From assembly GCA_949293185.1 (NCBI GenBank), contig CASFCQ010000009.1:1-43179 (forward strand): DNA of 43,179 nt, given 5' to 3'. The notes under the pieces are model-generated. The model saw only the letters and a program-made list of their open reading frames with translations. It did no database searches and was not told the origin of the DNA. Positions within the stretch are counted from its first letter, which is position 1, and each line of letters begins with the position of its first letter. Below, piece by piece: positions 1 to 43,179 of this stretch. The position numbers and the translations under genes were made by a program. This DNA is from an uncultured bacterium. GTDB taxonomy: Bacteria; Cyanobacteriota; Vampirovibrionia; Gastranaerophilales; Gastranaerophilaceae.

Positions 1-211
1 TAGAATAAATTTTGCATCCACTTCACTACGTTACGGTCTGTCAAAATTCACTCTAAAAACTAACAGTGTTTAATCGTATTCCTGCGGCAGAGCCGCTTAT
101 ACTGCTTACGCAGTTTTAATTTATTTATTATTTATTATTTATTTTATTTCTTATATTAAGTAAGAGTTATTTCGCCACCATATTACATAACATATACAAG
201 GATGACGTTAG
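1..211. other. Intergenic left edge with two short hairpins and an AT-rich simple tract
   Basis: No credible gene is visible before the M16 peptidase stop. Two short inverted repeats sit close together: GCGGC at 84-88 pairs with GCCGC at 92-96, and ACTGC at 101-105 pairs with GCAGT at 110-114. They are followed by a low-complexity run of TTA/TTTA units at about 119-150. Neither hairpin has a clean T-run, so they are not convincing terminators for the minus-strand peptidase gene. The stretch could be a degenerate intergenic repeat. The window edge prevents judging its full extent. Confidence 0.4.
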
Positions 212-2860
212 CTATTTTATATTTTTCAAACAGTTTTGCGGAGCTACTATAGTAAATACGTATGGTTGTTCAAAGTATTTGTTAGCAACGCGTATGATGT
301 CTGTAGCTGTTATGCTTTTTACAAGCTCGGGGAATTTGTTTATATAATCATATCCTCTGCCTGAAAGTTCAAACCAGCCGAGAGTGGAAGCTTTTTCCAT
401 ATTAGTTTCCTGTGACAGTATAAAATTGCCGAGGATTTTGTCTTTTGCCTCCTGCAGCTCTTTATCTGAAACAAACTCTTTTTTCAACAGGTTAACCTGT
501 TTTAAAAGTTCGTTTTTGGAATGCTGTGCAGTTTGCGGGTTTGTGCCTATGTAAAGAACAAATATCCCTTTGTTTACATTTGAGGCAAAGCTTGAACCTA
601 CCTGATAAGCCAGCCCCTGTTCATCTCTTAGCCTGTTGAAAAGTCTGGAGCTCATGCCGCCGCCGAGAATAGAATCAATGACCTGCAAAGCAGCCACATC
701 CTTCTGGTTTTCTACTCCGTCAGTGAGCCAGCCCATTACTATCCATGCTGCTTCTGAGTCTTTGGATTTTTTGACGGTTTTGTTTGCGTTCAGCGGTTTG
801 AAAACATTTTTGTATGTGCTGTAATCAAATTTTTTGGCGTTTGTTTGTTTATCTAAGCAGAAAATTTCTGTAACCGCATTGATTATATCGCTGTCATTAA
901 CGTTACCGTTTACTGATATTACAAGATTTTCGGGATAGAAAAGTGCGTTGTAATATTCGGTAACGTCTTTATGGTTTATTGTCGGGATTGTTTTTTCCAG
1001 AATTTTGCCGGTAACGCCGTAAGGTGTGCCTTGCCAGATTGCGGTTTTAAATTCTTCCAGAGCAACGTTCACAGGCAAATCTCTGTTTCTTTGAATTGCC
1101 TGCAGTTTTTCTTTTTTTACTTTTTCAAGCTGTTGTTCATCAAGAGAAGCATTGTTGACTATTTCATTTAACAGCTCAAAAGTCAAAGGCAAATCGTTTT
1201 TTGTAGTTTTTATTGCAATGCTGAACATATCTGAACTGTTGGAGGGTTCAATAATTATGCCGTTTTGTTCCATTGTCTGGGACAAATCAAGTGCTGAATA
1301 TTTTTTTGTTCCCTTTAACATAAGTGTTGAGGTTATTGAGCCGAGCCCCGGTTTTTTTTCTATATAGTTGCCGCCTTTTGAATAAACAGTCATTGCCACA
1401 ATATCGTTAAGGTGATTGTGGTTGATAATGAGATTTATGTTACAGGGTAGCTTGTATTGAGAAATTGTTTTGTCTTTTTTTACAAGCACCGGTTTGTTCG
1501 GGTGAGTGTGTTTTTTTACATTGCTTATTGGTTTTGTGTTTTCCTGACAAGTTTCATCCGGCAGCATTATAGAAACAGCTGCCTGATTGGGGTTGAGGTA
1601 TTTTTTTGCAACTCTTATAATATCATTTTTTGTCACTTTGTTTATGTTTTCAATGTATTCGTCATAGTATTTGGAATCTCCGTACACAAGCGTTGTGTAT
1701 CCGAGTTCGTTTGCTATGTTAGAGGTGGATTCTCTTGAATAGAAGGTATCTCTCTCGATTATACTTTTGGCTTTTTGAATCTCTTTTTCGTCAAAGTTTC
1801 CGTTTCTTATTTTTTCAATTTCGTCAAAAACGGCTTTTTTAACTTTTTCTTTGTTTATAGGAATAAAGTTTGCACTGACATATAAAATACTGTCATCTTT
1901 CATGGAAGCATGTCCTGCGCCTATACTGTAAGCCAGCTGTTGTTGTTCTTTGACTGATTGATATAATTTAGAAGAGCGGCCGTCGCCAAGCAATGTTGCA
2001 AGTACATCAAGAGCATAGCTGTCAGAACGGTCCTGCTGGGGAACGCCTCTGAAACCTATCATCATATAGCCTGTTTTTACTTTGTCATGGGCGGTTACTT
2101 CTTTTGATTTTTCGAGGTATTTATCCTGTTTGTATTCAGGAAGTTTTGTTTTTTTAGCTTCTTTTTTGTTGAAGTCGTGTTTTATTATCTTCAAAGCTTC
2201 CTGAGTATTAACATCTCCGACAACAACGGTTATCATATTGGACGGGTTGTACCATGTGTTGTAAAAATACAATATTTCTTCTCTCGGGATGTTTTCTATA
2301 ATTTCTTTTTTGCCGATAACCTGTCTTTTGTACGGATGATTCTGGTAGAGTGATTTTATCATGTTTTCGTACAATTTGTTTTCAGGGTTGTCATTGGTTT
2401 TAGAAATTTCTTCTATAACAACTTTTCTTTCTTTTTCGAGTTCTTTATCAGGGATAAGCGGATTGAGCAGCATATCGGCGTGCAAATCCATAGCGAGGTT
2501 AAAATATTTAGACGGAATTGTTATGTAATAGTGTGTAAAATCTTTGCTTGTTGCAGCGTTTGTCATTGCACCTTTGGATTCAAGTATTTTGTCAAACTCG
2601 CCTGTAGGGTGTTTTGTTGTTCCTTTAAAAAACAGGTGTTCCAAAAAATGTGCAACACCGTTGTTTGTATCATTTTCATTGATAGAACCCGTTTTTATCC
2701 AGGTATCTATAGTGACAATCGGGTTGTCATGGACTTCTTTAATTATAACGGTTTGTCCGTTATCGAGTTTAAAGGTTGAATAGTCCTGCGCAAAAACACA
2801 CTGGGCAAGGCTGATAAATACTACAAAAACTAAAACTGCAAGATTTTTTATATTTTTCAT
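212..2860 (-). CDS. Secreted two-domain M16 family zinc metallopeptidase
   Basis: This is an insulinase/pitrilysin (M16) peptidase of 882 residues, expected to cut peptides outside the cytoplasm. Residues 1-24 form a signal peptide (basic start, hydrophobic core, AQ after the probable cleavage site). The catalytic HxxEH signature is at H71-E74-H75. A downstream glutamate at about 151 has the 76-residue spacing typical of the third zinc ligand. A second M16 half follows. It lacks HxxEH (the equivalent stretch reads GSITSTLMLKGT) but keeps the C-terminal R/Y-type motif (SSRLFNRLRDEQGLAYQVG). One active and one inactive half are therefore fused, where many bacteria use two separate genes. The ATG at 2860 is preceded by AAGGACG, a good ribosome site. 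The gene diverges from the hybrid-cluster-like gene, with about 150 bases shared between them. Confidence 0.93.
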   Translation of the reverse strand: MKNIKNLAVLVFVVFISLAQCVFAQDYSTFKLDNGQTVIIKEVHDNPIVTIDTWIKTGSINENDTNNGVAHFLEHLFFKGTTKHPTGEFDKILESKGAMTNAATSKDFTHYYITIPSKYFNLAMDLHADMLLNPLIPDKELEKERKVVIEEISKTNDNPENKLYENMIKSLYQNHPYKRQVIGKKEIIENIPREEILYFYNTWYNPSNMITVVVGDVNTQEALKIIKHDFNKKEAKKTKLPEYKQDKYLEKSKEVTAHDKVKTGYMMIGFRGVPQQDRSDSYALDVLATLLGDGRSSKLYQSVKEQQQLAYSIGAGHASMKDDSILYVSANFIPINKEKVKKAVFDEIEKIRNGNFDEKEIQKAKSIIERDTFYSRESTSNIANELGYTTLVYGDSKYYDEYIENINKVTKNDIIRVAKKYLNPNQAAVSIMLPDETCQENTKPISNVKKHTHPNKPVLVKKDKTISQYKLPCNINLIINHNHLNDIVAMTVYSKGGNYIEKKPGLGSITSTLMLKGTKKYSALDLSQTMEQNGIIIEPSNSSDMFSIAIKTTKNDLPLTFELLNEIVNNASLDEQQLEKVKKEKLQAIQRNRDLPVNVALEEFKTAIWQGTPYGVTGKILEKTIPTINHKDVTEYYNALFYPENLVISVNGNVNDSDIINAVTEIFCLDKQTNAKKFDYSTYKNVFKPLNANKTVKKSKDSEAAWIVMGWLTDGVENQKDVAALQVIDSILGGGMSSRLFNRLRDEQGLAYQVGSSFASNVNKGIFVLYIGTNPQTAQHSKNELLKQVNLLKKEFVSDKELQEAKDKILGNFILSQETNMEKASTLGWFELSGRGYDYINKFPELVKSITATDIIRVANKYFEQPYVFTIVAPQNCLKNIK

Positions 2861-3008
2861 AATCCGTCCTTTTGATTTTCTTATTTGATAACAAATTATA
2901 CTATATATTTTATTTTCTACGCATAGTCTTAATAGATGTTATATAGATTATTTTTTTATAGCTCTGCCGGTTAATGGTTTAAATCTTTAATCCGGTTAAC
3001 ATGCAGTT

Positions 3009-4619
3009 ATGATTAACAAATTTTCGGATAAAAACTTTTGGACTGATGATAATATGTCATACAACGATTGTGCAATAGAAGGATTTTGCAGTATAGATCC
3101 TATTGTTTACTCGCTTATGGAGGTTTTGCTTTATGAATTAAAGCAGATTACTTACTATTACATAAAAATGCAGGAACTCGGCTATGAAAATAAAGAGCTT
3201 AAAAATCAGATTATAAACTATTTGTCTGTCGTGTTAATCGGGTACGAATTTAACCGCAAGGAGTTTGAAGATTTGATTTATAAAATCCACAGCGAAAAAG
3301 AATCCGTTAAAGAAGCTTATATTGCAGTATGTGACAAGGAAAACATAGACTGCCAGATTTTAAAATCCAATATAGATTTTAAAAAGTTTAATATGTCGGC
3401 TATTGTGCAGCAGGGAGAACAGCAGGCTGTTTTAAGAAACAAAATTTTAAACTCTGATGTAAAAAATATCTATGAAATAATTCTGAATCTGATAAAAAGT
3501 GCAAGTATAAGGCTTGTGGAGCTAAAATCTTACACAGATGACTATGTTCCGGAAGAAGACGCAATATTAAAACTGTTCAACAGTTTGAATTTTTCAACAA
3601 TACAAGAGTCAAAGCTGATTAGAAAAATTAATGACTTTGCAAAAATAAATTTTGAAATCCATCAAAAATTACACAGACTTAAAGAAGAGTATTACGGCAA
3701 AATTTCTCTAAACGATGTACAAATCGGTGTTGATAAAGGTAAGTCCATACTTGTGTCAGGTCAAAACCTTAATGATTTAGAAAATCTTCTGGAAACTTTA
3801 AAGGACACTGACATAAATGTTTACACCCACAACGGGCTTATTGTTGCACATGCTTATCCTAAGTTTAAAAACTTCCCTAACTTAAAGGGGCACTATCAGA
3901 TGTCGCTTGATAATGTGCAGTATGATTTTACCTCATTTAAAGGAGCTGTTCTTGTTATCAGAGATTTTCAGTATCTTTTAGACAGACTTTATCGCGGCAG
4001 AATATTCACCACAAATATAATCGGCGGCAAAGGTATGACACGTGTTGAAAACAATGACTTTTCAAAGCTTATTCAAACAGCACAGGAAAGCGAAGGCTAT
4101 AAAGACAACCATAGAATAACCACCGTAAAAGTAGGTTACGATGAAAATCTTGTTATGCAAAAAGTTGATGAAGTCATTGAAAAAATTGAAAACAAGGAGA
4201 TAAAACATCTCATAATCGTGGGGCTTTTAAATCATGCTGCAATGCACAGCGAATATTTCAGCGAAATGGAAAAACATCTTGGCGATGATTATTTTGTCAT
4301 AAGTACTGTAATGACCTCCAAAAAGAACAATGTGTTGTATTTTGATTCCTTTTTTAATTCTTCTTTGATTTACAAGATACTTACGCACATTAAAAATCAT
4401 ATTGATTTTGAAAAATTTCCCGTGAGTGTATTTATTACAACATGCAACATGCATACAATGTCGCATTTGTTTAATCTGCGTTATCTCGGGATAAAAAATA
4501 TATATCTTCCTGTGTGTACAGCCAATATTTTGACACCTAACATGCTTGAATTTTTAAAATCAAAATTTAATGTAAGACAGGTTTCTTCAAACCCTCAAAA
4601 AGATTTAAAAGACCTTTAA
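3009..4619 (+). CDS. Hybrid-cluster-protein (prismane) homologue lacking the cluster ligands
   Basis: The fold assignment rests on long collinear similarity to hybrid cluster proteins (hydroxylamine reductase family). N-terminally there is a C-x5-C-plus-helix pattern (C21, C27). Then come KSILVSGQNLNDLENLL (245-261), NVYTHNGLIVAHAYPKF (270-286), RIFTTNIIGG (331-340), and a C-terminal RYLGIKNIYLP...TPNMLEFLKSKF block. Compared by eye with the family, all eight ligands of the hybrid Fe-S-O cluster are replaced: His by Q252, Glu by G276, four Cys by F320, L407, M435 and F449, Glu by N480, and Lys by H482. Of the four N-terminal cubane Cys, only the last two remain. The frame is intact over 536 codons, so this is a maintained protein and not a decayed gene. 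Hydroxylamine reduction is not expected, and its present role is unknown. No clear ribosome site precedes the ATG. Its stop directly abuts the stop of the convergent hydrolase gene. Confidence 0.78.
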   Translation: MINKFSDKNFWTDDNMSYNDCAIEGFCSIDPIVYSLMEVLLYELKQITYYYIKMQELGYENKELKNQIINYLSVVLIGYEFNRKEFEDLIYKIHSEKESVKEAYIAVCDKENIDCQILKSNIDFKKFNMSAIVQQGEQQAVLRNKILNSDVKNIYEIILNLIKSASIRLVELKSYTDDYVPEEDAILKLFNSLNFSTIQESKLIRKINDFAKINFEIHQKLHRLKEEYYGKISLNDVQIGVDKGKSILVSGQNLNDLENLLETLKDTDINVYTHNGLIVAHAYPKFKNFPNLKGHYQMSLDNVQYDFTSFKGAVLVIRDFQYLLDRLYRGRIFTTNIIGGKGMTRVENNDFSKLIQTAQESEGYKDNHRITTVKVGYDENLVMQKVDEVIEKIENKEIKHLIIVGLLNHAAMHSEYFSEMEKHLGDDYFVISTVMTSKKNNVLYFDSFFNSSLIYKILTHIKNHIDFEKFPVSVFITTCNMHTMSHLFNLRYLGIKNIYLPVCTANILTPNMLEFLKSKFNVRQVSSNPQKDLKDL

Positions 4620-5255
4620 TTATAAAATGTTAGAACCAAAATAGCAGTTGTATTTTTTTTCGTAACCTATACTGGTTTTTGAATCATGACCCGGGTAAAC
4701 ATCTATGTCATCATCCAGTTTAAACAATTTTTCTTTTATAGAGTTGCTCAATTGTGCAAAACTTCCGCCTTCAAAATCCGTTCTGCCAACAGAAGTATAA
4801 AACAAAGTATCGCCGGAAAAAAGCAGCTTCCCAACTAAAAAACATACGCTGCCGGGGGTATGTCCGGGTGTATGGATAACTTTTATTTCTTTATCACCGA
4901 TTTTGAATGTATCTTTTTCCGTAAAAGTTTTTAAATTTTCGGGCGGAAGTGCATTTTCTGCAAATCCGAAACGCTCTAATTGTTTTGGTAAATTTTGAAC
5001 AAGGTATTTGTCCTCTTCATGCACATAAACAGGTACATCAAAAACTTCCTGAGCATCTTTTTCTCCTAAAATATGGTCAAAATGCCCGTGAGTGTTTAAA
5101 ATATATTTTAAAGAAGCATTGTTTTTTTCAAGTTCATCTTTTATTGCGCGGTAATCTCCGCCTAAATCAATTATTACAGCCTCTTTTGACTCCTCATCAA
5201 TAAGCAGATAAGCATTTGTGCCTATAAGACCGAGCGGAAAAGTTTTTACAATCAT
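4620..5255 (-). CDS. Metallo-beta-lactamase-fold hydrolase (glyoxalase II-like)
   Basis: This 211-residue protein has the complete metal-binding set of the MBL-fold hydrolases: THGHFDH at 55-61 (HxHxDH), H132 in HTPGHTPGS, D149 in FSGDTLF, and H190 in YPGHDSKTSIG. The order and length match the YcbL/glyoxalase II-like group, which hydrolyses thioesters such as lactoylglutathione or related small substrates. The actual substrate cannot be read from sequence. It is cytoplasmic, with no signal peptide. The ATG at 5255 follows a GGGGAT ribosome site at about 7 bases. It is the last gene of the prfA-era-small-protein-hydrolase run on the minus strand. It ends at the base next to the stop of the opposing hybrid-cluster-like gene, leaving no room for a separate intergenic terminator. 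Confidence 0.9.
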   Translation of the reverse strand: MIVKTFPLGLIGTNAYLLIDEESKEAVIIDLGGDYRAIKDELEKNNASLKYILNTHGHFDHILGEKDAQEVFDVPVYVHEEDKYLVQNLPKQLERFGFAENALPPENLKTFTEKDTFKIGDKEIKVIHTPGHTPGSVCFLVGKLLFSGDTLFYTSVGRTDFEGGSFAQLSNSIKEKLFKLDDDIDVYPGHDSKTSIGYEKKYNCYFGSNIL

Positions 5256-5285
5256 TATTTATCCCCGTAAACTAACCGGTATCGA

Positions 5286-5567
5286 TTATATCATAAAATT
5301 TACGGATTGTTTATTTGCGTCCAGTTCTGCCTGCTGGGTGGGTGTTCGTTTTTCCGGAGGGATGCTTTCAAGCTTTGCAATTCTTTTTTGTACAAGTCGT
5401 GTTCTAAGATTATCAAAAAGACGGGACAAAAAAGATTTTTTTTGCGGTTTTGAGTCTCCACCAACAACGTCGCCTACTTTTACACTCGCAATGACCGGTG
5501 CTGTGTGCTGCTGCCAGTTTTGAGACGGTTTTGGCATTGAAGAAAGTAAACTTGTACCTGCGACCAT
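5286..5567 (-). CDS. Small basic hypothetical protein
   Basis: I do not recognise this 93-residue protein. The frame can be extended upstream to 5606, but the ATG at 5567 is preferred. AAAGGA lies six bases upstream of it, whereas the longer version has no ribosome site and adds an atypical N-terminus. The first half is low-complexity and probably flexible. The second half (SFLSRLFDNLRTRLVQKRIA, then a Lys/Glu/Gln-rich stretch) is likely helical and basic. There is no signal peptide or membrane segment. It sits between era and the MBL-fold hydrolase in the same direction with short gaps, so it is probably co-transcribed with them. Confidence 0.6.
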   Translation of the reverse strand: MVAGTSLLSSMPKPSQNWQQHTAPVIASVKVGDVVGGDSKPQKKSFLSRLFDNLRTRLVQKRIAKLESIPPEKRTPTQQAELDANKQSVNFMI

Positions 5568-5640
5568 GATTTTCCTTTCATAATACGTTGATATTATAAA
5601 ACACAAAATGAATTTTTTTTGCTATTTGCATGGAAAATCT

Positions 5641-6528
5641 TTACACCCAGTTTTCTAAGTCAGGAGTCTTTTTACGCCAATCTTTAGATACTTTGACATT
5701 TAGTTCCAGAAAAACTTTTTTATCAAGCATTTTTTCTAGTTCCAGCCTTGCCTGCGTGCCTATTTTTTTGAGCATTTGCCCTTTTTTACCTATCATAATG
5801 CCTTTTTGGCTGTCGTGTTCAACGTGTATAACAGCAGAAATCCTGTCTATATCTGCTTTTTCTTCGTATTTTTCGATAATAACAGCCACACTGTGAGGGA
5901 TTTCATCTTTTGTATTTAGCAGAATTTTTTCTCTGATAATTTCCTGCGCAATTGAGCGCATGCTTTCATCCGTAAGGTCATCTTCATCGTATATCGGTGC
6001 ACCTTCAGGAAGTTTTCGCATAATTGTTGAAATAAGCGTGTCGATATTTCGTCCTGTTTGGGCAGAAATCCTTGCTGTAGGAAGATTTGTATCAAACAGC
6101 ATTTTGTATGTAAGTATGTTTTGCTCTTTTTTTATCGGGTCTTTTAGCTTGTCAACTTTATTCAAGACTATAATAACAGGGATATTGGTCTTTTTAAGCA
6201 GATTTTCAACAATCCACTTGTCTCCGGCACCTGCCGGCTCTGACGCATCGACAATGAACAAAATCAAATCAGCATCAGGGATTGAACATTTCGCTTCGTC
6301 CATAAGGAATTCGCCGAGTTTGTCAACAGGCTTGTGAATCCCAGGAGTGTCAATAAAGACAATCTGCCCTTCTGCATTTGTATAAATACCTTTGATTCTT
6401 TTGCGTGTTGTTTGTGCCTTATCGGTTGCAATGACTATCTTTTGACCGATAACAGTATTGAGCAGGGTTGATTTGCCCACATTGGGTCTGCCAATAACTG
6501 CTACAAAACCTGATCTAAACTCTTTCAT
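5641..6528 (-). CDS. era: GTPase Era
   Basis: Era is an essential GTPase that binds the 3' end of 16S rRNA during 30S ribosome maturation. The 295-residue length is typical. G1 is GRPNVGKS at 13-20, G3 is DTPG at 60-63 followed by the Era hallmark IHKP, and G4 is NKVD at 123-126. A C-terminal KH domain is indicated by the IGKKGQMLKKIGTQARLELE stretch and the VFLELNVKVSKDWRK end. The ATG at 6528 follows AGGTGATTT, and this ribosome site overlaps the prfA stop. The gap to prfA is only 10 bases, which suggests one transcript and translational coupling. Confidence 0.97.
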   Translation of the reverse strand: MKEFRSGFVAVIGRPNVGKSTLLNTVIGQKIVIATDKAQTTRKRIKGIYTNAEGQIVFIDTPGIHKPVDKLGEFLMDEAKCSIPDADLILFIVDASEPAGAGDKWIVENLLKKTNIPVIIVLNKVDKLKDPIKKEQNILTYKMLFDTNLPTARISAQTGRNIDTLISTIMRKLPEGAPIYDEDDLTDESMRSIAQEIIREKILLNTKDEIPHSVAVIIEKYEEKADIDRISAVIHVEHDSQKGIMIGKKGQMLKKIGTQARLELEKMLDKKVFLELNVKVSKDWRKKTPDLENWV

Positions 6529-6538
6529 AAATCACCTG

Positions 6539-7621
6539 TTAATTGATTTCTGCCAGTTTTTCAAGTTTAAGTTTCTGGTCGTGTTCCATAAGCAGGTTAA
6601 TCAGCTCATCAAGGTCGCCGTCAATAACTGTCCATACGTTAAGGTTTTGACCTATACGGTGGTCAGTAAGGCGTCCCTGCGGGAAGTTGTATGTTCTGAT
6701 ACGTTCGGAACGATCACCTGTACCTACCTGAGAACGTCTGAGGTCGGTTATTTCCTGCATTTGTTTTTGTGTTTCTATATCGTATAATTTTGCTTTCAAA
6801 ATTTGCAGTGCGCGTTCTTTGTTTTGAAGCTGAGAACGTTCTTCTGTACAGAAAATCATAATACCTGACGGTTTGTGGAATACTCTTACCGCTGTCTCTA
6901 CCTTGTTAACATTTTGTCCGCCCGCACCGCCTGAACGCGCTGTGGAAATTTCAAGGTCATTTGGGTTCAATTCTATTTCAACATCGTCGACTTCCGGCAT
7001 AACAGCTACTGTTGCAGTTGATGTGTGAACTCTGCCCTGGGATTCTGTTTGCGGAACACGCTGTACACGGTGTACACCGGATTCATATTTTAATTTAGAG
7101 TAAATGCTGTCGCCTTTGATTGAGATAATAACTTCAGAAACCCCGCCGGCTTCGCAATCTGTTTTGCTTAAAATTTGTGATTGCCAGCCTTGTTTATCTG
7201 CGTAGCGCAGATACATTCTCATAAGGTCGCCCGCAAATATGTTAGCTTCGTCACCGCCTGCACCGCCTCTGATTTCGAGCATAATATCTTTGTCATCCAT
7301 AGGGTCGCGCGGAAGCAGAAGAACTTTCATTCTTTCTTCAAGTTCTTTGTTTTTAGCTTCGTTAGAATCGATTTCGCCATGGAGATACTGTTTCATCTCA
7401 GGGTCGCTTTCTGATTTTAAAAGTTCTTTTGCGTCTTCGATGGCATCTGTATTGTCTTTCCACTGATGATATACATCAACGGTTTCTTCCATTGCTTTTC
7501 TTTGTTTAGACAAATCTCTAAACTTTTCATAATCTGCAATTACATCCGGATCTGACAAAATTTTGCCAAGTTCAACATATTTTTCTTCTATTTGAAGAAT
7601 TTTATCTAACATATCTTTCAT
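6539..7621 (-). CDS. prfA: Peptide chain release factor 1
   Basis: RF1 recognises UAA and UAG stop codons and triggers peptide release. The 360-residue protein contains the universal GGQ motif ([11 protein letters not shown], near residue 232), whose glutamine acts at the peptidyl-transferase centre. The stop-recognition tripeptide is PQT (in [18 protein letters not shown], near residue 188). This PxT form marks RF1 and excludes RF2, which has SPF. It is the first gene of the prfA-era run. It reads away from the GH57 gene's terminator, so its promoter should lie in or near 7622-7680. Confidence 0.97.
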
Positions 7622-7678
7622 AGTGTGCGTATTCCCTATCTGTTTGTTATTTTATAATAACTCAAGCAAAATTTTAAT

Positions 7679-7717
7679 AAAAGCCCATGTCTTACATAGT
7701 AGCAGACAAGGGCTTTT
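7679..7717 (-). terminator. Rho-independent terminator for the GH57 gene
   Basis: AAAAGCCCATGTCT at 7679-7692 pairs with AGACAAGGGCTTTT at 7704-7717, with one mismatch in 14 and an 11-base loop. On the minus strand the hairpin follows the GH57 stop by about 20 bases and ends in a T-rich run. It sits between GH57 and prfA and separates the two minus-strand transcripts. Confidence 0.8.
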
Positions 7718-7738
7718 TATTAAGTATTTTCTTTTTTG

Positions 7739-10321
7739 TTATTTTTTAGAATCTTTGAGTTGTTTCATTGCGGCTGTCAGCGGCGACATTGCTTTATCAA
7801 ATGTTTCCCGGTAAAAATCTGTATTTATATTCAGCTTGTTACCGAGTTCCAGAAGCAGCAGCACAAATTTGCGGTCATAGTCGCTGTTAACTTCTTCGAT
7901 ATTAGAAACCACATTTTCCAGTATTTCATGAATCTTGTTAAAGTATGTGTTTTGAGATTCTGATGTATCAATATGCAGCTCCAGAGCATCGACGTATTTG
8001 AACAGGGTTAATACTGTTTCTATTCTGTGAATTTCCGGATTTTTGGCAAGGTCATACATTGCATCGGTAATTTTTTCCGTGAACACTGTATTTGCAAGCT
8101 TTTTATCCAGAGAAACCCCGAGCCATTTTGCCTCGTTATAAAGGTCAATAGCTTCTTGCAGCTCGTGATCATTCATTGACTTTTGATAATCTTCAATCTG
8201 TTTGTTGAATTCAACACCCAGTACGTATTTTGCCGCAATTTTAAATTCATCCGGCGGAGTAAGTCCAAGGTTTTTAAAGTTAAGAACAGAAGCTTTTCCG
8301 TCTTCATAAATATCTTTATACAGTCCGGAGAATTTCTTTGTTTTGCCTTGCATCATAATAGTAAGGATTTTTCTTCTTTCTTCAATAAATATATCCTTGA
8401 GAGTGTAGTATTCCGTACCGAAGTTTTTATCAAGACTTCTTATTATTTCGGTCAGAGGATAGTTTATGAACGTTTCTGTCATATTCTTTCTGATATTATT
8501 ACACTCTTCTGCGGAAGCATATTCTTTTATTGCACAGTGGAAGTCGCCTCCTGAATATTTAAGCAGTGCAAAAATCATGTCGTATTTTTCAAGCGTAATT
8601 TGAGATTTTATCTCAACACGTCCGAGATACAGGCTGTTTTTCCCTTTTGAAACAATCTTGTATGTTAAACGTTTTATGTCGTAACAGTAGAATGATGTTT
8701 CATCCTCCATATCTTCTTCGTAAAGTGAAGATATTGCCCACAGGCTTACAATTTGTTTTATTGTAACAACTGAAGGTTTAACAAATTTTCTGTAAATATC
8801 AGCGCCTGTTCCGAACTCTTTAATGTTGCTCTGTGCATTAGCAAGAATGTTGATAAATTCGGTTTCGTAATCTTTTTCCGTAAAGCTTGCAGCAAGCTGC
8901 ATAGCTCGTGCGGCATACTTCATTATTTGAGTTGTTTCAATACCGGAAATATCTGCAAAGAACCAGCCGCAGCTTGTGTACATAAGCATTGCCTGTCTTT
9001 GTATTTCAAGAAGTTTCATCGCCGCAACTTTATCATCATCGTCGCATTCCGGTTTAAGATTGTTTTTAAGAAAGTTTTTAATAGAAAGTTCGCTTCTGTC
9101 GAGAATAACGTTTATATATTCGTTACGAACATCCCACGGGTCTTTTGTGAAGAATTTTTTTCCGTGTTTTTCGTAAAGTTCAATCAGGTTATCTCTTAAG
9201 TAATCTAAAGCGTCCCGGAGAGGTTTTCTCCATCTTTGATTCCAGCTGGGCTGACCGCCTGTTGAACAGCCGCAGTCTTCTTTCCATCTTCCTACTCCGT
9301 GGAAACAGCTCCAGGATGATGCCTGTTTGATATCGACTTCATCATGTACGCCGTATTTTTCAAGATACTCGCCGTAGTTTGTGATTGTAAAGCCTTCTTC
9401 TTTGGCTTTTACTCTTAATACATAAGCTAATGCCATATCTCCGAATTTTGTATGGTGACCGTAGCTTTCTCCGTCAGTGCCGATGTGGATAAGCTGAGGA
9501 TAGTTTCTTGAGGTAGAGATACCTTCTTTGAGTCTTGCTACAAATTTGTTGCCGTCTTGAAGAATGTTATCGAATGCAACGGATTTTGAAATAGCGCCGT
9601 CGTAAAAGAACAGGTCAACAAATTTTTTAGGATTGTTTTTAATAAAGTATCTGTAAGGTTTTGCAGGGTCTATATTTCCCCAGCCTGCGTCAGTCCATTC
9701 TTTATCGCCCATTTTTCGGTATTTTAATGACTGATAAGGAGATAAAATAGTGAATTTAATACCGTTATCCGCAAGAACCTCGAGAGTCTCATCATCTACG
9801 GCTGTTTCAGCGAGCCACATACCTTCCGGCATTCTGCCGAATCTGTATTCAAAATCTCTTATACCCCATCTTACTTGGGTTTCTTTATCCCTGCGGTTTG
9901 CCAGAGGCATGATAATATGATTGTAAACTTGAGCTATGGCGTTTCCGTGACCAGAAAACTGCACACGGCTGACAACATCAGCTTTTATTATTCTTTCATA
10001 GGTTTTCGGGGCATGTTTTTCCATCCAGGATAACAGCGTCGGTCCGAAGTTATAGCTCATTAGGGAATAGTTATTAACTATATCAAGGACTTTATTTTTG
10101 TCATCCACAATTCTTGAGGCAGAATTAGGATTGTAACACTCTAGGTTAACTCTTTCGTTCCAGTCGTGGAAAGGCAGCGCGCTGTCTTGAAGTTCAATTG
10201 CTTCGAGCCAGGGATTTTCTCTCGGCGGCTGGTAAAAGTGACCGTGAACAGTCAGATATACTTTATTTTTTTCTTCTGTTTTTTCCTGTTTTTCAGTTTT
10301 ATCTGTTTTAGTATTTGCCAT
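7739..10321 (-). CDS. GH57-family glycoside hydrolase with DUF3536 domain
   Basis: This large GH57 enzyme of the DUF3536 type (860 residues from the preferred start) is common in cyanobacteria and relatives. It is presumed to act on alpha-glucans such as glycogen; whether it hydrolyses or transfers glucan chains is not decidable here. After a charged N-terminus, the GH57 motif 1 reads HGHFYQPPREN from H26. Later landmarks are the MPEGMWLAETAVD block and GTDGESYGHH (near residue 280). The C-terminal half is helical and matches the expected DUF3536 extension. There is no signal peptide, so it is cytoplasmic. Two ATGs are possible (10327 and 10321). The second is favoured because GGAG lies 8 bases upstream of it but only 2 bases from the first. 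A terminator follows the gene. Confidence 0.9.
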   Translation of the reverse strand: MANTKTDKTEKQEKTEEKNKVYLTVHGHFYQPPRENPWLEAIELQDSALPFHDWNERVNLECYNPNSASRIVDDKNKVLDIVNNYSLMSYNFGPTLLSWMEKHAPKTYERIIKADVVSRVQFSGHGNAIAQVYNHIIMPLANRRDKETQVRWGIRDFEYRFGRMPEGMWLAETAVDDETLEVLADNGIKFTILSPYQSLKYRKMGDKEWTDAGWGNIDPAKPYRYFIKNNPKKFVDLFFYDGAISKSVAFDNILQDGNKFVARLKEGISTSRNYPQLIHIGTDGESYGHHTKFGDMALAYVLRVKAKEEGFTITNYGEYLEKYGVHDEVDIKQASSWSCFHGVGRWKEDCGCSTGGQPSWNQRWRKPLRDALDYLRDNLIELYEKHGKKFFTKDPWDVRNEYINVILDRSELSIKNFLKNNLKPECDDDDKVAAMKLLEIQRQAMLMYTSCGWFFADISGIETTQIMKYAARAMQLAASFTEKDYETEFINILANAQSNIKEFGTGADIYRKFVKPSVVTIKQIVSLWAISSLYEEDMEDETSFYCYDIKRLTYKIVSKGKNSLYLGRVEIKSQITLEKYDMIFALLKYSGGDFHCAIKEYASAEECNNIRKNMTETFINYPLTEIIRSLDKNFGTEYYTLKDIFIEERRKILTIMMQGKTKKFSGLYKDIYEDGKASVLNFKNLGLTPPDEFKIAAKYVLGVEFNKQIEDYQKSMNDHELQEAIDLYNEAKWLGVSLDKKLANTVFTEKITDAMYDLAKNPEIHRIETVLTLFKYVDALELHIDTSESQNTYFNKIHEILENVVSNIEEVNSDYDRKFVLLLLELGNKLNINTDFYRETFDKAMSPLTAAMKQLKDSKK

Positions 10322-10399
10322 ATTCATAACTCCGCAACTATATCAATATGCGATAAATATTATCATTTATATTTTTGTTTATTTCCAATTGTTGTGAAT

Positions 10400-11023
10400 T
10401 TAAATTTTAGCTTTTTTATCTTCGTCTTTTTTCTTTTTGCTTATAACAACGAGCTTGTCAGTATCAACCCAGGCGTCTGTTAAAGCATCGGAAAATACTT
10501 TACCGTAAACTTCTATAATATCACCGGAATCAAGGTCGATAAATTTTTCGGCTTCGCTGCGTTTTATAAATATTTTCATCTCTGAAAGAGGTATTGTGTG
10601 GTCAGTTACATCGTCTCTTTTAATCAGGAAAGAAATATATTTTTGGGAATCTCTGAATGCAGGTTTGTAATCCAGACCTAAAGTGGAAAATTTGTCAAAA
10701 GAAGCTTTAAACTTAACCTTTTTACCCACGTATGCCGACGGATTGTTGACGATATTCAATGATGCAACAGCGCTGTATTCGTTTGCATTGGCAGGCGGGG
10801 TCGTCATTGATGAAGGTTTATCCTCTGCCGCTTTTACGGTCTTATCCAGCTTAACCTCTTGTTGTGTTTGAGGTTGCGTTGTTTGTTCTGCAGCCGCAGG
10901 AGTTTTTGGCTGGGCAGAGTCTTTTTGCTGTTCAGGTGCTATTGCCGCAAACGTAATCAGGCTGCCTGCAAGCACAAGACATGTTATTGCTGTTAAAATT
11001 ATGTTATTTTTAAGTGTTTTCAT
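10400..11023 (-). CDS. Exported or membrane-anchored OB-like hypothetical protein
   Basis: This 207-residue protein starts with a basic and hydrophobic segment (about residues 5-30) that is either a signal peptide or an anchor. A Pro/Gln/Ala/Thr-rich linker follows to about residue 75. The C-terminal part (NNPSAYVGKKVKFKASFDKF onward) resembles OB-fold 'nucleic-acid-binding-like' exported domains: beta-rich, with a GDIIEVYGKV turn. It ends in a very lysine-rich tail. I cannot name a family with confidence. The ATG at 11023 is preceded by AGGG at about 11 bases. It lies 78 bases upstream of the GH57 gene in the same direction and might share its transcript. Confidence 0.7.
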   Translation of the reverse strand: MKTLKNNIILTAITCLVLAGSLITFAAIAPEQQKDSAQPKTPAAAEQTTQPQTQQEVKLDKTVKAAEDKPSSMTTPPANANEYSAVASLNIVNNPSAYVGKKVKFKASFDKFSTLGLDYKPAFRDSQKYISFLIKRDDVTDHTIPLSEMKIFIKRSEAEKFIDLDSGDIIEVYGKVFSDALTDAWVDTDKLVVISKKKKDEDKKAKI

Positions 11024-11088
11024 TTTAATTTACCCTAACTTTTATTACTGATTAACTATTTAATTCTATCATACATCGTGAAATATTT

Positions 11089-11122
11089 CATATAGTCAAC
11101 TGACTTGGGAAATGACTATATG
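11089..11122. repeat. Perfect 10-bp inverted repeat downstream of flhB
   Basis: CATATAGTCA at 11089-11098 is repeated inverted as TGACTATATG at 11113-11122, with a 14-base loop. It lies between the flhB stop and the next minus-strand gene. This is the right place for the end of the flagellar transcript, but no clean T-run follows on the minus strand. It may be a weak terminator or a protein-binding dyad. Confidence 0.5.
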
Positions 11123-11158
11123 ATAAATAAAACACCTGTTTTTATTTAATTAAAAAAA

Positions 11159-12274
11159 CTATCTTTTTGCATTAGGATTGAGATTCGGATTGTTGATTCT
11201 CATACTTGGAGGACCTTCTTTTCCGTATACAAATGCAAGAATCTCTGCTACAGCTACATATAAGTCGGCGGGAATAACTTCATCAACCTTTACAAGTTTA
11301 TACAAAGAACGTGCAAGCGGCTTATTTTCTACTATTGGCACATTATTTGCTTTGGCAATTTCTCGTATTTTAAACGCCATATAATCCACGCCTTTTGCAA
11401 CTACAACAGGCGCAGGGGCAAGTGATTTGTCATATTTTAAAGCAACAGAAAAATGCGTCGGGTTGGCAACAACAACATCAGCATTAGGGACAGCTGTAAG
11501 CATTTTTTGTTTCATAAACTGCATCTGAGCTGATTTGAGTTTTGACTTTATGACAGGATCTCCTTCCATGTTTTTCCATTCATCTTTGATTTCCTGTTTT
11601 GTCATTTTTATTGATTTATTGTATTCATAGTCGGAGTATTTTTTATCAATGAAGCCTATGATAAGCATCGCAACAATGATGTTTAAAATCATCTGGGTCA
11701 AAATGCTTGCCAGCACTGTAAAAGCAGTGGGGATATCAACACCGAGCAATCCCAGCAGTTCATCTTTTCTGCCCATTACCGTAGAAAAACCGCAGTAGCC
11801 GACAATGCCGACTTTTAAAAAGGATTTTGTAATTTCTATTAAATTTTTAGGTTCAAACGGATTGAACATGCGTTTAAGAGCCTGAACCATGTTAGCAGGC
11901 TGGAATTTATCCAGCTTGGGTTTTATTTTTTCTGTAGCAAATAATGCTCCTACCTGAATGCGCATGATTATAATTGTTGCAAAAGCAAGCCCCAGTAAGA
12001 ACGGCAAAAGCATTTCTCCCGTGACTTTTGCATAAGGCGCAAAGAGTGCAATTATGTCATTTGTTTCAATAGACTTGGGGTCAAGGTGTGTAAGCGTGTA
12101 ATATAAGAGATTTTTAAGCTTTTCCAGAATTCGCGGCGCCATAACAAAAAGCAGACCGACACCGGTTGTAACGGTCAACGCTGAAGTCATATCCTGACTT
12201 CGTGCAATATTCCCTTTTTTTCGCTCGTCCTCCCGCCGCTTGGGGGTCGCCTCTTCCGTTTTTTCGTCTGCCAT
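11159..12274 (-). CDS. flhB: Flagellar export protein FlhB
   Basis: FlhB is the substrate-specificity switch of the flagellar type III export gate in the inner membrane. The 371-residue protein has a charged N-terminus (ADEKTEEATPKRREDERKKG), four hydrophobic segments, and a cytoplasmic C-domain. That domain contains the autocleavage motif NPTH at 271-274 (VVVANPTHFSVALKYD). The end is a Pro/Asn-rich tail. The ATG at 12274 follows AAAGG at about 7 bases, and the gap to fliR is 13 bases. The order fliP-fliQ-fliR-flhB is the classical export-gate operon, and flhA is not in the window. An injectisome origin is less likely because the proteins and order look flagellar. Confidence 0.95.
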   Translation of the reverse strand: MADEKTEEATPKRREDERKKGNIARSQDMTSALTVTTGVGLLFVMAPRILEKLKNLLYYTLTHLDPKSIETNDIIALFAPYAKVTGEMLLPFLLGLAFATIIIMRIQVGALFATEKIKPKLDKFQPANMVQALKRMFNPFEPKNLIEITKSFLKVGIVGYCGFSTVMGRKDELLGLLGVDIPTAFTVLASILTQMILNIIVAMLIIGFIDKKYSDYEYNKSIKMTKQEIKDEWKNMEGDPVIKSKLKSAQMQFMKQKMLTAVPNADVVVANPTHFSVALKYDKSLAPAPVVVAKGVDYMAFKIREIAKANNVPIVENKPLARSLYKLVKVDEVIPADLYVAVAEILAFVYGKEGPPSMRINNPNLNPNAKR

Positions 12275-12287
12275 ATTTTACCTTTAT

Positions 12288-13073
12288 CTACATAAAGAGA
12301 TTCAATATACCTTTCAAATAGTTTTGTGTTACTGCAACGAGATAACTTACAGTAGGTGATAAAAACATTAGTATTAAAACGATACCTATGTATATTTTAA
12401 GAGGTATTGCCACCATGAATATATTCATCTGCGGCATCATTTTAGACATAAAGCCCATTAATACTTCTGATACAAACATAACACAGAATATTGGCAAAAT
12501 CATACTTATGCCTATAGCGAACATCTCTGATGACATGTGCAATACCTGTGAAACGATATTTCCAGTAAAAATATACTCTATCCCCGGAGGAAATGCCTGA
12601 AAGCTCTTGTAAATAGCGGCAAAAAGCCACTGATGGGCATTCAGCCCTATAAATACCATTGTTGCAAGATAGGTATACATTTGAGAAAGAATTTGAGTAC
12701 TTTCGCCTGTTGTCGGGTCGAGAACCTGACTCATTGATATACCTATTTGTATGCTCACAAATTCACCGCCGATTTGTACTGCGGCAAATAGAAAATTTGC
12801 ACAGAAACCTATCACATAGCCTATTGCAAATTCACGGACAAGATATACAAGTACCTCGGGAATACTGTGAGGCACAATAAACGCCTGATTTGCAGCAACC
12901 ATAGGGAAAAGTATAAAAGCAACAATTGCACCGAGCCAAATTTTAACCTGCTGTGGTATGGGATATGTAGAAATTAGAGGCATAGAAAATATCATGCCGC
13001 TGATTCTTGTAAAAATAAGTACAAAAATCAGTATATTTGACGGTGATAATATTGTTAGCAAATTAGGCTGCAA
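12288..13073 (-). CDS. fliR: Flagellar export protein FliR
   Basis: FliR is a core membrane subunit of the flagellar export gate and forms a helical assembly with FliP and FliQ. The 261-residue length is normal. Multiple hydrophobic segments span most of the protein, with family-typical blocks such as FTRISGMIFSMPL near the N-terminus and EFVSIQIGISMSQVLDP in the middle. The start is a TTG at 13073 (protein begins MQPNLL). The strong GGGAG ribosome site about 9 bases upstream supports this non-ATG start. It follows fliQ by about 20 bases. Confidence 0.94.
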   Translation of the reverse strand: MQPNLLTILSPSNILIFVLIFTRISGMIFSMPLISTYPIPQQVKIWLGAIVAFILFPMVAANQAFIVPHSIPEVLVYLVREFAIGYVIGFCANFLFAAVQIGGEFVSIQIGISMSQVLDPTTGESTQILSQMYTYLATMVFIGLNAHQWLFAAIYKSFQAFPPGIEYIFTGNIVSQVLHMSSEMFAIGISMILPIFCVMFVSEVLMGFMSKMMPQMNIFMVAIPLKIYIGIVLILMFLSPTVSYLVAVTQNYLKGILNLFM

Positions 13074-13094
13074 TACTCGATTCTCCCGTCTGTC

Positions 13095-13364
13095 TTATTT
13101 TATCATTGTTTGTATGTAGTCAAACATTTCAGTACTTCTTGTGACAAACATATTCAACATCCAAGGCATTAATATAATCAAAGTCAAAATACCCGCAATG
13201 ATTTTGGGCACAAATGTTAATGTAGATTCTTGAATTTGTGTCACTGCCTGAAAAATACTAATTACAAGTCCTACAACCATGCTGATAACAAGCACGGGAG
13301 TAGATAAAATTAATATGAGTATTAATACATTTTGTGTAAGCGTTAAAAAAGCCACGTCATCCAT
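13095..13364 (-). CDS. fliQ: Flagellar export protein FliQ
   Basis: FliQ is a small two-helix subunit of the export gate. The 89-residue protein has the expected two hydrophobic helices. Between them is the conserved loop block VGLVISIFQAVTQIQESTL, a signature of the FliQ/SctS family. The ATG at 13364 has AAAGGA about 11 bases upstream. It is placed between fliP and fliR in the standard order. Confidence 0.95.
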   Translation of the reverse strand: MDDVAFLTLTQNVLILILILSTPVLVISMVVGLVISIFQAVTQIQESTLTFVPKIIAGILTLIILMPWMLNMFVTRSTEMFDYIQTMIK

Positions 13365-13418
13365 TTATATAATTTTCCTTTGTTTTTGTGTTCAAAATTG
13401 AAATGAGTCTTATCCCCG

Positions 13419-14180
13419 TCAGGTAACAAATCCTTCAAGCAGAGTTTTTGTTACAAGATACCAGCCGTCTATCATAACGAACAGTATCAACTTAAACGGC
13501 ATAGCAACAGTGGTCGGGGGTAAAAACAACATACCCATCGAAACCAGAATACTTGCTACCACAATATCTATAACAAGAAATGGCAAAAATATTACAAAAC
13601 CGATTTTAAAGGATGTTTTTAGTTCTGTTATAACAAATGCTGGAATAAGCGTATAAGTGGGAACATCCTGCCAGTTTTTGGGTTTTTCTATTTTTGCCAT
13701 ACTCAAAAACAGCCCCAGTTCTTTTTCTTCTGTATGTTTAATCATAAATTCTCTTAAAGGCTGTATTGCTTTATCCAGAGCAACCTGCTGGGTAATCTGG
13801 TTTTTCATATAGGGTTGAATAGCTGTTTCATTGATTTTGTTAAAAGTCGGAGCCATAACAAAAAATGTTAAAATTAGCGCCAGACCGGCAAGCACCTGAT
13901 TCGGTGGCAGGGTGGAAGTTCCTATTGCCTGTCTGGTCAGTGCAAGCACGATGATAATTCTTATAAATGCCGTACACATAATAAAAATACTTGGCGCAAG
14001 GGTCAAAATAGTTAAAAGTATAAGAATTTGTACGCCCTGCGTGAACTCCTGCGGAGTGTTGGCATTGGTCATTCCCACAGTAATAGTCGGAAAAGCCACT
14101 GCAGCGTGAGCGGCAGTATTTGTAAAAAATACCGCAAGTAATGCGGTTAATACTTTTAGAAAATTACGTATATTTTTCAT
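13419..14180 (-). CDS. fliP: Flagellar export protein FliP
   Basis: FliP forms the central pentameric channel of the flagellar export gate. The 253-residue protein begins with a cleavable signal peptide (about residues 1-27, ending AAHAA), as is usual for FliP. Family-defining segments follow: MCTAFIRIIIVLALTRQAIG, then LPPNQVLAGLALILTFFVMAP, and a C-terminal block including VSMGMLFLPPTTVAMPFK. It is the first gene of fliP-fliQ-fliR-flhB. It diverges from cysS across about 250 bases that should contain both promoters. Confidence 0.96.
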   Translation of the reverse strand: MKNIRNFLKVLTALLAVFFTNTAAHAAVAFPTITVGMTNANTPQEFTQGVQILILLTILTLAPSIFIMCTAFIRIIIVLALTRQAIGTSTLPPNQVLAGLALILTFFVMAPTFNKINETAIQPYMKNQITQQVALDKAIQPLREFMIKHTEEKELGLFLSMAKIEKPKNWQDVPTYTLIPAFVITELKTSFKIGFVIFLPFLVIDIVVASILVSMGMLFLPPTTVAMPFKLILFVMIDGWYLVTKTLLEGFVT

Positions 14181-14431
14181 AAGTTTTTATAATTCCCCAA
14201 CGTAATACTCAACAATATAACTTCTATTTTACAGTTAAAACACTGCTGCGCATAATTCTTAATTAAACTTTAAATTGTGGGATGACATTTGTTTTTGGAA
14301 AAAATTAGAAATGCCCGCTTTTAAAACAACACCGGATTAAATAAACAAAAATACCACGGCAGGTACTTTCAAGAACAGGGGTTTTGTTGTAATATATTAA
14401 TTATTATTAAGCAAATCAGGTTAGTGTTATT

Positions 14432-15868
14432 ATGTTGAAATTATTTAATACTTATTCAAATACTATTGAGGAATTTAAACCCATAAACGGCAATCACGTT
14501 AATATGTACGTTTGCGGTCCTACAGTATATGACCATCCGCATCTCGGGCATGCACGCTGCTATATAACATGGGATGTAGTGTACAGATATTTAAAATTCC
14601 TCGGTTACGACGTAAAATACTGCCGCAATGTTACGGATGTGGACGATAAAATTCTCAACAAATCCGTTAAAGAAAACTGCACACCTGATGAAATTGCAAA
14701 AAAATATTATGACATCTTCACAGAATCCATGAAAAAACTCAACAACCTTAAACCGGACGTTGAACCTTTTGCGACAAAGACTCTCGGGGATATGATAAAA
14801 ATGGTTAAAACCCTTATCGAAAAAGGTTATGCCTATGAAGCTGACGGAGATGTCTATTTTAGGGTGAAAAAATTTCCGAGATACGGCTATTTAAGCAAAC
14901 AACCCATAGATGATCTTGAAGCGGGAGCAAGAGTGGAAACTTCTTCAATAAAAGAAGATCCGCTTGATTTTGCACTGTGGAAAAAAGACGAAAAATTCGG
15001 CTACAAAAGCCCGTGGGGTATAGGAAGACCCGGCTGGCACATAGAATGCTCGGCTATGAGTAAAAAACACCTTGCCGATGAAATTGATATCCACGCAGGC
15101 GGTGCTGATTTAATCTTCCCTCACCACGAAAACGAAATTGCCCAGTCCGAATGCGCTAACGGATGCAGGTTTGTCAAATACTGGCTGCATAACGGTTTTG
15201 TTACCATTAACAAAGAAAAAATGTCAAAATCTTTAGGCAATTTCATCACAATCGACGGGCTGCTGGAAAAATATGACGCCAACACAATCAGATTTTTTAT
15301 CTTAACCAACAACTACAGAATGCCTGTGGAATTTAATGATGAAGCTCTGGAAGCTGCAGCTGCAGGAGCTAAAAGACTCAAAAATGCAGCGAACAATGTT
15401 CTTGCCTGGGTCGGCAAAGATGCTTTAATTGAAAACATCGAGGGTGAAGAAATAGAAGAATTTAAAGCCGCAATGGATGAAGATTTCAACACATCTAAAG
15501 CTCTTGCCGTACTTTTTGAAATTGCGACAAAAGCAAACAAAGCAAAAGATGCAAACAATAAAGAAGATGCAATAAAATATATTTCAATGCTGATAAGGCT
15601 TGCACGTGTAATGGGCTTTGATTTAGAAAAAGTTGAGCTTGACGAAAATCAGCTTAAAGACAAGCTGTCAACAATAATTGATGACTTTGATTTTATTGAG
15701 GACAAGAATATCGGCGCAAAAGAAGCCATGGAAAAAATTATCGAGGTAAGAAACAACGCCAGAGCACAGAAAGACTGGGCAACTGCTGATGCAATAAGAA
15801 ATTCTCTCGATAAAATAAACATAGTTTTAAAGGATTCCAAAGAAGGAACAGTTTTTGAATTAAAATAG
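14432..15868 (+). CDS. cysS: Cysteinyl-tRNA synthetase
   Basis: This class I synthetase charges tRNA-Cys. The 478-residue length is typical. The HIGH-equivalent is HLGH at 37-40, and C28 of VCGPTVYDHPHLGH belongs to the zinc-site set. The downstream zinc/substrate block is GWHIECSAMS and HAGGADLIFPHHENEIAQSE, and the KMSKS loop is EKMSKSLGN. The C-terminal DALR-type helical region ends in a short tail. Upstream, 14181-14431 is non-coding with divergent promoters for cysS and fliP, and I see no T-box-like leader. coaE follows after 26 bases. Confidence 0.97.
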   Translation: MLKLFNTYSNTIEEFKPINGNHVNMYVCGPTVYDHPHLGHARCYITWDVVYRYLKFLGYDVKYCRNVTDVDDKILNKSVKENCTPDEIAKKYYDIFTESMKKLNNLKPDVEPFATKTLGDMIKMVKTLIEKGYAYEADGDVYFRVKKFPRYGYLSKQPIDDLEAGARVETSSIKEDPLDFALWKKDEKFGYKSPWGIGRPGWHIECSAMSKKHLADEIDIHAGGADLIFPHHENEIAQSECANGCRFVKYWLHNGFVTINKEKMSKSLGNFITIDGLLEKYDANTIRFFILTNNYRMPVEFNDEALEAAAAGAKRLKNAANNVLAWVGKDALIENIEGEEIEEFKAAMDEDFNTSKALAVLFEIATKANKAKDANNKEDAIKYISMLIRLARVMGFDLEKVELDENQLKDKLSTIIDDFDFIEDKNIGAKEAMEKIIEVRNNARAQKDWATADAIRNSLDKINIVLKDSKEGTVFELK

Positions 15869-15894
15869 TTAACTTATAGAAAGTTGGCAAATGT

Positions 15895-16485
15895 ATGCTA
15901 AAAGTAGGTCTCACAGGCAATATTGCCTCAGGTAAATCAATTGTACAAAGTTATTTGGAAAAAAAAGGCATCCCTGTCATTGATGCGGATTGGATTTGCC
16001 ACAGGTTAATGGACAATAATGAAGAAGTCATAGAAAAGGTCAAAGCACTCTTCCCGAATCAGGATATTTTTCTTGAAGACGGCAGGCTGGGACGCCATAA
16101 AATAGGGCTGATTGTTTTTGCCGACCCTGAAAAGATGGAAGCCTTAGAAGACATATTGCATCCTCTTGTTGAAAAAAGAATACTCGAGTTTTTTGAAGAA
16201 AACGAAAACGAAGAAATTGTTGTTGCTTCTGTTCCTTTGCTTTTTGAAGAAAATATGCAGAATCTTTTTGACAGAACTATTCTAGTTTGTGCGGATAAAA
16301 AAATCCGTCTTCAAAGGTTAATGACACGCAGAGGCTATCCTCTGGAACACGCTATTGAGCGTATTAATGCACAGGTTTCTCAGGAAGAGAAGAGAAATCT
16401 TGCCGATTTTATAATCGAAAACAACAACAACCTTATTGAACTTGAAACACAGATTGAAAAAACACTTGAAAGGTTGTGGCTATGA
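15895..16485 (+). CDS. coaE: Dephospho-CoA kinase
   Basis: CoaE phosphorylates dephospho-CoA in the last step of coenzyme A synthesis. The 196-residue protein has the P-loop GNIASGKS at 8-15. The family signature IDADWICHRLM follows, equivalent to 'DAD...H', then the HPLVEKRI block and the lid region RLMTRRGYPLEHAIERINAQ. Its stop overlaps the ATG of the next gene (ATGA at 16482-16485), so the two are probably translationally coupled. Confidence 0.95.
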   Translation: MLKVGLTGNIASGKSIVQSYLEKKGIPVIDADWICHRLMDNNEEVIEKVKALFPNQDIFLEDGRLGRHKIGLIVFADPEKMEALEDILHPLVEKRILEFFEENENEEIVVASVPLLFEENMQNLFDRTILVCADKKIRLQRLMTRRGYPLEHAIERINAQVSQEEKRNLADFIIENNNNLIELETQIEKTLERLWL

Positions 16486-16934
16486 TATTTAAACTCCATA
16501 AAATCCCCGACCGTTTTATTTTTCGTGTAATTTTTCTGTTGATTATTTTGTGGAATCTGAAATACCTGTTTCTGCTTGTACAAATACCTTTTACGATGCT
16601 GTTTGTTGACTATCAGGGGCAAAACCCTTTCTATTCACAGGTAAAAGACATAAAAACATCAGTTAAAAGTATTGAAGATTTTCAAGATGAAGGCAAAATA
16701 GGTTTTGTTTCTGATACGCAACAAGAGAGCGTTTTTGATTTAGAATCTTCAATCAGAAATTTTTATATTGCTCAATACGCAATAGTCCCGTCAGTTTTAA
16801 AAAATGATAAGCTCGAAAACTATGTCATTGGTGCTTATGAAAATAAGCCGAAAAATGTCGAAATACCGGAAGGTTTTAGAATTTATAAAAAAGTGAACGA
16901 TAAAACATATATATTTAAAAGGATAGAAGAATAA
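16482..16934 (+). CDS. Small membrane-anchored hypothetical protein coupled to a GT-C-like gene
   Basis: I do not recognise this 150-residue protein. The ATG at 16482 is chosen because it makes the classic ATGA overlap with the coaE stop and lies about 8 bases after AAAGG. An in-frame GTG at 16476 is too close to that site. Residues about 10-40 are strongly hydrophobic (one or two membrane passes). The rest is soluble and charged, probably extracytoplasmic. The stop TAA shares its last base with the ATG of the following multi-pass protein. Such tight coupling suggests a partner or accessory subunit of that protein. Confidence 0.65.
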   Translation: MIFKLHKIPDRFIFRVIFLLIILWNLKYLFLLVQIPFTMLFVDYQGQNPFYSQVKDIKTSVKSIEDFQDEGKIGFVSDTQQESVFDLESSIRNFYIAQYAIVPSVLKNDKLENYVIGAYENKPKNVEIPEGFRIYKKVNDKTYIFKRIEE

Positions 16935-18271
16935 TGACAGGCTCATTGTTAGGATTTATACTCGGATTGTTGGTTACATTGTTTAGCGGTTATTTTGCCG
17001 TATCAATAATATCAAGAGAGATGGAATTAAGATTCAGACTGCTGTTTGCGATTCCTCTCGGATTTGGTATAAATTCTGTCTTGTATTTTCTGTTTTTGTG
17101 TTTACATATCAACAGCTTTGACTGTTTTAAATGGTTTGAACTTGCGTTTGTTGTAGTGCTTGCTTTACTGTATTACAACGAGGAGAAACCTGATTTGAGC
17201 AAACATAAACTCAAAAAACTGTCTAACTGGTTTTATCTTTTGAATTTATACGCTGTTTTGATTTATTTTAAATATTTTATAAACAATCCGATGGGAAGCT
17301 GGGACGGCTTTAGAATATGGAATATAAAAGCTGAATTTTTGTTTTTAAACAACCCGCTGTGGCAGAATGTTTTTTCTCTGCCTCATTTTATGTCGCACAA
17401 CGATTATCCGATGATGCTTCCGGCTGCAACAGCAAGGCTTTGGAGCTATACGGGTGTTGAAAATTATGCAATAAATGCAACAATGGGTTTGTTCTTCACT
17501 TTTGGTCTTGTGTATCTTTTGTATCAGGCGATTGCTTATTTAAAAAGTGAAAAAGCTGCAATTGTTGTTACTTCTGTATTTATGATATTAGACATTTTTC
17601 TGGTAAACGGTGCAGCCCAATGTGCTGATATTCCTCTGGCATATATGTATTTGTGTGCAATAGTAAGTCTGTTTTTGTATTTCAGAAAAGAAAAATTTTC
17701 ATATATAGTGTTATCGATAATTTTTGCCGCATTGAGTGCCTGGACAAAAAATGAGGGCATGCTGTTTTTTGCTGTATATGCGTTTACAATTTTTGGATAT
17801 TTCTTTTTTACAAAAAAATACAAAAGGCTCGGTTTTACGCTATTGAGCGCAATTATTCCTTTAATACTGCTTGTTTTGTACAAAAATATGTCACATGCGG
17901 CTAACGACCTTATTGCAGGTTTTGTTGCATTGAAAACTTATAACTTTGCTCTCGATTTCAGCAGATATTTGATTATATTAAAAACTTTTGTAAAGATGTT
18001 TTTGCTGCGTTTTCCGCTTTTGATTGTGCTTTTACTGCTTTGTATCAAAGGGTTTAAAATAAAAGATGTTAATAAAACTCCCTTTATGCTTGCTTTGATT
18101 GTTTTTGTATTAGTTACGGCAGGATATTTTATGGTTTATCTTTTTTCACCGCATGATATAACCTGGCTTACGCAAAATTCTATGGACAGATTAATGCTGC
18201 AGATTTTGCCGATGGCATTGTTGCTGTTTGCGATTAACTTAAGAATAGGAAAACCTGACAGCAAGCATTAA
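16934..18271 (+). CDS. Multi-pass membrane protein, GT-C glycosyltransferase-like
   Basis: The 445 residues contain about ten or more hydrophobic segments. The pattern resembles lipid-phosphosugar-dependent GT-C glycosyltransferases (PMT/ArnT-like). It has an acidic early loop (MGSWDGFRIWNIKAEFL), a DYPMMLPAATA block, AQCADIPLAYMYL, and AWTKNEGML. The loop aspartate before the next helix is where this fold holds its catalytic acid, but I cannot name a sugar or acceptor. It is translationally coupled to the preceding small membrane protein. A large inverted repeat follows before the convergent cupin gene. Confidence 0.7.
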   Translation: MTGSLLGFILGLLVTLFSGYFAVSIISREMELRFRLLFAIPLGFGINSVLYFLFLCLHINSFDCFKWFELAFVVVLALLYYNEEKPDLSKHKLKKLSNWFYLLNLYAVLIYFKYFINNPMGSWDGFRIWNIKAEFLFLNNPLWQNVFSLPHFMSHNDYPMMLPAATARLWSYTGVENYAINATMGLFFTFGLVYLLYQAIAYLKSEKAAIVVTSVFMILDIFLVNGAAQCADIPLAYMYLCAIVSLFLYFRKEKFSYIVLSIIFAALSAWTKNEGMLFFAVYAFTIFGYFFFTKKYKRLGFTLLSAIIPLILLVLYKNMSHAANDLIAGFVALKTYNFALDFSRYLIILKTFVKMFLLRFPLLIVLLLLCIKGFKIKDVNKTPFMLALIVFVLVTAGYFMVYLFSPHDITWLTQNSMDRLMLQILPMALLLFAINLRIGKPDSKH

Positions 18272-18310
18272 TAGTTTGTTTGAGTTTGATATGTTTGTTA
18301 ATAATAAATA

Positions 18311-18360
18311 TTACTAATTCGCAGTCAGCCAATATATATTGACCGACTGCGGATTAGTAA
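18311..18360. repeat. 50-base near-perfect palindrome between convergent genes
   Basis: The two 25-base halves of 18311-18360 are inverted copies with three mismatched pairs, some of which become G-U pairs on one strand. The centre is AATATATATT. It lies between the convergent GT-C-like and cupin genes and ends 3 bases before the cupin stop. This placement suggests a bidirectional transcript end. There is no strong T-run on either side, so the terminator role is inferred from position and symmetry. Confidence 0.65.
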
Positions 18361-18363
18361 AGC

Positions 18364-18828
18364 TTAAACAATTTGAGCATCTGTAAGCGTAAACTGCTCA
18401 AGAGAGTTTTCTTTTGTTTGAATTACCATAAATATCATTTCTGTATCAGAAGTGTTTTCCATTGTGCGTATACCGTCAGGAGAGACTTTTAATACAGAGC
18501 CTTCTTCAATATTTATTTTTTCATCATCAATTTCAAATACACCGTTGCCTTTTAATACAATGTAGACTTCTTCATTTTGTTTGTGAGTGTGTTTAAAAGG
18601 AACTTTGTAACCGGCAGGTGCATAATTGAGTGATATTTCACAGCCGCTCAACCCCAGTAAATCGTGTAAAAACAGTTTTCCTTCGTTTTTCATGTTTAAT
18701 TCTTTGTTTTCCATAATATACTTGCCCAAATCAGTAAAGCTGCCTAAATCAACTTTTTTAAAATTTTTGCCTTCCGCAGCATTTTGCGGTTGTTTGGATT
18801 CTTTTGCAATTTCAAATTGTGTGTTCAT
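18364..18828 (-). CDS. Cupin-domain protein under MarR-type operator
   Basis: This 154-residue protein has a single cupin barrel in its second half. Motif 1 is H80-T-H82-x4-E87 followed by VYIVLKGNGVFEID, giving three likely metal ligands. In motif 2 the usual histidine is an arginine (PDGIRTMEN, R121), so metal binding may be altered or absent. It has no signal peptide. The ATG at 18828 is preceded by AAAGGAGA, a strong ribosome site. A 20-bp palindrome identical to the one in the marR promoter lies 23 bases upstream of the ATG, so it is very likely repressed by that MarR protein. Function as a small-molecule binder or isomerase is only a family-level guess. Confidence 0.85.
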   Translation of the reverse strand: MNTQFEIAKESKQPQNAAEGKNFKKVDLGSFTDLGKYIMENKELNMKNEGKLFLHDLLGLSGCEISLNYAPAGYKVPFKHTHKQNEEVYIVLKGNGVFEIDDEKINIEEGSVLKVSPDGIRTMENTSDTEMIFMVIQTKENSLEQFTLTDAQIV

Positions 18829-18850
18829 ATTTGTCTCCTTTCAATTTTTA

Positions 18851-18870
18851 ATAGTTAGATATCTAACTAT
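18851..18870. promoter_or_regulatory. MarR operator copy 2 (cupin promoter)
   Basis: ATAGTTAGATATCTAACTAT is a perfect 20-bp palindrome in the 56-base gap between the marR stop and the cupin start. It is identical to the copy at 19320-19339. On the minus strand a TTTACA element just upstream and AT-rich -10-like sequence overlapping the dyad make an internal promoter plausible. If so, the cupin gene can be controlled separately from marR. Confidence 0.85.
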
Positions 18871-18884
18871 TTGTGTAAAAAATT

Positions 18885-19310
18885 TTATTCTATATTGTTT
18901 CTTGTTTTTTCAAGAAGCGAAACAAAAGTCTTTATTTCTTCTTGAGAAAAATTTTTAAAAAATGTATCATTTAATTTTTGTGATATTTTTTCAAAAATAT
19001 CTTTGTATGATTGTCCGAGTGGTGTAAGTTTTATATACGTAATCCTGCTGTCTTGAGCCGATTTTTCTTTTTCTATAAGATTTAAAGCAATCAATTTATC
19101 AACAAGAACCGTTAGTGTAGCTTTTGTTCTGTGGATTTTTTGAGCAAGTTCTTTCATCGTGCATTTTTCACAGGTATAAAGTACAACCAGAATATCTCCG
19201 TGAGAAGGTACAACACCGTTGAGTCCTGCGGCTTCCAGTTCTTGTACTATAAACCTGTTAGCTGCTTCTTTTATTCTTGAGATTAAATATATTGCATTGT
19301 TATATTTCAT
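18885..19310 (-). CDS. MarR-family transcriptional regulator
   Basis: This 141-residue winged-helix regulator has the MarR helix-turn-helix (CTMKELAQKIHRTKATLTVLVDKLIALNLIEKE). The wing follows with the SAQDSRITYIKLTPLG signature (D-x-R). Flanking N- and C-terminal helices provide the dimer interface. C48 and C51 in VVLYTCEKCTMKE form a CxxC pair that might sense oxidants or metal; this is inference. The ATG at 19310 is 7 bases past a consensus -10, which predicts a leaderless or nearly leaderless mRNA. The identical palindromes at 19320-19339 and 18851-18870 are its probable operators, giving autorepression and control of the downstream cupin gene. Confidence 0.92.
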   Translation of the reverse strand: MKYNNAIYLISRIKEAANRFIVQELEAAGLNGVVPSHGDILVVLYTCEKCTMKELAQKIHRTKATLTVLVDKLIALNLIEKEKSAQDSRITYIKLTPLGQSYKDIFEKISQKLNDTFFKNFSQEEIKTFVSLLEKTRNNIE

Positions 19311-19316
19311 AATTTT

Positions 19317-19345
19317 ATTATAGTTAGATATCTAACTATTGTCAA
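19317..19345 (-). promoter_or_regulatory. Consensus sigma-70 promoter with operator in spacer, for marR
   Basis: Reading the minus strand, TTGACA (19345-19340) is followed by a 17-base spacer and TATAAT (19322-19317): both hexamers are full consensus at ideal spacing. The spacer is essentially the palindrome ATAGTTAGATATCTAACTAT at 19320-19339, so a bound repressor would block polymerase directly. The expected transcription start falls at or within a base or two of the marR ATG. Confidence 0.9.
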
Positions 19346-19403
19346 CATGTATTATATATACTATATAATTATTTCAAATACTTAAAACCGGAGGAAAATT
19401 GCT

Positions 19404-20051
19404 ATGTTAAAGAAATTTGCTGTAGTTTTAGCTTTTATGCTCTGTTGCAATACTGTATATGCTTATAATTTCAGCAATAAATTTTCAAATAGTATAAAAA
19501 TACAGGACGAAATAAGCTACTGCCCGCAGCAAAATATATGGTCAAGAGAGATTAAAAATGACTGTTACACTTTCACAAAATACATGACATCCGGTACCGG
19601 AGGTTTTTCAGAATATGAATACAATCACACAAAAATCCCTGCCAATTCAACTTTTGAATTTATATATGACGACAGGTTAATAGGCTATAACCACCATACT
19701 TTAAAATTTTTCGAAATGACTTATGACGGTCAAAAATTTAGTGGAAAAGAATTATCAACGGACGAGTTGAAAGAATTTTTTCCTGACGTGGAATTTGTAA
19801 AAATCTCGGAATTTAAAAACAATGAAATCACTTTATACAAGCCTTTATTTTCCAAAAAGAATTATCTGCTTGTAAATGATACGGACAAGGACTTTTACAA
19901 ATACTTTTTTGAAAACTATAAAAACGAAAAAACACTGTTCAGGGCATTATTCTCAACAATACGCCCGAGAACCTTCATATATTCTCACTTCGGAAGCAGG
20001 GGCAAATTGTATCCGGCATTATTTATACATATAAAAACAAGTTTTATATAA
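19404..20051 (+). CDS. Secreted hypothetical protein
   Basis: I do not recognise this 215-residue protein. Residues 1-20 are a signal peptide (MLKKFAVVLAFMLCCNTVYA), and the mature part is aromatic- and lysine-rich with no evident catalytic motif. The cysteine pair lies inside the signal region and does not form a clear lipobox. The ribosome site GGAGGA is strong, 8-9 bases before the ATG at 19404. It diverges from marR, but the MarR dyad overlaps the marR promoter and sits about 65 bases from this start. Shared control is possible and not shown. A good terminator follows. Confidence 0.7.
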   Translation: MLKKFAVVLAFMLCCNTVYAYNFSNKFSNSIKIQDEISYCPQQNIWSREIKNDCYTFTKYMTSGTGGFSEYEYNHTKIPANSTFEFIYDDRLIGYNHHTLKFFEMTYDGQKFSGKELSTDELKEFFPDVEFVKISEFKNNEITLYKPLFSKKNYLLVNDTDKDFYKYFFENYKNEKTLFRALFSTIRPRTFIYSHFGSRGKLYPALFIHIKTSFI

Positions 20052-20074
20052 AAAAATAAAGTCATTTTGTCGTG

Positions 20075-20120
20075 AAAATTACCGCTTTTGTTGACAATAA
20101 AACAATTAGCGGTAATTTTT
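20075..20120 (+). terminator. Rho-independent terminator
   Basis: AAAATTACCGCT at 20075-20086 pairs perfectly with AGCGGTAATTTT at 20108-20119. Inside the loop, TTGTT and AACAA can extend the stem. A T-rich tail follows on the plus strand. It lies 24 bases after the stop of the secreted protein at 19404-20051. Confidence 0.9.
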
Positions 20121-20205
20121 ATTATTTGTAAAAAAATATAACTTTATGCCTCATAATTAAGCAAATATGAATTCCTGTTTGATTTTATACAGGTGTGTAT
20201 AAATT

Positions 20206-21078
20206 ATGTTGAATATAAGTTTACTTAAAAATTGCATAATAAAGCCGCCATTACAGATGCCGAACAGATTTGTAAACATACGTTCGACAGTTAATCCTTA
20301 TGAATTTAAATACAAACCCGAACCCTTTAAAGATTCCTTTGAATTTATTGCCAAAGGTGCACAAGGCAGTGTATACAGAATTTTGAATACAAACTATGCA
20401 ATAAAAGTTAAAAACAATGCAGACTTAAAAAGAGTTTTTTCTAAACCACTCAATTTGAACATAAGTGAATCTGACAGGATAAACCACATCAAAGCCAAAA
20501 TCGGAGATGATATCGAAATAATGTACTTTGTTCCGGGTGAACAAATAAAAAATCAATTCACCCAGAGAGAATTTAAACAGGAAAAAATTACCGACTATTT
20601 AAAATACATATACAATGCCTCTTTAAACAATATGCGCCATGATATAGGCGGTAAAAATACACTGTTTGACAAAGCTACAGGACAGCTGACACCGATTGAT
20701 TTTTACCCGAACAAACCCGGATACAAACACTTTATAATCAATGATGCATTTATTCAGCTTTATGGCAGCACAAAAAATGCAAAAGAAGCAGAATCACTTT
20801 TGAGCAAAATTACTGTTAGCTTTCTGGAACTTTTAAAAACAGATGCAATCAACAAAAAAGGTTTATGCAATATTGATACAGGACTAAAAACCCTTAAAGA
20901 TATAACATTGACAAATCCTCAGTACAAAGATGCACAACTTTTTGTATATGCTTTAGAAAAAAGACTTAAAGACATAATCCAGCAAAAAAACATGATTGGC
21001 ATATTTCCGGATGCACAAAAGACACTGCTGACGCAAATTGAAAAATTGGAACAAGAATTACAAAGAAAAATAATTTAA
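20206..21078 (+). CDS. Small protein-kinase-like fold protein
   Basis: This 290-residue protein carries the ordered motif set of the protein-kinase-like fold. A glycine-rich loop AKGAQGSVY is at 49-57, with the VAIK-type lysine K67 in YAIKVK. A hinge-like stretch MYFVPGEQI follows. The catalytic loop is R144-H145-D146-x4-N151 (RHDIGGKNTLFD), and a DFG-equivalent is D165-F166-Y167. All residues for ATP and metal binding are thus present. The C-lobe is short and the last 60 residues are coiled-coil-like. The target is unknown: it could phosphorylate protein, a small molecule or an antibiotic. There is no signal peptide; the first 45 residues are basic and probably disordered. AGGTG lies about 10 bases before the ATG. 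Confidence 0.7.
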   Translation: MLNISLLKNCIIKPPLQMPNRFVNIRSTVNPYEFKYKPEPFKDSFEFIAKGAQGSVYRILNTNYAIKVKNNADLKRVFSKPLNLNISESDRINHIKAKIGDDIEIMYFVPGEQIKNQFTQREFKQEKITDYLKYIYNASLNNMRHDIGGKNTLFDKATGQLTPIDFYPNKPGYKHFIINDAFIQLYGSTKNAKEAESLLSKITVSFLELLKTDAINKKGLCNIDTGLKTLKDITLTNPQYKDAQLFVYALEKRLKDIIQQKNMIGIFPDAQKTLLTQIEKLEQELQRKII

Positions 21079-22040
21079 AACATCGAATTAAATTTGTCGC
21101 AAATATACTGTGCCGAATAATCTCTGTCTATTACAACAGATTTGTAAAGAAAATCTCTTGGTGCCCATCTTGCTATCATATCTGTTTTATAAAAAACAGC
21201 TGCAACAGGTGTTCCGACTGCACAAGCAAGGTGCATTGTACCTGTGTCTACACTTATCAGACCTTTACAAATTTGTAATACACCGGCGAGCTGATTTATG
21301 GTAGTTTTGTCAGTTAAATCAACAAAATTTGTACAGCCGGACTGTTTCATACTATCAGTATAGATTTTTGCCTCTTCACCTGCACCGACATATATAACAA
21401 CTTTGCCTGCATTGGTAAGTTTTTCAACTATTTCCGTTGCTGTTTGCACAGGCATGTCTTTTTCTTTGTTTTTACTTGTTGTACAAAGTGCAACAAGTTC
21501 CTTGCCTTTATATTCATTGCTAAATTTTTCAATAAATGCATCGTTCTCAACATTAGGAATATATTTTATCGGCACTACATCGGATTTTTTACCGGTAAGT
21601 GCTTTAATAAAATTTCCGTTAATATCCTGCATGCTCTGGTAATCATCAAAATCAAAAAAGTTTTTTGTCAAAAGATATTTTGTAATATTTTTTGAACCGG
21701 AAAATATATTTTTAGCGCCTAAGAAATAAGAAAGTATAATACCTCTGTCATTGCCGTAAATTACAAAAGCTGTGTCTATTTTATTACGATACGGGCAATT
21801 GTGTATAAATCTCAGCAGTCCCAAAAATCCGCTGTGATTACCTCTTTTATCCATACAGATAACATCATCAACATAAAGTTGATATTTTGCTGCGTCATAG
21901 AACGGTTTGTTTACACAAAATACGATTTTAGAATCCGGATAGTTCTTTTTTATATTCTGGCATAGCGCATTTGTTAAAAGTATATCTCCGAAAAATGATA
22001 AATTTATTATTAAAAATATTTTTTTCTCACTCTCCAACAT
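21075..22040 (-). CDS. Glycosyltransferase family 9 (heptosyltransferase-like)
   Basis: GT9 enzymes transfer heptose or related sugars in cell-surface glycan assembly. The 321-residue protein shows the N-terminal LIINLSFFGDILLTNALCQNI motif, where the usual acceptor-side aspartate is D in FGDI. The C-terminal nucleotide-sugar motif is SVDTGTMHLACAVGTPVAAVF. I use the ATG at 22040. The frame runs up to a TTG at 22076 inside the upstream regulator, but neither has a convincing ribosome site. Its end overlaps the stop of the convergent kinase-like gene by 4 bases. Confidence 0.88.
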   Translation of the reverse strand: MLESEKKIFLIINLSFFGDILLTNALCQNIKKNYPDSKIVFCVNKPFYDAAKYQLYVDDVICMDKRGNHSGFLGLLRFIHNCPYRNKIDTAFVIYGNDRGIILSYFLGAKNIFSGSKNITKYLLTKNFFDFDDYQSMQDINGNFIKALTGKKSDVVPIKYIPNVENDAFIEKFSNEYKGKELVALCTTSKNKEKDMPVQTATEIVEKLTNAGKVVIYVGAGEEAKIYTDSMKQSGCTNFVDLTDKTTINQLAGVLQICKGLISVDTGTMHLACAVGTPVAAVFYKTDMIARWAPRDFLYKSVVIDRDYSAQYICDKFNSMF

Positions 22041-22065
22041 AAATAAAATATTAAGGTGCTCAAGA

Positions 22066-22437
22066 CTATTTATCAAGATTTGCGCTATTTTGCTTTTTAG
22101 CTTTTAAACGGCAATATTCCTTATAAGCGCTGCCCCATTGTGCCATCGGCTCAATAACCGCTCCAAGTGAATAACCTATGTCAGTCAGCGTGTATTCAAC
22201 ACGCGGCGGCACTTCCGGAAAAACTTTTCTTTCCACAAGCCCGTCGTCTTCCATCTCTCTTAGGTTTGCAGCAAGTGATTTCTGCGAAGCACCTGTTGCC
22301 TTTTTTAATGCGCTAAAGCGTTTTGTCCCTGAGAGTAAATCTCTTATAATGAAAACTTTCCATTTGTTTCCAATCAATTCCCAGACAGTTTCAATAGGGC
22401 AGTCAGGCATGTTTTTTATGTCTTTTATTTCGTTCAT
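22066..22437 (-). CDS. HxlR-family transcriptional regulator
   Basis: This 123-residue HxlR-type winged helix protein has the family start CPIETVWELIGNKWKVFIIRDLLSGTKRF. The recognition helix region follows (LKKATGASQKSLAANLREMEDDGLVERKVFPEVPPRVEYTLTDIG). The N-terminal Cys of CPIE is the residue used for redox or electrophile sensing in several members. The ATG at 22437 is chosen because GGA lies about 8 bases upstream; a TTG at 22455 is less likely. It is embedded between a GT-C gene and a GT9 gene in the same direction. A possible extended -10 (TGC-TATAAA, 22487-22479) precedes it. Confidence 0.92.
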   Translation of the reverse strand: MNEIKDIKNMPDCPIETVWELIGNKWKVFIIRDLLSGTKRFSALKKATGASQKSLAANLREMEDDGLVERKVFPEVPPRVEYTLTDIGYSLGAVIEPMAQWGSAYKEYCRLKAKKQNSANLDK

Positions 22438-22453
22438 AAGCTTTGTCCGCTTC

Positions 22454-22501
22454 AATAGTTTCTATATTACACTTATATTTTATAGCATACTACAAACTAT
22501 T
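22454..22501. promoter_or_regulatory. Candidate HxlR promoter flanked by inverted arms
   Basis: Eight-base arms AATAGTTT (22454-22461) and AAACTATT (22494-22501) flank an extended -10 on the minus strand (TGC-TATAAA at 22487-22479). The layout suggests an autoregulatory site for the HxlR protein. The arms are AT-rich and 32 bases apart, so this is a weak call. Confidence 0.4.
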
Positions 22502-24284
22502 TTGCGGTGTGGTTATACCTGTAAAGTGTAAAACCAAGAGGACCTGCGGTTTCATATACAGGAGTGTAATCCGATTTTATAAAATCACACACATTCCTTG
22601 TATAAGAGCAGAATGCTCCTTTTTGATAAACTGAATACAAAAGCTCATTTAACAAGAAATAATCAGGCGGATTCTTTTTAAAGTCTTTTAAGATTTTTTC
22701 TTTGCCAAAAATTTCTACGTTCCCGGGAATAAGGTAATAATATCTGTTATCGGTATCACGTTCCGCCAGAAAATTAATTATTGCACCTTCCGGTATAGTC
22801 ACTACCTTGGCATCTTTTGCCGTGTTATTTCTAATATATTCTATTAACTCGTTTTGCTTGCCGTAAAGATTGCGCATATATATCAACCCTCTTGGCTGTT
22901 TTACAAAAGTAAGTTTTGCCTCGCCTATTCTGTACATAGTCATAATGAAAAATGCTATTATAACAGCAACGCAAAGATTTTTTATAGTAGCGGCAAATAC
23001 GTCTTTATCAATAAATTTGAATGCCTTTGGTATATAGCAAACAAAAAATATAACAAACGGCATAAATAATGCCGCAAGGTTAAAAGTTCCGTAACAGGTT
23101 ATGTATATTGTAAAAAATCCTTTTAGCGAAACAAGAACGGATGATATTGTCAAAAACAAAAACATTTTATCCTGCATATCAATTTTTGATATATCAAATT
23201 TGTTTTTGTATAAGGAATACAGGCAATATCCGCTGATAACAATCAATACAGGCAATACAACCAGACCTACCCAGCTGAATATTCCGGCATATATGTCATA
23301 CATCGGTTGATAGTTTTTTATAATTACAGCCAGCGAAGCGGCAATTATAAAAGTATTAGCTCCAATTAACAAAAATTTGTTATCCGAATGTTTTTTACAC
23401 AAAAAGTTTATGCCGTACAAAACCAATCCGAACGGTATCGCTGTTTTTAGCATTGCAATGAGAAATTTCATATCAAGCAAAATCAGACGGAGATTAAAAT
23501 ATAATCCGTAGTTGTAATAAAAATAATTTGTCGCGGGAGCGTTGATTAGCTTCTTTATTAATACAGCCGCATCTAACAAATCTTTTATACTCATTCCCTG
23601 TATAAACAATACACCGAAGGATATTACAGGCATGAGCATAAATGCCGCGGTGCAATAAAGGTATTGTTTCCAGTTTTTCTTTGCAAAAAACGGCAAACAA
23701 ACAAATATAAAAGCAAAATACGGTACATACTCTATTTTGTTGGCAAAAGCAAACCCTGCAAATAAAAATGATAATGTTAAATACAGATTCTTTTTATCTC
23801 TTATATAAAACAATATTGCAAGAAGTGAAAGCAAAAATCCCGACAACGCATATATTGCATTATATGAATATACAAATATAAAATTAAAGAAATTTTTGGA
23901 ATATACGCACACAAACAGTGTTAAACCAGCAATACACAATGCTGTCTTTTTATCCACAAAAAGCTTGCTTATAAAAAATGTGCTGATAAGTATTACAAGC
24001 GAGTTTAAGAATCCCATAAAATACAGGGTAGACAGCTTTACGCCTAAAATTGCATAAGCAATTGCATTTATCTGATATCCCAAAGGACCGTATACGTTAA
24101 ATATATCTTTGTATAATACCTGTCCCTTTAATACCTGCCACGGTAAATATGCCTCTCTGCCGACGTCAATCAGATATAAATCATATTTTGCATAAAGCAA
24201 AATATACAGTATTAATGAAACAATAAAAATTATACCTACTTCTTTTAAGCAAAATTTATTTGCAAACTCTTTAAACTTTTCCAT
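22497..24284 (-). CDS. GT-C membrane glycosyltransferase (ArnT/PMT-like)
   Basis: This 595-residue multi-pass membrane protein has the typical first extracytoplasmic loop of GT39/ArnT-like enzymes: YDLYLIDVGREAYLPWQVLKGQ, then LYKDIFNVYGPLGY. The D and E of DVGRE are the likely catalytic and metal-binding acids. About 11 hydrophobic segments follow. A soluble C-terminal domain (from about residue 465: RGLIYMRNLYGKQNELIEYIRNNT) is also typical. It presumably transfers a sugar from a polyprenyl-phosphate donor outside the membrane. An ATG at 24302 exists, but the ATG at 24284 has GGAGA about 11 bases upstream. It diverges from the GT2 gene that could make its lipid-linked donor. Confidence 0.85.
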   Translation of the reverse strand: MEKFKEFANKFCLKEVGIIFIVSLILYILLYAKYDLYLIDVGREAYLPWQVLKGQVLYKDIFNVYGPLGYQINAIAYAILGVKLSTLYFMGFLNSLVILISTFFISKLFVDKKTALCIAGLTLFVCVYSKNFFNFIFVYSYNAIYALSGFLLSLLAILFYIRDKKNLYLTLSFLFAGFAFANKIEYVPYFAFIFVCLPFFAKKNWKQYLYCTAAFMLMPVISFGVLFIQGMSIKDLLDAAVLIKKLINAPATNYFYYNYGLYFNLRLILLDMKFLIAMLKTAIPFGLVLYGINFLCKKHSDNKFLLIGANTFIIAASLAVIIKNYQPMYDIYAGIFSWVGLVVLPVLIVISGYCLYSLYKNKFDISKIDMQDKMFLFLTISSVLVSLKGFFTIYITCYGTFNLAALFMPFVIFFVCYIPKAFKFIDKDVFAATIKNLCVAVIIAFFIMTMYRIGEAKLTFVKQPRGLIYMRNLYGKQNELIEYIRNNTAKDAKVVTIPEGAIINFLAERDTDNRYYYLIPGNVEIFGKEKILKDFKKNPPDYFLLNELLYSVYQKGAFCSYTRNVCDFIKSDYTPVYETAGPLGFTLYRYNHTAK

Positions 24285-24289
24285 AAAAA

Positions 24290-24318
24290 TTGTAATCTCC
24301 ATTAATTTTGATTATACT
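24290..24318 (+). promoter_or_regulatory. Divergent promoters sharing one -10 region
   Basis: On the plus strand TTGTAA (24290-24295), a 17-base spacer and TATACT (24313-24318) form a promoter for the GT2 gene. On the minus strand TATAAT (24316-24311) occupies the same bases and would serve the GT-C gene, though no good minus -35 is visible. Only one polymerase could occupy the element at a time. Confidence 0.65.
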
Positions 24319-24348
24319 ATGAACAACAACTTAAGGGGATTAAGAAAA

Positions 24349-25137
24349 ATGATTAACAACAAAAAAGTAGCAGTTATCATGCCGGCATACAATGCTGAAA
24401 AAACTCTTGAACAAACTTACAATGAATTATACAGAGATATAGTGGACGAAATTATACTTGTTGACGATAACTCATCAGATAAAACAAAAGATGTTGCAAA
24501 AAAACTGGGCATAACAACCATAGTCCACGATAAAAACAAAGGATATGGCGGTAATCAAAAAACATGTTATACCGCAGCACTAAAGGCTAATGCTGATATT
24601 GTAATCATGGTGCATCCGGATTATCAATATTCGCCGAAACTTGTACCGGCAATGGCTACTATGTTAGCTTTTGACGAGTATGACGCCTGTATTGCTTCAA
24701 GATTTATCGGCAAAGGCGCACTGGAAGGCGGTATGCCGTTATACAAATTTGTTGCTAACAGATGTCTTACTTTTTTCCAAAACATGCTGATGGGAGAACG
24801 TTTGACAGAATATCATACAGGTTTTAGAGCTTTTACAAAAGAAGTTCTTGAAACTTTGCCGTTAAAAGACTGCGATGACGATTTTATTTTTGATAACGAG
24901 ATGCTTGCTCTTATTTTTTACAAAGGATACACAATCGGTCAAATCAGCTGCCCGACAAAATATTTTCCTGATGCATCTTCCATAAATTTTATGAGAAGCT
25001 GCAAATACGGCTTTGGGGTTTTGAGAGTCAGCATGTTATACGCACTTGCTAAATTAGGAATTTACAAATCCAAAATTTTCAAAAAAAATGCAAAAGTCCT
25101 TGATAAAAACGAAGAGTTACCATATTTTCAAGGATAA
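24349..25137 (+). CDS. Family 2 glycosyltransferase, polyprenyl-phosphate sugar synthase-like
   Basis: This 262-residue protein is a GT2 enzyme of the dolichol/polyprenyl-phosphate-mannose synthase type. It would load a sugar from a nucleotide donor onto a lipid phosphate for GT-C enzymes. Motifs are VIMPAYNAEKTL near the N-terminus, EIILVDDNSSDKT (first Asp pair), MVHPDYQYSP (the DxD/DxS-like metal site, with H-P-D), and ASRFIGKGALEGGMP. There are no C-terminal membrane helices. The ATG at 24319 lies at the predicted transcription start, so I prefer the ATG at 24349, which has AAGGGG about 11 bases upstream. The DUF2142 gene follows after 5 bases. Confidence 0.9.
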   Translation: MINNKKVAVIMPAYNAEKTLEQTYNELYRDIVDEIILVDDNSSDKTKDVAKKLGITTIVHDKNKGYGGNQKTCYTAALKANADIVIMVHPDYQYSPKLVPAMATMLAFDEYDACIASRFIGKGALEGGMPLYKFVANRCLTFFQNMLMGERLTEYHTGFRAFTKEVLETLPLKDCDDDFIFDNEMLALIFYKGYTIGQISCPTKYFPDASSINFMRSCKYGFGVLRVSMLYALAKLGIYKSKIFKKNAKVLDKNEELPYFQG

Positions 25138-25142
25138 AATTT

Positions 25143-26636
25143 ATGGTGCAAAATTTTATCAATACCATTCAAAAATTTTTTTCATGTAATGGTAATATAT
25201 ACCATTACATGAGGAACTATATAGTTCCTGAAAAAATTTTTCTTATTTTTTGTCTTTTCTGGGGGATAATTTTAGCTTTTATAAACCCTCTGTTTTTGAG
25301 TTTTGATGAGCCGGAACATTTTTATAAAATTTACGGATTTACAGACGGCACAATGAATTTCAAAAAAATAACTTCATACACTGACGGAACTCTGTTGTTT
25401 AAAGAACCCCAAAATTTTCCGGCACAAATTATTCCTGTTAGTATTGTGCAAATATGTGTTGAAAATAAACGGTTGAATGCATATTTTGATGAAAACAAAA
25501 CAGTTTATAAACCCGAAAAAATAAAAATTAAAGACGCAATAAGACAGTACAAAACGGAACTTAATAAAAATTTTAAAACAATTGTTGTCCACGTAATACC
25601 GTCTTATACAATTGCCTCTTATCTGCCGCATACAATAATGTTGACAATATTAAAATATCTTGATACAAAACCGGCTTATATGGTTTTTATACTAAGGCTG
25701 TGCTCGTTGTTTTTGTACATAGCGCTTGTCTATAATGCAATAAAAATCACTCCGGTTAAAAAATATTTATTTTTAATTTTATCAATAGCTCCGTTGTCTG
25801 TTTATTTGTCTTCTACAATCAATACGGATCATCTTGTCATAGGGCTTGCTTTTTTGCTTATTGCATATACTTTGAAGCTCAAATACGATGAAAAACTAAA
25901 AAGTATAGAAATAAAACATATACTTCCTTTTGCATTGTTAATTTTATGGCTGTGTGTTTGTAAATTTACATATCTGCCTTTAATTATTTTATTTTTTATA
26001 CTGCCTGAAGAAAAATTTAAAAATAAAAAATATAGAACACTATGTTTTATCATACCATTTATCATTTGCGCAATATGGATTGCAGGATATTTAACTTATA
26101 ATTTGCATATATTTAAAGGAGTTTTTTCTTACTTTAGTAAAGACACAGTAGCTGCAATTAAATCAATTTTTACTGCACCGCTGGATTATATTGCGAGTAT
26201 TGTCAAAACTATTATTGCAAACCATACGGAATATACGCGGAGAATATTTTCGGATTTTGGCAGTTCTGATACGCAGATTCACAGCGGCATAATATACTCG
26301 TTTATCACATTAATCTTTTTTAATGCTTTGTTCTGCGATAAACAAAAAATACCGTTCAATATTAAAGAAAAACTAATTTTTGTTCTTATAATATTAACGG
26401 TTTTGCTGCTTACGCTTACGGCAAATTATATAATTTTTGTACTAAGCCCTGAGGGTCTTATAGAAGGTTTTAAAGGCAGGTATCTGATACCTGTTTTGCC
26501 CTTGTTTTTTATGCTGTTTGATAACAATAAACTAAAACCGCTCAAAATCAATTTGCCTTTGATTACTGTTATGTATACATTTTTCTTTATGATTATTTTC
26601 ACCCTGACAATAATAAACAGATATTATACAGTGTAA
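25143..26636 (+). CDS. DUF2142-family multi-pass membrane protein
   Basis: This 497-residue polytopic membrane protein has the DUF2142 hallmark early loop FLSFDEPEHFYKIYGFTDG, equivalent to the D-E-x-x-H region. About 11 hydrophobic segments follow. Family members occur in surface-polysaccharide clusters and probably have a GT-C-like fold, so a role in surface glycan transfer is inferred. The ATG at 25143 follows AAGGA at about 9 bases and comes 5 bases after the GT2 stop, so the pair is one operon. Codons 15-33 contain strong nested inverted repeats (25171-25241). A perfect bidirectional terminator lies downstream. Confidence 0.85.
   Translation: MVQNFINTIQKFFSCNGNIYHYMRNYIVPEKIFLIFCLFWGIILAFINPLFLSFDEPEHFYKIYGFTDGTMNFKKITSYTDGTLLFKEPQNFPAQIIPVSIVQICVENKRLNAYFDENKTVYKPEKIKIKDAIRQYKTELNKNFKTIVVHVIPSYTIASYLPHTIMLTILKYLDTKPAYMVFILRLCSLFLYIALVYNAIKITPVKKYLFLILSIAPLSVYLSSTINTDHLVIGLAFLLIAYTLKLKYDEKLKSIEIKHILPFALLILWLCVCKFTYLPLIILFFILPEEKFKNKKYRTLCFIIPFIICAIWIAGYLTYNLHIFKGVFSYFSKDTVAAIKSIFTAPLDYIASIVKTIIANHTEYTRRIFSDFGSSDTQIHSGIIYSFITLIFFNALFCDKQKIPFNIKEKLIFVLIILTVLLLTLTANYIIFVLSPEGLIEGFKGRYLIPVLPLFFMLFDNNKLKPLKINLPLITVMYTFFFMIIFTLTIINRYYTV
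25171..25241. repeat. Nested inverted repeats inside the 5' coding part of the DUF2142 gene
   Basis: CATGTAATGGTA (25183-25194) pairs with TACCATTACATG (25200-25211). Next to it AGGAACTATATAGTTCCT (25212-25229) is a perfect 18-base palindrome. An outer stem, 25171-25184 with 25229-25241 (A5T6-7 plus TCA and its complement), encloses both with one bulge. Together they could fold as a three-way junction in mRNA or a cruciform in DNA. This lies within codons 10-33. Confidence 0.75.
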
Positions 26637-26712
26637 ATTATCTTGTTTAAATTCTTATGCAGGCTGCGCAATTATGTGCGGATTGGGGATAGAAGTTTGA
26701 AATCTGCTAAAC

Positions 26713-26745
26713 AAAAATGCTGTACGTATTTCGTACAGCATTTTT
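26713..26745. terminator. Bidirectional rho-independent terminator
   Basis: AAAAATGCTGTACG (26713-26726) and CGTACAGCATTTTT (26732-26745) form a perfect 14-base stem with a 5-base loop. T-runs lie on both strands. It ends the DUF2142 transcript on the plus strand and the convergent small membrane protein's transcript on the minus strand. Confidence 0.93.
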
Positions 26746-26761
26746 TATTTTTTAGTTTTTG

Positions 26762-27166
26762 TTAAGGATTTGCTTGCGGTTTTTTTGTAAACAAATTAGT
26801 AAAGAAATTTTTAGTCGCATTATATGCTTTGCCTGTGTATGTGTTTACAAATTCACCTGCTTTGGCAATACCTAATTTTGCATAATGCAAACCTTTTTGC
26901 ATAAAACCTTCGTTACCTGATAACTTAGCTGCCGGATTGAATGTATCAGGCAAATATTTTCTTCCCAAACCTACAGCAGCTGCTAATACAACTACCGTTG
27001 CAAGAGTTTTTAAGAACCAGTGGCTTTTCTTTTTGTCAGGCTGCCCTGCAGGAGCGTCCATTGGTGTACTTGCTGCCGGTTGAGGTTGGTTGTTAACAGC
27101 ATAAGTCGGCTTTTTTGATATTGTTGCCGGATTCATAGGCGTGATTGTTGAAAAACTTGTTGACAT
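26762..27166 (-). CDS. Single-pass membrane hypothetical protein
   Basis: I do not recognise this 134-residue protein. Residues 1-48 are Pro/Ala/Ser/Thr-rich and probably disordered. One membrane segment at about 50-72 follows a KKKSHW stretch. The C-terminal half (GNEGFMQKGLHYAKLGIAKA onward) looks amphipathic and helical, ending in a basic tail. There is no signal cleavage motif. AAAGGAG about 8 bases before the ATG is a strong ribosome site. It diverges from the large DUF1822-like gene across 187 bases. Confidence 0.65.
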   Translation of the reverse strand: MSTSFSTITPMNPATISKKPTYAVNNQPQPAASTPMDAPAGQPDKKKSHWFLKTLATVVVLAAAVGLGRKYLPDTFNPAAKLSGNEGFMQKGLHYAKLGIAKAGEFVNTYTGKAYNATKNFFTNLFTKKPQANP

Positions 27167-27353
27167 GCTTACACTCCTTTTTTACACACTGTGTTTATAT
27201 AAAACTGCAGAAAACATTTTATTGCTAGTCGAATTGGTCATGTTTCGAATTATGAAACATTTTGTTACATTATAACATTTCTTACCATGTTTTGGAATAT
27301 TTTTTTAAGAACTGTAATCTATATTATTAGAGAACGGAATATGAGGAATTATT
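27167..27353. promoter_or_regulatory. Divergent control region with inverted repeat
   Basis: This AT-rich gap separates the small membrane protein from the DUF1822-like gene. ATGTTTC (27240-27246) and GAAACAT (27254-27260) form a 7-base dyad, and TGTTA...TAACA follows at once. GAGGAA just before 27354 is the ribosome site of the large gene. A clear promoter pair is not evident. Confidence 0.4.
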
Positions 27354-30300
27354 ATGAGTTTAAAAATAAATATCGGTGATGATGTACTGGATAATGCAAA
27401 ATTTGTTGCCTGCAAAGTAGATGACAACTATTTAAGAAAAAGAGTATATGCTCTTGGCATTGCTGCTAACGCAGCTGCAAAATATCTGACGGAAAACGGG
27501 CTTAAAACTCATTCAAATCACAGTTTATATAAGTCTGCCGTATTCGCTAAAGAAATTGAAATTGCCGATATTTATGCAAATAATGCAAGATTTGATGTAA
27601 GAGTCACTTTCAATGATAAAACTTTTACCGTTCCAAAGCTGCATGTCAAATATGATATAAAACCGGAAGCTTATATTGTTGTAAGGTTTGATAACTCATT
27701 AAAAGAAATTGAATTTCTCGGATTTGTTCCCGAAAATGAATTGAAGTATGACAAAAATGGCGAAGAATACTATACATATTCATTAGATATTCTTAAGCCG
27801 TTTGAAGAATTTATTCCTTATGCTGAGGCTCTTAAAATTAAGCCTAAAGAGTATTCACAGGAAGAACATGAAAATATCCTCTCGCTATGTGCCGCAATTA
27901 TAGATGAAGAGGCTGCAGAAGCTGATAAAATATATTTTATAAAACATGTTGCGGAATGCTCCTCATGCCGTGATACATTCTGTGATATTAACGATTTTGA
28001 TGATATAGTTTCGCAGCTGAAAAATTATCACGAACTTTTGAATGACAGTACTTTAAGTGTTTTATCCGGAAACAAAAAGGAGGTGGATCAAGCTGCTATC
28101 GCAAATATGGCATTGGTTGAAAATGCCAGCGAAGACTTTTCTGAAGAAGAGTCAAAAGTGAGCGGCATTACTCCGCCTGTGGAAGAAACACTTTTAGCGG
28201 AAGCTTCTGCCGGTATAATGGCGGCAGGGCTGGCTTCAGCAGGAGCAGCAGCTGCTTCAATTGCCGGAGAAGCTCTTGAACCTGCTGTTTTAAATTTGTA
28301 TGATGAGCCGGAGTCGCTTCTTCAAGAACAAAATCCTGTAACAGAAAACACCGATAATGATACAAAAACACAGGATACTTCAAGTATAATACCGGACGAG
28401 ACTCAAAAACTTCAAGAAGATACAGCTTCGGAACTTCAACAGGTTACTGACGAAAATACGGAAGCTGAGCAGGAATCTCTTCTTGAAGATGACAGTTTAA
28501 CCGCTAATATACCGGACGATGAATTCCTTTTAAACGACGAAGATGACCTGCTTCTTGAAATGCCTGATGAAGAAACTGTAACGGCTGAGGACGAAACAAA
28601 AAATATTGCTCAAGAGCAGCAGGAGGAAGATGTTTCTTCCGATATTAATCTTGTCCAACAAGATGAGCAGCTGTCAGAAGAAACATTGATAACAGAATCT
28701 CCTTCAAGTGATTCATTCGATGAACTTAATGCCTCAATAGATGCTTTTGCCAGCGAGCCGTTAAGCTTAGAGACTTTTGATTCGAAAGAAGAACAAGAAA
28801 CTCAAACAGAAGAAGCGGCAGAAGAAGCGCCTTTGAATTCATCAGAAACTCAAGAAGAACCGGAAATTGCATTGGACAACGACGAGCTTTTGTTAGAAGA
28901 GGGTAGCCTCGATGAAATTCATTCCGATGATATATCTATGGATTTAATTGACGCGAATGTTCTTGATGATACAGAAGATACAAATATTTCTCCACAACAA
29001 GCAGAAGAAACAATTCCGGAAAAAATTGAACCGGAGATGCCGATTAATCTTGAAGAATCTGATGAAACCGAACAAATTGAAACCGTGCAGGATGATACAC
29101 CAGCGCAGGAATTCTCTTTTGAATTACAAGATGAATCCGAAGAAAATACGCTTAACCCGATTGAAGATATGGATTCACTGGATGAAATCGGGGAATTGGA
29201 AGAAATTTCCGAAGAAGAAGATTTAGCGGAGAATAATTCACAAGAGTTGACTGTACAAAATTCTTACGAAGATGTACAGAGTGATGATGATTTATCCCTT
29301 ACTGAAGATTCCGCACTGCCTGAACTGCAAGAGTCCGACTCGTTAGAAATTGAAGATTTAGAAACACTGGATTCTATAGAGCTTCCTGATGCAATAAATA
29401 CTGAAGAGGAAAAAGTTGAAAACAATATCGAAACATCTAATCCGAATGATTTGCATACGGAAGAAGAATCTGAAGATACCGGTTTAGTGCTTTCGGATGA
29501 GGACGACGCTGATATATGGCCTGCAGCTTCTCAACCGCAGGAGCCTGTAGAATTAAAATATGATGATGAGCCTGAAACTGAATTAAATCAGCAGACACCT
29601 GACAACAATTCAATCAGCTTTGAAGAAGATGTTTTTGATTTAAATAAGCAAGAACCTGTTATAGAATCATTCGATGATGAGCAGGAACAGCATGTTGCTG
29701 ATTTTGATTTTCCTGATTATAACTATGAAAATCTTGCTTCAGACACGGATACTCCGGCTGTGCAGCAGGAAATACCAGATATACGTGAAGAAAAAGATTC
29801 GTCAAATGTTGAAGAACAAGAAACTCAACAGCCTGAAACATACGCAGCTTCAGAAGATGCTGATGTGCAAGAGCTTTTAGATGACGATTTACTTGCCCTC
29901 CTGTCAGATGATGATAATGATGGCGATGATATGCCGTCTGCACAAGATGAAGCAGATGCTGCAGAACCGTTTGTTGCTGAATCTTATGCAGGCGAGAATA
30001 TGGAACAAAATCCTGAAAGTCCTGAAAACGGAGAAATTGAGAGTCTGTTTGATGAACAACAGGCACCGCAAGAGGGTGAACAGGTAGAGCTGGATTTGTC
30101 TCAAGAGCCTATGAGCGCAGAAACAGTTAAAAAGACTAAAAAACTTGCTATTGCCGGTGCTCTTATTACTTTGCTCGCTATAGGCGGTGTCGCAGGCGGT
30201 TATTATATGTATCAAAAAAATATTGCTGCGGCAAATAACGATGCTGTTGATACTGCACAGGATAATCAGGTTTTTGATTTCCAAAATAGTGCTGCTCAAA

Positions 30301-30725
30301 GCGGAGAAGAAGATACTTCGTCAGGCGCTGTATCTCAAGATATTAACAAATCTATGACTAATTCATTCTCTGATAAGCCCGCCGCGATTTCTATAACAAA
30401 ACTCTCGTGGCAGGTTAGCGAAAAATTAGCAGTAGAACCTTCTGTTAAAGAATATTTACAAACGGCAGGTAAAAATATTCAATTAAATTTACAAAACGAT
30501 TTAGCTAATGCTGCCGATGTTGCATTCAACAACAGTGTAAAAGTTTCGTTTGAAATAGCACCTGACAATACCATGAAAGGTATACAAATATTGGAATCCA
30601 GCGGTTCTGACAAAATAGATGCAATTATTACAAAAAGTATAAGAAATACTCTTAAATATGTTAGTGTACCTAAACTGAAAAATTATAACTCGGATTATTT
30701 CTTAACTTTAATAATTAATTTCTAA
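27354..30725 (+). CDS. DUF1822-like / zinc anti-sigma-like / acidic linker / TM / TonB-C protein
   Basis: This 1123-residue protein has several parts in an unusual order. Residues about 1-165 (including the stretch from NARFDVRVTFNDKTFTVPKL to LKEIEFLGFVPENEL) resemble the cyanobacterial DUF1822 pattern. At 175-215 there is a zinc anti-sigma-type motif, H198-x3-C202-x2-C205. An Ala-rich hydrophobic stretch lies at about 284-310. Residues about 310-920 are an extremely Glu/Asp-rich, low-complexity linker. A basic KKTKK stretch and one membrane helix follow at about 926-951. Residues 1017-1123 fit a TonB C-terminal fold (VKVSFEIAPDNTMKGIQILESSGSDKID). The predicted topology puts the N-part in the cytoplasm and the TonB-like end in the periplasm. 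The next gene encodes a sigma factor, so this could be its membrane-tethered anti-sigma. GAGGAA precedes the ATG. Confidence 0.75.
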   Translation: MSLKINIGDDVLDNAKFVACKVDDNYLRKRVYALGIAANAAAKYLTENGLKTHSNHSLYKSAVFAKEIEIADIYANNARFDVRVTFNDKTFTVPKLHVKYDIKPEAYIVVRFDNSLKEIEFLGFVPENELKYDKNGEEYYTYSLDILKPFEEFIPYAEALKIKPKEYSQEEHENILSLCAAIIDEEAAEADKIYFIKHVAECSSCRDTFCDINDFDDIVSQLKNYHELLNDSTLSVLSGNKKEVDQAAIANMALVENASEDFSEEESKVSGITPPVEETLLAEASAGIMAAGLASAGAAAASIAGEALEPAVLNLYDEPESLLQEQNPVTENTDNDTKTQDTSSIIPDETQKLQEDTASELQQVTDENTEAEQESLLEDDSLTANIPDDEFLLNDEDDLLLEMPDEETVTAEDETKNIAQEQQEEDVSSDINLVQQDEQLSEETLITESPSSDSFDELNASIDAFASEPLSLETFDSKEEQETQTEEAAEEAPLNSSETQEEPEIALDNDELLLEEGSLDEIHSDDISMDLIDANVLDDTEDTNISPQQAEETIPEKIEPEMPINLEESDETEQIETVQDDTPAQEFSFELQDESEENTLNPIEDMDSLDEIGELEEISEEEDLAENNSQELTVQNSYEDVQSDDDLSLTEDSALPELQESDSLEIEDLETLDSIELPDAINTEEEKVENNIETSNPNDLHTEEESEDTGLVLSDEDDADIWPAASQPQEPVELKYDDEPETELNQQTPDNNSISFEEDVFDLNKQEPVIESFDDEQEQHVADFDFPDYNYENLASDTDTPAVQQEIPDIREEKDSSNVEEQETQQPETYAASEDADVQELLDDDLLALLSDDDNDGDDMPSAQDEADAAEPFVAESYAGENMEQNPESPENGEIESLFDEQQAPQEGEQVELDLSQEPMSAETVKKTKKLAIAGALITLLAIGGVAGGYYMYQKNIAAANNDAVDTAQDNQVFDFQNSAAQSGEEDTSSGAVSQDINKSMTNSFSDKPAAISITKLSWQVSEKLAVEPSVKEYLQTAGKNIQLNLQNDLANAADVAFNNSVKVSFEIAPDNTMKGIQILESSGSDKIDAIITKSIRNTLKYVSVPKLKNYNSDYFLTLIINF

Positions 30726-30735
30726 TTCTATGATA

Positions 30736-30744
30736 TGATATAAT
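30736..30744 (+). promoter_or_regulatory. Extended -10 promoter for the sigma-factor gene
   Basis: TG-A-TATAAT at 30736-30744 is a full extended -10. No good -35 lies at the usual distance, which extended -10 promoters tolerate. The start would fall near 30751, giving a leader of about 33 bases before the TTG start. It allows sigma expression independent of the upstream large gene. Confidence 0.55.
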
Positions 30745-30783
30745 CAAATAAGTTATTTATATTTATAGAATTGGGTTGCAAAA

Positions 30784-31374
30784 TTGGATACTATAAACGA
30801 ACAAAGAGAGCTTATAGAGAAATTAGTAAAATCTAATAATAAATTCAAAGGTAATGAGGATTTGCTGGAGGACTTTTGTTCTGAAACATACAAAAGATCC
30901 TATTCCTTATTCGACAATGTCAATGTCAAAGATATTGAAAATTATATAGCTAAAGTAGCTAATACAGCTATTTTAACTGTGTTAAAACAAAACGGCAGGG
31001 TAAGACGCCGTGAAAACAAGTATGTCAGCACTCACGAAGTGTTGATAAATCCTGTGCCGGCAAAAATACAAGAGCCGGAAACTCCAAAAATATTTGAACC
31101 GGCTGTTGTTAACGAGCCTTTTGTCTATGACATTGCTGATCCAAGAGATTCTTTTGAAGAAAAAATAGTGAGAAAAGATCTTCTGCAAAAAATCGTGGAT
31201 ATTGTTCTGGTTGCACAAAGGGAAGATCCTTCAAAAGAATTTTTGAAGATATTTTATTTAAGATATGTAAAAGAGTTTAAGCAAAAAGATATTGCTAAAG
31301 AAGTAAATATTTCTCAGGCGGAAGTAAGTAAAAGATTAATAGAAATACTAAAAATAGTAAAATCTCATTTTTAG
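30784..31374 (+). CDS. ECF-like sigma-70 family factor
   Basis: This 196-residue protein has a region-2-like N-terminal half: NEDLLEDFCSETYKRSYSLFD, then IENYIAKVANTAILTVLKQNGRVRRR. A Pro-rich linker of about 60 residues follows (VPAKIQEPETPKIFEPA). The C-terminal region-4 helix-turn-helix is FLKIFYLRYVKEFKQKDIAKEVNISQAEVSKRL. This is the layout of an extracytoplasmic-function sigma factor with an expanded linker. The start is TTG at 30784: the frame is closed by a stop 21 bases upstream and the protein has no internal methionine, so no ATG start is possible. The ribosome site is weak. It follows the DUF1822/anti-sigma-like gene by 58 bases. Confidence 0.8.
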   Translation: MDTINEQRELIEKLVKSNNKFKGNEDLLEDFCSETYKRSYSLFDNVNVKDIENYIAKVANTAILTVLKQNGRVRRRENKYVSTHEVLINPVPAKIQEPETPKIFEPAVVNEPFVYDIADPRDSFEEKIVRKDLLQKIVDIVLVAQREDPSKEFLKIFYLRYVKEFKQKDIAKEVNISQAEVSKRLIEILKIVKSHF

Positions 31375-31448
31375 TGCTTTTAGATGCTTACGTATGTAAT
31401 TTATTAATCTTTATAATATAATAAGCTTAAACATAAGCGGTTTTTGTA

Positions 31449-34400
31449 ATGCTTTGTCTAAAATGTAAAAAAATAATACCTGATAATCAGCTAAGATGCA
31501 GTTATTGCCACACCAAAGTACAGTCGGTTTGTCCTGTTTGCGGACACGTTAATCCTATAACCTCAGAGTACTGCACAGGGTGCGGCTTACAGCTGTTAAA
31601 ACATTGTAAAAACTGCAACAGTATTAACTTGCCAAGTGCAAAAAAATGCAGAAAGTGCGGTCAGGCTTTTGTAAAAGATTGGGCAGAAATTTCAATATCC
31701 GATTTGACGGTTATAAAAAAACAACAGACACCTGTTTCTATTGATATTCCCCAAAATCAAATATATACAGGGATATCGAAAGAACTGCTGGCTATTCCGG
31801 ATGGTGAAGATAAGATTTCGGAAGGGTTAAAAAAAGAAAAATTGACTCCGGAACAAAAGCCGGTTATCAATTCCAAAATTGTCGTTTCGGAAGAAAAAGT
31901 TGTTAAAAATATTGAAAACTTTACCCAAAAATCACCGATTAATAATGTTCAGCCGCCTAAAAAAAATGTTAAAAACAAATCAGAGGATGTATTAAAACCG
32001 GAATTTTCTGCGGATAATAATTCTCCGAAAATCATGCCGGAAGAACCTGAGGTTGAAACATATGAACCCAAAGAATATGATCAAATAAAAGCGAAAAATC
32101 ATATTAGCAGTGTTTTGCGCCAGCCTGAAAAATTGATTATCGGTCTTAGTGCTCCGGAAGGATATGGCAAATCAACTGTTTTAAGGTATTTATTTAATGA
32201 TTTGCTAAAACAAAATTATATATGGTTGTGGGGTGAATGCAGCGCAAACTCACAAATCAGTCCGTTTGGTATATTTCAGGAGATTGTGCTTACTTTCTTT
32301 AATATGCCCAATTTTTCAAATATGTCAAACGACTTTATCCGTCAGGCAAGACGTATGCTCTCTGAGAGTCTGCCATTTTTTAATGCGGATGAGATAACTA
32401 ACCTGTTTAACTTTTTATATCCGAGTTTAACCGCAAAATACGAAGATATACTTACAAATAAAGATGTAACTTTTGCATTGCTGGAAAAGCTGATATGCGA
32501 ATTGTCAAAAAAATCAAAACTGATAATTATTATTGATGATTTTGATATGATAGACGGTGCATCTTATGAATTTTTATCTTATTTTGTCGATAAGGGTCAT
32601 TTGGGTGATAATATAAAGCTCATTATTTCTTACAAAGACAGCCGCATCACCCAGGGATATTTCTATTCCGAAAAATTGTTGCAAAACCAGTATGAAGATG
32701 TAAAACTCGCACCGCTTTCACCGCGTGATGCGGATAATTTGATAAAAATGTTTTTAAAAGGTTCAAACCCCTTACCCAAACAGCTTTTTGAAAAAATATA
32801 TCATCTTTCACAGGGGAATAGCGCCTATATAGAACAGATGATTGTGCTATTAAATGAAAACAAAGCTTTTTATAAAGAAAGCGGCAAAATCAGGTATAAC
32901 CAAAATCCGGTTGCAACTAATCCTCCGAAAAATCTTTATGAAATTCTTGTGCTCAGATTAAACCATCTTCAAAAAACGTATCCTATTGCATTTAAAACGC
33001 TTTGTACGGCTGCTATTATGGGCAACAAGTTTAACGTAAAACTGCTCGGTATTATTATGAAAATAGAGCCGGTTAAATTCCAAAATATAATTAACATGTT
33101 GAGTACTTATGCCTATATTTCTCAGTTTAACAACAATATTTATGAGTTTAAAAATACGTTGCTGTGGCGCTTTGTTTATGAAAAGGCTAAACAGAGCAAG
33201 GATTTTGCTCTGTTAAATGAAAAGATTTTTGATATCATCAATTCGTTTACTCTTTCCAGCAATGCACTTAAAGCACTTATTGCACAGAGTTTGAATCAGA
33301 AGCTTCTGGCGTTAAATATCTGGACTGATAATATAAAACTTTGTGCATACTTGGGCGACGAACATTTGTGGACACTTTCTCAAAAACAATGTTTGAAAAT
33401 CGCTCAGGAAGAAAAACCTGAAAATGAAGCTTTGATAATTAATAACATACATGAACGTATGGGAAAATTAATTTATCAAAGCAGACCGTCCGAAGCTATC
33501 GCTTATCTGTCGTCAGCAATAAATAATGCAATGAAGGTAGATAACAAGCCTAAAATCATTGAACTTGCCGGATATCTCAGCAAAAGCTGTTCTTTAACAG
33601 GAAACTATTACGGTGTTATAGAGTCTGTTGATACTGCATTAAAACTTATTGAAAACCCGGATAAAAAACTTGAATGCGCTTTAATCAAACAGAAAAAACT
33701 AAATGCAATGTTTTGCCTTGGAAATTCCGAAGAAATTTATAATATGGCAAGCAATGATATCATTCCTGTTGTAGAAAGAGCTCTTTCTCACGAAATACCT
33801 GCTAACGGAATTTCTATGGATGTTATTTACGAAGCGTGGCTTGAAGGCAATTTGACTGTTGCAATGGCATTAATTTCTCAGGGCAACAATAAAAGTTTTG
33901 AAATATTAAAACTTATTGACGAAATTGTTGCCAAAAACCACGTTGAAAACAAAAATTACCTGCAAAGGGTTAAACTTGCAAAAGCGCTTGCTTATTCAAT
34001 GCAGGGTAATTTGAAAAAATCCGATGATATATTGATTTCTCTTACTCAAGAAACAGCAAAAGAAGTTGTTGAGCCTGATGTAATTTCTATGTGGAATTTT
34101 ATCAATATATTAAACAAACTCCACAGACATGACTGGCAAAATATAAAAGCTGATTTGTTCTCTGTTGTAACATTTGCCAATAATTACAACGATGTGCTGG
34201 TTAAAAACCTCCTTAAAGTATTCTTAGGTAAAATTCTGCAGGAAGAAGGCAATCTGTCTAAGGCATTGAATATTTTTAATGAACAAATTACTGTATTTGC
34301 TAAAGAAAAAATTGCTGTAGGAGCGTTCCTTTGCTGGTATTTTATTGCAAAATTGACACTTGTCACAGACGGAAGCGAAAAATCTCTTCATATTGCCCAA

Positions 34401-34784
34401 AAAGCATTGGAAGTAGCTAAAAGTCCTAAAATTTCAAATTACTATTTTATGGTGCTGCTCAAAAAACTTATTGCAGAAATCTATATTATTAAAGGAGATA
34501 TGGAATCAGCAAAAATGTATATTGAAAAAGCATTAAGAATCACCAAAAAGTACAATATGAAGCTTTTAAAAGTTTCTGTTTACCAGCTTTATGCTAAATA
34601 TCTTGAAGAAATGGTTTCTAAAAGACCTAAAAACGCAATAACATATGCCCAAAATGCGGTTACTGCATACAAAAAAGCATTGTCACAGGCAGAAAGTCTT
34701 GAAATAGAAGCAATTATTGAAGATGTTCAAAAGAATTTTAATTCTTTTAAAACATTCTGCCAGTTGAATAAAATCAAAATCTAA
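31449..34784 (+). CDS. Zinc-ribbon STAND-type ATPase with TPR-like repeats
   Basis: This 1111-residue protein starts with three zinc ribbons in the first 75 residues (CLKCKK...CSYC, CPVCGH...CTGCG, CKNCNS...CRKCG). A charged disordered linker to about 200 follows. Next is an AAA/STAND NTPase with Walker A APEGYGKST near 235-243 and Walker B LIIIIDDFD near 358-366, plus an SPRDADNLIKMFL sensor-like stretch and winged-helix-like arm. From about residue 600 the protein is all-helical and TPR-like (for example AKMYIEKALRITKKYNMKLLK). Such proteins oligomerise on ligand binding to relay signals. No output domain (CHAT, nuclease, cyclase) is visible. It follows the sigma gene by 74 bases. Zinc ribbons could bind nucleic acid or protein. 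Confidence 0.82.
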   Translation: MLCLKCKKIIPDNQLRCSYCHTKVQSVCPVCGHVNPITSEYCTGCGLQLLKHCKNCNSINLPSAKKCRKCGQAFVKDWAEISISDLTVIKKQQTPVSIDIPQNQIYTGISKELLAIPDGEDKISEGLKKEKLTPEQKPVINSKIVVSEEKVVKNIENFTQKSPINNVQPPKKNVKNKSEDVLKPEFSADNNSPKIMPEEPEVETYEPKEYDQIKAKNHISSVLRQPEKLIIGLSAPEGYGKSTVLRYLFNDLLKQNYIWLWGECSANSQISPFGIFQEIVLTFFNMPNFSNMSNDFIRQARRMLSESLPFFNADEITNLFNFLYPSLTAKYEDILTNKDVTFALLEKLICELSKKSKLIIIIDDFDMIDGASYEFLSYFVDKGHLGDNIKLIISYKDSRITQGYFYSEKLLQNQYEDVKLAPLSPRDADNLIKMFLKGSNPLPKQLFEKIYHLSQGNSAYIEQMIVLLNENKAFYKESGKIRYNQNPVATNPPKNLYEILVLRLNHLQKTYPIAFKTLCTAAIMGNKFNVKLLGIIMKIEPVKFQNIINMLSTYAYISQFNNNIYEFKNTLLWRFVYEKAKQSKDFALLNEKIFDIINSFTLSSNALKALIAQSLNQKLLALNIWTDNIKLCAYLGDEHLWTLSQKQCLKIAQEEKPENEALIINNIHERMGKLIYQSRPSEAIAYLSSAINNAMKVDNKPKIIELAGYLSKSCSLTGNYYGVIESVDTALKLIENPDKKLECALIKQKKLNAMFCLGNSEEIYNMASNDIIPVVERALSHEIPANGISMDVIYEAWLEGNLTVAMALISQGNNKSFEILKLIDEIVAKNHVENKNYLQRVKLAKALAYSMQGNLKKSDDILISLTQETAKEVVEPDVISMWNFINILNKLHRHDWQNIKADLFSVVTFANNYNDVLVKNLLKVFLGKILQEEGNLSKALNIFNEQITVFAKEKIAVGAFLCWYFIAKLTLVTDGSEKSLHIAQKALEVAKSPKISNYYFMVLLKKLIAEIYIIKGDMESAKMYIEKALRITKKYNMKLLKVSVYQLYAKYLEEMVSKRPKNAITYAQNAVTAYKKALSQAESLEIEAIIEDVQKNFNSFKTFCQLNKIKI

Positions 34785-35437
34785 TTATTCAGCTTCGGGA
34801 AAAGTACAATAGAGCCGTCATCTTCTCTCCATTGAATATAACCTATTTTTAGCTGTCCGCCCATATCCAGAATTGTTGCAAGCGCCCAGTTTCCGCTGAT
34901 TTTGTTGAGTTTTATGGAGCGTATATATGTAAAACCGCCGAGTTTTTGCGAGAGTTTGTCTGCTCCGCTGTAGTATCCTCGTTTGCGGTAATCTACGTTT
35001 TTCATATAATAAAGACCGTACTTATGCCCGTAATAAGCATAAAAATCTTTTAAACTCCAAAAGTCATCTGCTTTGGGTGCTTTAATCCATCCTGTTTTGT
35101 TGTCTGTTTTGTCATAAATTATTTTGTACCAGTCATCTTGCATATCAACAACCATACAAAAAGCGAGATTTTTGGCTTCTATCTGTGCTGCAAAAAGTGC
35201 AGACGGTTCTATTGTTGATTTGTTAAGCTTAACAGAACTGTTTGTCCAGCTGATATTTTCAATGTTCTGGGAATCTTCTCTGGGGTAAAGATATAGCTTA
35301 AAGCTTTGCGGCACCTGTATAAACCCTATGGTTTCATTGCTGATTGAACCTGTATAATATGGCATCACATCAGCCAAGACAGGTAAATTTAAAAAACAAT
35401 ATAAAACAGCCGTAATTATAAAACTAAATCTTTTCAT
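34781..35437 (-). CDS. Exported SH3-like domain protein
   Basis: This 218-residue protein has a signal peptide (residues 1-22, ending VLADV). A bacterial SH3-like segment around residues 45-120 includes LYLYPREDSQN and DDWYKIIYD...GWIKAP, the usual 'W-x-K-V...G-W-V' layout. The C-terminal part is aromatic-rich with no known motif. SH3-type domains often bind peptidoglycan or peptides, so a cell-envelope role is inferred. Its stop overlaps the convergent ATPase gene's stop by 4 bases. No strong ribosome site is visible, though AAAGG lies upstream in the AT-rich leader. Confidence 0.72.
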   Translation of the reverse strand: MKRFSFIITAVLYCFLNLPVLADVMPYYTGSISNETIGFIQVPQSFKLYLYPREDSQNIENISWTNSSVKLNKSTIEPSALFAAQIEAKNLAFCMVVDMQDDWYKIIYDKTDNKTGWIKAPKADDFWSLKDFYAYYGHKYGLYYMKNVDYRKRGYYSGADKLSQKLGGFTYIRSIKLNKISGNWALATILDMGGQLKIGYIQWREDDGSIVLFPKLNN

Positions 35438-35576
35438 AATAAAGGTTTAGCACAAATTTTGCTTTTTTTCAAAGTGTTTGTAGTGCTTGTCAATCTATAT
35501 TCCAATTGTCCAAAAGTGCCGGTAAAATATTTAAATACTGTTGGAGTAAAAAATTATGGCATTAACCATAAAATTA

Positions 35577-35585
35577 TGCTAAAAT
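35577..35585 (+). promoter_or_regulatory. Extended -10 promoter with upstream dyad
   Basis: TG-C-TAAAAT at 35577-35585 is an extended -10 for the zinc-ribbon/radical-SAM pair. TTATGG (35554-35559) and CCATAA (35566-35571) form a small dyad over the -35 region, a possible operator. The -35 itself is poor. Confidence 0.5.
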
Positions 35586-35616
35586 TTATCTTGAAAATAT
35601 AAACGGAGATTGAATT

Positions 35617-35787
35617 ATGGCAAGAATAGTAAGACCTTCATGGGCAATAAGATGTGTACAATCAAGCTGCAGAGAATTGTTTGAAGTAGCAATTCTTGAA
35701 GACGGAAAGCAACAGGAAGTTGTTTGTCCTAAATGCGGTGAACACTATCTTTACCCAGTTTTACCGGATGACGAATCAGCTGAATAA
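35617..35787 (+). CDS. 56-residue zinc-ribbon-like protein
   Basis: This small gene encodes MARIVRPSWAIRCVQSSC followed by a CPKCGEH ribbon end. Two Cys pairs, C13/C18 and C37/C40, are spaced as in a small zinc ribbon. The CGG-AG ribosome site (CGGAGAT, 7 bases before the ATG) is strong and an extended -10 promoter lies just upstream, so I consider it real. It ends 1 base before the ATG of the YhcC-like gene in another frame, suggesting co-translation. The function is unknown; a role as a small regulatory or RNA-binding zinc protein is only a guess. Confidence 0.75.
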   Translation: MARIVRPSWAIRCVQSSCRELFEVAILEDGKQQEVVCPKCGEHYLYPVLPDDESAE

Positions 35788-35788
35788 A

Positions 35789-36721
35789 ATGTTTTTTCCA
35801 AGACCGGGAACTAATAAAAGATATTATCAGTTCAGTGAATATTTAAAAAATAAGTTTGGCAAAAAGGTATACAAAATTACCCTTGATGCAGGTTTTAGCT
35901 GCCCGAACAGAGATGGTACAATCTCTTCGGGCGGTTGTATTTTTTGCGATGACGGGGGCAGTTTTTCGCGTGCTCATGATTCTCATATGCCGGTGAAACA
36001 ACAGGTGTTAACAGGTATAGATACCTTATCAACACGTTTTAAGGCACAAAAATTTATGTCTTATTTTCAGGCGTATTCAAATACCTACAAACCTGTTGAC
36101 GAATTAAAACAAATTTATGATGCGTCTTTGTGTCACAAAGATGTTGTCGGTATTTCTATAGGAACACGCCCTGACTGTATAGATGAACAAAAACTTGATT
36201 TAATTGCATCTTATACTGATAAATACGAAACCTGGATTGAATACGGGCTTCAATCCATGCATGACAAAACTCTTAAATTTATAAACAGAGGACATGATTA
36301 CCAAACATTTTTAAATGCATATAATCTTACAAAACAACGCGGCATAAATGTTGGTGTGCATGTGATTTTAGGTCTTCCTAACGAAACAAAAGATGATATG
36401 CTTCAAACAATCAAAACTCTTGCTGATTTAAAAGTTGACGGTGTAAAGTTTCATTGCCTTTGTATTTTCCCTAACACAAAACTGTATGAAATGTATGAGC
36501 AAGGGCAGATAAAGCTTCTTGAAGAAGATGAGTATGTTGATATTGCCTGCGATTGTCTTGAGATTCTTCCTGAAAGAACAACAATACACAGACTCGGCGG
36601 CAACGGTTTGCAGGCAATAAAGGTTGCACCTAAATGGCTTAATAAAAAATTTGAAATTTTAAATAAAATAGATAAAGAACTGGAAAAAAGAAATTCTTAT
36701 CAGGGGTGCAAATTTTGTTAG
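35789..36721 (+). CDS. TIGR01212-family radical SAM protein (YhcC-like)
   Basis: This 310-residue protein begins FPRPGTNKRYYQFSEYLKNKFG, the expected N-terminus of YhcC-type radical SAM proteins. The cluster-binding cysteines are C-x11-C-x2-C (CPNRDGTISSGGCIFC), the characteristic long first gap of this family. Further blocks are GISIGTRPDCI, the ETWIEYGLQS...FINRGHDY segment, and HVILGLPNETKDDM. The frame extends upstream to 35696, but that part overlaps the 56-residue zinc-ribbon gene. The ATG at 35789, 1 base after that gene's stop, gives the normal family length of about 310. The substrate is unknown; the family is reported near tRNA- or stress-related genes in other bacteria. Confidence 0.9.
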   Translation: MFFPRPGTNKRYYQFSEYLKNKFGKKVYKITLDAGFSCPNRDGTISSGGCIFCDDGGSFSRAHDSHMPVKQQVLTGIDTLSTRFKAQKFMSYFQAYSNTYKPVDELKQIYDASLCHKDVVGISIGTRPDCIDEQKLDLIASYTDKYETWIEYGLQSMHDKTLKFINRGHDYQTFLNAYNLTKQRGINVGVHVILGLPNETKDDMLQTIKTLADLKVDGVKFHCLCIFPNTKLYEMYEQGQIKLLEEDEYVDIACDCLEILPERTTIHRLGGNGLQAIKVAPKWLNKKFEILNKIDKELEKRNSYQGCKFC

Positions 36722-36743
36722 CAAATTTTTTTATTTTTGTATT

Positions 36744-36771
36744 TTCTCTTTTTTGTAAACGAAAAAGAGAA
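36744..36771 (+). promoter_or_regulatory. Hairpin overlapping the ribosome site of the deiminase-like gene
   Basis: TTCTCTTTTT (36744-36753) pairs perfectly with AAAAAGAGAA (36762-36771), with an 8-base loop. The right arm is the purine-rich ribosome site, 5 bases before the ATG at 36777. Folding would hide the site, so translation may be modulated. It might also be read as a minus-strand terminator, but no minus-strand gene ends here. Confidence 0.5.
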
Positions 36772-36776
36772 GAAGT

Positions 36777-38072
36777 ATGAAAATAAAAAAATATAATTAT
36801 ATTAAGTGTAATGGGCTGCAAAGCACACCGCCTTCTTTTAAGGGGTATGATGCGAGAAAACTCGGCGGACTTTTGGTAACGGATAAAACCTGTGCAGATG
36901 CGTTAAAAAAACTTTCAGCCAAAACCGGTATAGATATTTTTACTCCGAACATTGCATCCAAATCCATAAAAAAAGAATTTTACCAGCTTGCGGAAGGTAA
37001 CAAACTTTTATGGGCTCAGGATTATTTGACGTTTTTGAACTATCAAACAAAAGCTGTTTTGTTTGACAATTCACGGGATTTTTTAAAAAGGGTATTAAGA
37101 GCCTGCGGTGACGGATTAAAAAAAGATTTGAATATTTTGCCTTTTAAGTCCGAACCTCATATCAGAGGCGGCAACTTTTTTATTTGCCATAATAATGGGA
37201 AAAAAGATCTTTTAATCAGCGAAAACAGGCAAATTTATCCTGAGGATTTGGCAAAAAAAATATTCAATGCAGACAATATAATTACTGTTCCCAAAATGGA
37301 TTACCATTTGGATTTGTGTATTCGTCCGCTTGATAACGGAAATGTTCTTGTGTCTGATATTAATATGACAAAAGCAGGCATGCAAAACGGAATTGAAAAA
37401 ATTAAAAAGTATATTGAAAAAAATAATATTGCAGGTAAGGAAAAAGAAGAACTGGAAAACGTAATAAATAATATTGATTTGATGATACAAAAATTGGATA
37501 TTACATTGCAGTTTGACAAATACAAACCCCATGAAACCGTAAATAAAGTTGAAAAAATATTAAAAGATTCAGGCTACAATCCTATAAGAATTCCTTCAAA
37601 CTACCACTATTTGGATGCTGTAAAAACAAAAGAAAAAGAACGGGAACAGTTAAATAATTTCCAAAATAATATTAATACATTAAAGAATATGAGTAAAAAT
37701 GATTCTGCGAATGTGCGTGCCGTGGTCGACAAATTTATAGAGCTTGAAACTTTTAAAAAAGACCATGACAAAACATTGGGTGTGGAGCTGGAAAGTTTTT
37801 ACGAAAACAATTTTATAAATGCAATTGCTTACAAAAAGAATGACGGCAAAATAGGCTATATTACTAATGCTTCGCTTTTGGACAAGACTCTGGATATAAC
37901 TCCTGAAATTGAACAAAAAACAGGCTTTAGTACAAAAAATATGTTTATAGAAAGTGTTGCCCCATATATTGATAAAGAAAATATTTATTTTGTTGATGAA
38001 AAATTAACCCAAAAACTCTTTAAGAACATGGGTGCAATCCATTGCGCTGCAGCAGAAATCCCGTTTGTATAA
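36777..38072 (+). CDS. Guanidine-modifying (deiminase-like) enzyme with large insertion
   Basis: This 431-residue protein shows the peptidyl-arginine/agmatine-deiminase fold by eye. It has LLWAQDYLTF (acidic D82, like WxRD), an EPHIRGGNFFI block (126-136), H177-x-D179 in DYHLDLCIRPLDNGNVLV, and the C-terminal GAIHCAAAEIP with catalytic Cys C423. These supply the expected Asp/Glu-His-Cys set. Usual agmatine deiminases have about 340-380 residues. Here a helical, Lys/Glu/Asn-rich insertion of about 150 residues (200-365) separates His and Cys. The N-terminus contains SFKGYDARKLGGLLV and no signal peptide. Substrate is uncertain: agmatine, free arginine or protein arginine. A hairpin covers its ribosome site, and an inverted repeat follows the gene. 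Confidence 0.78.
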   Translation: MKIKKYNYIKCNGLQSTPPSFKGYDARKLGGLLVTDKTCADALKKLSAKTGIDIFTPNIASKSIKKEFYQLAEGNKLLWAQDYLTFLNYQTKAVLFDNSRDFLKRVLRACGDGLKKDLNILPFKSEPHIRGGNFFICHNNGKKDLLISENRQIYPEDLAKKIFNADNIITVPKMDYHLDLCIRPLDNGNVLVSDINMTKAGMQNGIEKIKKYIEKNNIAGKEKEELENVINNIDLMIQKLDITLQFDKYKPHETVNKVEKILKDSGYNPIRIPSNYHYLDAVKTKEKEREQLNNFQNNINTLKNMSKNDSANVRAVVDKFIELETFKKDHDKTLGVELESFYENNFINAIAYKKNDGKIGYITNASLLDKTLDITPEIEQKTGFSTKNMFIESVAPYIDKENIYFVDEKLTQKLFKNMGAIHCAAAEIPFV

Positions 38073-38074
38073 AA

Positions 38075-38098
38075 AATCTTTATACAGATATAAAGATT
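38075..38098. repeat. Perfect 10-bp hairpin after the deiminase-like gene
   Basis: AATCTTTATA (38075-38084) pairs with TATAAAGATT (38089-38098), with a CAGA loop. It lies just after the deiminase-like stop. On the plus strand no T-run follows, while the minus strand would have one. It may help to end or protect the upstream mRNA. Confidence 0.55.
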
Positions 38099-38175
38099 AG
38101 ATAAAGAAATCAAGATTCGGTAAAAATTTGCTTTATAATGTGTACAACGATAAGAAAAATACATGGAGAAAAAAG

Positions 38176-38466
38176 ATGCACGCAGATTCTATTAAATACT
38201 TTTTAACACAATTAGAAACAGCAGATAACAAAAGCAAAGCAGAAATCGAAAACATGCTCGTTAATGTTGGTTCAGCTGCAGTTCCTGTTCTTGTTGAACA
38301 ATTACAAACAGTAAAAGGCGCTGTCAGAGGTGTTGTTGCAATGTCTTTAATCAGAATCGGCGAAGCTTCAGTCGATTGCCTCAAAAAAGTAGCTCAAACA
38401 AATAAAGATTTTGAATGGGTTGCTAAATATTTGATTTCTGAAATTGAAGGCGATATGGCTGCATAA
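38176..38466 (+). CDS. Small HEAT-repeat-like protein
   Basis: This 96-residue all-helical protein has about two HEAT-like helical hairpins: MLVNVGSAAVPVLVEQLQTV, then AVRGVVAMSLIRIGEASVDCL. Such repeats bind proteins or act as scaffolds. An upstream extension to 38128 is possible, but the ATG at 38176 has GGAG 7 bases before it and is the better start. There is no signal peptide, so it is presumably cytoplasmic. A strong terminator follows. Confidence 0.82.
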   Translation: MHADSIKYFLTQLETADNKSKAEIENMLVNVGSAAVPVLVEQLQTVKGAVRGVVAMSLIRIGEASVDCLKKVAQTNKDFEWVAKYLISEIEGDMAA

Positions 38467-38493
38467 TTATAAACTAGCCGAAAACAAAAATTT

Positions 38494-38530
38494 AAAAAAG
38501 GATTGTCAGCTTCTTGTACAATCCTTTTTT
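38494..38530 (+). terminator. Rho-independent terminator after the HEAT-repeat gene
   Basis: AAAAAAGGATTGT (38494-38506) and ACAATCCTTTTTT (38518-38530) form a perfect 13-base stem with an 11-base loop, ending in a T-run on the plus strand. Confidence 0.92.
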
Positions 38531-38848
38531 GTTGCTAATTGTATGAGCGCTGCATACTCAGCAGAACAAACAAGACTAAATGTCGTATTTAGGTTAAATG
38601 TACTAGCAAAAAAATGTATCTTTAAGTTTTATTGCGAATATATCAGATGAAATTTGGGGAATATATATAAAAATATGTGTTTAAAGAAAACTCTGATAAT
38701 GCAAAGGCAGGGAGTTTTGAGCTTATAATAAAATTATTTATTATTTGTAATATAAAATATATTGAGGAATGTAATACATCTTACCATATTTCTTGACTTT
38801 AAGTTTATCAGGCTATTAATATAGAGTATAAAGAAACAGTGAGGTCGC
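38531..38848. other. Non-coding stretch with promoter of the LysM gene
   Basis: I see no credible gene in these 318 bases after the terminator. A promoter is at 38793-38798 (TTGACT) and 38817-38822 (TAATAT), with an 18-base spacer. GAGG just before the ATG at 38849 serves as the ribosome site. The rest (38531-38790) is AT-rich without a clear hairpin or reading frame. A small RNA cannot be excluded. Confidence 0.5.
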
Positions 38849-39412
38849 ATGAAAAGTTCAACATTATACAGATCAAACCTTTCTAAAGAAAAAATGGCTT
38901 TGTTAGAAGAATTAAAAGCAAAATCACAAAATACTTCTTTTGAAAGCCGTACACCTGATGTATACATCAGACCTGCAAAAGAAAAAGAACTCGATGTCTT
39001 ATGGCAGAATTTTAAAGTAAACCAAAAAGAGGAAAAATCTCCCGGAGTTTACTTGATTACAGGTTTTATAGCAGGTGCGCTATGCATGTTTTTGATGACA
39101 GCGTTATTGAGTTTTAGCTCTAATGCTATCAATGAACATAACAACGCTGAATCTCCTAAGCTTGTTAAAAAAGTGAAAGCTGAAAAACCTGCCAAATTGT
39201 CAATTATTCCGGCTGATCAAGCTGTTGAAGAAGTTAAAACAGCAGCTCCCGAGTCATATACTGTTAAATCAGGTGACACATTGGCCGGTATTGTAGTCAG
39301 ATTCTACGGAAAATATGACCCTTCCAAAATAACAAAAATTATGGAAGCTAATAATATGTCTAATCCTAATTCATTATCAATCGGGCAATCCCTTGTAATT
39401 CCGATGGATTAG
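38849..39412 (+). CDS. Membrane-anchored LysM-domain protein
   Basis: This 187-residue protein has a cytoplasmic N-terminal part (residues 1-65). One membrane helix follows at about 67-91, then a Lys/Pro/Ala-rich linker. A LysM domain at about 136-185 reads SYTVKSGDTLAGIVVRFYG...NPNSLSIGQSLVIP. LysM binds peptidoglycan GlcNAc, so the protein probably tethers the membrane to the cell wall outside the cytoplasm. There is no catalytic domain. The start at 38849 follows GAGG at 5 bases and a recognisable promoter. A GNRA-loop terminator follows. Confidence 0.92.
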   Translation: MKSSTLYRSNLSKEKMALLEELKAKSQNTSFESRTPDVYIRPAKEKELDVLWQNFKVNQKEEKSPGVYLITGFIAGALCMFLMTALLSFSSNAINEHNNAESPKLVKKVKAEKPAKLSIIPADQAVEEVKTAAPESYTVKSGDTLAGIVVRFYGKYDPSKITKIMEANNMSNPNSLSIGQSLVIPMD

Positions 39413-39430
39413 AAAATAAACCTTAAAAAT

Positions 39431-39460
39431 AAAAACCGGTTAAGCAATTAACCGGTTTTT
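39431..39460. terminator. Bidirectional terminator with GCAA tetraloop
   Basis: AAAAACCGGTTAA (39431-39443) and TTAACCGGTTTTT (39448-39460) form a perfect 13-base stem closed by a GCAA tetraloop, with T-runs on both strands. It ends the LysM gene on plus and the small minus-strand gene at 39475-39693. Confidence 0.95.
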
Positions 39461-39474
39461 TATATTAATTATTT

Positions 39475-39693
39475 TTATCGTTTCCATGCAAGCATTCTTA
39501 TCCCTTCCTGAGAGGGGTATGCTGTTGTGTATATGGTGAAATTATGTCTGGGCTTGTTGTATTGAATCAGAAATTCTTTATTTTTTATATCTTCAACGCA
39601 AGTATCGTAGCCGAATTCATCTCTGATGATTTCAGCAAAAAATTTTTGGTCTTCATTTAAAGACAAATCACTATAATTTTTGACGATACGCAT
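39475..39693 (-). CDS. Small hypothetical protein
   Basis: I do not recognise this 72-residue protein. It is charged and mixed alpha/beta (MRIVKNYSDLSLNEDQKFFA, then aromatic-rich FTIYTTAYPSQEG) with no signal peptide or membrane segment. The ATG at 39693 lacks a clear ribosome site. A TATAAA -10-like element ends 8 bases before it, so this mRNA may also be leaderless. The GCAA terminator just past its stop supports a real transcript. Confidence 0.55.
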   Translation of the reverse strand: MRIVKNYSDLSLNEDQKFFAEIIRDEFGYDTCVEDIKNKEFLIQYNKPRHNFTIYTTAYPSQEGIRMLAWKR

Positions 39694-39983
39694 AATATCA
39701 TTTTATACTTTTGTATGATTTTTTTCATCTATTGTTATATATTTGATATAAAATTGATACATTAATTAACATGTGATGCAATAACTGACCGGCTTTAAGC
39801 GTAAGTTTGTATCAGGTAATGATTAATATAATCGAGGCGGCAACTGCAACACTAGATTAGTTGGATAATTGAATTTTTTGTATTTTTGTTCCAATCTGTA
39901 GGGGCATAAAATAGATAATAAGAATTATTAATTTTATATTCTTTTTGTTATACAAAAAATTACGGGTGTAATAAAATAAAACA
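39694..39983. other. Leader region of the trehalose-synthase-like gene with long inverted repeat
   Basis: AATTTTTTGTAT (39872-39883) and ATACAAAAAATT (39950-39961) are perfect 12-base inverted arms 66 bases apart. Inside, AAGAAT (39920-39925) and ATTCTT (39938-39943) make a smaller hairpin. The element ends about 22 bases before the ATG at 39984, so the mRNA leader may be structured. The remaining upstream part shows no gene or clear known riboswitch. Confidence 0.5.
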
Positions 39984-42041
39984 ATGAAAAAATTAATTAC
40001 CTCTTTTATTCTCACATCATTTTTAACATCAAATATTGTATTTGCCCAAGAAACTATACAAACAGCGAAGGCTGCAGCGCAAAATAGTGCAGCTGTCAAA
40101 ACACAAGCTGTTAATCAGCCTGTTATTCCTGCAAAGCTGGAAGCTGAGATAAAGGCTTCGATAGTACAAATTTATGGAAAAGAACACTGTGAAGAAATTT
40201 ATGCAAAAATTACAGACATTGCGGCACAGGCAATTAAAAACCGTCCTGCAGAGTTAAAGAAAAATGATATAAACCGTTCTGATGACTGGTATAAAGATGA
40301 AATTATCTATATGTTTTATACCGATCAGTTCGGCGTAACTAATAATGAGGCAAAAAACACTTTTAAAGATACTGAAAGAATGTTCAGCTATCTCAAAGAT
40401 CTTGGTGTAACAACATTGTATATGCTTCCGTTTGCTGATTCTCCGATGCAGGATTCCGGATTTGACGTAAAAAATCCCCGTGACGTGCGCTCGGATTTAG
40501 GCGGAATGAAGGAGTTCAAGGATTTTATAACAAAAGCCAAACAGTCAGGTTTTAAAATTAAAGCGGATTTGGTTTTGAACCATTTTTCACAGGAGCATGA
40601 ATGGTTTAAACAGATAGAAAAAGGCGACCTGTCAAAACTGGATTACTTTGTGGTTACGGATGAAATGCCGCTTTATAAAAAATATCAGGACGAAAAACTC
40701 GGTACGGTCGTTGAGTATTTTGAAAAAGACGGCAGTGTTTCCAAACGCAGACTTATCTTTCCCGAAAATACTGAAAATCACTGGCGTAAAGTTACAATAA
40801 ACGGAAAAGATTACTATTTTTATCACACGTTTTATCCGTTCCAACTTGATATAAACTGGGAAAATCCTGAGGTTTTGTATTATTGTCTGGAAACAATAAG
40901 TTACTGGAGTAATATGGGGATTGATATTTTCCGTATGGATGCAATACCGTATCTGTCAAAAGAACCGGGTACAAATGCGGAAAACCAGCCCAAAACACAT
41001 GCAATAATACGTTTGTTGAGCAATTATATTCAAGCTACAGCTCCGTCTTCCGTTATTCAGGTGGAAGCCTGCCAGCATCCTAAAGATATTTTGCAGTATT
41101 TTGGTAAAGAAAGAACTGTTGATTTAAAAATTGCTGATAAAACAAAAAATCTTAAAAGGACTGATGAAGCACAGATAGCTTATCATTTTCCGTACATGCC
41201 TGCAATATGGGCGAGTTTGATTACTCAGGATAAAAAATATTTCTTTGAAGCTAACAAAGAAACTCCTGCTATTCCCGAATCTGCTGTGTGGGCAATGTTT
41301 TTGAGGGTTCATGATGAACTTACACTCGAGATGGTTACACCGGAGATAAGAGAAATTATCCATAATGACCTTGTTAAAAAAGGTGCGGATTTTAGAAAAG
41401 GCTTTGGTGTAAGCGGCAGATTGGCTAACTTCCTTGATAATGACCCTGACAGAATCGAGCTGGCTTTTTCAATCTTGCTTTCTTTGCCGGGAGTTCCGAT
41501 TATTTATTACGGTGATGAGATAGGTGCAAGAAATAACTTTAAAAATGCTAAAGAAATCGAGCAGGAAAGAAAAGATTTGCAAAAGAAAGCAAAAACAAAA
41601 TCAAAACTCCTGAGTTACTTTGACTCCAGAGATATACACAGGGGGAAAATTCCGTATAAACTTTTCTACGGCTCGGCTAAAGATTATTATGAGTTTAACA
41701 GCAAGGTGTACAAAAAGGTTAAGAATCTTATTCACCTAAGAAAAGAGCTGCCTGTTATGTCTCGCGGTCAGTTTATTTTGCTGAACACAAAGCTGCCGGC
41801 TAACTTTGCTTATATAAGAAAAGACAAGGATAAGCAGATTCTTGTTGTTAACAATTTGTCAGACAAAAAGATTACTGCTGAAATTACGTTGCCGGTTGAA
41901 ATAATCCTGAAAAACAACGGGCATATAAGAGTGCTGAAAAATCTTGTCAATGATGACAATGTATGGGTTAACCTGTCGCTTAAAAACAAAACAATGCATC
42001 TCAGAGTAAAACCTTACGGTGTATTGTGGCTTGAGCTATAA
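39984..42041 (+). CDS. Exported GH13 enzyme, trehalose-synthase-like
   Basis: This 685-residue GH13 enzyme resembles trehalose synthase (maltose glucosyl-mutase). Matching blocks are DDWYKDEIIYMFYTDQF, LPFADSPMQDSGFDVKN, GIDIFRMDAIPYLSKEPGTN, the EACQHPKDILQYFG block, RVHDELTLEMVT and PGVPIIYYGDEIGARNN. The catalytic set is intact: nucleophile D319 (FRMDAIPY), acid/base E361 (IQVEACQH) and D444 (RVHDELT). The N-terminus is a clear signal peptide (1-21, ending FA before QE), followed by a Gln/Ala-rich segment to about 90. This is unusual, because such enzymes are normally cytoplasmic. It could alternatively be an exported alpha-amylase-like transglucosidase. No maltokinase domain is attached. 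The ribosome site is weak. Confidence 0.88.
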   Translation: MKKLITSFILTSFLTSNIVFAQETIQTAKAAAQNSAAVKTQAVNQPVIPAKLEAEIKASIVQIYGKEHCEEIYAKITDIAAQAIKNRPAELKKNDINRSDDWYKDEIIYMFYTDQFGVTNNEAKNTFKDTERMFSYLKDLGVTTLYMLPFADSPMQDSGFDVKNPRDVRSDLGGMKEFKDFITKAKQSGFKIKADLVLNHFSQEHEWFKQIEKGDLSKLDYFVVTDEMPLYKKYQDEKLGTVVEYFEKDGSVSKRRLIFPENTENHWRKVTINGKDYYFYHTFYPFQLDINWENPEVLYYCLETISYWSNMGIDIFRMDAIPYLSKEPGTNAENQPKTHAIIRLLSNYIQATAPSSVIQVEACQHPKDILQYFGKERTVDLKIADKTKNLKRTDEAQIAYHFPYMPAIWASLITQDKKYFFEANKETPAIPESAVWAMFLRVHDELTLEMVTPEIREIIHNDLVKKGADFRKGFGVSGRLANFLDNDPDRIELAFSILLSLPGVPIIYYGDEIGARNNFKNAKEIEQERKDLQKKAKTKSKLLSYFDSRDIHRGKIPYKLFYGSAKDYYEFNSKVYKKVKNLIHLRKELPVMSRGQFILLNTKLPANFAYIRKDKDKQILVVNNLSDKKITAEITLPVEIILKNNGHIRVLKNLVNDDNVWVNLSLKNKTMHLRVKPYGVLWLEL

Positions 42042-42428
42042 GGTATTCAGGTACATTATCCCGTAGTTTAAGTATGCGGCAAAACATACCCACAAAAAAT
42101 ACGGGACAAGCAATGCTGCGGAAATTTTTGATACTTTGTAAAATTCTGCCGTTGTCATAAACACAAAAACCAGCATAAAAATTATTATGACAAAACTCAT
42201 TGTTATATTTTGCAGATAAAAAAATGCCGGTGTCCAGCACAAATTTAGCACCATTTGTATGCCAAAAAGAAAGTATCCGAGTTTTTTATCTTTATCGGTT
42301 TTAGTATAGATAAAAGTAAACAGTGCAAGAAAAATAAGCACATATAAATATATCCATGCCGGAGTAAAGACCCAATCCGGCGGAGTGAGTGCGGGTTTGT
42401 TTAAAGATTCGTACCATATCATATCCAT
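42036..42428 (-). CDS. tspO: TspO/MBR-family membrane protein lacking the first helix
   Basis: This 130-residue protein has the TspO hallmarks WYESLNKPALTPPDWVFTPAW at the N-terminus, then LNLCWTPAFFYLQ and VPYFLWVCFAAYLNYGI. TspO binds porphyrins, cholesterol or related ligands and is linked to tetrapyrrole and stress control. Family members usually have about 155-160 residues with a membrane helix before the WY..LxKP motif. Here that motif is at residue 5, and the in-frame upstream sequence is closed by a stop. Helix 1 is therefore missing: either an old 5' truncation or a frameshift. The ATG at 42428 lacks a good ribosome site, which also suggests damage. The gene overlaps the GH13 stop by 6 bases. 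Confidence 0.8.
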   Translation of the reverse strand: MDMIWYESLNKPALTPPDWVFTPAWIYLYVLIFLALFTFIYTKTDKDKKLGYFLFGIQMVLNLCWTPAFFYLQNITMSFVIIIFMLVFVFMTTAEFYKVSKISAALLVPYFLWVCFAAYLNYGIMYLNTL

Positions 42429-42535
42429 AGTACTTTTATTATTTCGTCGAATATTTTAAACCGCCATATACTGTTGTTGGGCATATAGCTGGATTTTTGT
42501 TATTTATAAATTTTAAATAAGACTTCTATTACCTG

Positions 42536-43087
42536 TTAAATTTTTTTATGCAAACTGCCTATAGAAGATGTGCTGCCGGAAGAACTGTTTGTGCTGCTTC
42601 CTAAAAGCTTGTTGAGAAGGTCATCGCCATTGTCTGCTGCTTTTCTGTATGTGTCGGCATATATGCCTGTTCCGATATCTGTTTTGTCCTCGCCTTTTTT
42701 AAGCCCCTGCAAACGAAGCTGCCCTGCTTTTATAACTTTGTCTAGGGTGGTAAAGTCAATGTCTGACATGTTGTAGTGATTGTATAGTGCAAAGAATTTT
42801 ATTGACTGGGCTTCTGCAATCATAGCTTCAATTGCGGAACGGTTTTTTGTTGCAATATTGGAGATATCAAGGTTAGCCAGCCTCTGGCGCAAAACGTCAG
42901 TGTTTTCGTTTTTTAAACGCTGGAAATTTTCCTGCTCCTGCTGAGCCATACGGATACGGTATTCTTCCGGAGTTTCCGTAACTTTGCGGATATTCCTTGC
43001 GCTGTCTAAAGCAGCATCACGCTGTTTTTGCATATCTTTTGAAAACGGCGAGGTAATATACGCATCAATGTTCATTTCGTCAGACAT
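42536..43087 (-). CDS. Hypothetical coiled-coil protein with Ser-rich tail
   Basis: I do not recognise this 183-residue protein. Residues about 15-110 are charged and heptad-like (QKQRDAALDSARNIRKV, then RMAQQEQENFQRLKNENTD), predicting long helices or a coiled coil. The last 25 residues are Ser/Gly/Thr-rich and disordered. There is no signal peptide or membrane segment. AGGGTG about 7 bases before the ATG at 43087 is a plausible ribosome site. It may be part of a transcript continuing beyond the window. Confidence 0.6.
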   Translation of the reverse strand: MSDEMNIDAYITSPFSKDMQKQRDAALDSARNIRKVTETPEEYRIRMAQQEQENFQRLKNENTDVLRQRLANLDISNIATKNRSAIEAMIAEAQSIKFFALYNHYNMSDIDFTTLDKVIKAGQLRLQGLKKGEDKTDIGTGIYADTYRKAADNGDDLLNKLLGSSTNSSSGSTSSIGSLHKKI

Positions 43088-43179
43088 AATTCACACCCTG
43101 AAATTTTTTCTTCCACATTCCACATATTCATTATAAACCATGTAAGACAATTTTTTTGCTAGTTATTTGGAGGATTTTT

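Follow-up and report, generated by a model that had tools for sequence, protein, structure and literature searches.

The window, by which we mean the whole stretch of 43,179 nucleotides analysed here, contains a gene for a homologue of the hybrid cluster protein (HCP) and a gene for a peptidase next to it:

3009 to 4619, plus strand: HCP (Prismane) homologue of 536 aa without cluster ligands, recognised by ORF, profile matches, phmmer, AlphaFold2 model and hhalign
212 to 2860, minus strand: divergently transcribed fused M16 peptidase of 882 aa, recognised by profile match and neighbour comparison

In this peptidase, a single chain resembles YfmF as well as YfmH. It accompanies the HCP-like gene at all ten loci of the window subfamily with flanks and was not found beside other branches, and a promoter and terminator scan around the HCP-like gene returned no more than chance. 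Elsewhere in the window, genes for FlhB, Bac_export_1 (FliR-type) and FliP stand in a row on the minus strand (11159–14180) and represent parts of a flagellar or type III export apparatus of this lineage. Long open reading frames without a Pfam match at 0.001 are located at 16934–18271 (+), 20206–21078 (+), 22497–24302 (−) and 36777–38072 (+).

The frame at 3009–4619 is open over 536 codons with zero internal stops, as already stated in the preliminary description, and its product has a full-length HCP/Prismane fold. The protein matches Pfam Prismane at 2.3e-35; it scores 230 bits (3.5e-68) against NCBIfam hybrid_clust (TIGR01703) and 235 bits against NF003658, values that do not reach the curated equivalog cut-off of 361 and the equivalog cut-off of 367, respectively. 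Residues 18–527 are collinear with the solved HCP 8cnr (phmmer, 6e-39), and hhalign of 23 members of the window subfamily with 15 canonical HCPs yields an E value of 2.4e-53. The template-free AlphaFold2 model (mean pLDDT 86.5, pTM 0.87) aligns with the Desulfovibrio vulgaris HCP 1e1d over 502 residues (Z 30.3, rmsd 4.0 Å), although it depends in part on canonical HCPs, since these were contained in the predictor's input alignment. The Ni,Fe-CO dehydrogenases (CODHs) of the same superfamily are matched far less well (Z about 15). Residues 1–26 are predicted to be disordered. The likeness to HCP classes I–III (Prismane; 1e1d, 8cnr, 7de4, 7e0l) thus extends to the full-length fold, the domain order and the collinear sequence, and the long N-terminal helical domain resembles that of class I/II. 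The retention of the HCP fold, which had been proposed from the sequence, is borne out by both the collinear alignment to 8cnr and the significant structural match to 1e1d.

The positions of the hybrid-cluster ligands were mapped by phmmer against 8cnr, by MAFFT alignment of 105 homologues and by hhalign, and all three methods agree. The corresponding residues of the window protein are the following:

3762 to 3764, plus strand: Q252 in place of ligand His244 (phmmer, MAFFT, hhalign)
3834 to 3836, plus strand: G276 in place of ligand Glu268 (phmmer, MAFFT, hhalign)
3966 to 3968, plus strand: F320 in place of ligand Cys312 (phmmer, MAFFT, hhalign)
4227 to 4229, plus strand: L407 in place of the persulfide ligand Cys406 (phmmer, MAFFT, hhalign)
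4311 to 4313, plus strand: M435 in place of ligand Cys434 (phmmer, MAFFT, hhalign)
4350 to 4358, plus strand: F448 to N450, aligned to ligand Cys459 beside a gap and without Cys (MAFFT, hhalign)
4446 to 4454, plus strand: N480 in place of ligand Glu494, and H482 in place of Lys496 (phmmer, MAFFT, hhalign)
3069 to 3089, plus strand: C21 to C27, the kept C-x5-C half of the cubane [4Fe-4S] motif (alignment)

None of the seven hybrid-cluster ligands is present. The conserved active-site lysine, Lys496, which we take to be a residue near the cluster and not a ligand, is missing as well. The column of Cys459 was set by the QCNDC motif of 8cnr, whose first Cys is the ligand; its counterpart adjoins an alignment gap and is F448 according to MAFFT or N450 according to hhalign, neither of them a Cys. 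No Cys occurs near the positions of Cys406, Cys434 and Cys459 anywhere in the aligned window subfamily. These three positions are common to HCP and the CODH C-cluster, and the absence of Cys in both MAFFT and hhalign separates the window protein from the latter, too. The agreement of the three methods rules out that the ligands were merely shifted through misalignment. The established ligand set comprises seven residues, which all classes of HCP have in common (PMC10502027); the complete loss claimed in the preliminary description therefore stands, but its count of eight ligands does not, and of its residue list Q252, G276, F320, L407, M435, N480 and H482 are correct, while F449 is off by one. 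Its statement that two of the four cubane Cys are lost proved right: the pair C15/C21 is kept as C21/C27 in the window protein, and the N-terminal CxxC is gone. In the reading favoured here, the window gene encodes a descendant of the hybrid cluster protein that has kept the fold and would be cluster-free.

The window protein differs from HCP classes I–III not only by the absence of all seven ligands and of the cubane CxxC, but also by the presence of new Cys residues:

4443 to 4445, plus strand: C479, gained near-invariant Cys (Tyr in canonical HCP) beside the former Glu ligand (alignment, hhalign, conservation)
4515 to 4517, plus strand: C503, gained near-invariant Cys (Thr/Ser in canonical HCP), partner of C479 (alignment, hhalign, conservation)
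3330 to 3332, plus strand: C108, shared by the whole window subfamily and by about 90% of the clade but seldom found in canonical HCP (alignment)

The distribution of these features was investigated in the clade of ligand-less relatives, whose 109 aligned rows correspond to 107 distinct sampled genes (two were fetched twice), all from a single family of non-photosynthetic Cyanobacteriota (Gastranaerophilales, Gastranaerophilaceae). Zero to three of the seven ligands are kept across the clade, with none in 60 distinct genes (62 of 109 rows), and the CxxC of the four-Cys cubane motif occurs in none of the 109 rows. In contrast, all seven ligands are found in 39 of 39 canonical rows and in 19 of 19 full-length homologues from other cyanobacterial families; canonical seven-ligand HCPs are represented by 38 other loci within the wider group as well as by the 19 cyanobacteria. 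In a tree of 106 proteins, which was calculated with a quick method and rooted at the midpoint, the ligand-less proteins of the family form one clade with a support of 100, the window subfamily is nested within it (support 100) and the canonical HCPs stand apart (support 99). Members with 57–94% identity occur in the genus of the window and two neighbouring genera, and divergent members (26–36%) in nearly every genus of the family.

C479 and C503, a conserved Cys pair as would befit a glutaredoxin-dependent dithiol protein, occur together in 105 of the 109 rows (103 of 107 distinct genes). Both are absent in three genes and C503 alone in one; as L048 and L054 are sisters in the tree, the pair was lost jointly in only about two events. 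Their relatedness-weighted conservation (94% and 93%, respectively) is among the best of all residues that differ from HCP, and D306 and R329 are further near-invariant residues that deviate from the canonical majority. C108 is kept in 98 of 109 rows and C21/C27 are both kept in 100. In the model, C479 and C503 are each located three residues past the end of successive beta strands (472–476 and 497–500) at the edge of the sheet that bears the Glu494/Lys496 loop in HCP, and their sulfurs probably lie close together, judging by these strand positions. The model of a glutaredoxin-linked relative exhibits the same topology (Z 30.6 to 1e1d).

A survey of 228 genomes of the family, each at least 95% complete, revealed a homologue of some kind in 219 and a protein that reaches the canonical cut-off in 76. 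The ligand-less form occurs alone in most of the genomes, the distribution of canonical HCP is patchy (about a third), and the window's genome (99% complete) lacks a canonical HCP. Pairs of close orthologues show dN/dS ratios of 0.046–0.061 at a dS of about 0.6, and amino-acid change is about 1.2 times faster than in the canonical HCP of the same genomes. The ligand-less gene is hence under purifying selection and close to universal in its family, which agrees with the earlier proposal that the protein is maintained by selection; ratios near 0.05 and intact frames rule out a pseudogene. That the ligands were lost and the gene was nevertheless conserved can be regarded as practically certain.

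The genomic neighbourhood provides a hint to the function. Among the 79 ligand-less loci that do not belong to the window subfamily, 30 (from 16 genera) have a glutaredoxin gene directly upstream and on the same strand, which mostly overlaps the HCP-like gene or sits within about 30 bp of it. By contrast, no upstream glutaredoxin was found at the 38 canonical HCP loci (Fisher p about 1e-6, for related loci that are not independent). Two types are linked on different branches, namely, a GST_N_3/glutaredoxin-like protein at 26 loci (about 73–85 aa in most) with the motif CPYC or sometimes CPYS, and a classical glutaredoxin at four loci. Of the genomes tested, 17 of the 18 from one branch have the GST_N_3-like type and the 21 others all lack it; five genomes harbor it away from the HCP-like gene, and these unlinked copies (three were recovered as ORFs) have no shared neighbour. 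The upstream genes at L049, L055, L136 and L152 have CPYS in place of CPYC, indicating that the second active-site Cys is dispensable. Linkage is explained by no single Cys set, given that the linked L040 lacks C479, C503 and C108, and L026 and L042 lack C21/C27. A glutaredoxin beside the window gene itself is ruled out: the checked members of the window subfamily have none within 700 bp upstream, and one GST_N_3-like glutaredoxin used as a query gave no match in the window's genome. Family and profile searches detected only two glutaredoxins in this genome, both general classical ones encoded elsewhere.

The best-supported mechanism, which we infer and put forward tentatively, is that of a thiol/disulfide redox protein on the HCP scaffold, in which a Cys pair has replaced the cluster. 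The hybrid-cluster ligands and the cubane CxxC have been lost, and the C479/C503 pair has become fixed. The position of both residues just past successive strand ends at the edge of the cluster-binding sheet suggests that they can form a redox-active dithiol/disulfide, which would be situated within the emptied pocket. The protein might then act as a thiol-based redox enzyme or sensor with disulfide, persulfide, nitrosothiol or glutathione-adduct chemistry. Its reduction would be accomplished by a glutaredoxin. In many genera the glutaredoxin gene immediately precedes the HCP-like gene, as it would in an operon; in the genus of the window, the glutaredoxin would have to come from another place in the genome. 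The proposed combination of a Cys pair and a glutaredoxin partner is reminiscent of dithiol redox proteins served by glutaredoxin, whose fold is unrelated. The lost ligands, the gained Cys pair and the upstream glutaredoxin of the relatives jointly indicate that a former metal enzyme may have been converted into a thiol redox protein. More doubtful, if still conceivable, is the fuller scenario that the cluster was swapped for the Cys pair in the very same pocket, giving rise to a metal-free redox enzyme or sensor that is served by glutaredoxin and now represents a core gene of the family. Several observations count against the dithiol reading. The window subfamily has no adjacent glutaredoxin, no single Cys set accounts for the linkage, and the Cys pair was lost jointly in only about two events. 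Moreover, 12 conserved positions near the ligand columns compared with 7.8 expected show no clear concentration, and a clustering of conserved residues round the old pocket is unconvincing.

The main alternative, a remodelled metal site, is possible but rather unlikely. It would bind a metal or Fe-S cluster via C21/C27 and perhaps C108, i.e. with fewer Cys ligands, or a metal such as zinc via C479/C503 and a pocket His. The conservation of C21/C27 despite the loss of half the cubane, that of C108 and the frequent occurrence of H281 and H295 in the pocket region are consistent with such a site, and glutaredoxins can carry Fe-S clusters. However, the N-terminal 26 residues are predicted to lack order, some linked members have C479/C503 without C21/C27, and many members of the genus g24 have changed H281 to Asn and H295 to Gln and kept both Cys. 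An unlikely explanation is a non-catalytic scaffold, sensor or structural protein whose conserved Cys serve stability only. The total loss of the catalytic cluster site would fit this view, as would the rapid divergence between genera together with strong constraint within a genus, and the tandem arrangement of diverged copies in some genera could point to hetero-oligomers. But a passive scaffold predicts neither the near-invariance and joint loss of C479/C503 nor the repeated linkage to two glutaredoxin types. As regards the scaffold envisaged in the preliminary description, the conserved new Cys pair and the glutaredoxin linkage point to a redox role rather than to a plain scaffold. Its suggestion of a partner of a true cluster enzyme found no support: the idea that the protein obligately partners or regulates a canonical HCP of its own cell could be reconciled with the paralogy and with the co-occurrence in about a third of the genomes, but is highly improbable given that canonical HCP is missing from the window's genome and from most others of the family. 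A decaying gene or misaligned ligands, for which nothing but the low score against HCP models speaks, can virtually be dismissed in view of the dN/dS ratios, the three concurring alignments and the lack of any nearby Cys.

HCP is a long-standing biochemical riddle, and the conserved ligand-free clade separates the role of the fold from that of the cluster. If the thiol redox reading holds and the Cys pair replaced the cluster, the protein of this gut bacterium related to cyanobacteria would be a clear example from nature of a thiol site that was built out of a metal active site. An annotation based on the fold alone would wrongly designate this near-universal family gene as hydroxylamine reductase. 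The genes of HCP classes I and III are usually isolated and those of class II are paired with an HCP reductase (PMC10210160), whereas the ligand-less relatives are often linked to glutaredoxin. The sister group of Ni,Fe-CO dehydrogenases, including clade D/CODH-V, contains proteins with altered or absent CO activity, in which altered active-site metal ligands accompany a changed function on the same superfamily fold (PMC6344411, PMC13056359). Such variation lessens the surprise of the general theme, but these CODH variants keep most of the C-cluster Cys, whereas the window protein lacks the whole ligand set. Neither a cluster-less HCP nor an HCP of Gastranaerophilales nor an HCP–glutaredoxin operon is described in the literature searched, which mostly excluded subscription papers, so that this absence is not proof of novelty.

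Other partly ligand-depleted HCP forms exist outside the clade, namely, in two further families of the order, f6 and f7 (L072, L077, L080, L108 and L110). Of the eight positions they keep two or three in the alignment, where C479/C503 are missing; L072 still has the N-terminal CxxC. These forms have the appearance of independent or intermediate steps in the loss of the ligands. A more degenerate branch within the clade (L062, L063, L065, L066 and L067; 487–533 aa) has a deletion around the position of Cys434. Two to three diverged ligand-less genes are arranged head to tail and nearly touching in two genera (L041 [G032], 5620–10482; L043 [G036], 483–3685; L115 [G144]), and such tandem copies possibly form hetero-oligomers. 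Finally, the canonical HCP gene of L101 (G029, 5142–6710) contains an in-frame TAA, which would fit a canonical HCP that is currently being lost while a ligand-less copy is maintained, unless it is an error of the assembly.
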